Source: Gordius sp. MW1
Taxonomy: Eukaryota; Nematomorpha; Gordioida; Gordea; Gordiidae
Assembly: GCA_964036665.1 (NCBI GenBank)
Contig: OZ038532.1
Coordinates: 22,161,037 to 22,225,036 of the forward strand
Reading direction: 5' to 3'
Length of the DNA: 64,000 nt
Position numbers and translations under genes: made by a program. This document shows positions 1 to 64,000 of this stretch, piece after piece. Under the pieces are notes generated by a model that was not told the DNA's origin, did not search any database, and saw only the letters and a list, made by a program, of their open reading frames with translations. Position 1 is the first letter of the stretch; each line of letters opens with the position of its first letter.

Positions 1-995
1 CATTCAATCTTATCTAACAAATATCGCATGCATGTCCTAAAAGTGCTTTTTTCTATTTTTTGCCAAAAATGTTGCATATGGTCATTTAAAAATATGTTTT
101 TCTTACATTATATATATTTTTTAAGTTTTTAGCCATAAGAATTCTAAATTTTAGAGTATTTCCGGATTTAAAGGGGGGGGGGGGCAGTCGCCCCTCCCTG
201 CCACCCCAGCCCTCACTTAGGGTTCAATGCATAAATAAGCCCAAAAAACTTATGGCGGAGAAAAGCTTTTTTTTTAATCGTGTTTTTGGATTTGAAGAAA
301 AAGAGGGGAAGTAGGCGATTTTTAAATCAAAAATTTTCCATATAAAATCCTATATCACCCAAAATACTTTTATGGGAAAGGGGTCAATTATGTACAGGTC
401 GGTTATAGTTCCTTTACACATTGGCCCCTTGCAGGCCTTTACAGTTAGAATTATAATACATAACTCGTTTTGTTTATAACTTGAAACAAATTTCTTAACT
501 GAGTAAAAATACTTATTGGTATCCTTCCTGACTATAAAATATTGATTTTTGTAATATTGCATTTCTTGTCTACACTATAAAATAAATTTAACTACAAGAA
601 TTTTATAAAAATAAAAAAGTTTCAATATTGTACCCACACCTTAACGAAATTGAGCTAAGTAAGGCATGCTCAAGGCACACTATAGATTTAATTTATTGTG
701 GAGTGTAAAACCAACAGTCAAACTGGCCCTCATAAACGTATGCAAGTAGTAGACTTTGAGTCTTCCTGTAATAAATTGGGGTAGTGTTATTTGCCTTTTA
801 ATTTAGGCAAAAGTAAACTAGATAAAACTCACACGCAGGGGCTCGCTTGCTAGGAAAGAGGCGTCCCTAAATTTCCTATGTTTTGTCTACACAGCTAAAT
901 AAACAATCACCAAAATTTTAGTGCCAACACCCATTAAACTATCCCAAATCGTAAACCAAAAATCAGGTGACGCGAGCACACGTGATGCTGATCAC
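1..995. other. Probable mind bomb intron; no exon recognised
   Basis: The next mind bomb exon should lie to the left of 996, but I see no ankyrin or Mib-repeat coding sequence here. The stretch is AT-rich apart from a GC-rich patch near 170-215 with a 12-base G run followed by C-rich sequence. That patch resembles the GC-rich end of the interspersed repeat seen at 1493-1644. Confidence 0.5.
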
Positions 996-3900
996 TTGTC
1001 TCATAGCGTCGGTCCATTCCCCGTGACCGTGTTGCAGGGTGCGTACACGCTCCAATTCGTTACATATCTGTACTATATCGCCCACCGCGGCCGGATTCTC
1101 TACGATTTCGACTTCGCCACCCGACTCACCAGCTGATGGTACCGTCGGGATTGAGGTACCAGGTTGTTGAGAAGAATTATCATTGGGCGGAGTGTTGGGC
1201 GTCGCGACATCAGTCACCTTGTTGAGTACCGCCGGGTTGAGAGTCCATCTGGGAGAAATCAGATGTTCATATTCATTCATTTGTTTACAAAAGGGGGATA
1301 GACTGGCGAACAGCTATTTTTTGCATTCTTAAGCAACTTAGAATGCCATTTTGGTGGATTTATTTGCTAGGCGCCCTCGTGGAGTGATTAATTGCAAAAT
1401 TTCAAATTTGAAAGAAAGAACAATGAGAACATAAAAGGATTACCGTTACATACATAAATTTGCATTTATTTCATTTCAACAAAATGAATAACCATGGGCG
1501 TGGCCAGCATTGGGATTAGAGGGTGGCAATAATAATTAAGGAAATGATAATTTTTTGAAATTTTAGCCATAATTTTAATAAATTTTAACAAATTTTTGGA
1601 TTTAGGGAGGGGGGGGGGGGCAGCCGCCCTTGTTTGCGCCCATGTGAATAACGTTTGTTCGGTTAATATACATGTCAAATGGCGACCTACACCCTTACTT
1701 AATAATTAACAGCTGTTTGTCTGTGTATTTTATCTCATTGGTCTATGGGTAGGTAATTTAAATTGCTCGTTAAATACACTAAAACTATTATAAATATGAA
1801 AATAAGGATATTTAGTGAATCTTTCTAGAATTTTCGGCGAACTGTTTACTAACTAGGCCTATTTTTCCTAGGATTGAACAATGATTTGTTTGTTTACCAT
1901 TCTTTAACATTAGAAAATTCAGAAAGAAAATCTAATATAACCATATATGTTAAAAAGAAGAGGTCAAAGAGTAAAGCTAAAGTCAAGTTGGTGTATATTG
2001 GGTTCCACATAATATATTTATTAAACAAAAATATTTATAAATTTATGTGGTATAATTGAGAAAAAAATGTCCTTTTATCAAAGTAATTGGTCAATCATCC
2101 CCCAAAATCCAAATATTCATATATAATAAAAAAAATTTAACTCAAAATTTTAAAGGACAAACCTTTTATCCCTAAATTACCTTCAAACTTTGTGCTGTCC
2201 CATTATATTTGACTTATTCATATAAACGTGAAATTAATAACAAATAAAAATCACCGATTTCCACTCGGGTATAGTACTATGATATCTTGATCCTCATCTA
2301 AGCCAACTACAGTACCTGTGCTTCCAAGACACTATACAACAAATTAAAATTTATATAAAATTACTCTAATTATTTATTAAGCATAACTTATGAAACAAAA
2401 AGATACAAACGTTTATCTATAAAATATATTTGTTAAATAGGGGCAAAAAAATAATATCTTTAAAAAACTAAATATAATTATTAATTTTTATTAACTAAAT
2501 ATTCAAAGATTATTAAACTAATGGGTTGAGGAGAAAGTTCGATTTATCGATTTTTTGCTTCTGTTGAATTATATAATATTCATTAAGTAAAACTCTTTCC
2601 CCTCTAAAAAACTGTGCCAATCGTGATTTTAAGAAATTTAGTTTTTTACAACTTTCGCGACGTCAAAAGGGAGTATCCAAACGGTAAAAATCAACATTTT
2701 CAACACCTGCTATTCTTCGCTTTTCACCGTGGTCAAAACGCTGCTGAAACAGCCCGCGACATTTGTAAAGTATACGGAGAAAGTGTCATAGTTGAGTCTA
2801 CAGCACAAAATGATTAGCAAAGTTCAAAAATGGCGATTTTGACATCGCTGACAAGCCCCGTAGCGGAAGACCCTCGGTTTTCGACGAACAGTGTCTCAGA
2901 GCACTTTTTAAGGAGGACGGTCGCCAAAGAAGTCGTGAATTGGCGGAAATAATGAAGTTCGATCAGAAAACCATCCTAAATCATCTTCATTCGATAAGAT
3001 TTGTCGAAAAATTGGGATCTTGGATCCGTCACGAGCTTAACGAAAGCCACAAAGAAAATCGCCTTCAAATTGCTTCTCAACATCTCGCCCGTCATCGAAC
3101 AACCCGCGGTCATAAACAGCGTTTTTTGTACCGAATCGTCACGGGAGATGAGAAATGGTATTTGTCCGTAAATTTGAAGCAAAGAAAGGAGTGGGTGGCT
3201 CCTGGAGCGACTCCAAAGCCGAGGGTCAAGCCTGACCTCCATCCAAAAAAGACCATGATCTGCGTTTGGTGGGACTGGGAGGGCATCCTGCATTGGGAAA
3301 TTCTGGAAAGGAATGCCACGGTCAACAAGGAGCTCTATATATCCCAGCTACACCGCGTGAATGAAACCATTCGACTCAAAAGACCCCATCGACAAGGCCA
3401 GACCATAATCCTTCACGACAATGCAAGGCCCCATGTTGCTCTAGTCGTAAAAGCCGCACTCCAAGAGCTCGAATGGGAGGTCCTTCAGCATCCACCATAT
3501 TCTCCGGACCTTGCACCGACGGATTACCATCTTTTCCGCTCTCTCTCGAACCATATGAGGGGCGTTACCTTGGACAATGTAGAGGGCCTTAAAAACTGGC
3601 TCAACAACTTCTTCGATACCAGACCGGTCGATTTTTGGCGTAAAGGCATCGAAAAATTGGTCAAAAATGGGAGGAGGTCGTAAACAGCAACGGCGAATAT
3701 ATTATTGAATAAGTTATTGGTATAACAATAAATAATCGTTAAATAAAAGACTTTGATAAAAACTCTACAAACTTTTTCCTCAACCTAATATTAAGGTTTA
3801 CCAAAATTACTTCAATTTGATCAACATATATTTATTCTTCCATTCAAAATCAAATTTAATTATTAAAACTTTGAACATTAATTTTTATTGTTTCTGCACA

Positions 3901-5072
3901 CAAAAAACTTATTATATTATTAGTGTAGAAATGATATTTATATTTATTTTATCAATGAATGTACTTCAAACATCTCTTCAGTCCAACCACCATGAGTATG
4001 TTGCAAACTCTGAACTATTTCCAAATCTAGGTCTATGTTTACCCTATCATCCACTTTAAAAGTACCACTAGCTATGGGTGGTGAAATTTGTTCACCTGAA
4101 AGACAAATAATAAAAATGTTTCCAACAAAAAGTATATTCTGTTTCAAAATTTCTTAAAATTAAAAAAAATATTATAAACATGAATTGAAAAAGCATATAC
4201 CTAACAAAGGCAAATGGTCTCTGTAAAATGATCCTCCTTTACCATCAGTAAATACTTTGAGATCAACCTATATATAAATTTTAATAATTTTGAACCATAA
4301 AAAAATATACTAACACTGCCTTCAAAACCGACCCTGTATAAATTTTTGTTTCCAGAATCCCATATAACATACACAGCACTTCTAGGTGCACTAGGTTTCC
4401 ATTCTAATATTTCAGTGAGTTTGCCTCTCTTCCCTGAACCCCCATCTTGGTCATCCCATTGCCAATCAACACCTCTAACAACTCTTGCACTAGGAAAAAG
4501 ACCTCTTGTATTAGACTTTTTCCCCTTTTTCCTAGGCTCAATAAGAACCCTAATAATTTTAAGGAATTTTAATTAAAGTTTGCAATATTACTTTTCACTT
4601 CTAGGTTGATTAATTCTATAAAATCTATGTCTTAAATTATGTTTATCACTATGGTAACAAATTGAGCACAAATCACAGTTAAAGCACTCTGTGCATTTCC
4701 ATCTTATGCCATATATTGGTTGAGTATGACAGGTGTGACATTTAATTCCATCATGCTTAATACCTTATTAAATATAGAGAAAATATTTCTTTTATTATTA
4801 CCTGATGGCGCGGTGTCCAAAATTTTAATATCATAAAAACCAGATGTTCTGTAATTAGCTGCAATACCATTATCCCATACAATTAAAACCTCTTCAGGAG
4901 ATTCAAAATTTCTAATAGTCCCAACATGACCCTCTCCACCATCTTGTTTTCCCCATTTCCAATCTGGTCCTCTAATTACTCTAGAGCCAATAAAATCCGA
5001 TAAATTGGAAACATTTTCCCTCAAGGGACTTGAAGCAGTGGGGGACGAAATATTTTGGTTTTCAATATCCAT
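996..5072 (-). CDS. mib1: Mind bomb E3 ubiquitin ligase, N-terminal 402 codons (partial, continues off left edge)
   Basis: Seven minus-strand exons join in frame: 5072-4802, 4763-4592, 4549-4315, 4267-4201, 4095-3965, 2331-2255, 1248-996. All have GT..AG borders, and the total is 1,206 nt. Exon 1 carries the first MIB/HERC2 domain ([20 protein letters not shown]-type core; here [20 protein letters not shown]). Exon 2 is a ZZ-type zinc finger with paired cysteines ([16 protein letters not shown]). Exon 3 is the second MIB/HERC2 domain ([15 protein letters not shown]). Exons 5-7 hold the paired Mib repeats ([20 protein letters not shown] and [14 protein letters not shown]). In animals Mind bomb ubiquitinates Delta/Jagged ligands to drive their endocytosis and Notch signalling. 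The ankyrin repeats and RING fingers of the family are not in this window and must lie to the left. The first three introns are only 38, 42 and 47 nt. The intron at 2332-3964 carries a mariner transposon. The ATG at 5072 gives a family-like short N-terminus. mib1 versus mib2 was judged from overall similarity only. Confidence 0.93.
1493..1644. repeat. Short interspersed repeat with palindromic GGGCG/CGCCC ends
   Basis: The 152-bp unit begins CATGGGCGTGGCCAGCATT and ends GCGCCCATG, so its ends are inverted copies of each other. It has a G-run next to a GCAGCCGCCC patch. Related copies or pieces lie at about 30961-31092, 37396-37511 and 47329-47460, each with the same 'GGCGTAGCCAGGATT' and 'GGGGGCAGCTGCC' landmarks. 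It looks like a MITE or SINE-like family, and I cannot assign a superfamily. Confidence 0.6.
2521..3788 (+). mobile_element. mariner (Tc1/mariner) transposon in mind bomb intron
   Basis: Terminal inverted repeats read GGTTGAGGAGAAAGTT on the left and GGTTGAGGAAAAAGTT on the right arm (reverse strand). Both sides are flanked by TA (2519-2520 and 3789-3790), the mariner target duplication. The element is about 1.27 kb, a usual mariner length, and holds one transposase reading frame that is broken once. It lies in a mind bomb intron in the opposite orientation to that gene. Confidence 0.9.
2614..3683 (+). pseudogene. mariner transposase, frameshifted
   Basis: The N-terminal helix-turn-helix part (2614-2817, with [17 protein letters not shown]) and the catalytic part (2940-3683) are in different frames, so the gene is disrupted between about 2800 and 2940. 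The catalytic part keeps the DD34D signature: TGDEKW, then HDNARPH, then [13 protein letters not shown]. The WVPHEL-type linker is present as SWIRHEL. Mariner transposases cut and paste DNA at TA sites. This copy should not make a full-length enzyme unless the break is a sequencing error. Confidence 0.88.
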
Positions 5073-6248
5073 ATGCTAAGCATGGGCTTTACCGTAATAA
5101 GGTACAAAACATTTCTTTGCTTTTAGAAGATTTTTACCCTCACAATCAATGTTCCTTAAAGATTTATTGTCGGGAAGTTAGAGGATGTTAAATACAAATA
5201 AGACAAAATATTATAATAATTATAATTAAATTTGAATCAGTTGCAATTGACCAAAGAGCAAATAACAAATAAATATCTACGAAAATGCATTTGTCGATTA
5301 AAATGTGTGCATCTAATCCTAACCCAAACCCTAACCTAAAACCCCGACCTAAAACACTAACCTTAACGTTTTCGTCTCTGTAAACCCCTCTCAAGGAGCA
5401 TTTTCGTTAAATATTCATAGACATTCGTAGACATTCATAGATATTTGGTCAGTTAAACTTTGGTCGAATGCACCGATACGATTTAATTTAACACCCTCTA
5501 ACATTTCCAATAATAAATCTATAAAGAACATTTCTTTGCTTGTAAATTTTTTTTAAACAGTTTGAAATTTATATACAATTTTTATTATCAATAAATTCAT
5601 TTTGTTAGGAAAAAAAAAGAATATAACGCAATTTAAAAGTATGCATTCATAAAATTTTTTTAGGCTAACCAAAAAATGTTTCAAATCATGACGAGAACAT
5701 TATCTGCAGATATATATAGAAGGCATCAAAGGATGGAAAATATATTTGTATATTAAAAACAATAATATTTAGGTTTCTAATGCTAATGTTAAATAAAACT
5801 CTGTATTATTAATAACCTATGTTATACATACGCATACTAGTCCAAACAGCAAGGGCGTGTCATCCCAGGGTATTGACTATTTTTAGGACTTCCACATTCT
5901 CACTTTTTTTCTTCCTTATCTTTGCACCTAAGCCCGCCGCATCCTTTATGATTGAGTTTGTTTGCCATTTCGGTGAAGGCAACCCCCCCCCCCCCCCCGA
6001 GAGTTTTGATTGAAGGAAGCATGAACTCAAGTTCCATCATGAAGTCATAATTTATAATGATAGGCTAAAATTGAAATTCAATAAATTATTTTAATTTGTC
6101 AATAAAAAAATATGAAATTGGCGAAATTAAATTTTCTTACAAATCAGGTGGAAATCATTCATAGACATCAATTTTTAACATCTGTGAACCCTAATTTACA
6201 ATCTTGAAAGTTACAAAATATATTTAATTAAAAAATATCAATAGGCAA
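5073..6248. other. Upstream region of mind bomb; no gene seen
   Basis: This AT-rich stretch upstream of the mind bomb start would hold its promoter, but I see no clear core promoter element. A few imperfect TTAGGG-like words (about 5310-5360) and a short ATAGACATTC repeat (about 5415-5445) are present. A 14-base C run lies near 5985. Confidence 0.5.
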
Positions 6249-8085
6249 TGTGGTGTTTCCCCCTCCCTGAATTATCATTACTTATTTTTATTACTTTACG
6301 CGTAACACACGATTCTTTATTAGCTTATTTGATTTTGTTTTTGTTTGTTTATTTCTTCGTATACTTATATGCTACGATTATTATTTATCGGATGACTAAT
6401 GAGTCACGACAGATTACCTCTGTTTATTACGTTACTGTACGTTTGTTTATGACGTTACTCTACTCCTGTTTATGATGTTACTATACGCCTGTTTATGTTA
6501 AATCATGTTTCTATTCCCCCTTCCCTATTTTTTTTTATTACCCTGTTACTCAAGTTTTTGTTTTAAATTGCTAGAAATGTACTGAGTCATAGCTTTAGCT
6601 AGAAAAACTTTACTTGGAAATGTGCCAAGAATAATGATGAGCGATAGTTATATATATGCCTTTTTTAAAAAATGCATTTATTCTCGATTCTCGATTCTTC
6701 CTTTTTTTCTTTTCTTTTTGAGTGAATAAATATATCCGAAAAGATGTAAAATTAGAAAGACAATTTACTAAACCATCGCCTATAATTTTATCGCGGACAT
6801 TTATATTAATAAGTACATTTTTTTTCGATAATTATGAAATTGATTAGAACACAACAAAGCCTTTTATCATTATGAAAATTTAGATTATTCTTAAATAAAT
6901 AAAATTCTAATTCGGACAATTAAATAAATAAAATTCTAATTCGGGCATTAATAAAATTCTTAAATTGGACTATGGAAATAAAGTGCGTTGATTTAAAAAG
7001 GTAAATAAAGAAGATGGAAGGTACTAAAGTGAATAAAAAATCCTCAGTTATTTGTTTTGTAAAAAACAAAAAAATGGTGTCAGAAAATGTGGAACAATTG
7101 AACCTTCGGCAACCAACTCCAAAACAAAATATTGGCAAACAGACGATTGAAAATCCCGAACCAGCTATTCCGTTCGTTAATTCAGTGCAAGAAATATTCT
7201 CAGACACGAATACACCTAACGAAAGGGAAAAATTCTTAAGCGAATACCCACCCAAACTGAAGCATACCTGAGTGTCAACAAATGAAAAATATATTCACAC
7301 CAATTATTCGATACTTAAATATTATGTAAGATAGTATACTTGTTTTTTTTCACATATATTAATGATATGGCGATTGTATTGTTATTAACCAATATTAAAC
7401 CAAACCCCCCGTTTTCTTTTATTATTATTATTATTGGTGGTTGGCGCATGTTTTTATAAAATTAGGAAGTTGTGGCGAGAGAAATGATAATGTATAAAAT
7501 CACAATTGACAGTGTAGGTATAAAATAAAAGTAAAACGGTACAGCCTTTTGATGATGATTTAGTATATATTGATTATAATTTTGGTTGAAGCTGTTGCCC
7601 AGTGGTGCTTTATAGAGCTGGGACAATGTCCATTAGCCATGCGTATAGAGCTGGGACGACGTCCAGTAGCCATGAAGTACCCCAACTAATTCACAGTGCA
7701 GGATTTCATTGAAATCAGTTGCCATGAATCAGTTCCGAAAGCAAAAGCAGAACGATAAATTAAATGAATGGGCTAGATGTCAGCAATTGTTTAAAAATTA
7801 TATTGTCGGTTATACCTATGATTTATTTGAACTATGATTAAGAAATAAGGTAGATCGCCGCCTCGACCCTTAGGTTAAACCGCCTCGACCTCGAACTAAA
7901 ATTGTTACCCCTGTACCTTTATCGGATCGGCAGGACTCCAAGTCTTTGACTTCTCGATAAAGGGGGAAGTGTGGTGTTTCCCCCTCCCTGAATTATTATT
8001 ACTTATTTTTATTACTTTACGCGTAACACACGATTGTTTATTAGCTTATTTATTTTTGTTGGTTTGTTTATTCCCCCCCACACAC
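6249..8085 (+). mobile_element. LTR-like direct-repeat pair, probable non-autonomous LTR retroelement remnant
   Basis: The sequence starting TGTGGTGTTTCCCCCTCCCT at 6249 recurs at 7970 with only a few changes over roughly 110 bp, then the two copies diverge. The second copy is preceded by a purine-rich AAAGGGGGAAG tract (7960-7969), which looks like a polypurine tract in front of a 3' LTR starting with TG. I found no reverse transcriptase in between. One 85-codon open frame (7014-7271) is unrecognised. A tandem pair of about 36 bp (TATAGAGCTGGGAC...) lies at 7609-7675. I could not find the 3' end or a target-site duplication, so the element call is tentative. Confidence 0.4.
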
Positions 8086-8619
8086 GCATATAAATATACG
8101 CTATTGTGCCTAATCCCTCTACGATTAAAAATAGATTTTATTACCCATCGCGATCGAGCGCTTTTTATGGCCATCGCGTTATATTAGTATAGAATTAAAA
8201 TCGTATTTTGTTAACATGAGTTCGCAATCGCTTGTTATTATTTTATTTTATCTTTTAAAAAGCGCAGTCATATTATCATTATTTTTCGCGTAGTTAAAAA
8301 GCGAAATTGTTACGATATTATAATTATTATTTTATTTCTGGTTTGATAGTAAATAAAGATTAGTCGATAGAAATAAAAAGGGAACAAAAATTAGTCCTCC
8401 CTTTTTTCGGGGAGGACCGAAATGATTAATAAATCCCCGTTTAATAAATTCCATCAATCCGACCTTTTAATGTGGGGGATTTATTAGATAAATAAACATA
8501 AATAAATGCTTTTAGAATTATTAAATCACTATCTTACTTATATACTTAAAAAGAATTATTATTAATAATAGATTCTATTGTTTGTTTTTATTGATATAAT
8601 ATGTTTATTTTGAATTGCA

Positions 8620-9290
8620 GATGTCTGGTAAATATAAAAGTACTCTTTTACACTACTTTAGTAAAAAGGAAAAGCCTAATAAAAAAGATGGTAAATAAGA
8701 TTTAATTTGGAATAATTTTAATTATGTATGGGTATTGTGTTTATATAAAATATGACATGAATGTGTTTGTTTGTAATAGGTAAAGATGGGACTGCTGAAT
8801 TAAAAAAACTCTTGTTTTATCCCTTACTATGGGAAATTATGGTAATTGTTTTTAAGCATATTTTAAATATATATAAGTTAAAGGCAGATATTATTATGCT
8901 TCCAGCAGTGAAATTTGCATGAACTCTGAAAGAGGCAAGAAAGATTTTGGTTTTAATATAGAAGTATTATATATATTTTCATGTTTTAGGTCAAGATGAA
9001 AATTGTAATTCTGCTGGAGTGGGGAAAACTGTCTCTTCTTTTTCTTAGATAAAAATGCTGGTAATTAAAATAGGGCAAGTTGTTTTTATTTTATTAATAT
9101 ATATTGATAAAGATGAGTGTATTGGCAGCTCTACTAATTGCTCAGTCTCTGAAAGTAAAAAACACGGGCAAAATTTAAAACTTAAACCATCAAATTTATG
9201 ATTTCAAGGACATCTAAATACAAATGGCTAATTTTTGATGAAGCCTTAGGTGGGGCTTTATGCTCTGTCTGTACTCTTTACAACATACTT
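8620..9290 (+). pseudogene. Decayed N-terminal part of a TTF/ZMYM-type zinc-finger (hAT-like) protein
   Basis: After a TTGCAG acceptor an ATG opens MSGKYKSTLLHYFSKKEK, a short basic leader typical of hAT/ZMYM-like proteins. Further exon-like pieces follow near 8780 and 8992. Near 9205-9290 one frame reads KYKWLIFDEALGGALCSVC, matching the 'W..yd...g.fC..C' core of the TTF-type zinc finger that precedes hAT transposase domains. Stops separate the pieces and no dimerisation domain follows, so it looks dead. The family assignment rests on one motif. Confidence 0.45.
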
Positions 9291-9479
9291 TCTTAAAAGA
9301 ACACTTGCCCGTTATTACATGTATTTATTTAATGATTATGTGTGTATGTATCTATTTATATATCACTTATATCACCAATAAAAATCAGTAAACACAATAC
9401 AAAATGGTTTAGCAATTAAAAAAATTTTTTACCCCCCCCCCCGGAAGTTGAAAATACCCCCCCCCCCGGAGCATTTTTC

Positions 9480-10430
9480 AAACGAAACCCTGAAGGCAAC
9501 GTTCTTCGCTGTTGCAATGGCTTTGGCCTCGGCTCTCTCTGCCTCTATATATTCTTGAAAATCCTCCGACTTTTTTGATTATGCTACCGTTTATATAGAA
9601 TTTTTGTCCTCAATAAATCGCTAATAAATTGATTCAAACTAACAAGGTTCCATATTTAATGCTTTGCTTCCTTTTGTTTCTTCTAGAACTTGAATTGCTG
9701 TTATCTATATGTCTTTAGTTAGCGTGTAATAGTCGTCGTCAATGCTTTGTCGTATTCCTGGCACTCAAGCGTGTGGAGGCTTTGTGATAGTATTCCGTTC
9801 GTCGACGTGTTCTTAACCTTGTATCTAATCTGAGGTTCATAAATATTTTTTCTTTCGTGATCCATAACAGGTGCACGATTGACTGGCGATTTCTTCTCCC
9901 GGTATTCCTTTGCAATCTTAAATCCGCCATAAATCCCTTCCGTGTATAAGCAAATATTGAATTTGATATAGTGTTTCTAAATTATAAAGGTTGCACTTTT
10001 AAAAATAGGTGTCAACAATAGCCACGTTGTATGCCTGGGATATTTGAAAAGGTTTTTCCTTCTTATTTCTTCAGGGACATTCCCATAGCTTCCATTATCG
10101 CGTTCATACCCAAGGCGATCTTTCCTAGGTGGGCGTTAAAAGCCGCCTCAAAAATTAGCTTTTCCTATCCTATTCCATGTAACTCCTTTTCCGATGAAGC
10201 AAAGAATATATCTTTTTCTGATTCCATACACATAGGCACACATGACGGTTTGAATGCCGCCTTGATCTGCAATCTTAACCCACATTAACCTGTATGATCA
10301 CCTGACTTCCATCACCTTGACCTTGAACGATTCGCTTGGTTACTTACTGTAAAATAGTTTGTATCCTTCTCCTAACTCCCGAGCTTTGGTTCCGTTCCAT
10401 CCGGTTTATTTTAGGTAGGCGATGTGTACC
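9480..10430 (-). pseudogene. RTE-type non-LTR retrotransposon fragment (endonuclease and linker)
   Basis: Read on the minus strand, several short frames match the better-preserved RTE copy at 37915-39040: an endonuclease stretch (roughly 10030-10430) and a linker with TEYYHKASTRLSARN (about 9740-9930), which parallels NKEYYQKASSLLDARK in the other copy. Multiple frameshifts and stops break it. The fragment starts beside two C-runs (9433-9475). RTE elements insert by target-primed reverse transcription and are commonly truncated. Confidence 0.7.
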
Positions 10431-10712
10431 TTTCCAGTACGTGATGAGGGCAGTGCGTTTGATTGACGTTCGATTCAACGTCAAAACGCATAAAACCCAA
10501 TATCTCGAAAACTACTCGACCGATTTGGCTGGAACATATATTAAAACACGCTCCGGAGTGTGGAGACTAAACTGTGAAATTTTGAGCCAAATCGGTCTGG
10601 TAGTTCTCCAAAATTGGTGGCGGCATACATACATACATAATTACATATATACATACATACATACATCCATACATACATACATACATACATACATACATAC
10701 ATACATACATAG
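10431..10712 (+). repeat. Repeat tail ending in a (CATA)n microsatellite
   Basis: The words CGAAAACTACTCGACCGATTT and GAGCCAAATCGGTCTGG precede a long CATA/TACA tetranucleotide tract (about 10622-10710). This layout resembles the 3' end of a non-LTR element or SINE terminating in a simple repeat, but the family is unknown to me. The 160-codon open frame across it (10336-10818) is not a credible gene. Confidence 0.55.
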
Positions 10713-10758
10713 TTTCATTTTTATATATAAGATTTACATTTTATATTATATTTGTAAG

Positions 10759-10985
10759 TGGTGCCTCTGCCTCAACTACTGCTCCTCAGTCACTCCATAT
10801 TTCTATTTTACCATCTAACATCCTCACCTCTAGAATTTGTAAGTTTGTATTTGAACATTTATAAAAAGTAACATTCTTATCTTTATATATTAATATTTAT
10901 AGATAATGCCTCTGCCTCAACTACTGCTCCTCAGTCACTGCAAACTTGTACGTTGCCCTCTACCATCCTCACCTCTAAATTATAA
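10759..10985 (+). repeat. Two tandem mini-exon-like units, degenerate
   Basis: Units at 10759-10838 and 10903-10985 share GCCTCTGCCTCAACTACTGC and CATCCTCACCTCT. Each follows an AG (TTGTAAG, TTTATAG); the first ends before GTAAGT and the second reads into a TAA stop at 10983-10985. The second unit, read from phase 1, gives ASASTTAPQSLQ..LPSTILTS, which resembles the mini-exons of the FLYWCH gene at 12181-12934 (LPSTIFTS). The first unit is 80 nt, one short of a multiple of three, so this locus is probably a remnant. No upstream coding exon was found. Confidence 0.5.
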
Positions 10986-11416
10986 TGAACAAATTCAATT
11001 AATTTATATGTATTATTTTTAAACTATTATAAAAACAGTGGGGAACTTAAATAATTATTATATATAAAGGATCTTATAATCCCTGATGATCTTAGGAGTC
11101 ATGTTTTTGGTTTTAATCTTTTATAAGTGATCCAAATCTATATAAATTTAGCTTATTAAATTTTGTTTTGCAACTGATAAAGCTGTTATAATATAAATAA
11201 TGATATTGTTATTCTTTTAATAAATATATATTTTTAGCCATTAAATAATATCTTTATTGGAAAAAGATATTAAAACCATGTTTGTCAAATATTAATAGAC
11301 ATTGAAACAAGAATAATGAATTTTATTTGAAGTAAATGTAAAGTAAAATCCCCACTCAAATGAGGTCACCAATACCTATTTTTAATATATTATTTAGTTT
11401 AAATAAGTACTTTTCA

Positions 11417-11700
11417 TTAATCTTGGCCCATGTACGGTTTATACCAAGATGTGCCCCAAAGCTTTGGCCTACAATAGTTCCTTCCATACCATTGTGATAC
11501 AAAGTAAGGATCTGTCTCAGAATCCATAACTACCCTTAAATCCTTCTCTAACAAAATAAAAAAGTTTTACTTTAAGTACCTGTCTTCTGGTAGCAAAATT
11601 TTGCTGTTCTTTTTACAAACAGGAAATTTCCCTTAACATAGTAACCATTAGATTTCCTAACAAAATAAGTTCTCTGTTTGCGTTATAGTTCCATTTACCA
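11417..11700 (-). CDS. Unrecognised two-exon open segment, minus strand
   Basis: Exon 11547-11417 reads from an AG acceptor to TAA and contains MDSETDPYFVSQWYGRNYC and WGTSWYKPYMGQD. It joins in phase to a preceding exon ending at 11580 (GT donor; contains GYYVKGNFLFVKRTAKFCYQ). Extending further upstream needs a frameshift near 11685, so it may be broken. The aromatic-rich composition looks protein-like, but I do not recognise the family. The intron is about 32 nt, as in real genes nearby. Confidence 0.35.
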
Positions 11701-11973
11701 GGTACTCTTTAATGTCACTACAACAATATTCTGCCATTCTATAAAATTAAAAAAACATATTAACTATATTATATATTTAAAGATCATATAAACATGATAA
11801 GTGTAACTTACTTTTAAAAATGAATGATTTAAATAACTAATTACTTTTGAGAGGTTTTGAATATCTAAATAAAATAATTAAACCTTTAAAGATTATATAA
11901 TAAGACTTACTTGGAGATGTTTGACATTTCTCACTTCATAAATTTAAAATAAACGGTAAAGCACAGCGCGTCC

Positions 11974-11981
11974 TGATTGGT
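11974..11981 (-). promoter_or_regulatory. Inverted CCAAT box upstream of FLYWCH mini-exon gene
   Basis: TGATTGGT (reverse complement ACCAATCA) lies about 200 bp upstream of the ATG at 12181. The same octamer precedes the two other mini-exon loci. A promoter role is inferred from position and recurrence only. Confidence 0.35.
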
Positions 11982-12180
11982 CGAGAAAAAAATATCAGGA
12001 TCCTGATGTTATCCTGATATTTTGTTATATGACCCTTGGTTCGTTGACTTGATACCATTCATCCTACATGCTCAATTGCTAATTACTCATCAGTTATACT
12101 CACCTATTCTTACCAGAACTCACCTATTCACATCAGAACGCAGCTGATATTACCGTTTGTTTTAATTTTTAAAGTGTAAA

Positions 12181-12934
12181 ATGTCTAATGTTAAATTTAT
12201 ATTATCCCAAAGAAAAAAACCTATTTTAGTTTATGAAAATTTTAAATACATTCTAGTCAATATTGGAAAAGATACGCGTGTTTTATAAATGTCGATGTAG
12301 TAATTGTTCTGGAAGAGGTTTCTACTTAAATGAAAATTTTACCTTAACCCATGAGCATGATAATATCCCACATAAAAGTAATTTATAATTATTTGCACTT
12401 ATTTTATATATAGCTTATCCAAACTATGGATGCATTGATGAACTTCAGCAAATATTGAATATTTACAATACTGCTAGTAGGCCTCTTCAAACATTAGACA
12501 TAAGTAAGTTAGTTGAATACAAATTCATCATTAACGTATTCTAAATGTATTTAGGATAGCAATGGAACAAAATAGGTGCAGTGCAATATCTACTTCCACC
12601 ATTTTTACATCTCATAGTTGTAAGTTTAAGAAAAATATATTGTAATTTGTATAGATTGTGCCTCTAGTCATCCTCAATTTGCTCATGCCTTGCCTTTCAC
12701 CATTTTTACATCTCATAGTTGTAAGTTAAAAAAATATATTATAATTTGTATAGATTGTGTCTCTAGTCATCCTCAATTTGCTCATGCCTTGCCTTCCACC
12801 ATTTTTACATCTCATAGTTGTAAGTTTAAGAAAAATATATTATAATTTGTATAGATTGTGCCTCTAGTCATCCTCAATTTGCTTATGCCTTGCCTTCCAC
12901 CATTTTTACATCCCATAGTTTGTGCCTTCATTAA
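12181..12934 (+). CDS. FLYWCH zinc-finger protein with C-terminal duplicated mini-exons (one frameshift)
   Basis: Exons: 12181-12377 (ATG plus FLYWCH finger), 12414-12503, 12560-12619, 12655-12720, 12754-12819, and 12855-12934 ending in TAA. The finger reads VYENFKYILVNIGKDT, then FYKCRCSNC, then LTHEHDN, giving a C2H2-like FLYWCH pattern. The first exon is 197 nt where 3n+1 is needed, and a +1 shift at about 12281-12290 breaks the frame inside the finger, so it is a recent pseudogene or a sequencing error. The 90-, 60-, 66- and 66-nt internal exons are all phase 1-1. The last three exons are near-identical repeats (CASSHPQFAHALPSTIFTS). The fourth copy has lost its donor and runs into a stop. 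Introns are 33-56 nt. AATAAA occurs at about 13013. FLYWCH fingers bind DNA or proteins; the function here is unknown. Confidence 0.65.
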
Positions 12935-14380
12935 TATTCATAATTTACGTTGTGCTATTTGTAAACTCTATTTTTTTATGTTTTGATATTAAAAAGGATT
13001 GTTCTATTTTGCAATAAAGTTTTTAATTTATGTGATTGTGTCCAATATATGTTATTGCTGATAATTTTCATCTAATGTTATAAATTATTACAGTTTGTAA
13101 GTTATAAGTAGAGCTGTTAAGTAACAAGTTATTGGAACTATTTCATTTTTTAAATGTAACAAACAAAAATAACTTTAATTTTATGGTTGATATAATAACA
13201 ACATATTAAATAAAGTAGGAACTATAAATTTAAAAAATTTGGCTGGAAATTATCATTTGTAATATAAATTATCAAAGTTTAATTCCATCTAATAAAAGCC
13301 TATGCTAGATATAAATAGATTAAATGAATTATGATCCCCTAAATTTATACTGAGATTCTTAATACATTACATATTAGACAAGAAGATTGCCTCATGGGGA
13401 TGGGGTGGGTTTTCAAAATTTTTGGACTTATAATTTTTTATTAAACATTTTATGAACAATAAAGGATGTGCTAAAGTAATGAATGTGAACCAACAGAGTT
13501 ATTAATATTTAACCATGAGGACCTATTTATTTTATGATATATGGAGGTAATATATCTTGATATCACCTCAAGGTATAATTATAAAATGAATATGAGATTT
13601 TTAATTAAGATGTGTAATAATAGAACATTTGAATGTATTAGGTTAAGGTGGCATGATCTTTTTGCAAGTTACATGATCATACATATATTCTAGATGTAAT
13701 TGAGTAAGAACTAAAAGTAGGAATTTCATTATCACCTTCATCACACATCTATTTGTCTGAAGCAATTGATAGTATTTGTTTACAAACCTTTATATTGCTT
13801 TCCATAAGTAAAAAGATGTCATTTGTATATCAAAATTAGATCACAAAACAAATCTAGACTATTACCATTCGTTAATCGTTTAAGTCTCATTCTATCCAAT
13901 AAGAATATAAACTTATTCTACATATAAATAGATTAAGTAAATTTTATTCCCCAAATTAAAATTGAACTTCTTAATACACTTTACGCTAGATAAGTAAATC
14001 TAAATTAACTTTTTATAATATAAAAAAATTATGATTGATGACTCGTTATTTTATTGTAAAATGCATTACAATTTTACACTCATTTCACTTTTTATAGGAT
14101 AAAAAATGTATGAAAGATGATTCATTATTCAAATATATATTTAATCATTCTCAAAACAAACTTTTTATGATCACAAATAATACAATCAAAGCCTAGGTGA
14201 GTGAATCTAAAACCGTTTCTTATTATGCTATAATATTATACTCTTACACCTATACTTACTTATATTATAACTTTAAATAAAGTTTTATAAAAAACATTAT
14301 TTTTAATTATTGAAAAAATGTTGTGTCTATTTTATATGACTTTTATTTCGTGTATTTTATAATTTTAATATGTACCAAAA
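12935..14380. other. AT-rich spacer with diverged direct repeats and one hAT-like end
   Basis: AGAGCTGTTAAGTAAC at about 13112 matches the terminal repeat of the hAT-like MITE at 30486. Segments at about 13261-13390 and 13880-14000 are diverged direct repeats sharing ATATAAATAGATTAA. No coding sequence is recognised. Confidence 0.45.
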
Positions 14381-14466
14381 TGCGCTATTTGTAGGTTTGA
14401 GCATTTAGTAATTGAGTACGCTTCTGTTCAAAAAGACAATCGTCCATATTGCCAATGCTTCAGAAT

Positions 14467-14486
14467 GCCAATGGCCAAACCAATCA
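14467..14486 (+). promoter_or_regulatory. Two CCAAT boxes upstream of the mini-exon/FLYWCH-MULE gene
   Basis: GCCAATGG (14467-14474) and ACCAATCA (14479-14486) lie about 180 bp upstream of the first candidate ATG (14663). The second octamer also precedes the loci at 12181 and 25439. Regulatory function is inferred. Confidence 0.35.
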
Positions 14487-14642
14487 AAAGTTACCAAAGT
14501 TTTAGAGGTATGTAACATAACGTCTAATATTGATAACCAATTAAATAGTGGCGAAATTCCAATTTGAACGTATCTCCCGCACAGATTTATCCTAAATCAG
14601 CGCTTCCGTCCTAATTTTGGAATTGTATGATTAATTTTTAAG

Positions 14643-16784
14643 ATCTAACTGCAAACTCTAAAATGCCTGTTTTATCAACTTCTGAACCCATTCCTCAATT
14701 TAGAATTATAAGGCCACCAAGTAAATTTCTGAATTGTATACTAATTACTTAGGTGTTTCTGCAAATTCTATTTTGGAAACATCTCAACCCATTCCTCAAT
14801 TTAGAATTATAAGGCCATCAAGTAGATTTCTGAATTTGTACTAATTACTTAGGTGTTTTAGGTGCTTCTGCAAACTCTATTTTGGCAACATCTCAACCCA
14901 TTCCTCAATTTAGAACTTCTCAACCCATTGCTCAACTTAGAATTATAAGGCCATCAAGTAGATTTCTGAATTTTGTACTAATTACTTAGGTGTTTTAGAT
15001 GTTTCTGCAAACTCTTTTTTGGCAACATCTCAACCCATTCCTCAATTTAGAACTTCTCAACCCATTCCTCAATTTAGAACTTCTCAACCCATTGCTCAAT
15101 TTAGAATTATAAGGCCATCAAGTAGATTTCTGAATTTTGTACTAATTACTTAGATGTTTTAGATGTTTCTGCAAACTCTTTTTTGGCAACATCTCAACCC
15201 ATTCCTCAATTTAGAACTTCTCAACCCATTCCTCAATTTAGAACTTCTCAACCCATTGCTCAATTTAGAATTATAAGGCCATCAAGTAGATTTCTGAATT
15301 TTGTACTAATTACTTAGATGTTTTAGATGTTTCTGCAAACTCTTTTTTGGCAACATCTCAACCCATTCCTCAATTTAGAACTTCTCAACCCATTCCTCAA
15401 TTTGGAACTTCTCAACCCATTGCTCAATTTAGAATTATAAGGCCATCAAGTAGATTTCTGAATTTTGTACTAATTACTTAGGTGTTTTAGATGTTTCTGC
15501 AAACTCTTTTTTGGCAACATCTCAACCCATTCCTCAATTTAGAACTTCTCAACCCATTCCTCAATTTAGAACTTCTCAACCCATTGCTCAATTTAGAATT
15601 ATAAGGCCATCAAGTAGATTTCTGAATTTTGTACTAATTACTTAGGTGTTTTAGATGTTTCTGCAAACTCTTTTTTGGCAACATCTCAACCCATTCCTCA
15701 ATTTAGAATTATAAGGCCACCAAGTAGATTTCTGAATTGTATACTAATTACTTAGGTGTTTTAGGTGCTTCTGCAAACTCTATTTTGGAAACATCTCAAC
15801 CCATTTCTCAATTTAGAATTATAAGGCCACCAAGTAGATTTCTGAATTTTGTACTAATTACTTAGGTGTTTTAGATGTTTCTGCAAACACTTTTTTGGCA
15901 ACATCTCAACCCATTCCTCAATTTAGAACTTCTCAACCCATTCCTCAATTTAGAACTTCTCAACCCATTGCTCAATTTAGAATTACAATGCCATCAAGTA
16001 GATTTCTGAATTTTGTACTAATTACTTAGGTGTTTTAGATGTTTCTGCAAACTCTTTTTTGGCAACATCTCAACCCATTCCTCAATTTAGAATTATAAGG
16101 CCACCAAGTAGATTTCTGAATTGTATACTAATTACTTAGGTGTTTTAGGTGCTTCTGCAAACTCTATTTTGGAAACATCTCAACCCATTTCTCAATTTAG
16201 AATTATAAGGCCACCAAGTAGATTTCTGAATTTTGTACTAATTACTTAGGTGTTTTAGATGTTTCTGCAAACTCTTTTTTGGCAACATCTCAACCCATTC
16301 CTCAATTTAGAATTATAAGGCCACCAAGTAGATTTCTGAATTGTATACTAATTACTTAGGTGTTTTAGGTGCTTCTGCAAACTCTATTTTGGAAACATCT
16401 CAACCCATTTCTCAATTTAGAATTATAAGGCCACCAAGTAGATTTCTGAATTTTGTACTAATTACTTAGGTGTTTTAGATGTTTCTGCAAACTCTTTTTT
16501 GGCAACATCTCAACCCATTCCTCAATTTAGAACTTCTCAACCCATTCCTCAATTTAGAACTTCTCAACCCATTGCTCAATTTAGAATTATAAGGCCACCA
16601 AGTAGATTTCTGAATTTTGTACTAATTACTTAGGTGTTTTAGGTGCTTCTGCAAACTCTATTTTGGAAACTTCTCAACCCATTGCTCAATTTAGAAGTAT
16701 AAGGCCACCAAGTAGATTTCTGAATTGTATACTAATTACTTAGGTGTTTTAGGTGCTTCTGCAAACTCTATTTTGGAAACATCT
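14643..16784 (+). repeat. Mini-exon array, units 1-16 and first half of 17
   Basis: Exons by downstream acceptor: 14643-14720, 14753-14821, 14862-14957, 14999-15121, 15163-15285, 15327-15449, 15491-15613, 15655-15723, 15765-15833, 15875-15997, 16039-16107, 16149-16217, 16259-16327, 16369-16437, 16479-16601, 16643-16711, 16753-16784 (interrupted). Lengths are 78, 69, 96 or 123 nt, all multiples of three. The longer ones carry one or two extra 27-nt blocks encoding TSQPI(P/A)QFR. Each ends in a single base before GT and begins with two bases after AG, so the joining codon is usually Ser. Introns run from GTAGATTTCTGAATT to ACTTAG or to the next TTTTAG, giving 32 or 41 nt. Confidence 0.85.
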
Positions 16785-19700
16785 TGTTGTAGTCGCTGAC
16801 TACATTATGAGTAGAAAGCACAGCTGCGCTTGCAAGAGAGTACGGGAAATGTATGCTCTTTGTGAAGAATGTTGTATCATGGCACACTCACACAAAACCC
16901 CCCCCCCCCTCATCTTAGTTTGCATATTTATTAAAGTCTGTATACGCGTAGTCCCTCTCCCCCTCCCCATTGCTCTTACGCATTTTAACTCGGATCTATA
17001 TCCAGACGCGTAGATATACATCACGTGTAAATGTAGATATCCATACGCGCGTTATTATTTGTTAATTATTGTCTTTGTTCGTATAGAACAGATGTAGTTT
17101 TTTCCTTTTCATTTTAGATATAAATAATTTCGCTGCACTAATTCGCGCGGTTACTTGGGATTAATTATTATTGAAATAAATTCCTAAAAGATAAATTAAA
17201 GTTAAGGTAAGTAAAATATCCAATAACATGATAACTTAAATCTTAATCATGATAATTGTTAAAACTTAATTCTTTTACCTTTTCTAACATTAATAATTGA
17301 TTTAAAGAGATACTTTTCTTATTCTTTTATCACTTTCTTACAATGGTGATAGCGGAAAACCGATACTTAATTTTAATCTTATGTTTGATACTAAAATAAG
17401 TAAATAAATTATGTCTTAAAACTTTTATAAGAAAGATGATAATTGTTAATGAGTTTGGTATTTTGAAATTTAAATTTAAACGTAAATTTTGGGGTAATAT
17501 GTGATTTAATGAAATGAGTTCGGTAGTTTGAAATTTTATAATTAGTACTTAAGTCCCAATAGAATCGCGCGAAGGTAAATTTTTCATAATGCATGTTTTA
17601 TTCCTTTAAATTTTTCACTTTTGCTTTTTCGCATGGAATTTTTTTGATTCATTATCCGTCATGGTCCTTGATTGATCAGCTGGTATCTGACAGTGCGAAA
17701 TAGAGTGCCGAGAGTATATAATTCCGGTGCTGTAGAACGCTATTGCAGTTCTGGAAAATTCTGTCGGTACCTGCTGGTGGACAAGATGACGCGGTGGTAT
17801 TTAACGTGTAGAACGAGGTTTCGGATATGCATGAGCGCACGTATACCCAGAAGCGAATTAATTAGTTTTTTCGACGTTAATCGTCGGTACACTTTCGGGT
17901 GTGGCGCCTACGGGTGCGACGTCTACGGACGTGTTTAATTAATTCGGAGGCTTATTGCCTGTTATGACCTGTTTTTTTTGGCTTTATGCCCTATCACCTT
18001 TATATTAGGTTTGATGAGGTCGAGTTTTCTGGGTGGGCAAATTGCCCGTGCGCATGATTGATTAATTTGTTGGAGTTAATTACCTCGCATGTGCGAAGGG
18101 AAGTTAATACCATCGTTGTCAGGTCCAAGGTTACCGTTATGGAGTTCATAGCTCCCAGGTGATTATGGTAGGCGGAGTTGCATTTATGCGAGATACGCCT
18201 TATGACAGTTTTTTACACTTAGTGATGTCGCGACGTCACCTATAATTTACCGGAGATATCGTACGCTTTGGTCGAGAGGCTAGCGGCTCTTATAGAGGAG
18301 CGGCCTGGAAGACTTAGAGTGACGAAGATGTTTCTGTCTTGCTCGTATGGGGGAAAATCAAAGAAACAATTGGGGTGAAGTATCCTATCCCGAACCCAAC
18401 GACGCTCAGATGCTCTGGCCAAAACGCTCTCCCCCTAGCAAGCTTGAAGGGTATGGTGCGTTTGCGTTTCAATTTTTACGGTCAACGACGAAATTAAATC
18501 GAGAAGACCAATCAAGACCGAACAGGAAAACGAGCCTGGTAATGTTCAATACAAATCGAGGTCAACAACTCAAATTCGACGACAGGGCTTAGAAGTTAAC
18601 GATCAGGTCGGTGGAGGTTATCGTGAAGGGTATGGTGTTGTAGTCGCTGACTACATTATGAGTAGAAAGCACAGCTGCGCTTGCAAGAGAGTACGGGAAA
18701 TGTATGCTCTTTGTGAAGAATGTTGTATCATGGCACACTCACACAAAACCCCCCCCCCCCCCTCATCTTAGTTTGCATATTTATTAAAGTCTGTATACGC
18801 GTAGTCCCTCTCCCCCTCCCCATTGCTCTTACGCATTTTAACTCGGATCTATATCCAGACGCGTAGATATACATCACGTGTAAATGTAGATATCCATACG
18901 CGCGTTTTCATTGGTCAAATATAATCTTTTGTTCACAACATAACATATGATGTAGTTTTTTCTCATTTCTAAAATTATCCATAATTATATAATATTCCTC
19001 GCCGATTCTTATTGGGAAAATAAATTATTCTATGAAATAAATTATGAGTAAAGTAATTGTAAGGTAAGAAACAGACATTGTCTTTATAATAATAACGTAG
19101 GTTATTACACATCTCAACCCATTTCTCAATTTAGAATTATAAGGCCACCAAGTAGATTTCTGAATTTTGTACTAATTACTTAGGTGTTTTAGATGTTTCT
19201 GCAAACTCTTTTTTGGCAACATCTCAACCCATTCCTCAATTTAGAACTTCTCAACCCATTCCTCAATTTAGAACTTCTCAACCCATTGCTCAATTTAGAA
19301 TTACAATGCCATCAAGTAGATTTCTGAATTTTGTACTAATTACTTAGGTGTTTTAGATGTTTCTGCAAACTCTTTTTTGGAAACTTCTCAACCCATTCCT
19401 CAATTTAGAACTTCTCAACCCATTGCTCAATTTAGAATTATAAGGCCACCAAGTAGATTTCTGAATTTTGTACTAATTACTTAGGTGTTTTAGGTGCTTC
19501 TGCAAACTCTATTTTGGAAACTTCTCAACCCATTGCTCAATTTAGAAGTATAAGGCCACCAAGTAGATTTCTGAATTGTATACTAATTACTTATGTGTTT
19601 TAGGTGCTTCTGCAAACTCTATTTTGGAAACATCTCAACCCATAGAGGCATCTCCAGAGTATTTAAGATCGCAAAAGGGTGGATTCCACTTGTATTTTTC

Positions 19701-21206
19701 TTCCTACCTCTATAGGAAAAAAATTACAGTTAGAGGCAAAACATATTACTCGTGTAGAAACTCGTCCTGCTCAGCAATTGCCTCGGAATTTAATGGACAT
19801 GTTGTTGCCAAGCGACAACATAATCATTTACCACCGAGGGAAGAGTATGAGGCGTTGGTTACTAGGATGAGGCTAAAAGATGCTGTAGCAGCGAATCCTG
19901 CTACCAAAATTAGCAGGATATATCATCAAACCATGGCGTCAAGACTTCGTGAGGTCCCCGAACTACCGGAATTCCCATTGGCAACGCCTTCCTTGAAATC
20001 CGTGAGGTTGACGCTAAAAAGGGCCATCCCCAATAGGCAACTTGTTCCCGCGGACAGAAGTCAAATTCGTTTGACCGAAGTCCAAACATTAACCCCAAAT
20101 AATGAGTCGTTCTTGCTGTGGAATGATGACAACAATCTCATCATTTTTGGGACACCCTCTATTTTAAGGATTTTGTGCCAGGTAATGGATGGTACATTTA
20201 AAGTCTGCCCTACCTTATTTCATCAAGTAAATTATTAATTTTATGTATTTATATATCGATAATTTTAGCTTTATACTATTCACGCCTACTACAAGGAACA
20301 TATGATCCCCGCGGTCTATGTATTTATGCCTAATAGAAAGCGCGAAACATATTGCAAGGTCTTCCAAAAATTAAAGGACATATGTTTGGCTTTAGGTTTG
20401 CGATTGGACCCGACTTATATCCAAATTGACAGAGCGCTCTTCGAACATGCTTTCCCAATGCCGTAGTAAAAGGTAATAATTAATTTGTAGCGCTAATATG
20501 TTTTTAAGGATGTCTCTTCCATTTTTCAAGGGCTATCTTGAGACGGATGGATAAACTTGAATTTAAAAAGGAATACTCTAGAAATCCCACCATACGAAAA
20601 TTAATTAGGAGAGTCTCGGGTCTCCCTTTTTTGCGGTTTCAAGATGTCTTCACTGTTTGGAGAGCATGTTGGGACGACCCTTTTGTCTCCCAACATGCAA
20701 AACTACGATCTTTTTTTGATTATATTTTAAGTAGTTGGATTAGCCCCTCTGCCACATTCCCTTATTCAATGTGGCAGAGGTACGAGGCTGTTGGTCCTAG
20801 GACCAACAACCACCTCGAAGGCTACCACAATGGACTAAAGTCCTTAATTGGGCAACCGCATCCAGATATTTATACCTGTATTGCTTTTTTACTTGAAAAT
20901 AATGAAAAGACTGAGATCAATCTCATGCAGATTGATCAAGGCCAGACTTTATATTCGATTAATAAATGCGTTCGCATGAAAAATGCTCACCTTAACACTT
21001 TACACGCTTTATATTCTGATACTTCGCGTTATACTGATATTTTTAATTATGTAGATAACGTCGCGAAATTGATATCTCTTGATTTTGACTCGCGATTTTG
21101 GAATTATTCTAATACTGTTATATTGCATTCGTTTGCTAATAATGATTCGAATATTTCAGATGACAGGGACACTAGTGACTTTTCAGACACTAGTGACCCT
21201 GAATAA
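14643..21206 (+). CDS. FLYWCH-MULE transposase gene with a 20-member mini-exon array at its 5' end
   Basis: Twenty mini-exons (14643-14720 through 19494-19562) are followed by exon A 19604-20226, exon B 20269-20472 and exon C 20509-21206 (TAA). Candidate start is the ATG at 14663 inside mini-exon 1. Exon A opens with the same ASANSILETSQPI sequence as the mini-exons, then carries a FLYWCH finger (YLYRKK, YYSCRNSSC, QHNH) and the first MULE aspartate (MDGTFKVCP). Exon B starts LYTIHAYYKEHM and holds the second aspartate (YIQID). Exon C supplies the CLFHF motif and the third acid (NNHLEGYHN). The order matches Mutator-like DDE transposases with FLYWCH fingers. Exon B is 204 nt where 3n+1 is required; one base appears to be missing near the CCC at about 20457, giving a stop at about 20466. 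Mini-exon 17 is split by an LTR element. Whether this is a mobile element or a host gene is not settled, and I did not find terminal inverted repeats. Confidence 0.72.
16785..17053 (+). repeat. 5' LTR, portion shared with 3' LTR
   Basis: These 269 bp match 18636-18906, differing mainly in the length of a C-run. Beyond 17053 the two LTRs diverge, though GATGTAGTTTTTTC and GGTAAG words recur in the same order. Confidence 0.8.
18636..19109 (+). repeat. 3' LTR of the inserted element
   Basis: This 474-bp copy runs from TGTTGTAG to TTACA and is directly followed by the right target duplicate CATCT. Only 18636-18906 is near-identical to the 5' LTR. Confidence 0.78.
19115..19562 (+). repeat. Mini-exon array, second half of unit 17 and units 18-20
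   Basis: After the LTR element the array resumes: 19115-19151 (37 nt; with 16753-16784 it restores a 69-nt unit), 19193-19315 (123), 19357-19452 (96) and 19494-19562 (69). The next unit is fused to the FLYWCH exon at 19604. If every unit were included, the array would add 1,821 nt, or 607 codons, in front of the FLYWCH finger. Confidence 0.85.
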
Positions 21207-21790
21207 AATTTATTATTAATTTTCTTGTGAACTGTGTAGAGGTTAAAGTTAAACCGTTTCAGTGCGGTCTATCATTAATCTCTTATTTATACTAAGAGGG
21301 GCAAAGGAAGGGGGAGAAATTGGATTGGCAATGGGCAAAATCTAAGCAGGGGGTCAGAGAAACAAGTACGTTTATAACCTAAAGCAACGAAATTGACAAA
21401 TTTACAAAAAAAAGTCTAATAATCAAGTGAGATTCAGAAAAAGAACAAATATTTTTTTGATGGGAAAATGTATCTTTGAAATCAAGGTACCAAATGGTCA
21501 AAAGCTGCTGGCACAAATATTAGAATTGATTTTAGCCTCTGGCCGGGGTCCGACAAATTAAATGTAAACAGAGGTCATTACATTAGTATATATTTGGGGT
21601 TAGAAATTGTAAATGTGGGACGAGTTTCAAGGTAAGATTTACGAAAATAAATAGCAAAGACAAAAGGTAATTAACAAGGATATTGACCTCAGTTAAGGGA
21701 CAGACAAATTAGGAGTAAGCAACGGTCATCATTGATTTGCAGGGAATTTTTTAGCCATTTTTCCAATTATCCGTTATAAAGTCAATGCTA
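21207..21790. repeat. Repeat-family fragment between the MULE gene and an RTE copy
   Basis: Words such as TTTTAGCCTCTGGCCGGGG, GTAAGCAACGGTCATCATT and CAATTATCCGTTATAAA recur in the tandem repeat at about 33870-34260. The RTE fragment at 21796 begins directly after this block, and related GC-containing repeat sequence resumes at about 23520-23650, so the RTE may have inserted into it. Confidence 0.5.
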
Positions 21791-21795
21791 ACGAT

Positions 21796-23513
21796 ATGTG
21801 GAATAACATAGCTAACACGGTACGATCAGTAGCGAGATGTGTTCTAGGAGAAGGTAAACCAGGTATACAAAAAGATAAGGAGACATGGTGGTGGAACGAA
21901 GACGTGCAACGCCGGGTCAAATTGAAAAGAAAGCTTTACAAATTATGGTCAGGAAACAGAAATGAGGAAACACGATTGGCATATGTGAAAGCTAAAAATG
22001 AGGCAAAACGTTGTGTAGCCAAGGCTAAAACAGGTCTACGATAATTTGAATGCCAAGTTAACCAGTAAAGAAGGGGAAAGAATGATCTACAAAATCGCAA
22101 AGACTAGGGCAAGGAACTCAAAGGATGTGGTAAACGTGAAAACCATAAAGAGCAAAGATGGCATCACTCTAACTCTGGACCATCAAATCATAGATCGTTG
22201 GGAAGAATATTATAAAGAATTATTAAACAATTAAAATGGGTTTTCGGACCACTGCGAAAGCAAGAACTATGAATATGACCCAGAGTTAGAAGTGACAGAA
22301 GAAGAGCTTGATAAGGTGCTCAAAAAGATGACCATGGGTAGAGCGGTGGGACCTGATAATATACCTATGGAAGCTTTCAAAATGCTAGGACCCTTAGGTG
22401 TACATCTACTTGCAAAGCTGTTTAACAAAATACTTGCAAGTGGTATGGTGCCTGATGAGTGGAGGGAAAGCTATGTTATATCTATCTATAAAATGAAGGG
22501 AGATGTACAAGAATGCAACGACTATCGAGGGATAAAGTTAACGAGCCACGTAATGAAGGTGTGGGAAAAGGTTATAGAAGCTAGACTCCGAAAAATAATA
22601 TCAATAGATGAACGACAATTTGGGTTCATGCCTGGAAAGTCGACTTCAGATGCAATACATGGTCTTAGGAGACTTATGGAAGTATATAAGGAAAAACAAA
22701 AGGATCTTCATGTGTTTTATCGATCTTGAGAAAGCTTTCGATAAAGTGGCCAAGGCAGTTGATATGGGATAGCCTGAGTTCCAATGGTGTACCTGAGGCT
22801 TATATAATGTTAATAAAGGATATGTATAGAAACGCCGAGATAAAACTGAATATGTATGCTTGGAGTCGGGGAATGAATACAAAGAAACACACTTGCAAAT
22901 CGATGACTTGTGTTTAAGCAGCAGGAAAGAATTCAAATATCTTGGTTCTAGGGTACAATGTGATGGAGGTGTGGAAAACGAAATTAAGGCAAGAATAAAC
23001 GCAGGCTGGCTAAAATTCAGGGAGTTGAGTGGTGTGCTATGTGACAAGCACATACCACTCAAATTGAAAGGACGGTTATATAACACCGTTATTGTACCCA
23101 CGGTATTGTATGGAGCGGAAAGCTGGGAAATAAAGGCAAAAAAGGAGCAAAGCTTGGCTACAATGGAGATGCGAATGTTGAGATGGATCTTGGGAATAAG
23201 CAAAAAGGATCATATAAGGAATCAAGACATAAGGAACAAACTAAATGTAGTTCCGATTCAGAGAAAGTTGGTGGTAAGAAGATTGAGATGGTATGGCCAT
23301 TTGGAGAGACGGGAGGAAAGTCACTTGGCAAATCGTATAAAGAAAGTGCGAATCGAAGGTAAGCGAAAGAGAGGGAGGCCTAAACTGACATGGAAGCATA
23401 AAATTGATATGGACTTGAGAAGGTACGAGCTAAAGCGAAGCTGGTGTAAGTGCAGGAATACATGGAGAACCTACTTAAAGGAGCTGGCCACTAAATGTGA
23501 CAAACAGCTATAG
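21796..23513 (+). pseudogene. RTE-type retrotransposon, RT region with catalytic core deleted
   Basis: Frames on the plus strand match RTE-clade reverse transcriptases: a linker with WWWNEDVQ, then GPDNIPMEAFK, NDYRGIKLTSHVMKVWE and RQFGFMPGKSTSDAIH, then (after a frame change near 22715) the motif-A stretch FIDLEKAFDKV. The next conserved parts, including the YxDD active-site box, are missing. The sequence jumps from about 22855 to the C-terminal domain (EFKYLGSRVQCDGG, PTVLYGAESWEIK, RRLRWYGHLERR). At least two frameshifts and the deletion make it dead. Confidence 0.85.
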
Positions 23514-25140
23514 GAAAAAAAGGTCATACGTAGACAAATCGCCAAAAGGAATTTATACATAACGGTAATCAATCGCGCCCATAAGCCTTAATGGAATTTG
23601 ACCTCGGGCGAGGCCGAAAAACTTAAAACAACACATTAATTAGCTGATCTTTTTGTGAAAGCAAAAAAATTTTTTAAAGAAGCATAAGTCCACAGCCATA
23701 AATTGCGAATTGGACAGGAGAGGCGAATACAAGACAATGCAATTAATTTACGCATTCCTAAAAACTAGTCCCTAACATTTAGCATTTCATCATGTTTTTA
23801 TTCGATTTTTTTTACCGAATTTGTCCAGAGAAATCAGCTTGATGTGAATGGATTATCAGCAAGTTTTGGGCTGATGAGCCACTAACCCCCCGAAGCAAAC
23901 TCACGTTAACAAACCAAGTCAAACGTGATTTCCAAAATTAACACAATTTTATCATAAAGTATAACGTTGTTACGGTGTTCCCCGTATCTCAAATTGTAAA
24001 ATCACTTAATGTTTGTCATATTTAACAACATTTATATCTTTGATAAACAGAAAAAATTATAAAGTTCACTTGTTTCTATAAAATAAACATTAATTATAAT
24101 AAAGTTTAATCATTGTAATTAAAATCTGGCAAATTTATTTAATCTCACTCACTTAAATCAATGATAAAAGTCAATGTTGAAAATTAAAATTAAGAGTTTC
24201 ATATAAAAAAATTTCAAGTTTTATTTTACTTAGGAATTTTAGTATTTGGACATTGGTTAATGTGTTATAATATCATTACCTTATGACCTTTGTTTAAATT
24301 AGTAACATATACATATAGACCTAAAATATTATTTTTATTCTTAAAATTAAACTATTGTCCTTTTTTATAGCAATGCCATGTATATCTCTATTTTTCATAT
24401 TGTTTATATTTTTTAAATTATAAGGCTAATGTCCATTTAATACCAATTTCTTTATCAATATTAGAAAATAGAAAAGGCAACAATTACTATAAAATTTATT
24501 TGATAGCAATAATATGCAAATCATAAAAATCTATGTTTTATCAATATTATCCCAGAGATGTTTCAATACTAATCTATTTGTCAACAAATAATATATAGTA
24601 TAATTATAAGAAAGTTTACATATTTAGATAATGTAATTAAATCCAAAAATCTACATTAATCAGATGTAAAATTTTCAATTTATAATTAATTTGCTAATAT
24701 CCAACTATATATAAGTATCATTAACTTATGCATTTTGGTATAAAGTAAATATATATTAGTCTATAACAAGCCATAATTGTAATACAAATGTAAATGTATT
24801 TATATACAAAATGCAAAATTAATTTAAAACATAGTCATTATTCTACTGTTGTTTAATAACATTATAAGTACACATAGATATATGATAATCATTATAATAA
24901 AATTAACTGTATAGTGACCTATTACTTAAAAATAATAACATATGACTTATCATTTAAAATACGTAAGCTTATAAAAGGTCGTGTGCACCTTAATCTCTAT
25001 AAGTATTCATTAGTTTATGTGCAAATAACTACAAATTAAAAGCCTATGCATATGTTATTTATTTTTTTATTAATAGCTTTATATTTAGTAATTTTTTAAT
25101 ATATTACAATTTTGCCATTTAAATTATAGTTTTTAGTTTT
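23514..25140. other. AT-rich intergenic DNA, no gene seen
   Basis: The first 150 bp has repeat-like GC words (CTCGGGCGAGGCCG). The rest, to about 25140, is over 75% A+T by eye with no coding frame or RNA gene that I can recognise. Confidence 0.5.
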
Positions 25141-25248
25141 TGTGTCTAGTTTGTTACAGTCATTGGCATTGTGGATGATTGGCATTGTGAATGGGATTCA
25201 ATTGAGTAGCGCTTCTGCACAGCCGTTCGAATCTCTATCGATTCGAAG

Positions 25249-25356
25249 ACCAATCAAATTCACGCGAATATTTGCTCAGAGGGATGTCATAAGACTAGCA
25301 TTATGGTCATAACACTACCGGTAAGTGTCATAACATAAGCCTTGCGCAACCAATCA
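25249..25356 (+). promoter_or_regulatory. Two CCAAT boxes upstream of mini-exon gene
   Basis: ACCAATCA occurs at 25249-25256 and again at 25349-25356, about 190 and 90 bp upstream of the ATG at 25439. The same octamer precedes the other two mini-exon loci. A near-palindrome around TTCGAATC/GATTCGAA (25227-25247) lies just before the first box. Confidence 0.4.
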
Positions 25357-25438
25357 TATTATAGCTAAAGTGTTCCTATTTTATATTTTTACATTAAACG
25401 GCTAATCTATCTTTACGATTTGATAGGATTTTAGCAAT

Positions 25439-26145
25439 ATGCAATTTTCTGCAATTCCCCAAACATCAAAACGGCAATCGATTGGTAATAATAATGTATA
25501 TAGCATTGAATTTATTTATACATTTTAGGTCAAATTTATTCTGTGAGATCTTGTGCAATAATGCCTCATATGCCTATACAATCCCCAGTCCAAACATTTG
25601 CTCCCACAAGTATATTAGCATTGAATTCATACATTTTAGATCAAATTTATTCTGTGAGATCTTGTGCAATAATGCCTCATATGCCTATACAATCCCCAGT
25701 CCAAACATTTGCTCCCACAAGTATATTAGCATTGAATTCATACATTTTAGATCAAATTTATTCTGTGAGATCTTGTGCAATAATGCCTCATATGCCCATA
25801 CAAGTTCCAGTCCAAACATTTGCTCCCACAAGTATATTAGCATTGAATTTATTATACATTTTAGGTCAAATTTATTCTGTGAGATCTTGTGCAATAATGC
25901 CTCATATGCCTATACAATCCCCAGTCCAAACATTTGCTCCCACAAGTATATTAGCATTGAATTCATACATTTTAGATCAAATTTATTCTGTGAGATCTTG
26001 TGCAATAATGCCTCATATGCCCATATGAGTTCCAGTCCAAACATTTGCTCCCACAAGTATATTAGCATTGAATTTATTATACATTTTAGGTCAAATTTAT
26101 TCTGTGAGATCTTGTGCAATAATGCCTCATATGCTAACATATTAA
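25439..26145 (+). CDS. Small gene made of an ATG exon and six tandem mini-exons
   Basis: Exon 0 (25439-25484) encodes MQFSAIPQTSKRQSI and ends in phase 1. It is followed by 25529-25609, 25640-25720, 25751-25831, 25865-25945 and 25976-26056 (each exactly 81 nt, phase 1-1), then 26090-26145 ending in TAA. Introns are 44, 30, 30, 33, 30 and 33 nt with GT..AG. Each mini-exon encodes IYSVRSCAIMPHMPIQSPVQ then TFAPT. All exons joined give 507 nt (169 codons), but unit 5 has an in-frame TGA (CATATGAGTT where another copy has CATACAAGTT); skipping it gives an uninterrupted 141-codon frame including the stop. Unlike the larger array, these introns lack in-frame stops, so an unspliced tandem-repeat protein is an alternative. 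No FLYWCH domain is present and the function is unknown. Confidence 0.55.
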
Positions 26146-26159
26146 GAGTCATTATAAAT

Positions 26160-26480
26160 TTAGTTGTACTTAAATTTATATTGTAAATTAAATAATATAT
26201 AGTTTTATATCAACAAATTGAAATGATCATTTTAACTAATGTAATTTTAACTATAACATGTGAACAAAATGCTTAATATCGTGCTTAACTTTATATGATT
26301 TGTATATGTGTATAGCAATGACTTATCTAAATTTGCACAAACCTATTACTATCTTATCCTTATATATTTATTTATATGTGTAGTTTTTTATATAATATTT
26401 TATAATGTTCTATATTAGCACAAGATCTGGAGAAGAAAAAAATGGCAGTTTTATAATAGTATAATCTTTATAAAAGGGTT
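26160..26480 (+). repeat. Left arm of a long imperfect inverted repeat
   Basis: The stretch from AAATTAAATAATATATAG to AAAGGGTTT is an imperfect reverse complement of about 27740-28130. The best-matched part is around the ATTAGCACAAGATCTGGAGAAG word. This arm has a damaged copy of the ORF found intact in the right arm. Confidence 0.6.
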
Positions 26481-26524
26481 TCTCTAAATGTTGTGAGAAT
26501 GTGTCTCATTACAACACCTCCTAG

Positions 26525-26739
26525 AATAACTTTGCCTGGGCTAATCAAGCCCAACAATTTGCTTCTCCAAGTATATAACCCTTGCATTTTTTTGTACTTT
26601 TTAGGTCCACAAGCTGGGAGAATACATGCAATAGCTCCTCCTCAAAATTTGCTAATTCAAGCCCAACAATTTGCTTCTCCAAGTATATAACCCTTTTATA
26701 TTTATATGCTTTTTAGGTCTACAAGCTCGGAGAATATGA
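26525..26739 (+). repeat. Third type of mini-exon repeat, two and a half units
   Basis: A clean unit at 26605-26682 (78 nt, phase 1-1) follows TTTTTAG and ends before GTATATAA. It encodes PQAGRIHAIAPPQNLLIQAQ then QFASP. A diverged copy ends at 26570, and a third starts at 26717 and hits TGA at 26737-26739. It may be the 3' part of the preceding locus or a separate remnant. Intron lengths are about 34 nt. Confidence 0.5.
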
Positions 26740-27622
26740 TGCTGATGCTTATATATTATTAAATACATAGAGAAATATGAGAAGCCTGGATTTGACATAA
26801 ATCAAAGAGCCTACTTAAAAAGAAAATCTGTCTTTTTCATATTAAAAAATAAAAATTTATTTCATATAATAAACTTATATGATGGGAAATGATAAATTTA
26901 TTTCCACCAAATTATATGATCTATAAAATTAAACATAAAACAGATATATATTAAGAATATCTAAAGACAAAACATAAAAAAATAAAGGTAAAACAGATTT
27001 TTTAAGTGAATTGGAACAGAAAACATACAAATTTAAAGGTAAAACAAAGATTCATAATGTAACTATATAGTCTAAATTAATTTTATTAAGTAAATAAACA
27101 AACTAAATATAAACAAAAACAGAGAATTATTAAGTAAGATTACTTCATGAATGAAAGATGGTAAATTTTAAGAGTGAGTGAAAAAGAAATTAAATTGAGT
27201 TGTTTTACAATTATAATTATTAATTAACTCTTCATTAATTTAAAGTATATGAAAATTGTATTTTATACCATAACTTATACTATTTGTCTTATATCATCTA
27301 AATTATTTGATAATTTTTGGGTATATCCTCTAAGAATAAAATTGACACATGAATAAATTTTTAGAGTTAGAAGAAATTGAATTTGGATGTTTTGACATAC
27401 ATATGATTGTTATATATGAATATCATGTATTTCAAATTTCATGCAACATACAAATATAAGAGTCAAAAAGTCGTAAATACTAAAAACTTTGAGAACAATA
27501 TCAATGTATGCTATATACATATAGAATGCAAGCAAATAGTTTATTTACAATGTTAAAGTAACATTATTTCTTAACAAAACAATTTTTATAATGCACTCTT
27601 TAAATTTGTACCTTTCCATTAT

Positions 27623-27826
27623 TTAAAAGTATTGGGCATCTGACAAAAGAGTTTTCAAAGACAACATGTCACGTTCCTCCTCGTTTAAGCACTTACATTT
27701 CTCAATATCTATGAATCCTCTATATCTTATAATGGGTGTTTCCTTACAAACCCTTTTCATAAAGAATATATTATTATAAAACTGCCATTTTTTTCCTTCT
27801 CCAGATCTTGTGCTAATATAGAACAT
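27623..27826 (-). CDS. Unrecognised 67-codon exon in the right inverted-repeat arm
   Basis: The minus-strand frame starts MFYISTRSGEGKKWQFYNN and includes FFMKRVCKETPIIRYRGF and LNEEERDMLSLKTLLSDAQ. The duplicate in the left arm (26407 onward) is broken by a one-base change in the GAAGGAAAAAAA run. There is a faint resemblance to a FLYWCH-type layout (hydrophobic/aromatic core with KRV), but the key cysteines and histidines are not convincing. It could be one exon of a larger minus-strand gene. Confidence 0.3.
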   Translation of the reverse strand: MFYISTRSGEGKKWQFYNNIFFMKRVCKETPIIRYRGFIDIEKCKCLNEEERDMLSLKTLLSDAQYF

Positions 27827-28130
27827 TATAAAATATTATATAAAAACTACACATATAATTACAAAAATATATAAGATTAAGATAGTAATAGGTTTGTGCG
27901 AATTTAGATAAGCCATTGCTATACTTATACAAATAATATAAGATTATCCACAATATTAAGCATTTTGTTCACATGTAATAGGCAAAATTATATTAATTAA
28001 AATAATCATCAAATTGTGTTGATTACCAATAATTTCAAAAATTAAGTTGATAGTAAAATTGTCTACGCAATCATTTTAATTAATTGATATAAAACTATAT
28101 ATTATTTAATTTACAATATTTTATCCTTAA
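27690..28130 (-). repeat. Right arm of the long inverted repeat
   Basis: Reverse complement of 26160-26480 with scattered differences and indels. Between the arms (26740-27620) is AT-rich DNA without recognisable genes. The array ending at 26145 is not repeated in this arm, so the duplicated segment stops there. Confidence 0.6.
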
Positions 28131-28607
28131 AAAAACTACTACATAATTATTTATAAAATTTAAGTAAAATTAAATTTACACTGTCAAATAAAAAAGTGTC
28201 AAAACAAGGTAATACATTATATACAATACAATCACATAAATATCAGTTTTTTTGATATAAACTTTATACATGATCGTATATTTTAAAAACTAAAATCATA
28301 TATTTATATATAACAAACTAATATATTTTTATTTATTTATAATAAACTGCTCATATCTATAGTCTTGACAGGCAACTCTTTAATATCACATTGTTATTAT
28401 AAAACCTTTATATAGTTATTTAATATAAACTAAATTTTTACATACAATTAATTTTTAATATTAATTGACGCTTTAGATTTATTGTCTACTTTGTTAAACC
28501 ATTCGAACGGATAGAGATTCGAACCGTTCCACTGGATTCATTGAGTAGGATTCACCATTCATTTCATATGCCAGCTGTTAAACATAGCCAAAGAGTCGTC
28601 TTAAAAA

Positions 28608-31600
28608 ATGGAGTCATCTTATAATGTGCGTGGAAATTCTATTATTACATCATCAAAGGGCACAGATCAACAAGGCTCCGATCATAGTGAAAGTTTTGAT
28701 GATATGTCTGAGGATAGTGATGAGGATTCATCTGCCTCAAATCTTGATAATAAAATAGCTAAATTAGATAGGGAGTTTAAAAAGCTGCTTTACATTTGTA
28801 ATGACTATGAAAAATCATCTGCTGGAAATTTAAAAAACCTTAATAACAAATCAGACATTATAAATGATAAAGTAATTTGAATTTAAGTTAAATAGATTTT
28901 TTAGGCCAAATGCCTTTATTTAAAAGGTATGGTTTGTGAAAAAGATAGCAACATTACGGATGCCTTACAATATTATAGGAAAGCTACAAAATTGATTCCA
29001 GAAATAGATATTCATATTTCAAAAGCCCTTGATTATGGTTCTAAAAACAAATATGAAATTAAAAAAGCTAAACCAGTGATTAAAAAGTATGTTTCATTTT
29101 AATGGACAATTTTTGACATAAATTCTAATTAGTGATGATATGCCAAAAGATTTGCTTAAAAAATTTAGTGATCTTAAAACTGAAGAGCTTAAAAATGACA
29201 ATATATTAAAGGCCATTCAACATAACACAACAAATTGTTTATTGCTCGTTAAAATACCAAAAGAAATTTTATTATACATTTTTCGATGGGCTGTTTCTAA
29301 TGAACTTGACTTGAAATGTTTAGAAACATTGGGAAAAGTAATGCAAGAATATTTAATCATTCTTAAATAAAATTAAGATATCGTTAAGTAATAATTTTTT
29401 TTTATAAAGGTTGTGTTGTAATTAAAAGTGTCATTAGCAATATAAATTTTTTCAAATATGTCAAATTATACCAGATTTAATCTTATATATTTATATCATT
29501 AAGTACTTTTGATTAATTCTTGTAAATCTTCCATTTTTTCTATTACCCAAAAGTTTAACTTGTTATTAAAATTATATTGAATTTAAATTGAAATTTTGCA
29601 CTTGTAATATATGAATCTTTGGGCTTTATTTGAGCCCATTAAGTTTAGTGACCATAAAATAAGGAATTAATTCTATTTTATGTTGACACTATCAATGGAA
29701 AAAATTGGTCAATGTGCTGTAAGGGAAAAATTCTCTTGTTATATGTTTTAGGTGTGTAGGACATTTTATTCCTGCACCAGGGATAAAGAGATATGGTATC
29801 TGGCCTGTAAAAAAGTTTGGGGCAAAGAAAGGATTAAAGATTTAGAAACTAAAACCTCGGCAGCTATTGATAAGTCTATAAAACCTATCAATTGGCGTTT
29901 AACTTATATAAAAGGACCTCACCCAAGATTTGAAGGTTTTTGCTACAATATTTTGTAAACACCTTAAATGAACAATACAATTACATTAATCTTCATATAT
30001 TAGATTTGAAGGTTTTTGCTACAATATTTTGTAAACACCTTAAATGAACAATACAATTACATTAATCTTCATATATTAAAGATAAGATTTTTTTCATAGT
30101 TTGTTAGTATCAGAGTTTGTGGCACATAACTATAGTTTTGAAGAAAGTAATAAAATAACCATCAATATTTAAATAAGATTTTGCCAGTTCATCAAAACAC
30201 AATTTGAATTTTAAATTGATAATTTAGGATTTGCAACATCTGATTTGATATATTTATATAATTTTAGGGTGTTATGTGAGTAAAGCTACGTATTGGAGGT
30301 ATGGGGAAGCAAATCCAGAAAATTCTTACTTACCTTGTTATGCCATCAGACATTTTAGATATTTGAAATTTAACGCCGACGGCCAACGAGTTTGTGCCCT
30401 GACAAGTCCAGAAGCACCCCATGTAGTATTGCCCAAGATGTCCCAAACAAAATTTGCTTCAGTATTTAATGGATTTATATATCACTAGAGCTGTTAAGAA
30501 CTAGTTCACAGAACAGTTCACTTTTTTCTGAACTTAGAACTGAACTAGTTACCTTCCAAAAATTTGAACTGTGAACTTGAACTAGTTTGTTTTTTTTAAG
30601 ATTGAACTTGAACTTGAGTTATTTTTTTCAAATTCTGAACTTGAACTATACAATATAATTGGAGTAGTTCATCACAAATATATTATTTAAAATAAATTTA
30701 TAAGCCGAGTTTGATGTTATTAAGAAGAATTACACACGATTTCAACGAATTTTTCGACATTAAGCAGAAAATCACCAGGAAAATTGTAAAATTTAATACA
30801 GTTTCAATCCGTAGCTCTATGCCATCTCGTTAATTAAATATATTTTTGCACGTATTATACACAATCATTTTCATTTAGAAATAAACCTCTATTATAAATT
30901 TTTTTTTATTAAACACGCCTTTTTAATATTATAGAAAACAACAACAATCGAGCCTGTCTTCATGGGGCGGCTGCCCCCCTTTAAATCCAAAAATTTATTG
31001 AAATTATGACTAAAATTTCAAAAAATGATCATTTTGCCCCTCCTTAAATCATTATTGCCCCTCTCTAATTTGAATGCTGGCTACGCCCATGGCTGTAATA
31101 TTGTCAGTAAAACCCCTTGGATTAGATTTAAACTTTATCATATTTAAAAAAAAGAACAGAACTTTGAACTGAACTTGAACTAGTTATTTTTGTAAAATTG
31201 AACTATTAACTTAAACTAGTTACATTTTTTCCTACATGAACTTGAACTAGTTACTTTTTAAAAAAATATGAACTTGAACTAATCATTTTTTTCAAATTGA
31301 ACTATGAACTTGAACTAGTTTGTATCATAGATGAACTTTAACAGCTCTATGTCACCATAGTTCAAAAAACTAATTTAATCGTCATCATAACATAATTATG
31401 AGATACCAATTTGATATATATTATTAATATAGTTCCATCATAATATGTTCAAAGAGCTAAGTTAAACGTCATCATAGCATAAATTTAAGAGATTTAATGG
31501 TGAAAACTTATATTAAGAATGTAGAATAAGCTACTTGAAATCTTTTGTTTTGAGCTATAATAAAATTTGATATATGGACCTTGATTTATGCAAAAAATCA

Positions 31601-32868
31601 TTTTCTAATCATCAAAAAGGAAACGAACGAACTTTTGCACGGTCGGTATCAGCTGATTACAAAGCAGACGTTACCTCGGGACGGAAATGTTAATGTGGAG
31701 CTATCGGTGGTATTGATCAAAAAAACATTGGTAGAAACGCGTTACTCTGCCCGTAAGAATTCTACTCGAGCCACTCATAAAAATCACGGCGAATTGCCCT
31801 CTAATCTGACCACCTATTACATGGTAAATGTTCTCTCTTTGTTGAATCGTTCAATTTGTAAGACTTAACATTATACCAGAGTTTAATATTGAAAAAGGCT
31901 GGGGGTTTTGTTTGGTCGCCCTTTGGTTTTTGTAGATTAAACATAAACAGATCAAAGATTTTTTGATCTATTTTTCTTAGTCGCATAGACAGACCAAATG
32001 GTTTTTGGTCAAACCTTTCAACACTAATATAGTTTAATAAGTATTTAACGAGAACATCGATTCAATAATAAGGTTTTTTATAATGAAATTTTACCCCATT
32101 TTCAAAGCCTCCACTTAAATATAGTTAATCTGGGCATAATGAAATGGAGGCAGGACTTTAAATGTTTGTGGAAACTGCTAGCAAGGTTAAGTAATAACAT
32201 TTGGCCGGCACCATACGAACACAATGCATTCTTTAAAATTCGGTAGAATTTATTAAACATTTTAATGGGAACGATGGTATAAAGTACTTAGTCCGATAAA
32301 TAAGGTACAAATGAGCGAGCTTGAAAAATTAATAAAACTTACAAATTAATAACTTTTTAGGCTATAAATTTAAGGTCACAGCTTATGTTTTGGGTTTTAA
32401 ATGGTTTAGAAAGAGTAAGCAGACGATAAATATTTTGGGATTTATGTTAAGAATTTATGATTTGTATATTAAAGAAATTTTCCTTACATCCACATGCACG
32501 TGGTCGTCCCAATTGCAAATTAATATGGAAACATTATTCAATCTTTATCAAATATAGGTTAGTAAATATATTTTATTATAAATTTATCCTCTACATTTTT
32601 TTTTTATTAAATTATGGCTTAAAATATAGTTTAATAATTGTCTCCGGTGGCTTTTGTTAACCAATCAAGTTAAAGTTTAAAAATTTATCTATATTATTGT
32701 TACAAACATTTTACAAATTATATTATTTGTTTACTTATGTAACATTTCAATAGCAACGGCAACAAATCGAAAACCGTTTTTGACCTTTCTCAAGATAAAT
32801 ATCCTCCATTTTCTTTTAACCCGATGTCTTGGAAATGGTCTGGAGACATAAAGGCTCCCCTAGCTTAA
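28608..32868 (+). CDS. FBXO9: F-box only protein 9 orthologue
   Basis: Eight exons join in frame: 28608-28871, 28905-29086, 29133-29337, 29752-29935, 30268-30461, 31620-31823, 32475-32557 and 32754-32868 (TAA). Together they give 1,431 nt, a protein of 476 residues, close to vertebrate FBXO9. An acidic Ser-rich N-terminus is followed by a TPR-like segment (DALQYYRKATKLIPEIDI). The F-box contains IPKEILLYIFRWAVSNELDL and the CTRDKEIWYLACKKVWG stretch. The C-terminal domain has ATYWRYGE, HFRYLKFNADG, LLHGRYQL and NCKLIWKHYS. FBXO9 is the substrate receptor of an SCF ubiquitin ligase; in mammals it has been linked to Tel2/Tti1 turnover. Intron 1 is only 33 nt. The acceptors at 31620 and 32475 are the least certain. 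A hAT-like MITE lies in the fifth intron and a small MITE in the sixth. Confidence 0.9.
30486..31347. mobile_element. hAT-like MITE in FBXO9 intron, with a nested repeat
   Basis: The ends GAGCTGTTAA and TTAACAGCTC are inverted. The flanks TATATCAC (30478-30485) and TATGTCAC (31348-31355) match at 7 of 8 positions, as for a hAT 8-bp duplication. The interior has many variants of TGAACTTGAACTAGTT in both orientations and no coding capacity. A copy of the GGGCG-ended repeat is inserted at 30961-31092. Confidence 0.7.
30961..31092. repeat. GGGCG-ended interspersed repeat nested in the hAT MITE
   Basis: It begins CATGGGGCGGCTGCCCCCCT and ends GGCTACGCCCATG, the same family as 1493-1644. It separates the two blocks of GAACTTGAACTAGTT repeats, so it inserted after the MITE. 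Confidence 0.6.
31888..32025. mobile_element. Small MITE (GGCTGGGTTTTGTTTGGTC family), degenerate copy
   Basis: AAAAAGGCTGGGGGTTTTGT opens this copy and the inverted TTTTTGGTCAAACC closes it. Internal sequence (GATTAAACATAAACAGATC) matches the copies at 46945-47130 and 62170-62283. It lies in the sixth FBXO9 intron. Confidence 0.5.
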
Positions 32869-33860
32869 AATCTGTCCCAAATAATATATATCATTTAATT
32901 ATGGTGCATTACTGATTTTCAAACCATGGAAGAAATTGTTTATTCAATTATTTTGATCCAACATTGTGAAATATAATTTAAATTATTATAATATTAATTA
33001 TTTGCGAATATTGTTATAGAAAAATTATATTTTGTTTACAGAGGTTATAATAAATAGTTATAAATATGTTTTGAAATAACAGATAGATTTTAGTCTACTT
33101 CAAGTTGACTAAAACAATTTTTAGATCCAGCACAGGGGGTTAGCCAGGTCCTTTGATTTTTTGTTAATATTTGAAAAATAATTATTTTTTCCCTTTAATA
33201 AACTATCTATAATTCGATTTAATATTTATATTTTTAAATAATACAGTTTGGCGTTTTTATTAAAAAGCCTTTAATTTTGTCATATTTTATGATATTTAGT
33301 AAATTTTAAGCAAGATGGTTAAAATTTTCAGTATAAATAGATTTCGCAAAAATCCTCTTTAATTTTAATTTTTCTAAACAATAAAGGCTGATAAATTTTA
33401 TTAAAAAGGGCTACGTTTGACATATAGACCTACAACAAGCCTTTTTGGCTTAGTTAGCTTTCACCCCCTTTGAAAAGATAAAATCTTTTACATATTACTA
33501 CTTTTAATATGTAAAGAAAATTTTATCAAAAATATATGAACAAATAATGATTTGATTTCAAAATGTTTCATATATTATTCTTTCTTCCAACAAGCGACCT
33601 GCCGTAAAGAAAATTTTTACTAGACGATATTTATAAAACCATGTTAAATATAAAATCTCGTGTAGGGTTTTTTATTTTTTAATTTGCTTTTTATCCTCAA
33701 TAGAAAAAATCAAAACTTTGCAGATACACCAATTTATGACGAGGAAAAAGCAATATTGTTAAAATGAATCAAGTTAGGATTTGGCTGAGGAACGGTCATC
33801 ATTTATTTTAGGCACAAATTATTTTTTGCAGGGAAAATGTATATTTGAAACTACGATACC
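32869..33860. other. FBXO9 downstream region, no gene seen
   Basis: AT-rich sequence after the FBXO9 stop. One GC-containing fragment (CCAGCACAGGGGGTTAGCCAGG, about 33124) resembles the GGGCG-ended repeat. No open frame with recognisable content was found. Confidence 0.5.
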
Positions 33861-33869
33861 ATAAATGTC

Positions 33870-34260
33870 AAAACCTGCAGGCGCAAAAATAAAAATGGAT
33901 TCGAGGTCCGATAAATTATAAGTAAGCAACGGTCACTATTAATTAGAGAATTTTTTAGTCAGTTTCGCAATTATCCGTTATAAATCAACAATCTAGATAA
34001 GCTGCAAAAAGAAATTCACAAAACAGCAAATATAAATAGCTATTAACCAGAATTTTGGCCTCTGGCCGGGACCTAGAAAGTAGAAGTAAGCAACGGTCAT
34101 CATTAATTTGCAGGGAATTATAAAGTCAGTCTGGCAATTATCCCTTATATAGCAACAACCTAGACAAACTGCAAAAAGATATTCATAAACGAAAATAAGC
34201 AGCAAAACTTAATAGCAACTGACCAGAATTTTGGCCTTGGGCCGGGTAGATAAACTAAAA
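33870..34260. repeat. Tandem repeat, unit about 170 bp, two-plus copies
   Basis: Units share GTAAGCAACGGTCA, TTAATTTGCAGGGAATT, CAATTATCC and CAGAATTTTGGCC. Successive CAGAATTTTGGCC words are at about 34050 and 34223. A related fragment lies at 21520-21780. No coding potential. Confidence 0.55.
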
Positions 34261-34648
34261 GTAAGTAACTATCAAGATTAATATATAAAGGTAAACAATC
34301 TAGCCCAGAAACAAAAATGGAATTTTGGCAGGGGCGAGGTCAAAAGCCAACCAGCGGTCATTAGCTCGTGTATATTAGAAAGCAGAATAAAAGTTTTTTC
34401 ATAATCCACACCTATTAAAAAGTTGTCTAAGTTTCCACAGCAATTATTGAAAAATACAAGTTGGACAGGACGGGACGGATAACTAAAAGCGAGCCCATAA
34501 ATTGCTTAGCAATTAATAAATACACATCTATCAGGTCTATAAATGTGAAAGTGATTTGCGCATAAAGTTTTAGATAGTAAGTGCGCTTATGATGTTTTCA
34601 TGATATTTATCCTTTCAATTTAAAAAGCATAAAAATAGAATTAATTGG

Positions 34649-36178
34649 TTCAAACTATCATCGATAAACTCTCCTCCCTAGGAGCCTTCTCATGCAATTT
34701 ATGGTACCTTGATGACGGATTCCTGGTCGGCCCAGCCGAAGCAGTCCGGCAAATCCCACAGATCATCAATGGCTTCGCAGACAATATATCACTCAGCCTA
34801 AACACATCGAAATGTGAGATCTTCACCAAAGATCTCACAATTGACAAACTCTCCCTCCCATTCCCAGTCATATCAAGAGATGACTTTCATTACTTAGGCG
34901 CTCCCATTGGAGGCGTTAAAACAACTGAAACATTCTTAGAGCATTTCTCCGGTTTCACCGACTCCATATCCCACACCCTGGAGCGTCTAACTCCCCACCA
35001 TGCCTTTTTCCTCTTAAAAAACTTCCTCCTAATACCCAAAATTAACTATGCATTACGCGCCTCGCCCGTCTTCCTAGCCGTTAACCTACTCCACGCGATG
35101 GAAAAAAAAATCCAATTGCTAGTCGAAAGGTGCCTAAACCTTAAATTTAGCCCTCTCCAATGGCTCCAAGCCACCCTTCCCTCCAAGAGTGGTGGTATAG
35201 GCATCCGACCCCCCCATCTACTCTCACTAGCAGGGTTCATTTCATCCCGTTTATCAACGGATGAGTTAATCAAGCAAATCACTCAAACCCAAGACCCGCA
35301 CCTCGACAGCGCCCTTCAGGCGTGGGATGACCTCAAACTGGATTCCGCTACTTACCCGAATGGAACCACCCAAAAGGATTGGGACTTACCACTGATAGCA
35401 CGTTCCGTAGCTTACCTCACTTCGAACAACCTATCTTTGGGAAATCTCCACTTCAATTGGGCATCCTCCGGGGGTTACGAATGGCTCGAGGCCCTACCAA
35501 GCCAAAACCTAGGGTTACACCTGTCGGGCGAGGAACTCCGAATAGCTGTAGGCCTACGCCTCGGCTGTGAAATTGTGTCCCCATTCAACTGCGACCTCTG
35601 CCGCCAACCCGTTCTTGCAAACGGCCATCATCCTCTACACTGCCAATACAGCAAGGGGCGGCATCCCCGTCATGCCACAATAAATAAAATAATCGGACAA
35701 TCTTTGAAGAAAGCCGGCTTTCCCAATACAATAGAACCCACTGGCCTAAGCTCCACTGACGGGAAAAGACCCGATGGAGTAACAATCATCCCGTGGGCTC
35801 GTGGCCTAAACGCCTGCTGGGACTTCACTGCAGTGGACGTATTCGCCAAATCTAACGCCTCTCCCGACCTCATCTCTTCTACTGAGAGAAAGAAGGAGGA
35901 TAAATACAAATACCTAAACAATATTATTTTCATACCAGTAGTAGCTACGACCCTCGGTAACTTAGGTCCCGAGGGCAGCCAATTCCTAAAACAAATTTCA
36001 AAATATATAACCTCCATTACTCACGATCCCAAAGAATACTTTTTTATCAGGCAAAAGATCACAATGGAAATCGTTAAATCCAACACGATTTCCATACACG
36101 GATCAATGCCATCCGTTTAGTTATAGCGCGTTTTTATATTTTTTATTCGTGTATATCATAATTATAATTATTTGTTTC
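34649..36178 (+). pseudogene. 5'-truncated RLE-type non-LTR retrotransposon
   Basis: This copy matches 55588-57117 of the full element almost base for base and shares its 3' end (TAATTATTTGTTTC). It begins abruptly just before the YLDD box and retains the rest of the reverse transcriptase and the C-terminal restriction-like endonuclease (CDLC...[17 protein letters not shown]). The open frame runs 491 codons but lacks the zinc finger and RT motifs A-B. Truncation at the 5' side is expected from incomplete target-primed reverse transcription. Near-identity to the other copy indicates recent activity. Confidence 0.9.
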
Positions 36179-36854
36179 ATTGGTAAAATGAAAAGAAACA
36201 TTTGCAATATTTTATACATTGCCCATCATCAATAAGAGTCATAAATTATAAACATGGTGAACATTTTTAATGTTTCACATTTATTAAAAAATTGTGTCTT
36301 TCAATGATCTTGTCCTCGGTAAAGTTGCCACCTTTCCAAATACTTCCACAACTTTAGAAGTTAATACGTTTTAAATAAAAATAATTTACAACATACGTCA
36401 TCATTGAAAAATAATTAAATATTTTGTGAATATTTTAAAAAATCAAATTTTTTTAAAATCTTTTTATTATTTAGCATTGATTATACAATTATATTATATA
36501 TAAACTTACCAAGTTTGGTAGGTATTGGGCATATAATTAACAGAATTAATATCGTAAATGAGGTTTAATACCGATGTGTTTGTTAAATTTCATTAAAAAT
36601 CAAAAGAATTTCTTAAAAAATCCAATAATGGAGCCCTAAGCTATTAAACTATATTTCAATTTAAAATAATGGAAGAATGTTTTATAAAAATTCCAATAAT
36701 TGAGCCGTAGGCTATTAAACTATATTCCAAGTAGCAAATAACAAATCGTAAAAACACTTTTTTAAACATTCTATTCCCGAGGGCTATACAACCACTAGTT
36801 TTAAGAGTGCATCTGAATACGCTGTTGAAAAGAGTAGAGGAACCTCATAGTCCG

Positions 36855-37800
36855 TAGAGACCTGCAACTGGCTTGTTTAAGTCAGTCAGCCCGCCGGTTA
36901 TAAAAATTTACAAGCCCGGACCCGGCCGGTGCCCGTCAAAATATTAGATTATAGACTCGGGCCCGGCCCGCTAATTTTATACAAAGCCCGGCCCCGGCCC
37001 GTATAAATTTTTTGATAAGGTAAACAATTAAAAAATGTTAATATTAATATTGTATTAATAAATTATTAATAAATTCCGGTCAGACGAGTTACTCTATCTT
37101 TTAAGAGGCGACCTTAAAGGAAAAAAATTCTTTCCAAGTCCCACTTTAGTCGAGATACATAAAACCATATATGCCAAATAAACTTTTAATTAAACCCCAT
37201 ATTTAAGATTAAAATGTTTTTAATAAAGTGTTTTGGCCCCTTTGCTTTTCCCTCATTTTAAATCTTTTAGGTTATTGATACAAAATGAAAAAGCTGTGAT
37301 ATTTTTACAAAGGAACTTGAAGAAAAGATAACTTTCAAAATTTGTTTTTAAATTTTTTAATGAGTAATCATTTCACTCACTATTGCTGGACAATATAAAT
37401 GGGGAGTCAAAGATGGACAGCTGCCCCCCTCAAAATCCAAAATTCCGCCATCTAAAAAAACATTTTTTACCCTACTTAAATGGCCCCCTTTAATTAGCTA
37501 CGCTCATGGGATTACGTGTATAAATAATCTCTGACTGAGATATTGATGAATGAATGAACTTAGATGGAAATAAAATGTAACTTTCTTTGTTAATTTAATG
37601 AACATAGATTCGTTATAAATTAAAACTTCATAAAAAAACTTTGTCTATACTATGTCATTGATTTTATAGCGGGCTTTTAATAGGCAAGTATATTAGGCCC
37701 GGTCCGAGCCCGCTAAGTTATATTAGGGCCCGTCCAGGCCCGGCCCCTTGTTTTATTTTAAAGCAGAAGCCCGTCCTAAAGAGCCTTCTATTTTAGACCT
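36855..37800. repeat. Repeat with GC-rich GCCCGGCCCG clusters, possible hAT-type MITE
   Basis: TAGAGACCTGCAACTGG at 36855 opens a segment with GCCCGGACCCGGCCGG-like words near 36910-37010 and again near 37700-37745. The matching inverted end TGCAGGTCTCTA is seen at 61717-61728 in another copy but not at the right side here. AT-rich DNA fills the middle, including a GGGCG-type repeat at 37396-37511. Confidence 0.45.
37396..37511. repeat. GGGCG-ended interspersed repeat, diverged copy
   Basis: GGACAGCTGCCCCCCTC and AGCTACGCTCATGGG mark the two ends, parallel to 1493-1644 and 30961-31092. Confidence 0.5.
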
Positions 37801-37914
37801 TTTAAATTGCAAATTATGAGAACATTAATCCGTACGTAAGCTTGAACAAAATGAATAGCCATTATTTTGTAGTTTTTTACCTTAGCCTACACCCAAGCCT
37901 ATCGCCCTCGTTAT

Positions 37915-39040
37915 AATCCAATTTGTTTGCCATTTCGGTTTATGCGGCATTTTTCGCTATTGCAACAGCCTTTTTGCGGCTCTCTTTGCCTCCCTATATT
38001 CTTGATAAACCTCCGACTTTTTTGATTTTTTATTCTGTCGATGAAATCCCTAACCAATTGATCCCACCACCATAGTTCCCTATTCATAGGTATGCCTCCT
38101 TTGGTCTGTCCCTGAACACGAATCGCTGCTTCCTTTATGTCCTTAGTTAGCGTCTCGCAATTGTTGTATACGTCCCTTTGCAACTTCCTTGCATCCAAGA
38201 GTGAGGAGGCTTTTTGATAGTATTCTTTGTTCGTCGACGTATCCTTTAGCCTTTCGTATCGAATTCTGAGTTTCATAGACCTTTCTTCTTCGGGAAATAC
38301 TCTTCTGTCAAGATCCATAACAAGGTGACGATGTTGCCTGGCGAATTCTTATTCCGGTATTACTTTGCAATCCTTGATACTCCATAAGTCCTTTCGTCAA
38401 ATGAGCAAATAGTCAATTTGACTAAAATGCTTCCCACTTCTATAGGTCACAATATGATGTTCGCGTTTTTAAAAATAGGTGTTAACGATCGCCATGTCTT
38501 AGGCTTGGGATACTTGGAGAAGTTTTTCACATTCTTTTTTCTTCAGACCATGCCCATAGCCTCCATGATTGCGTTCATACCCAGAGGCGATCTTTCCCTA
38601 TGTGAGCGTTGAAATCTGCCACATTAATTAGCCTTTCTTCATGTCTTATTCCTCGTATTTCCTTTTCCAATGAATCGAAGAATTTGTCTTTCTCTAAATC
38701 CAAACACCCAATTTAGGGAGCATAGGCGCACATAACGGTTAGGAGGCTACTTTGATCTGCAATCTTCACCCACATTGGCCTGTCGGAACAACGCTTGACT
38801 TCCACCACCTTTTCCTTGGACGATTCTCTTAGAACGATACCGACCCCGTTTCTACGATTTGGTGATCCACTGTAGAATAGTTTGTAGCCTTCTCCTAACT
38901 CTCGATTGGTTCCGTTCCACCTCGTCTCTTGTAGGCAGGCGATATTTACCTTTTTTCTTTTTAGCATTTGTGCGACCTCAATGCTCTTACCCATCAACGT
39001 AACAACATTACAACACGTTATTCGCATTCTTTCAACAACT
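37915..39040 (-). pseudogene. RTE-type retrotransposon, endonuclease and linker
   Basis: On the minus strand the 5' end (about 39027) reads ITCCNVVTLMGKSIEVAQML, CLQETRWNGTNRELGEGYKL and GVGIVLRESS. These are the apurinic-like endonuclease motifs of RTE elements (the family often annotated as craniofacial development protein 2-like). Downstream comes a linker with NREYWWW-like MNRELWWWDQLVRDFIDR and KEYYQKASSLLDARKLQRDV. There are frame breaks around 38320-38700 and no reverse transcriptase follows, so it is a fragment. Confidence 0.82.
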
Positions 39041-39680
39041 AATTTCCTTAATCGCCTTCGTTGTAAATTGGGCAGTCACCCTAATGTATTTTTAACATTG
39101 CACGGGCGGGGTATGCATGCACGTCGTTTGTGGAGGACGCCCTAGCTTTCTGTTGTAAAATTTTGTTTGAAACTATCATCATTTGTGAGTTGGTTTTTAT
39201 AGCCGGTTTCCGACCTGATGCCAACCCTCCACTTTTTGCACACGGACTTGGGACCGTCGTAGGTAGTGTTATTTAGTAGAAGTTCATGTTGAATTAAAAT
39301 TACGTTTGTATTCTTATTGTATATATTATTAAATCAAAATTTTTAATTTAAGCTTAGAATTGTAACCTTTTAAAAAAGGCTAATTTTCGTCCTTTAAGTC
39401 AAAACATTCATTTTTTTATTTAACTATACCAAATCCGAATTCATTTTAAATGACTTTTTAACAATTTTACTATTTATAATTATACATTTTTTTATTCATA
39501 AAACCATTCTATTTATGCAGTGTTAAAAAGCGATAAACATTGTGTTTAGGATAAACGTTTATTAGCACAAAACACTTAGCACAACCTAGAAAATTATCAT
39601 AAGCAAAAACACATCCTGACTAGGCTTAGCATCCCTTTAATGATACCCTTTTATAACTTATTAGCAATGTAAGACGGTGA
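39041..39680. other. AT-rich spacer between two RTE fragments
   Basis: No coding sequence recognised. The words CACGGGCGGGGTATGCATGC (about 39101) and GGACGCCCTAGC continue GC-rich, probably RTE-derived DNA for about 200 bp before AT-rich sequence. Confidence 0.45.
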
Positions 39681-39689
39681 AAACAAATT

Positions 39690-40030
39690 GGGTTGAAATT
39701 ATGGATGGCAGGATATTAACTTTTTTACTTTGTCATGTATTTGGTCCCACAGTCGTGGGGTTTGTTATAAGATTTTTCCATTCGGTAAGAGCTATGTTTG
39801 GATTTATCTTCTTGCTTTCTATTATAATGTCCACTTGCCTTGTGCACGTAACACGAGGTCGTTCTCATACTCACTTCTCTGGCACCTCCTGTCTAATGAT
39901 TTTCGATTTACATCATTCGTCTCCCTTAATACATGACCATACCACCTAAGCCAATTTTCGTTTCAAGTTCGTCATAGCCATTTTGCCCTAAGACAATCAT
40001 TCTTCATATAGTCGAGCTTAGTGTCCGCCA
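39690..40030 (-). pseudogene. RTE 3'-end fragment
   Basis: Its sequence parallels 46060-46380: both contain TATTTGGTCCCACAGTCGT, CACGTAACACGAGGTCGT or its variant, and a block corresponding to the C-terminal [15 protein letters not shown] region. Frames are broken. It is separate from the endonuclease fragment next to it, because the order on the minus strand is wrong for a single copy. Confidence 0.65.
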
Positions 40031-40506
40031 AAAGACAAGCAGGTTTTAATATAAATTTATTAAAATAAACAAATTTTTTTGCTATCTTATGATAATCGCG
40101 AATCTTTTTTATATGACGGAAAATTCCAGAAATACCTTGTAGTGGTGGTTTAGCTTGTGTACTCTCTTGATTCAAGAAGCTATACCTTTGGTAGCTAAAT
40201 AAAATTTTGTGTTTGTTACTGGTGGGGTTACCCTATTGGCAAGGTTCTTCAAATTTCTGGACTTTTAAGGTAGGAGTCGGTCTAAAAAAAGTTAAATTCA
40301 CCAAGATGCCAGCATCATAAAGAATAGTAGATAGTCAAGCGCCCAAATTTAACATAGTTTCATCAGGCATGGAAAGCAGGGATTTCAATACTTTGTCATT
40401 CCATATAAATCAGAATGTATACTACAACAAAGAATCAGCATGAAGAAATAAACGAAGACTACCGCTCTCTCAAATGGAAGCGATATAGACATTAGTTTGC
40501 CTATGA

Positions 40507-40580
40507 TCAAGTTAGGGTCATGGAATATTGGTACAATGACTAGCAAGAGCAGAGAATCGGCAGACGTTTGTATGTGAATG
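40507..40580 (+). pseudogene. Very short RTE endonuclease fragment
   Basis: The plus-strand frame IKLGSWNIGTMTSKSRESAD matches the start of the RTE endonuclease (W-N-x-G-T-M-T pattern). It is cut off by the hairpin element that follows at 40581. Confidence 0.6.
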
Positions 40581-40717
40581 ATTGATGATGTGTGGTGGGT
40601 GCAAGAGTAGTGGCTTAATACGAGCTATTACTCTAGTAGAGAGGGAGGATGACAGGCATAGTAGAAGGAATAGCACGTATTACGCCACTACTCTTGCACC
40701 CACCACACATCATCAAT
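40581..40717. repeat. Near-perfect inverted repeat, 42-nt arms and 53-nt loop
   Basis: The arm 40581-40622 (starting ATTGATGATGTGTGGTGGGT) is the reverse complement of 40676-40717 with one mismatch. It may be a fold-back MITE or a hairpin-forming insertion; I saw no other copy in the window. Confidence 0.8.
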
Positions 40718-40732
40718 ACATGCACTAAGGGT

Positions 40733-41722
40733 TAGAGCCCTGCAAAGTCACTTTTTTCAACCCGAACCCGACCCGAAAGCATTTAAATTTTTTCAACCCG
40801 AACCCGACCCGACCCGAATGCGTATTAAATTTTTCAACCAAAACCCGACCCTACCCGAAAGTAAAAAAAAGTTAATATTTTAAAATTGATTTTAATGGAT
40901 TTAAATGACAACAAAATATTATTTCCCAAAAATGGACAAAACGTTATATGTCTATCATTTTCGGGTCACATGCTAAAAACCATAGGTTATATATATAAAA
41001 TCAATTTAGTCTTTAATTAAAATTGCCTATAAATGGCCCATAGAGCATACTTTTAAGTTAATTGCGACACTCTTAAATGTAGTTATTATTATTTTCTTTA
41101 AAATATAAACGAACCCGCAATTTTTTCACATATAAAATGCTTATATTCTAATTAAAATGAGTTTATCTGTATTATCAGGCAATTTTGATTTTAAGGCCAA
41201 TAACGGTTGTGGAAACATTGTGCGAAAATGAAAGGAGAAAATTTGATTATTATTTCAAAAACTCTTATTTTTTAAATCATGTTTGTAAAATATGAAAAAT
41301 TAATTTTATTCTAGTGTATAAGTTAGGCGGTAAAACAAGGTGAGACAATAATATTTAAAAAAGAAAAATGGGAATTAAGAAAATCATAAGTTTTGTGATA
41401 TCAATTATATGTTCTTTATAATTTAGCATCCATCAAGATATTTTACTTTTCCGAGTAGAAAAATGCGCAATTCCAAAATTTAGATATAACTTAAAAGAAA
41501 TTAATTTAAATGAATGTATGAGATACATTAATTCTACATTTCGATATTAAATATAAAATATTATATAAAATAGCATTAATTTAAAAGATATGTCTATTCA
41601 ATATAAAATTTAACGTTCAACCCGACCCGGACCCGACCCAAGTTTAAATTTTTTTCAACCCGAACTCGACCTGACTTTGGATCGGGTCGGGTCGGGTTTC
41701 AGGTCACCCGTGCAGGGCTCTA
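40733..41722. mobile_element. hAT-like MITE, 990 bp, with CCCGAACCCGACCCG-rich ends
   Basis: Terminal inverted repeats are TAGAGCCCTGCA and TGCAGGGCTCTA. Flanks CTAAGGGT (40725-40732) and TAAAGGGT (41723-41730) match at 6 of 8 positions, consistent with a hAT 8-bp target duplication. Subterminal blocks are rich in ACCCGACCCG on one side and GGTCGGGTCGGG on the other. The interior is AT-rich with no transposase. Confidence 0.78.
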
Positions 41723-41730
41723 TAAAGGGT

Positions 41731-44150
41731 ATAAGTGTTATATTAGCATATAAGCCAATTAGATAGAGAAGGAGGGGGGCTTAAAGGATGCCGCGATTTC
41801 GCATAGGGACTAATTGAATATTCGATATATTGGAAAAAGTAAAAACAATAGGGGAAAAAAAAAATCATTTTTCAATGTTTTACACTAAGATGGTTCTACC
41901 ACTTAGTGGTTTAAATTTATCTTTTTTAGCTATTCAATATCGCTCTATTGAGCGTCGAAAAGGGGCAAAAACGGTCATTTTCGCAACTTTGAATCGAAAT
42001 ATCTAAAAAACATGACGTATAGGAAAAAAACGAAAAACATGTTTGTGTTCACCACAAAATACTCTATCAGAATATGTTGACCGTTTCCAGGTTGATTTTT
42101 TAATTGACCAGTGATATTAACTTTATTATTCATTTAATAAATTAAGCATAAAAATAACATAATTTTATTAATATTTGGCAGAAATATATAATGTTGTATA
42201 AGCTTAGCCACTTCAAGCTGTATTTAAAAAAATAAGTTGATTAAAAATTTACTAAATATTAAATTTATTATCATTTAATATATTAAGCATAAAAATAACA
42301 TAATATTATTGATGATTGACGTTTTCAATAAGAACTACTTCAACAATTTTAAGGAAAATAATAAATGACACTTGATTGACATGTTTGATTGACGGTACGT
42401 TAAAATTAACGATCGCTGGATCCGTTATTAAACCTGTCTTGGGTAAGGCCTGATGGAGCCTCAAATTCTCTTTTTTATACTCAATATACTCATAATTAAT
42501 TTATTTAAAGCTCAATACCTATATAAATTTTATTACATATTTATGTAACAAATAAATATTTAATCTAACTCTATCTCGACCCATAAAGCTATCCGATTTC
42601 TGCTTATTGCATATGGCGATGTTTTTCATCACCTCTTAATTTTGCATTTAAAGTAAAACTTATCTAAGTAGCGATCGGAAAATGATGTCGTGCCGTGCTC
42701 GGGCCAAAACTTACAAAAGGATGTTAGCTAAGGTTTGGCTAAGGATGGGTTTGGGCTGAAGAAATGCATATTTTTTAAAATTATTCAATAATTATTCTAT
42801 TTTAGGATTGTTTAAAAACGAAAAAGCGATTTATAATATAATAGGTCGCTTCAATATTTCTAGAATTAAGGTTGTACCAAGGTGTTTTAAATTCTTTAAA
42901 CATGAAATTCTTATTTTTAGTTTGCATAGCCTTTATCGCATCTTATCACTATTATCAAATATCATCATTCGGTAGAGCTTATCAATTCGACGCAAATATG
43001 TATTATAAAAAATAAAATAATAACCCTAAAATAAGCAGTGTTTTATCATTTAAAATTGGAATTTCATATTAAATTCAAAATATTTTGAGTCAAAAACAAA
43101 CAAGATTATTATTACGAATCAGCCTTGGGTCGGCAGTCAAAATTGCTCTTTTATATTGAGACTTCAAACTTCAAGTTACATTAGTAATTTCTGTCAAATT
43201 AAATTTCAATTTTTAAAACTAATATTATAATGCATGCTTTATAGTTTAATCTACTAAAACTCTCTAACTCACTTAATTTGTTAATATTTATTTTATTTTA
43301 AAACCTGTATAACTTATAAAATTTAACAAAAAAAATCAGAGTTTTATCAATAAACTGGAGAAAGGAAAGGACCTTGACCTAATAAGCTCGTAGAATTTGA
43401 GTCACTTCAAATTCTCAGTCAGAATTCACAGCAGATTTTCTATTCTATGGAGGCGGATGTATCATAAAATCCTGTTAAAACTTTAAAAAATTGTAACAAA
43501 GTTTATTTTAAAATTCTTGCCAACCTTCATATTATAAGCATGGGACGACTATTGTAAAATTCCTAATTACGCTGAATTAAACCAAAAGGTAAGGGTTTTT
43601 TACGTATATATCTAGGGAGGAATAACTTAAGATTAAAAATAGCCTACCTTAATATACAGTATGGTAATTATTTCTTTTTATTGCATCATACATTGCACCT
43701 CAGGGTAAGACGTCAAGCAACTTTTAACAAGAACTCCAAGATAAGTTATGCGCTCAATTTGTATCAAATTTTATTTTAATGAACATAGGAAAAAAACGGA
43801 ATTTTAACAAATTTTGTGAAAAAATCCTTACTATAATTTTACCAAAGTCGCTAAAGACAAGTTTTTAAAGTTTTTGGCAATAGAAAAAAAGTGAAAAACA
43901 ACACACTTCTCATTTTTATAATTTTATGCTTAATCATCGGCATAGTTCATCACCCGAGGCTATTGAATTAAGTATTTAGGAAATATTATTGACAGTTGAT
44001 TAGATCAAACTAAATTTTATTGATTCCATTTTGCTTACATCAATAGATTCAAATATAATTTAAAGGTAATTTCATTTACAAATTTTATTAATTAATTAAA
44101 TTACAATTTAATTGTTTTATTGATTTATAGATCAATTTTAAAACTGCCCC
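41731..44150. other. AT-rich upstream region of the SLC6 gene
   Basis: About 2.4 kb with no recognisable coding sequence. AATTTATTATTCATTTAATA-like words recur at about 42115-42160 and 42255-42310, a local diverged duplication. SLC6 promoter elements must lie here or in 5' exons that I could not identify. Confidence 0.5.
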
Positions 44151-47100
44151 ATGAGTAAAGAAAAAGCGTCTATGAAAACTTTGGTAATATATTTTTCGAT
44201 CGTTTTTGCACATTTATTATAAGAATATAATATTATGTTTTTTTAAGTTTGAACAAAAAAAAGTAATTTATTCATAAATTGGATGATGTAATCTAGCTCA
44301 GTGTCTCTCATACCTGTCGCTTTTATAATTATAGAGGTCGTAGTAACAAAAGTTTATAAAAAATTATTATAAACCTTATTTTAATATTATTTTTCATTTA
44401 AAATTTACAAAAAAATTATAATTTTTTTAGGAAATAGAAATTCCAAAAACGGCCGAAAAAATGGAAAAAAATGATAGAGGAGAATGGGGTAGTCATATGG
44501 AATTTATTCTTTCCATAATTGGTTATTCCATTGGTTTTGGTAATATATGGAGATTCCCTTATGTCTGTTTCGACAATGGTGGAGGTTAATATTTTAAATT
44601 TTCAAATATATAAATTTAAAAAATAAATTAAATTAATAAAATAATATAAAAAATTAATAAAATTAATATTTTTTATTAAATATAGGTGCTTTTTTGATTC
44701 CTTACGTAGTAATGTTATGTATGATTGGGAAACCTTTGTATTTTATGGAATTGGCTCTGGGACAATTCACTAGACAGGGACCCCCCGGGGCTTTTAGTAT
44801 AACTCCTATTGCCATGGGTAATTTATCCCATAATTTATTTTGATTTTAAATTTTTCATTTCATATTTAAGATTATTGATTAATATTTTGTGTTTTTTTTG
44901 CACTAAAAAAGGAATTGGTTATGCCATGTTATTTACCTGCCTGATCATATGCATTTATTACAATGTATTGATGGTGTACACGCTATTTTACACATTCGCC
45001 TCTTTCCAAAAAGTCCTACCATGGTCTCGTTGCGACAACGTAAACATTTTATAAATTATTTTTATTTAAAAATTATAAAAAATCAAAAAATTTAAAGTTT
45101 CGTATTAACCTCTTTATTTTAAAAATTATTCCAATTTTATTTTTATTTTAGTCCTTTAACACTAAATATTGCTATGACGTTTATACGGACTTCCAAGCCT
45201 TGAATAACCATTCTAATGTAAGTCTGGGAACAAATAATACATTTTCCAATGTAACAAATTCCATCATAAAACCCAATGTGTCTTCTATGGAAGAATTTTG
45301 GAAGTAATTATTTAGATTTTTTTACAAAATATATTCAATGTATATATTTTATATTTTTTTTAATTAATTAAATTTGTTTTTTAGTATCCGAGTTTTGGGG
45401 TTTGATAAATCCACTGGAATAGATAATCTTGTGGGAGTCAAATGGGACTTGGCTCTTTTGTTACTATTTTCGTGGGGTCTCGTGTTCGCTATGTTATACA
45501 AGGGCATTCAAACAGCTGGCAAAGTACGTAAATTCTCAAATTTAATATTAAAATTGAAATTTTTTCCAAAATTAATATGATGTTTTATCATTGACTTTTG
45601 CTATAAATAATTTTAAATGATTTTTTTAGTTAGCAAATTTGGCGTTTTTAAATAAGAATATAAATATTATACTAAATCGTAAACGTATAAAAAGCCTTTT
45701 TTTATGTCTATAAGCCGCCATCTATATTCAATTTAAAACTATAAATTATTTCATAAAGGTCAATTATTACTAATTTGTACAAGTAAAATTCTAGCATTTT
45801 TGTATATAGGCCATATACGTGACAGCAACTCTACCATACTTGTTATTGATTATATTGCTCATCCGGGGAGTTACACTAAATGGTGCTAAAGACGGTCTCA
45901 TCTATTTATTTACACCTCAATGGAGAAAATTGTTGGACATTAAAGTACATTCTTTATACAATTTAAAATAAAGCTAGCTTTTTACAATTTTAATTTATTT
46001 CTTATGTTCACTTCTTATAGCAAGGCTCATATTTGCTAACTAAGCTATCTTCTTCTCTATCAAGTATTTGGTCCCACAGTCGTTAGGTTTGTTTTGATGA
46101 GTTTCTTCTATTTTGACCGGGTGAGTGACATGTCTTGACTAATCTCTTTAGTTTTCATAACTTTGTCAACTGGCCTTTTCCACGTGACACGAGGTCGTCG
46201 TCTTCCTCCCTTTCTCGGTAACTCCATATCCAGCCCTTTTAGATATACTTCATTCGTGTCCCTTCTTAGTATATGCTCATACCACCTTAGCCGATTTTCG
46301 TTAATCATGTCCTTCATAGGTTGAATGCCCATTTTTGTCATGAGAAAGTCATTCGTCATGTGGTTGAGCTTAGTTAGTATACCCCAAGCTCCGCCGTATC
46401 ATTCTCATCTCTGTGGCTTTTAATAGCTTTTCTTCCGTGGTGTTTAATGCCCATGTTCACTTCCATAAAGTAACACCGATCTTACGATCGATTAATGTAA
46501 AAGATCAAATAAAATTTTTTTTAAAACAGTTTTAAAAAAAGTGTTAAAGTCTCTTCTCTTTAAAACTATTATCGTTCGCAGGTTTGGAGAGCAGCTTGCG
46601 CCCAAATGTTCTATTCCCTAAGTCTAGCATTGGGTGGAATCACAACTTTTTCCAGCTTTAATCCCTTCCGGAATAATTGTTATCAAGATGCAATGATTGT
46701 CAGTGTTATGGACACTGCAACTAGCCTTATAGCTAGCACAGTCATCTTTTCTTACATCGGTAATATGGCTAAAGATATGGGCCTAAGTCTTAATCAAGTT
46801 TCTGACAATTTATCCGGTAAATTACATGCAATGTATTTGTATATATCATAAAAAAATTAATGTTTTTTACACTAATAATGATGTTTTTTTTTAATTAAGC
46901 CAAAAAATAATTACTATATTTACTATATTCATGGGTGTAGTCACCTAGTGTTGTAAAAACGGCTGGGTTTTGTTTGGTCACCCTTTGGTTTTACTCGATT
47001 AAACGTATCTATTTTCCTTAGTCGACCTTCAAGGCTAAGTCGAAATTTGAAAAACAGCCCAGAGTTGACCGTTAGTCTGAGTTAAACGAAAGGTCGACCA

Positions 47101-50100
47101 AACAAAACCCAGCCGTTTTTACAACTCTAGTAACCAGGGGGAGGCAGGGAGGGGCAGCTACCCCCTCTAACCACAACTCTAGTAGCCAGGGGGAGGCAGG
47201 GAGGGGCAGCTACCCCCTCTAACCACAACTCTAGTAGCCAGGGGGAGGCAGGGAGGGGCAGCTACCCCCTCTAACCACAACTCTAGTAGCCAGGGGGAGG
47301 CAGGGAGGGGCAGCTACCCCCTCTAACCCCAGAAATTTTAAAAATTTACAATAAGTATAGCTTAAATTTGAAAAAACTTGATTTTGCCTCTCCCTAAATC
47401 ATTATTGCCCGCCACCTCTAATTTCAATCCTGGCTACGCCCATGACCAAACCTATAAAAGACTAGAGGATTCTGCGATTAAAATTATAAGGACTTGCTAT
47501 TTTTTTTAAATTTAATGAACAATTCTTAATGCGACAAAAAAAAATCGGCAAATAGATTCATAATTTGTCAATCATTATTTTCAAGAATTAACACTTATTT
47601 TTTGTTATAATAGAGGTTTATTTATCAATAATTGTGTATGATACATGCTAAAATATGTTTAATTAATAAGCTAGCATAAGTCATGGATCAAAATTGTATT
47701 GGGATTTAATAAATTTTTAACAAAGAACATTCATACTTATGAGTTACTACAACAATTAATGTATTTATAAAATGAAAAAACAAGGTCCTGGTCTGGTATT
47801 CATAGTATATCCCCGGGCTGTGGCCCGACTGCCAGTGCCCCAGTTGTGGTCAGTCCTCTTCTTTGTCATGCTTTATAGCCTGGGATTAGACAGTGAAATA
47901 GCATTGCTACAAACAGTCTCTAGTGCATTGCATGACCAACTACCTTCCATCTTCCCTTGGAGATATAAAACTTACATGAGTGCTACCTTATGTTTCGCTT
48001 GCTTTCTACTAGGACTCCCTTTCGTGACTTACGTAAATTTCTATTTTATTTATTTTATTTAAATTTATTTATTTAATTTATTTATTCAATTTATTTATTC
48101 CACTTTTTTGTAGGGAGGTTTTTACGTGTTTGATCTGATCAATTTTTACGTGGGTGATTTTTGTTTAATCATGATAGCTGCAGCCGAGCTTGTGGCCATT
48201 ATGTGGATTTACGGTAAATTCTTATCCTTTTCAAACTACCAACCTTTTTCTATTTATTTCATAAAAAAATATTAAAATTGTTTATTATTTTAAATATTCA
48301 AAATTTTTAGATTTTTTAAATTTTATTTGAAAAATTTGTTATTTTTGACTTTAGGAATTAAGAGATTCATCAAAGATATCGAAATGATGCTGGGCCGTAA
48401 ATTGCCACAACGTTGGTATTGGGTATCTAGTTGGGCATTTTTTGGACCCATTGTTTTACTAGTAATTTAAAATTTATTCAATTCTAATTATATTTTATTA
48501 ATAAAATGATAAAAAAAATCAATTTTTTACAATTAATCAATAAATATCATGAAAATATGAAGACTTTAGCTGCGGTATCGCTTTATGATCTGCTTACTGG
48601 AGAACAACATACTTTCGACAAATATGTTTTTCCAGCTTGGGCTCATGTTTTTGGTTGGACTCTAACTATGGTTATTATTGGTTCAATCGTTATTGTTGGC
48701 TTTATATACGTGGTGAAACAGAAGGGAAAACCAATACAAGTATATTATAACTTATAGTTTTTGTTTTTCAATACTATAATAAATTAATTTCTATGCTAAG
48801 CAACTCACATATGTTAACTTGCATGCTATAACAAATTAATTAGTTTTCTGTGAATAATGTTAAAGAACATCACCAAGCAAATGATATATTAAATGTTTTA
48901 GGATAATATAAATTATATCTATTTAATGAAAAATGGCGGTTAAATATATCTTCGAAAATTGCAATAAATCCATTTTATCATATATTATATATGGAATCTA
49001 TCCCTATTGATCCTGCATTCCAAATACGTATTTGTATATCCCTCAAATGATCTGCTATCATCATCACTACTAATCAAAGCAAACTGAATCCTCTACTAAT
49101 TTACCTGGAAACTCTTCAAAAACTCTTCACAAACACACAAATAATGAAAACAATCAACCCAATTAATTACATCACAACTTACTATTCAAAGCATACTGAA
49201 TCCTCCATTTAGTAACCTCAAAACCCTTCACTGTCAGTATTTCAATTATTTATACATTTCTTATCACTACTTTATTAACTTCCATATTTTTAAAATTTTT
49301 GTTTTGTTTAATCAACACATATTTAGACCTAAATTTAAATACCCAAACATTTAAATTATATAAATAGGAATCTTTTAACATAATTAGAACCAACCTTTAC
49401 AATATGCAATCTCATATCTTTTACAAAATAATTTATCTAAACAAGGTAACATAAAATTTCTTTTAACTTCCATATTTTTTTTTTTTTTTTTTTTTTAATC
49501 AACACATATTTAGACCTAAAGTTAAATACCCAAACATTCAAATTATATATATAGGAATCTTTTAACATCATTAGAACCAACCTTTTCAATATGCAATCTC
49601 ATAGCTTTCACAAAATAATTCATCCTAATCATGGTAACAAAAATTAGTAATTTTTTTTTTTCTATTAAACGACACCAATGTTCCTTATTAGGCAAGTAGT
49701 AACATAATTAGAACCAACCTTTACAATATGGAATCTCATCTCTTTTACAAAATAATTTACCTAATCAAGGTAACAAAATTTTTTTTTTTTTTTCTTTAAA
49801 ACAACATCAATGCTCCCCCACTATATCCTTAAGATTTTCCCGTATCCTTCCTCTATAATTAATATAACTATGTCTATTTCTTATATGTAAGCTGTTACAT
49901 TACTATTTCTCCATTTTGACATGCCTACCACAAATTGCCCATCTTGCAATAAGACTTTTACACTCACTAAAGCTGGCAAATTTATCATCCATGGTCCCCG
50001 TGATAACCGTTGCCCATTATCAAACTCATTTCCCTCAAGTACATCAACAATCTCCAGTAGCAGTTTCTTTAACAGCCACCACAACGCAACCCCTGAGCAC

Positions 50101-53100
50101 GTGCTTGCTCCTGATAAACCCCCGAAACAAAATGACTCTTCTTGGGCTAGCCAAATAATAAGCCTCCAAAAACCTAACACCATCTCTAGGATTCCCAGAG
50201 GTGCTCGTGAATGTTTTAGTACTCTCCTAAACCAAATTATTACCTCAATCATACACAACCCTGCTAATCATAAGAATTGGGAAAGCCTCTTTACCCTTAG
50301 TTTTCACACTCTAGCCATCCCCAACCCTGCTACAAAGCACCTCTCAAAAGACATTAAAGCATCAATCTTGGAATTTGATCTCCTTAATCCCTTAAAACCA
50401 CCCTTGAAGCACAACCATCACCCAGTTGACAACAAAGCTAAAAGGATAGCCAACAAAATCAACAACATGGAAATCCGCTCAGCGCTTAAAATCCTGGAAT
50501 CGGATGACTCAATAGCGCCAAATACCAATACCACCTTCGACCTCCTCCTGCAAAAACACCCCGAAGGTCATCCATTACCGCCTAACCTCCTAAACGTCTC
50601 AGATATTCCCCTCATGGACTTCACTCTCCAAGAAGTAGCCGAAGCTCTTATGTCTTTCAAAAAAGACTCAGCCGGGGGCCTCGATGGTATACGACCAATT
50701 TACCTTCAGGACCTCACCAAACCTCAACTTAGCGGTTCACATGCTCTTCTAGCCAACTTAACCAACCTTTGTAACATAATAAGGCGGGGACATTTTCCTT
50801 CTGAAATAGTTCCTCTCCTATTTGGTGGAAAACTGATTGCTTTTAAAAAACCAGATGGTTCGATCCGACCCATTGTTGTTGGATCAGTCCTCCGACGCAT
50901 GGTTTCCAAAATAATAACCTCTCGAATCCGTTCACCTTTAACGGCTTCTCTCCTCCCAGCTAAGCAACTCACATATGTTAACTTGCATGCTATAACAAAT
51001 TAATTAGTTTTCTGTGAATAATGTTAAAGAACATCACCAAGCAAATGATATATTAAATGTTTTAGGATAATATAAATTATATCTATTTAATGAAAAATGG
51101 CGGTTAAATATATCTTCGAAAATTGCAATAAATCCATTTTATCATATATTATATATGGAATCTATCCCTATTGATCCTGCATTCCAAATACGTATTTGTA
51201 TATCCCTCAAATGATCTGCTATCATCATCACTACTAATCAAAGCAAACTGAATCCTCTACTAATTTACCTGGAAACTCTTCAAAAACTCTTCACAAACAC
51301 ACAAATAATGAAAACAATCAACCCAATTAATTACATCACAACTTACTATTCAAAGCATACTGAATCCTCCATTTAGTAACCTCAAAACCCTTCACTGTCA
51401 GTATTTCAATTATTTATACATTTCTTATCACTACTTTATTAACTTCCATATTTTTAAAATTTTTGTTTTGTTTAATCAACACATATTTAGACCTAAATTT
51501 AAATACCCAAACATTTAAATTATATAAATAGGAATCTTTTAACATAATTAGAACCAACCTTTACAATATGCAATCTCATATCTTTTACAAAATAATTTAT
51601 CTAAACAAGGTAACATAAAATTTCTTTTAACTTCCATATTTTTTTTTTTTTTTTTTTTTTAATCAACACATATTTAGACCTAAAGTTAAATACCCAAACA
51701 TTCAAATTATATATATAGGAATCTTTTAACATCATTAGAACCAACCTTTTCAATATGCAATCTCATATCTTTCACAAAATAATTCATCCTAATCATGGTA
51801 ACAAAAATTAGTAATTTTTTTTTTTCTATTAAACGACACCAATGTTCCTTATTAGGCAAGTAGTAACATAATTAGAACCAACCTTTACAATATGGAATCT
51901 CATCTCTTTTACAAAATAATTTACCTAATCAAGGTAACAAAATTTTTTTTTTTTTTTCTTTAAAACAACATCAATGCTCCCCCACTATATCCTTAAGATT
52001 TTCCCGTATCCTTCCTCTATAATTAATATAACTATGTCTATTTCTTATATGTAAGCTGTTACATTACTATTTCTCCATTTTGACATGCCTACCACAAATT
52101 GCCCATCTTGCAATAAGACTTTTACACTCACTAAAGCTGGCAAATTTATCATCCATGGTCCCCGTGATAACCGTTGCCCATTATCAAACTCATTTCCCTC
52201 AAGTACATCAACAATCTCCAGTAGCAGTTTCTTTAACAGCCACCACAACGCAACCCCTGAGCACGTGCTTGCTCCTGATAAACCCCCGAAACAAAATGAC
52301 TCTTCTTGGGCTAGCCAAATAATAAGCCTCCAAAAACCTAACACCATCTCTAGGATTCCCAGAGGTGCTCGTGAATGTTTTAGTACTCTCCTAAACCAAA
52401 TTATTACCTCAATCATACACAACCCTGCTAATCATAAGAATTGGGAAAGCCTCTTTACCCTTAGTTTTCACACTCTAGCCATCCCCAACCCTGCTACAAA
52501 GCACCTCTCAAAAGACATTAAAGCATCAATCTTGGAATTTGATCTCCTTAATCCCTTAAAACCACCCTTGAAGCACAACCATCACCCAGTTGACAACAAA
52601 GCTAAAAGGATAGCCAACAAAATCAACAACATGGAAATCCGCTCAGCGCTTAAAATCCTGGAATCGGATGACTCAATAGCGCCAAATACCAATACCACCT
52701 TCGACCTCCTCCTGCAAAAACACCCCGAAGGTCATCCATTACCGCCTAACCTCCTAAACGTCTCAGATATTCCCCTCATGGACTTCACTCTCCAAGAAGT
52801 AGCCGAAGCTCTTATGTCTTTCAAAAAAGACTCAGCCGGGGGCCTCGATGGTATACGACCAATTTACCTTCAGGACCTCACCAAACCTCAACTTAGCGGT
52901 TCACATGCTCTTCTAGCCAACTTAACCAACCTTTGTAACATAATAAGGCGGGGACATTTTCCTTCTGAAATAGTTCCTCTCCTATTTGGTGGAAAACTGA
53001 TTGCTTTTAAAAAACCAGATGGTTCGATCCGACCCATTGTTGTTGGATCAGTCCTCCGACGCATGGTTTCCAAAATAATAACCTCTCGAATCCGTTCACC

Positions 53101-56100
53101 TTTAACGGCTTCTCTCCTCCCAGCTAAGCAACTCACATATGTTAACTTGCATGCTATAACAAATTAATTAGTTTTCTGTGAATAATGTTAAAGAACATCA
53201 CCAAGCAAATGATATATTAAATGTTTTAGGATAATATAAATTATATCTATTTAATGAAAAATGGCGGTTAAATATATCTTCGAAAATTGCAATAAATCCA
53301 TTTTATCATATATTATATATGGAATCTATCCCTATTGATCCTGCATTCCAAATACGTATTTGTATATCCCTCAAATGATCTGCTATCATCATCACTACTA
53401 ATCAAAGCAAACTGAATCCTCTACTAATTTACCTGGAAACTCTTCAAAAACTCTTCACAAACACACAAATAATGAAAACAATCAACCCAATTAATTACAT
53501 CACAACTTACTATTCAAAGCATACTGAATCCTCCATTTAGTAACCTCAAAACCCTTCACTGTCAGTATTTCAATTATTTATACATTTCTTATCACTACTT
53601 TATTAACTTCCATATTTTTAAAATTTTTGTTTTGTTTAATCAACACATATTTAGACCTAAATTTAAATACCCAAACATTTAAATTATATAAATAGGAATC
53701 TTTTAACATAATTAGAACCAACCTTTACAATATGCAATCTCATATCTTTTACAAAATAATTTATCTAAACAAGGTAACATAAAATTTCTTTTAACTTCCA
53801 TATTTTTTTTTTTTTTTTTTTTTTAATCAACACATATTTAGACCTAAAGTTAAATACCCAAACATTCAAATTATATATATAGGAATCTTTTAACATCATT
53901 AGAACCAACCTTTTCAATATGCAATCTCATATCTTTCACAAAATAATTCATCCTAATCATGGTAACAAAAATTAGTAATTTTTTTTTTTCTATTAAACGA
54001 CACCAATGTTCCTTATTAGGCAAGTAGTAACATAATTAGAACCAACCTTTACAATATGGAATCTCATCTCTTTTACAAAATAATTTACCTAATCAAGGTA
54101 ACAAAATTTTTTTTTTTTTTTCTTTAAAACAACATCAATGCTCCCCCACTATATCCTTAAGATTTTCCCGTATCCTTCCTCTATAATTAATATAACTATG
54201 TCTATTTCTTATATGTAAGCTGTTACATTACTATTTCTCCATTTTGACATGCCTACCACAAATTGCCCATCTTGCAATAAGACTTTTACACTCACTAAAG
54301 CTGGCAAATTTATCATCCATGGTCCCCGTGATAACCGTTGCCCATTATCAAACTCATTTCCCTCAAGTACATCAACAATCTCCAGTAGCAGTTTCTTTAA
54401 CAGCCACCACAACGCAACCCCTGAGCACGTGCTTGCTCCTGATAAACCCCCGAAACAAAATGACTCTTCTTGGGCTAGCCAAATAATAAGCCTCCAAAAA
54501 CCTAACACCATCTCTAGGATTCCCAGAGGTGCTCGTGAATGTTTTAGTACTCTCCTAAACCAAATTATTACCTCAATCATACACAACCCTGCTAATCATA
54601 AGAATTGGGAAAGCCTCTTTACCCTTAGTTTTCACACTCTAGCCATCCCCAACCCTGCTACAAAGCACCTCTCAAAAGACATTAAAGCATCAATCTTGGA
54701 ATTTGATCTCCTTAATCCCTTAAAACCACCCTTGAAGCACAACCATCACCCAGTTGACAACAAAGCTAAAAGGATAGCCAACAAAATCAACAACATGGAA
54801 ATCCGCTCAGCGCTTAAAATCCTGGAATCGGATGACTCAATAGCGCCAAATACCAATACCACCTTCGACCTCCTCCTGCAAAAACACCCCGAAGGTCATC
54901 CATTACCGCCTAACCTCCTAAACGTCTCAGATATTCCCCTCATGGACTTCACTCTCCAAGAAGTAGCCGAAGCTCTTATGTCTTTCAAAAAAGACTCAGC
55001 CGGGGGCCTCGATGGTATACGACCAATTTACCTTCAGGACCTCACCAAACCTCAACTTAGCGGTTCACATGCTCTTCTAGCCAACTTAACCAACCTTTGT
55101 AACATAATAAGGCGGGGACATTTTCCTTCTGAAATAGTTCCTCTCCTATTTGGTGGAAAACTGATTGCTTTTAAAAAACCAGATGGTTCGATCCGACCCA
55201 TTGTTGTTGGATCAGTCCTCCGACGCATGGTTTCCAAAATAATAACCTCTCGAATCCGTTCACCTTTAACGGCTTCTCTCCTCCCAAACCAACTTGGTTT
55301 TGGCGTGAAAGGAGGATGCGAGGCTGCTTCCCATGTAGCTCGAACATTTCTTGAGTCTTCTTCATCAAATGACCTCCTGGTGAAACTCGATTTTAAAAAC
55401 GCCTTTAACAGCGTAAACCGAGCAGCCTTTATTGAACCGTTCATACAACAATTTCCGGAATACCATCAGTTTCTGTTAAATAGCTATGGGAACCCAACGT
55501 ATCTACTCTTTGGGGACCAAATAATCAAATCATCCCAAGGGATCCAACAAGGAGATCCTTTGGGCCCGGCCCTTTTCTGTTTGGCCATTCAAACTATCAT
55601 CGATAAACTCTCCTCCCTAGGAGCCTTCTCATGCAATTTATGGTACCTTGATGACGGATTCCTGGTCGGCCCAGCCGAAGCAGTCCGGCAAATCCCACAG
55701 ATCATCAATGGCTTCGCAGACAATATATCACTCAGCCTAAACACATCGAAATGTGAGATCTTCACCAAAGATCTCACAATTGACAAACTCTCCCTCCCAT
55801 TCCCAGTCTTATCAAGAGATGACTTTCATTACTTAGGCGCTCCCATTGGAGGCGTTAAAACAACTGAAACATTCTTAGAGCATTTCTCCGGTTTCATCGA
55901 CTCCATATCCCACACCCTGGAGCGTCTAACTCCCCACCATGCCTTTTTCCTCTTAAAAAACTTCCTCCTAATACCCAAAATTAACTATGCATTACGCGCC
56001 TCGCCCGTCTTCCTAGCCGTTAACCTACTCCACGCGATGGAAAAAAAAATCCAATTGCTAGTCGAAAGGTGCCTAAACCTTAAATTTAGCCCTCTCCAAT

Positions 56101-57282
56101 GGCTCCAAGCCACCCTTCCCTCCAAGAGTGGTGGTATAGGCATCCGACCCCCCCATCTACTCTCACTAGCAGGGTTCATTTCATCCCGTTTATCAACGGA
56201 TGAGTTAATCAAGCAAATCACTCAAACCCAAGACCCGCACCTCGACAGCGCCCTTCAGGCGTGGGATGACCTCAAACTGGATTCCGCTACTTACCCGAAT
56301 GGAACCACCCAAAAGGATTGGGACTTACCACTGATAGCACGTTCCGTAGCTTACCTCACTTCGAACAACCTATCTTTGGGAAATCTCCACTTCAATTGGG
56401 CATCCTCCGGGGGTTACGAATGGCTCGAGGCCCTACCAAGCCAAAACCTAGGGTTACACCTGTCGGGCGAGGAACTCCGAATAGCTGTAGGCCTACGCCT
56501 CGGCTGTGAAATTGTGTCCCCATTCAACTGCGACCTCTGCCGCCAACCCGTTCTTGCAAACGGCCATCATCCTCTACACTGCCAATACAGCAAGGGGCGG
56601 CATCCCCGTCATGCCACAATAAATAAAATAATCGGACAATCTTTGAAGAAAGCCGGCTTTCCCAATACAATAGAACCCACTGGCCTAAGCTCCACTGACG
56701 GGAAAAGACCCGATGGAGTAACAATCATCCCGTGGGCTCGTGGCCTAAACGCCTGCTGGGACTTCACTGCAGTGGACGTATTCGCCAAATCTAACGCCTC
56801 TCCCGACCTCATCTCTTCTACTGAGAGAAAGAAGGAGGATAAATACAAATACCTAAACAATATTATTTTCATACCAGTAGTAGCTACGACCCTCGGTAAC
56901 TTAGGTCCCGAGGGCAGCCAATTCCTAAAACAAATTTCAAAATATATAACCTCCATTACTCACGATCCCAAAGAATACTTTTTTATCAGGCAAAAGATCA
57001 CAATGGAAATCGTTAAATCCAACACGATTTCCATACACGGATCAATGCCATCCGTTTAGTTATAGCGCGTTTTTATATTTTTTATTCGTGTATATCATAA
57101 TTATAATTATTTGTTTCTGAATAAGAAAATTAAACTACCAATTATTATTTTTAAATATTTTTTAAATTTTGTAGAGAATTAAGCTGGCTTGTGGACCTGG
57201 TGAGGACTTTTGGCTGAGCGGTGTAAACTATGAAGATAAGGATTTCGATACGATTTTACAGAAGAAATTAGAAGATCTTTAA
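44151..57282 (+). CDS. SLC6-family sodium/chloride-dependent neurotransmitter or amino-acid transporter
   Basis: Thirteen exons join in frame: 44151-44183, 44431-44584, 44686-44817, 44912-45039, 45152-45303, 45385-45523, 45810-45944, 46582-46816, 47785-48032, 48114-48213, 48355-48461, 48563-48739 and 57175-57282 (TAA). They total 1,848 nt, or 615 residues, the usual SLC6 size. TM1 has [20 protein letters not shown] and TM2 [14 protein letters not shown]. The large extracellular loop (exon 5) has several N-x-S/T sites. Later landmarks are [20 protein letters not shown] (TM5 region), [10 protein letters not shown] (TM6), GLVFIVYP (TM8 region) and the hydrophobic TM12 in exon 12. SLC6 proteins import amines or amino acids with Na+ and Cl-. 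The GKP.YF.EL.LGQF style suggests the arthropod nutrient amino-acid transporter group, but substrate cannot be read from this. An 8.3-kb retroelement fills the last intron. Confidence 0.92.
46060..46470 (-). pseudogene. RTE 3'-end fragment in SLC6 intron
   Basis: The minus-strand frame (46359-46108) reads [20 protein letters not shown] and [20 protein letters not shown], the C-terminal 'RWYGH..R' region of RTE ORFs. It matches 39690-40030. It lies antisense in the seventh SLC6 intron. Confidence 0.75.
46945..47130. mobile_element. Small MITE with about 35-bp terminal inverted repeats
   Basis: The left end GTTGTAAAAACGGCTGGGTT and the right end AACCCAGCCGTTTTTACAAC are exact inverted copies over at least 30 bp, extending to CTAG on both sides. 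The total is about 186 bp with no coding capacity. Relatives are at 31888-32025 and 62170-62283. Confidence 0.82.
47121..47328 (+). repeat. Minisatellite, 52-bp unit, four copies
   Basis: Units start at 47121, 47173, 47225 and 47277. They are identical apart from a TAACC/TAGCC difference in the first copy. The unit joins the MITE end (ACAACTCTAG) to the GC-rich end of the GGGCG-type repeat (GGGAGGGGCAGCTACCCCCT), so the duplication arose across their junction. Confidence 0.9.
47329..47460. repeat. GGGCG-ended interspersed repeat
   Basis: Ends in CCTGGCTACGCCCATG and contains CCTAAATCATTATTGCCC, the same family as 1493-1644 and 30961-31092. Confidence 0.6.
48795..50958 (+). repeat. Tandem unit 1 (2,164 bp)
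   Basis: Contains the leader and a 360-codon open frame (49921-51003) that carries the zinc finger but runs past the junction CTCCCA/GCTAAGC into a stop. I noticed one substitution relative to units 2 and 3 (CTCATAGCTTTC versus CTCATATCTTTC, about 49606). Confidence 0.92.
50959..53122 (+). repeat. Tandem unit 2 (2,164 bp)
   Basis: Same content as unit 1, with its 360-codon frame at 52085-53167 and the same 3' junction to the next unit. Confidence 0.92.
53123..55286 (+). repeat. Tandem unit 3, continuous with the full-length ORF
   Basis: Same leader and ORF start. At 55287 it continues as CCAAACCAACTTGG into the reverse transcriptase instead of jumping to GCTAAGC. Confidence 0.92.
54249..57059 (+). 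CDS. RLE non-LTR retrotransposon ORF: zinc finger, reverse transcriptase, restriction-like endonuclease
   Basis: A single 936-residue frame, apparently intact. The N-terminus has a CCHC-type finger (C6, C9, H24, C31). The reverse transcriptase has [12 protein letters not shown] (about residue 310), motif [13 protein letters not shown] (about 380), motif [11 protein letters not shown] (about 432) and motif C WYLDDG (about 464). The C-terminus has a CDLC...HPLHC cluster (about 761-780), then [12 protein letters not shown] (about 820) and WDFTAVDV (about 838), the R2-type restriction-like endonuclease layout. Such enzymes nick the target and prime reverse transcription on it. All catalytic landmarks are present, so this copy may be competent. 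Confidence 0.88.
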   Translation: MPTTNCPSCNKTFTLTKAGKFIIHGPRDNRCPLSNSFPSSTSTISSSSFFNSHHNATPEHVLAPDKPPKQNDSSWASQIISLQKPNTISRIPRGARECFSTLLNQIITSIIHNPANHKNWESLFTLSFHTLAIPNPATKHLSKDIKASILEFDLLNPLKPPLKHNHHPVDNKAKRIANKINNMEIRSALKILESDDSIAPNTNTTFDLLLQKHPEGHPLPPNLLNVSDIPLMDFTLQEVAEALMSFKKDSAGGLDGIRPIYLQDLTKPQLSGSHALLANLTNLCNIIRRGHFPSEIVPLLFGGKLIAFKKPDGSIRPIVVGSVLRRMVSKIITSRIRSPLTASLLPNQLGFGVKGGCEAASHVARTFLESSSSNDLLVKLDFKNAFNSVNRAAFIEPFIQQFPEYHQFLLNSYGNPTYLLFGDQIIKSSQGIQQGDPLGPALFCLAIQTIIDKLSSLGAFSCNLWYLDDGFLVGPAEAVRQIPQIINGFADNISLSLNTSKCEIFTKDLTIDKLSLPFPVLSRDDFHYLGAPIGGVKTTETFLEHFSGFIDSISHTLERLTPHHAFFLLKNFLLIPKINYALRASPVFLAVNLLHAMEKKIQLLVERCLNLKFSPLQWLQATLPSKSGGIGIRPPHLLSLAGFISSRLSTDELIKQITQTQDPHLDSALQAWDDLKLDSATYPNGTTQKDWDLPLIARSVAYLTSNNLSLGNLHFNWASSGGYEWLEALPSQNLGLHLSGEELRIAVGLRLGCEIVSPFNCDLCRQPVLANGHHPLHCQYSKGRHPRHATINKIIGQSLKKAGFPNTIEPTGLSSTDGKRPDGVTIIPWARGLNACWDFTAVDVFAKSNASPDLISSTERKKEDKYKYLNNIIFIPVVATTLGNLGPEGSQFLKQISKYITSITHDPKEYFFIRQKITMEIVKSNTISIHGSMPSV

Positions 57283-57502
57283 ATGGAATGGAGAAATGCT
57301 TAGGGATTTAAGAAAGAGTTGAATTCCAAAAAATGTTGAATTAGAATTAAAATTTATCAACAAAGTTTTGTACAAATATTTTTTATTCAATCACATTGAC
57401 ATATGTACGTATTGTAATAATATTTATTGTAGTTATCTATCGTGTAAATAAATAAAAAAAAACAAAAGTTGGTTAATTAATTTTTTTGGTATGTTTTTCT
57501 AT

Positions 57503-58044
57503 TTATTTACATAAAATTGAACGATTTTGTAAATCGGTAATAATAGGTAAGCAAACATCTAAATCGCATCTATTAATTTGACACTTAACTTCAGTTACAT
57601 TTGCGCTGCAATACTGAAAATGAGTTGGGCACGGTTCACACTTTTCATTTAGATATACAGAACCATCACAAGGTAATGGAGCAATCAAATTGACTTTTAT
57701 CAGTTTTTTAATCGGAGATCCCGTTGTTTTTGGACTTGAAAATGTAAAATTTTTCGTAACATTCTCAGGTTTTAGAGTAGATGTCTCGAAGCTATTTGAT
57801 ATGCCTCTCCCAAAAGGAACAGCTGATTCAAGACCACCTTTAAAAATTAAATTTTAGACTTTTAAAAATAATATAAAAGCTTAAAATTTCTAAATTAAAA
57901 TAAAAATTAGACTTTTCCATGGGCAGCAGCAACCTCTAGGTTCATTATATCTGGCATCGCATTTATAACCTGTAGGACATGAATTTCCTATATCGCGTTT
58001 GCACCAAAATGGTAAAGCAGCCTCTACCAAACAATCTTTACAAA
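57503..58044 (-). CDS. Cysteine-rich, probably secreted protein, last two exons (partial)
   Basis: Exon 58044-57913 (phase 1 to phase 1) reads CKDCLVEAALPFWCKRDIG and CPTGYKCDARYNEPRGCCCP. After a 75-nt intron, exon 57837-57503 continues GGLESAVPFGRG to a TAA stop and includes CDGSVYLNEKCEPCPTHFQYC and several further cysteines. The CP-x-G-x2-C...CCxP spacing resembles lustrin/WAP- or EB-like extracellular modules, and N-x-S/T sites are present. The stop lies 220 bp from the SLC6 stop, so the genes converge. Upstream exons were not identified. Function unknown. Confidence 0.62.
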
Positions 58045-58059
58045 CTAAATTGGAGAGGA

Positions 58060-59530
58060 AAATATATTTAATTAAAAAAATATAAATATTATTTGCCTTA
58101 TTTGTGCCTTTTTAAATATTTGATCAAATATGGTTTTTAATCCTTATGATTGTTTTGTAAATCATCGGAATCAATTTATTTATTGCTATTAAGCTAAATA
58201 TGAAAATCAATCTAAAAATCATATATTTGTAACATTTTTTAATATAATTTTATTGCAAAATTTTAATTTTTATATATAATCGATATCGCGTGGGGTCCGG
58301 GGAAGTAGGGGGGCAGAAAGGGCGGGCGCCCATCTGATTTAAATACCTAAATTTTATTTTAATTAATCTAGGGTCAAAAGTCGAAATACTATCATTTTTG
58401 TGCCCTCATTTTAGCACATTAAGATATTTTAAATTTTGACTCACAAATGCTTGTTGGATAATAGGGTGATGATCTTCGATTCAAATGTTTAGAATAAATT
58501 CCAGGCTGAAAACAAGTGTTTGCAGGCTTATTTAAAAAAAGATTTATTCTTTTTTAATTTAAAATATTACATTTTCGAGGATTAAATATAAAAATAGTAT
58601 TCCTATTAAATTTATTGATGTGAATATCATTGCTATACAAAATTTTCTTTATCAAGGAAGTTAATTTAACAACAATGATATAGAGAGATTAGATAACGTT
58701 TTTAATTAGCTATCGGTCAATATAAACTTCATTTTTTTAATTTGAATGATTTCTTAAGAAAAATTACAAAATTATAAGCCATAATCAGTGTATAATTTAA
58801 TGAAATACTTTATTTACTTCTTTTTTTCTCTGTAACCGTTTATGACTAATGCTGGTTATCAGTCTTTTTTTCACTTAATCAACTCACACACTATTAAAAT
58901 GTTACGTTTTATTTTAATTTCGACTCACTTATGGGGTTCTTAACTAGTCTAATAACTCTATAAAAAACTATCCTGCAATCGGAAGAGAGAGAATTTTGCG
59001 TTGAACAATAATTTTTAGTTTTTTCCCAAACTTCCAGTTTATGGCGGGGCCTACTTTAGTAAATACATTTTAGTGCAAAAGTAAACTGTTTGACAGTCTT
59101 CTTGGTTATTTAATATTTATTAGACTAAGTGTCGTAAGATACATCAGTACCATTATCTGGCACATATGAACAAATATATTATATTATTCATATAAACATT
59201 TTGTTCGGCAACTTCAATAACTCCTACGTATTTTTAAGGACTTGTTCAACTAGTCCAGGGTTAAAAATACAATAGGAATGGGACAAAAAGGTATTAACAA
59301 CTACCTTCTATCCCTTTACCTAATAAAAATATATAAAATCTTATAAATAATTTGATACGATCATTTGATATCCAAAATAATATAAGAGCATTATTCACAC
59401 AATAATCCTTATAAGTTTTATAAATGTCTAAAGTCTCTAGTTTCTTAAGATATATTGTTTATTTGAACGTGAGAACCTTATAAAAACGAACTCTTAAAAA
59501 TATAGAGCGGGTATAAAACAAAATAAAAAA
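58060..59530. other. AT-rich intron or intergenic DNA
   Basis: No exon recognised. A GC-rich patch (GTGGGGTCCGGGGAAGTAGG to GGGCGCCCATC, 58290-58335) resembles the GC end of the GGGCG-type repeat. This may be an intron of the cysteine-rich gene. Confidence 0.45.
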
Positions 59531-59537
59531 TTGTAAT

Positions 59538-60335
59538 TCAAAAGGGTCGCATGTTGTCATCTATTAAAAGTGGCCAGCTGTCGGCCAGGGATTTAAAATT
59601 GTACTTTGCTATAATAATACCAATTTTTTGTTTAAGTAAACAATTTGTGGAATATTTAGAGGGCGGACAGCGACGGTTGATTTCTATAAAAAGCTTAATG
59701 GCGGCAGGGCCAAAAGTCCCAGAACACGAGGCAACGAGAGGAATAAAGATATTAGAGGGTGGGAGGCTCTGGTATTTTACCGTTTTGTGGTGTTCAGCGA
59801 GGGTCAGAGCATAGTAGTTCTGGTTAGAGGGGGCGAAAATTTGTATGCAGGTGAAATCCCATTTAAGGGGTAGACCATTTTGCCAAGGGATGAGGGTAGA
59901 GCCGTCTGGTCGCATCCTTCCCTCCAACGAAGGGTCTGACCTGACGGCTCTAAAACGGACGGGATATTGGCTTTTTTAAAAGCGGCTTGGATAAGGCTAT
60001 TCACCTTTTCGTGCCTTATGTATTTAAATTTATAGTAAAGGCAGTGTAGGGGGTGCCTTGCATAAATGTCTATGTTCTGGGAGCAGTTGCGGCAGGAATA
60101 TTCCTTTGAGTAGGGAATTCCTAGTCTGAGGACGATGGAGTATGCTACCTCTGGGTACTCCAACATCAATCCAGAAAGTGAACTAGGATAAGCTTCTAGC
60201 CACTCGTGACCCGATCAGTCAAAAACCAAAGATTTAAGATTGAAGAGCTGGCGGGCGTCGCAACGCGATAAGAGGTAATCAATGGAGCGCGATACGAGGC
60301 CAGCATCCCAATCCTTTTGTCTAGAGGCTATTTGT
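59538..60335 (-). pseudogene. Diverged C-terminal fragment of the RLE retrotransposon family
   Basis: The minus strand reads QKDWDAGLVSRSIDYLLSRC, then a stop, GHEWLEAYPSS, CRNCSQNIDIYARHPLHC, RHEKVNSLI, and (after a frame change near 59930) RPDGSTLIPW and KWDFTCIQIFAPSN. Each has a clear counterpart in the 54249-57059 protein ([25 protein letters not shown]...[29 protein letters not shown]). Protein identity looks low (well under half), so this is a separate, older lineage of the same family. Confidence 0.85.
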
Positions 60336-60339
60336 ACAT

Positions 60340-62160
60340 TTACACTTATCCTTTAGTTTATTAAATAAAATCATATTGCAAATATCATTGTGCAAAGCGT
60401 GGGCGGGGGGGGGTGGCCTTATTTAGTCAGGAATTTATTGACAAATTAGATTTTTAATATTGAAATTAAATATCAATAGAGTACTGGTTGCGTTTGTGAA
60501 TCACTTATTAATTTTATTACCACAAGGTTGAGTTTATTTAGACATTAAATTTTTTTTCGAATCGTCTAAATTACGTTTAGACAAACAAGGTTCAATTCAA
60601 ATTAAATATTATAGTAATATGATGACGAGAAATCGGTAGAATAATTGTTTTTAATAAGTGTTCACCGAAAGCTCTGGCTAAGGAAAAAATAGACTATATT
60701 AAGTCTGAAGTCATTAGTTAGCTCGCCCAAAAATCGTAGAAAAATAGCTTTTTTTTATATAATTTTTAATTTCATTGTCACATTCACATGCTTAAAAAGA
60801 TAGGAATATATATAGTCAAATTAGTTTCTAATTAAAATTTCCACTAGATGGCGCTAATTAGAATAAACTTTTAATTTAAGTGCGGCAGGCACTCATGGCG
60901 TTATTGTAATCTTCTTAAAAATATTAATAAAATATATTTTTTGCAAAGTTTTTTATTGAAGAATTTAACACATAAAGTAAAAATATAAAACTATAAATAA
61001 ACTAATAAAGTATTACATAATTATCTTCAACTCAACAAATGTTGCCAACATTATTATCAATTATATTTGAGATATAAAAACCTCATCTTCATAACTAAGT
61101 GTTAACTTTTGGTAATTTTTGTAATTGAATCATGGTCAACCTTTTAAATTGGGACCCTAAGTATTTTAATGTATTCATGATGGATTTCTAATCCCGGAAA
61201 ATTTTAGTCATCTAGAATCGAGGCTTTTCAATTCCTTATTTTTAGTTATATAAATCATTAAATGTTGTTTTAATTTGAATATAAAACAACATATTCAAAG
61301 GCGGTTTTAAATTTACCGCTTCCCCCAATGGCAATCCTAGAAATCTTTTAAAAGTTGATTAGCCTGAGCTTTTGTTGATTTTCATATACACTTATTTATT
61401 ATTCACTAAAAACATTCATAAATCTTAAAGACGGTTATCTTGGTTCAAAACACAAATGAATAGAATGGCTTAGTTTCTTAACTAACCTAAAAGCCCTATA
61501 TAATTCCTTTTAAATCCTTTCACCCATAAGATGTGTGTTTCTTCTTTTATCCATTTTACATAAAATTGGTGCGAGATGAAAAATAACGCGAAAAGAACGA
61601 ATAAAATATTCAACAAAATTTTATAGTATGATATATTGTTTTAAAAAGAATACGGCCCGGATTTTAAAGCCTATATTTAAGGTCCGGCCCGCAAATTCTT
61701 GGGTCGGGCTTCTTATGCAGGTCTCTAGTGGAGGCCTGAGCATTCTTAGAGAATAAAAATATCATATAAATGTTTATGCATGACCCCCCTACCCCTAGTC
61801 CAAATCCTGGCTGAGTTCATGATTGCGCATGGTGCTTCTTCTCAAATCCACTGTAATTCAATTCATTGTTTTAAAAAAAAAAACTGATTGTTGTTAATGG
61901 TAGAGCCCTTGATTAGCCTACCATAAATTTAATATACCTTTTATTTTGTGTTATAGTAATTCTAATTATGTATATTCTACTAGTCTTTTTTAGGCAATAT
62001 ATTTAACTTTTCTATTTATTGACAAATTGAATACATGGCGCGGCGCCCACAGATAGTGTGCCCGACAAACATCAGGGTATACATTTATTCTGAAATTGTT
62101 GGCAAATTCAGTACGCAATTACAAACAATTTATAATAACACTTTTAAAAATATTAATCTT
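60340..62160. other. AT-rich DNA with a GCCCGG-type repeat end
   Basis: No gene recognised. 61650-61735 has GGCCCGG, GGTCCGGCCCGC and GGGTCGGGC words and ends TGCAGGTCTCTA, the inverted counterpart of TAGAGACCTGCA at 36855. A G-run lies at 60403-60412. Confidence 0.5.
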
Positions 62161-62169
62161 TAAGTCTAA

Positions 62170-62283
62170 GTTAGGGTTGCAAAAACGGCTGGGTTTTGTT
62201 GACTCGACCGTTGGTTTTAGTCGAATAAAATAAACAGACCAACAAAGGTCGACCAAACAAGACCCAGCCGTTTTTACACGTAT
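62170..62283. mobile_element. Small MITE (AAAAACGGCTGGGTTTTGTT family)
   Basis: GTTGCAAAAACGGCTGGGTT on the left and GACCCAGCCGTTTTTACACG on the right are inverted copies. It is about 70 bp shorter inside than the copy at 46945-47130. Confidence 0.7.
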
Positions 62284-62976
62284 AGATTTGCCCTGGCTTT
62301 CCAAGCCTGATGGAGGTTATTCTGTTAAAATTTCATTTTTTATCAAAATTTTCGTGCCGAGGAAGAAAAACAAATTGAAACCATTTATTTTTCAAATTAT
62401 AAGCTAACAGACCTTTTATATTGATTAAACAAGTTCATTTACCACTAAAACGTATTTACAAAATATTTTAATTAAAATTGTTGATATATTTATTAACACA
62501 ATGAGCAAATGTAAAGTACTTAACTCGTATCACGTTCATATTTTTAAATTTAAAACATCCAAAAATTGAAATATGGTTTATCCAATTCTGGAAATATGTC
62601 AATATTATTTTTTTCCGTAATTTTTTATTATAGATTTAATTTAAAATCTAATTTATTTCAATCTAAAAGCATTGGCTGGAGCATAGGGTTGGAATATAAT
62701 ATATTAAGGGGGAAAAATAACAATGGGTACGAATCTATAAATCGCGAATTTATATAGCAATAGATAACGATAAACATTCAGATTAAAAAGCATGATTAAA
62801 GCTAATTCAGTTCGTGTATTCTTTCTCATATCACCTTGTGCGTATCACAACCAAATCACAAATTTGTTTCACTACAGATAAATTTGTTTCACTACAGGTA
62901 TATCTTTAAATATTATGATTATTATGCAAAACCGTCGACTGTTAAGATGTTTTCAAAGTGATTTCGATTCCTATAG

Positions 62977-63392
62977 ATGTTTGGATATCTCAAATTAAGT
63001 ATTATATTATTCTTATGTTTAAAATAATTTCTCAAATTATATTTTTTTTGCTACGGTATAGAAGTTCAAAACAATTAAGTTTTAAAGATGAAATTAATTT
63101 TACCACATTTGAGGATAGAACAGTAGAATGGAGTTACGAACATAGGGCAATATCGATTGAAAGAAATCGATCAGTTTATGTTTTGATCCCCAATCAAAGA
63201 TATGAACTTAGATTGGTTAGACGTTATATAGGAGTCTCAGTAAAATTATTATGAGTGTTTAAGAAAATTAAAAACAAAAAAATTAAAAAAATTAAATGTT
63301 TTTTGTTTATATTTTAATTTTTTTTTAAGTTATCCATAGAAATCAAGAAAGATTCTCTTCAGCTTCTCAGCGATTTGTGTTACAGTAATTGA
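62977..63392 (+). CDS. Last exons of an unrecognised gene (partial model)
   Basis: Three segments join in frame: 62977-62998 (VWISQIK), 63062-63239 (SSKQLSFKDEINFTTFEDRT, WSYEHRAISIERNRSVYVLI, NQRYELRLVRRY) and 63330-63392 (LSIEIKKDSLQLLSDLCYSN, then TGA). Acceptors CTATAG, GGTATAG and TTTTAAG and donors GTATTA and GTAAAA support the model; introns are about 63 and 90 nt. The composition is protein-like and the segment around residues WSYEH...RYELRL looks like a folded beta-rich domain, but I cannot name the family. No 5' exons were identified. Confidence 0.4.
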
Positions 63393-63399
63393 ACAAAAA

Positions 63400-64000
63400 T
63401 ATTTTATGGAACTTTTGCTAAAGGCTCCAACGAAATTTGTCAAAGCATCCAATATGAAAGTCTATATGACATAAAAGGATTAGAAAAAGTATTTATATTT
63501 CAAATTGTTTCGAAATAACATTTTTATATTTTACCGGGAGGAGGGAAAGAAAACATTTGCCTCCTTCCCCTTAATAATTTTGTTATTATTTTATGTTTTA
63601 CTTTCAGGAAAAATTTAATTTTGTAAATAATTAACTTAATCAGTTATATTTTGAAAAATTTGAAAAATATTATAAATATTCTTTAAGTTGACTTTTTGTA
63701 TTTTGCAAAATTAGTATTATTACTATGCGCGTAATTAATTATTTTTCTGATATTAAAAATATTAATAATTTAAAATAGATTATAATAAACAAGAAGAAGA
63801 AGGAAGGTAATATTTGTAGAGGAATACAGTGATTTTATAATGCTTCGCCCGTCACCATTACCTATAATATGTTTTTAACAAAAATTATCATTTTTTCAAA
63901 CTCTAAAAATCATATATTTCCCTTAAAAATTCAAATGATCAATGCAGGAATGAAAGTATATGTTAAAATTTATATATTTATTTTAATTTTTTTTATTGAT
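63400..64000. other. AT-rich right edge, no gene seen
   Basis: A short GC patch (CCGGGAGGAGGGAAAGAAAAC, about 63535) is the only non-AT feature. No coding frame recognised. Confidence 0.5.

Follow-up and report, generated by a model that had tools for sequence, protein, structure and literature searches.

The mini-exon array described here is probably coding sequence at the 5′ side of a Phantom-like FLYWCH-MULE transposase gene and, as read from the sequence, would be translated into an N-terminal repeat tail under loose constraint, lengthening as units are duplicated. It lies in a 64,000-nt stretch of Gordius sp. MW1 DNA (contig OZ038532.1, 22,161,037–22,225,036; hereafter the window) and suggests a transposase whose front end is free to grow and shrink. 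"Phantom-like" refers to the combination of FLYWCH and MULE features, not to a position in a tree.

Parsing of the array (14643–19562, forward strand) yielded exactly 20 mini-exon units of 69, 78, 96 or 123 nt, beginning and ending in phase 1 and following one another in the order 78, 69, 96, 123 (four times), 69, 69, 123, 69 (four times), 123, 69, 69 (split), 123, 96 and 69 nt, for a total of 1821 nt or 607 codons. All 20 lengths are multiples of three, with the split unit 17 (16753–19151) counted without its insertion, a ~2.3-kb LTR-like element (16785–19109, forward strand) with a 5-bp duplication (CATCT) on both sides, TG..CA ends and direct repeats that begin at 16785 and 18636. A previous sequence-only reading had proposed these very units, correctly to the base. 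Its short introns (31–41 nt) were likewise recovered, at measured lengths of 32, 40 or 41 nt (41 nt in 18 of 20), and its boundaries for the array stand, with the coding region beginning further left, at exon 1 (14471–14507). Since exon lengths are multiples of three with phase 1 on both sides, units could be gained, lost or skipped without damage to the frame; any subset of intact units preserves it, so the proposed frame neutrality holds, and it recurs in other groups (below). With unit 17 omitted, the sequence spliced in phase 1, beginning at exon 1 and including the first 60 nt of the FLYWCH part, is open over 630 aa. By eye, most window introns offer two candidate acceptors 9 nt apart, both frame-keeping.

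The array sits within a FLYWCH-MULE DNA transposon (14419–25199, forward strand, including two nested insertions), a copy of what we call family A. The element is flanked by a 9-bp target-site duplication (AATTGAGTA; 14410–14418 and 25200–25208), within the 8–11 bp of MULEs, and bounded by imperfect terminal inverted repeats (14419–14457, forward, and 25161–25199, reverse) matching at 27 of 39 positions. The same left end, to within 4 bases of 14419, was found in 13 further family-A places, and the right end (~25199) in 24 places, window included, at ≥98% identity. The motif GCCAAT occurs twice at both element ends. Exon 1 (MAKPIKSYQSFR, forward strand; another in-frame ATG at 14465) ends in phase 1, followed by GTATGT; its MAKPIKSYQ start and G/GTATGT donor recur in two further loci (L031 and L032). 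At the other side of the array, the FLYWCH exon (19604–20226, forward strand) is an in-frame fusion of a truncated 21st unit, the FLYWCH domain (PF04500, 27.8 bits, cut-off 23.6) and the first part of the MULE transposase, with no Met ahead of the domain. The body continues on the same strand through a 42-nt intron (20227–20268) flanked by protein conservation with families B and C, exon 2 (20269–20472), a 36-nt intron (20473–20508) and exon 3, which runs to the stop (20509–21206, ending DTSDPE). The window copy is defective, a 16-bp deletion near 20433 shifting the frame of exon 2, and its exon 3 alone gave no Pfam match; by eye, the body exons can be aligned with families B and C. The MULE domain (PF10551, 53.4 bits, cut-off 27.6) of the spliced family-B protein is preceded by FLYWCH (PF04500, 30.5 bits), as in Phantom elements. 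Protein homology places the body introns at 34–48 nt, indicating that introns so short are used and ruling out that those of the array are too short to be real.

Five further FLYWCH-MULE groups carry different arrays in the same place and phase, again with short introns. Together, the groups read make up six array types, namely A (window), B (L030, L041), B2 (L044, L045 and a second window array), C (L029), D (L047) and E (L048), with more divergent groups (about 41–60% identity) and a rearranged relative, L046, set aside. The second window array (25529–26113, forward strand) consists of mini-exons of the B2 type (GQIYSVRSCAIMPHMPIQSPVQTFAPTS and variants of it, among them one containing a stop) and belongs to an older element, beside which family A inserted; a B-type mini-exon of the same older element (GPQAGRIHAIAPPQNLLIQAQQFASPS) lies at 26605–26682 (forward strand). 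Array introns range from 30 to 51 nt and units from 94 to 164 bp. A common unit of each of the six types is open in phase 1, and in five of them both other forward frames are stopped; in B2, one other forward frame is open too. We obtained a joint P of 5e-4 in a fixed-border test over the six types and, from circular-unit shuffles with free borders, of 8e-4 (any GT..AG, intron 28–60) or 1e-8 (GTR..YAG plus pyrimidine tract), all values assuming independence of the types. As to homology of the six array peptides, the 15 pairs were not clearly alike (lowest uncorrected P, 0.042 for C–E and 0.056 for C–D), and a QP..RP motif thought to be common to them did not hold on comparison.

Between array and FLYWCH, the other groups possess a linker: four have it as a separate exon, and in E it has merged with the last unit; linker exons were lost in the window subfamily. 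Its core, such as QDAMLLIDVTNQM, is present in B, B2, C, D, E and L031, an older family-A relative, at a pooled pS of 0.79 and pN of 0.18. This conservation argues that exons ahead of FLYWCH are translated. Moreover, none of the five with a linker exon has an in-frame Met ahead of the core, so an upstream exon would be needed.

Family A comprises about 25 near-identical copies in the genome. Of the 337 units in the 21 copies that were read, 328 were open and a multiple of three, although the 337 descend from few ancestors and the copies are not independent events; among the nine broken units, one of 71 nt was common to two paired copies. The path from exon 1 into FLYWCH was open in 8 of the 12 copies read, four over-long split or merged pieces being left out. 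Unit number ranged from 6 to 23 per copy (17 copies containing the array start), and alignment of the gene behind the array in 21 copies revealed 21 substituted sites and 6 indels, excluding one hotspot (alleles, 13/21). Together with the different arrays of the five other groups, this variation bears out the earlier suggestion of a rapidly growing repeat domain. The common family-A exon lengths (69, 96 and 123 nt) differ by 27-nt steps, intron lengths also vary by 1 nt (40/41 in A, 34/35 in B), and units are strongly homogenised within the family (our parse merging some of them). Three ~3.2-kb elements match family A over the left 115 bp, exon 1 included, and over the final 160 bp but lack the first unit, as judged from their ends. 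Some elements also form head-to-head pairs resembling fold-back structures.

The sequence of the tail itself may hardly matter. Purifying selection on the array peptides was not found among 56 shared variants (11 synonymous vs. 12.7 expected), and among the family-A units 1 of 24 shared variants was synonymous where about 5.7 were expected. Exons were more variable than introns (54 of 756 vs. 9 of 348 columns, P 0.002), in a count whose rows are not independent, in which family-A length classes overlap and a 60-nt parsing artefact is included, and from which a 114-nt artefact class was left out.

These observations bear on three other readings, which differ in what they make of the open frames. 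One takes the array as non-coding DNA, in which subterminal repeats would serve as binding sites for the transposase or a chromatin factor; the whole would amount to a single large 5′ intron, with openness as a by-product. The greater conservation of introns than exons and the unconstrained peptide would fit it, as would the subterminal tandem repeats often seen in FLYWCH MULEs, for instance the 12-bp repeat of Muta1, in 9 copies (PMC5225508), and those of about 14 bp in Tm1 (PMC3169594). Our units, however, measure 94–164 bp rather than 10–15; the array is confined to the 5′ side, unlike the GCCAAT motif, which is present at both ends; and the ~3.2-kb elements without the first unit hint, from their ends, that the array is dispensable in cis. 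As six different arrays are open, a multiple of three and in phase, we rejected a plain non-coding tandem repeat as the leading reading and keep it as an unlikely alternative. A second reading, of satellite-like, self-spreading repeats with frames open by chance and by copying of one lucky unit, would require six occurrences at one position, on one strand and in one phase: the strong homogenisation and the descent of the units within a family from few ancestors, by which 328/337 does not count independent events, speak for it, but the joint P of 8e-4 or less, if the types are independent, leaves it highly improbable.

The third alternative, likewise raised in the earlier reading, accepts the exons and has the cell or the element pick variable subsets of units, giving many transposase isoforms by combinatorial splicing. 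The frame indeed survives any subset of intact units, the paired acceptors seen by eye keep it, and nearly all shared family-A unit variants alter the peptide. Yet from unit to unit the splice sites barely differ, leaving no visible basis for choice, and symmetric exons are expected in any array that grows harmlessly; we therefore consider such a scheme quite improbable. Under the favoured reading of a growing, translated tail, exon 1 near the 5′ end would supply the start codon, followed by the tandem units of exon and short intron, the linker in the other groups, and then FLYWCH and the DDE transposase. Most likely, unequal exchange or slippage during replication would multiply the units, which, once spliced in, would add a proline/serine/glutamine-rich N-terminal tail of very variable length, probably disordered.

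A search with the array peptide returned nothing among 7992 candidates scored, and repeats ahead of the aligned part were found in none of 36 relatives of the family-B transposase (7992 scored), a weak comparison with that stretch below 60 residues in 29 of the 36. The two best protein relatives of this transposase came from Gordionus (37% and 39% identity). The claim that no described system decorates a FLYWCH or MULE protein in this way agrees with the open-access literature, mostly at the level of search listings, in which a mini-exon array in a FLYWCH-MULE transposase found no match.

Foldback elements such as FB-NOF and Galileo carry large tandem-repeat arrays of variable length in both inverted ends. 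Family A resembles them, Tm1 included (PMC3169594), in the size and variable length of its array; in a single element, though, that array is found on just one side, and it can be read as exons. Single copies, with an array at the 5′ side only and an inverted repeat of about 39 bp, are hence not Foldback elements. Micro-exon genes (MEGs) are host genes with symmetric, skippable exons, long introns and secreted products. Those of schistosomes likewise have many short exons (PMC10526429). Array introns of 30–51 nt (32–41 nt in the window) and a transposase as the product set our gene apart from the MEGs. In Drosophila mod(mdg4), trans-splicing joins one common 5′ part to many alternative 3′ FLYWCH exons. 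The many isoforms of its FLYWCH proteins (PMC3169594) are the point of comparison; the layout is reversed, with one FLYWCH exon and many 5′ units here. Closer at hand are the Phantom Mutator-like elements Muta1 of Aedes and Tm1 of Meloidogyne, with a FLYWCH plus MULE (DDE) transposase, 8–10-bp target duplications and subterminal motifs. The Aedes families have transposases of 416–554 aa and Tm1 has one of 496 aa, from 2 to 7 exons, with FLYWCH at residues 5–66 in Tm1 and 24–92 in Muta1; unlike our gene, they have no N-terminal exon array mentioned in the available parts of these reports (PMC6446971, PMC5225508, PMC3169594). Aphid Phantom and Rehavkus minisatellites are also tandem repeats within the element that adjoin the transposase gene; they follow its ORF or precede the 3′ end (PMC6446971), whereas ours are at the 5′ side, where they separate the start codon from FLYWCH, and are split into exon and intron.

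More tentatively, and in our view rather doubtfully, the array could be an N-terminal module that FLYWCH-MULE transposases acquire repeatedly and can invent anew. Each lineage would amplify its own, different mini-exon and thereby keep changing the length and sequence of the transposase front, whether in conflict with a repressor of the host or for partner switching, splicing choice adding variety. If the favoured reading is true, Gordius sp. MW1 harbors a transposase gene built for fast change of its N-terminus without loss of frame, in six versions in one genome. It would offer a test bed for the origin and multiplication of symmetric exons, for the way in which the spliceosome copes with about 20 near-identical exons separated by introns of 30–50 nt, and for whether a transposon profits from a variable tail, and would warn annotators that such arrays may pass for host genes or satellite DNA.

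The array lies inside a DNA transposon of family A, a FLYWCH-MULE group with about 25 near-identical copies in the genome, and the borders of this element (14419–25199) agree between separate left-end and right-end searches. It is flanked by a perfect 9-bp target duplication (14410–14418 and 25200–25208) and has imperfect inverted ends, matching at 27 of 39 positions. In the genome that the window comes from (211.8 Mb in 12 contigs, some named C1 to C8 here), the FLYWCH exon matched 24 listed places at ≥96% identity, plus one more at C1:18511608; relatives occur also at 92%, 89% and about 70% identity. Pfam matched FLYWCH (PF04500) on the window exon, and FLYWCH together with MULE (PF10551) on the spliced protein of family B, another FLYWCH-MULE group. 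The setting of the array is a transposon of known kind, a Phantom-like MULE. Within it, positions 21736–23513 hold the remnant of a non-LTR reverse transcriptase (its RVT_1 score of 28.4 bits falls slightly short of the cut-off, 29.6), present in the family-A copies read, though parts of it are absent from 3 of 21.

The transposase gene opens with exon 1 (14471–14507; MAKPIKSYQSFR), which ends in phase 1 before GTATGT and is separated from the array by a 135-nt intron. In front of the transposase body we resolved exactly 20 tandem units (mini-exon plus short intron) at 14643–19562, as proposed in the sequence-only reading, whose coordinates, unit lengths, phase and residue count all proved correct: exons of 69, 78, 96 or 123 nt, separated by introns of 32, 40 or 41 nt; the exons add up to 1821 nt, or 607 codons. 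A 2325-bp insertion (16785–19109) interrupts unit 17; its TG..CA ends are LTR-like, and 5 bp (CATCT) are duplicated at its borders. At the start of the FLYWCH exon (19604–20226), a truncated unit is joined on in frame; downstream of this exon, two introns of 42 and 36 nt divide the body. The element in the window is defective: unit 17 is split, there is a frameshifting 16-bp deletion near 20433, and 12 bp are lost in frame next to the first catalytic aspartate.

Across 21 family-A copies, 328 of 337 units are multiples of three and open in phase 1, five are not multiples of three and four contain a stop (units <200 nt; four longer pieces, i.e. one split unit and three parser merges, were excluded). 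With over-long pieces set aside, the reading from exon 1 to FLYWCH was open in 8 of 12 copies and met a stop in 4. Among 17 copies whose sequence includes the array start, parsed unit number varied between 6 and 23, while the gene alignment of 21 copies (1655 columns) had substitutions at just 21 sites, and 6 indels, outside one hotspot. The array therefore changes far faster than its own gene, bearing out the growing, frame-neutral repeat domain suggested earlier; its use as a combinatorial splicing system, also suggested then, is unproven.

Seven head-to-head pairs, with arrays facing each other, account for 14 of the about 25 family-A copies (e.g. C7:6430916-6447305, C3:21120846-21138422 and C4:19164051-19179691). 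Both outer right ends are present in all seven; at the centre of several pairs, the left ends are shortened and fused. One such pair occurs in family B, one in family C and four in a group of 41% identity, where one of the four has the opposite arrangement.

The indel hotspot lies at the first catalytic Asp codon (window 20178–20199 and the same site in other copies), in a perfect 11-bp hairpin (GTACCATCCAT TTAC ATGGATGGTAC). Here, 13 of 21 copies bear one of 10 different indels, where the rest of the alignment predicts 0.1 events; in one allele, an inverted loop is accompanied by a copied segment of the other arm, and three further copies outside the 21 are likewise longer or shorter than the intact form. 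Such indels were found in none of 11 family-B copies, whose hairpin is imperfect, and in 10 of 13 paired vs. 3 of 8 single family-A copies (P 0.16). At a second hairpin beside the second catalytic Asp (20422–20443; GAGCGCTCT GCAA AGAGCGCTC in other copies), the 16-bp deletion is confined to the window copy (1 of 21).

Other FLYWCH exons of the genome are likewise preceded by arrays of this layout, all in phase 1-1: B (loci L030 and L041; 81-nt exons, 34–35-nt introns), B2 (L044, L045 and window 25529–26113; 78–81-nt exons, 30–34-nt introns), C (L029; 78-nt exons, one of 74, introns of 47–51 nt), D (L047; 63-nt exons, 31-nt introns) and E (L048; 105-nt exons, 39-nt introns). One unit in B2 and one in C bear a stop, and comparison of the array peptides revealed no clear similarity among types. 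In dinucleotide shuffles of the six array types, with borders chosen freely on a circular unit, a suitable partition arose with a probability of 0.17–0.58 each (joint 8e-4) for any GT..AG, and of 0.014–0.11 each (joint 1e-8) for GTR..YAG with a pyrimidine tract; the joint figures assume six independent groups, and B and B2, with FLYWCH exons 80% identical, may not be fully independent. In family E (L048; C6:18163650 region, minus strand), the 39-nt introns are multiples of three and an 893-aa open frame is reported around the FLYWCH exon, so that the array reads through spliced or unspliced.

A short linker exon, with a conserved core such as QDAMLLIDVTNQM, separates array and FLYWCH in groups B, B2, C and D. 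It is also present in two older family-A relatives, L031 and L032, where a second linker exon was identified by eye; in E, the linker is fused to the last array unit. Pooled over B, B2, C, D, E and L031 (13 codons; the decayed copy L032 excluded), the core has a pS of 0.79 and a pN of 0.18. No Met precedes it within the linker exon of B, B2, C, D or L031, so the start must come from an exon further upstream. Linkers are absent from the 21 young family-A copies, in which the last unit continues directly into FLYWCH, and their alignment, beginning 40 bases before this junction, has no indel there.

Among 56 variants common to at least two units of an array, 11 were synonymous vs. 12.7 expected, and variable columns numbered 54 of 756 in exons vs. 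9 of 348 in introns, so the peptide, as long as it keeps its frame and composition, can apparently vary freely. Such loose constraint fits a disordered tail. It also fits an array that is not translated, for which this near-expected synonymous count and the excess of variable exon columns would speak, but against which stands, above all, the conservation of frame in six groups. Three ~3.2-kb elements (C8:23432072-23435298, C8:35508804-35512027 and C6:20845874-20849142; no FLYWCH match among those listed) match family A over the left 115 bp, including exon 1, and over the final 160 bp, but not at its first unit. They are probably non-autonomous derivatives, and this pattern hints that the array may be dispensable in cis.

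Other elements adjoin family A or share the window. At 25200–25210, the family-A insertion falls 1 bp beyond the left end of an older element with arrays of its own, and that end also begins CGCTTCTG; what looks like a similar insertion lies beside another copy of the older element (C8:446680-447167). Head-to-tail 2164-bp repeats at 48795–57117 (99.95–99.98% identity) hold a reverse-transcriptase gene (946-aa frame, RVT_1 82 bits), which we take to be R2-like; at locus L009, 12 bases separate the 3′ end of this element from a family-A copy split at the equivalent of window 14526/14527. A 289-aa frame at 2814–3683, with Transposase_1 and DDE_3 domains, is presumably mariner-like.

Muta1 is described with 504 residues, two predicted exons, FLYWCH at 24–92 and 12-bp subterminal repeats (PMC5225508), and Tm1 with 496 residues, FLYWCH at 5–66 and repeats of about 14 bp within its ends (PMC3169594); a MULE survey records minisatellites that follow the transposase ORF in aphid Phantom and precede the 3′ end in Rehavkus (PMC6446971). 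Exon arrays in a transposase were found in none of the matches listed from the open-access literature, and as far as that literature goes the 5′ exon array of a FLYWCH-MULE transposon is new; repeats ahead of the aligned part were found in none of 36 protein relatives, a weak test. The older element, which runs from window 25209 on and beside whose left end family A inserted, carries both B2-type units and one B-type unit, as if lineages kept a mixed stock of mini-exons and amplified one or another.
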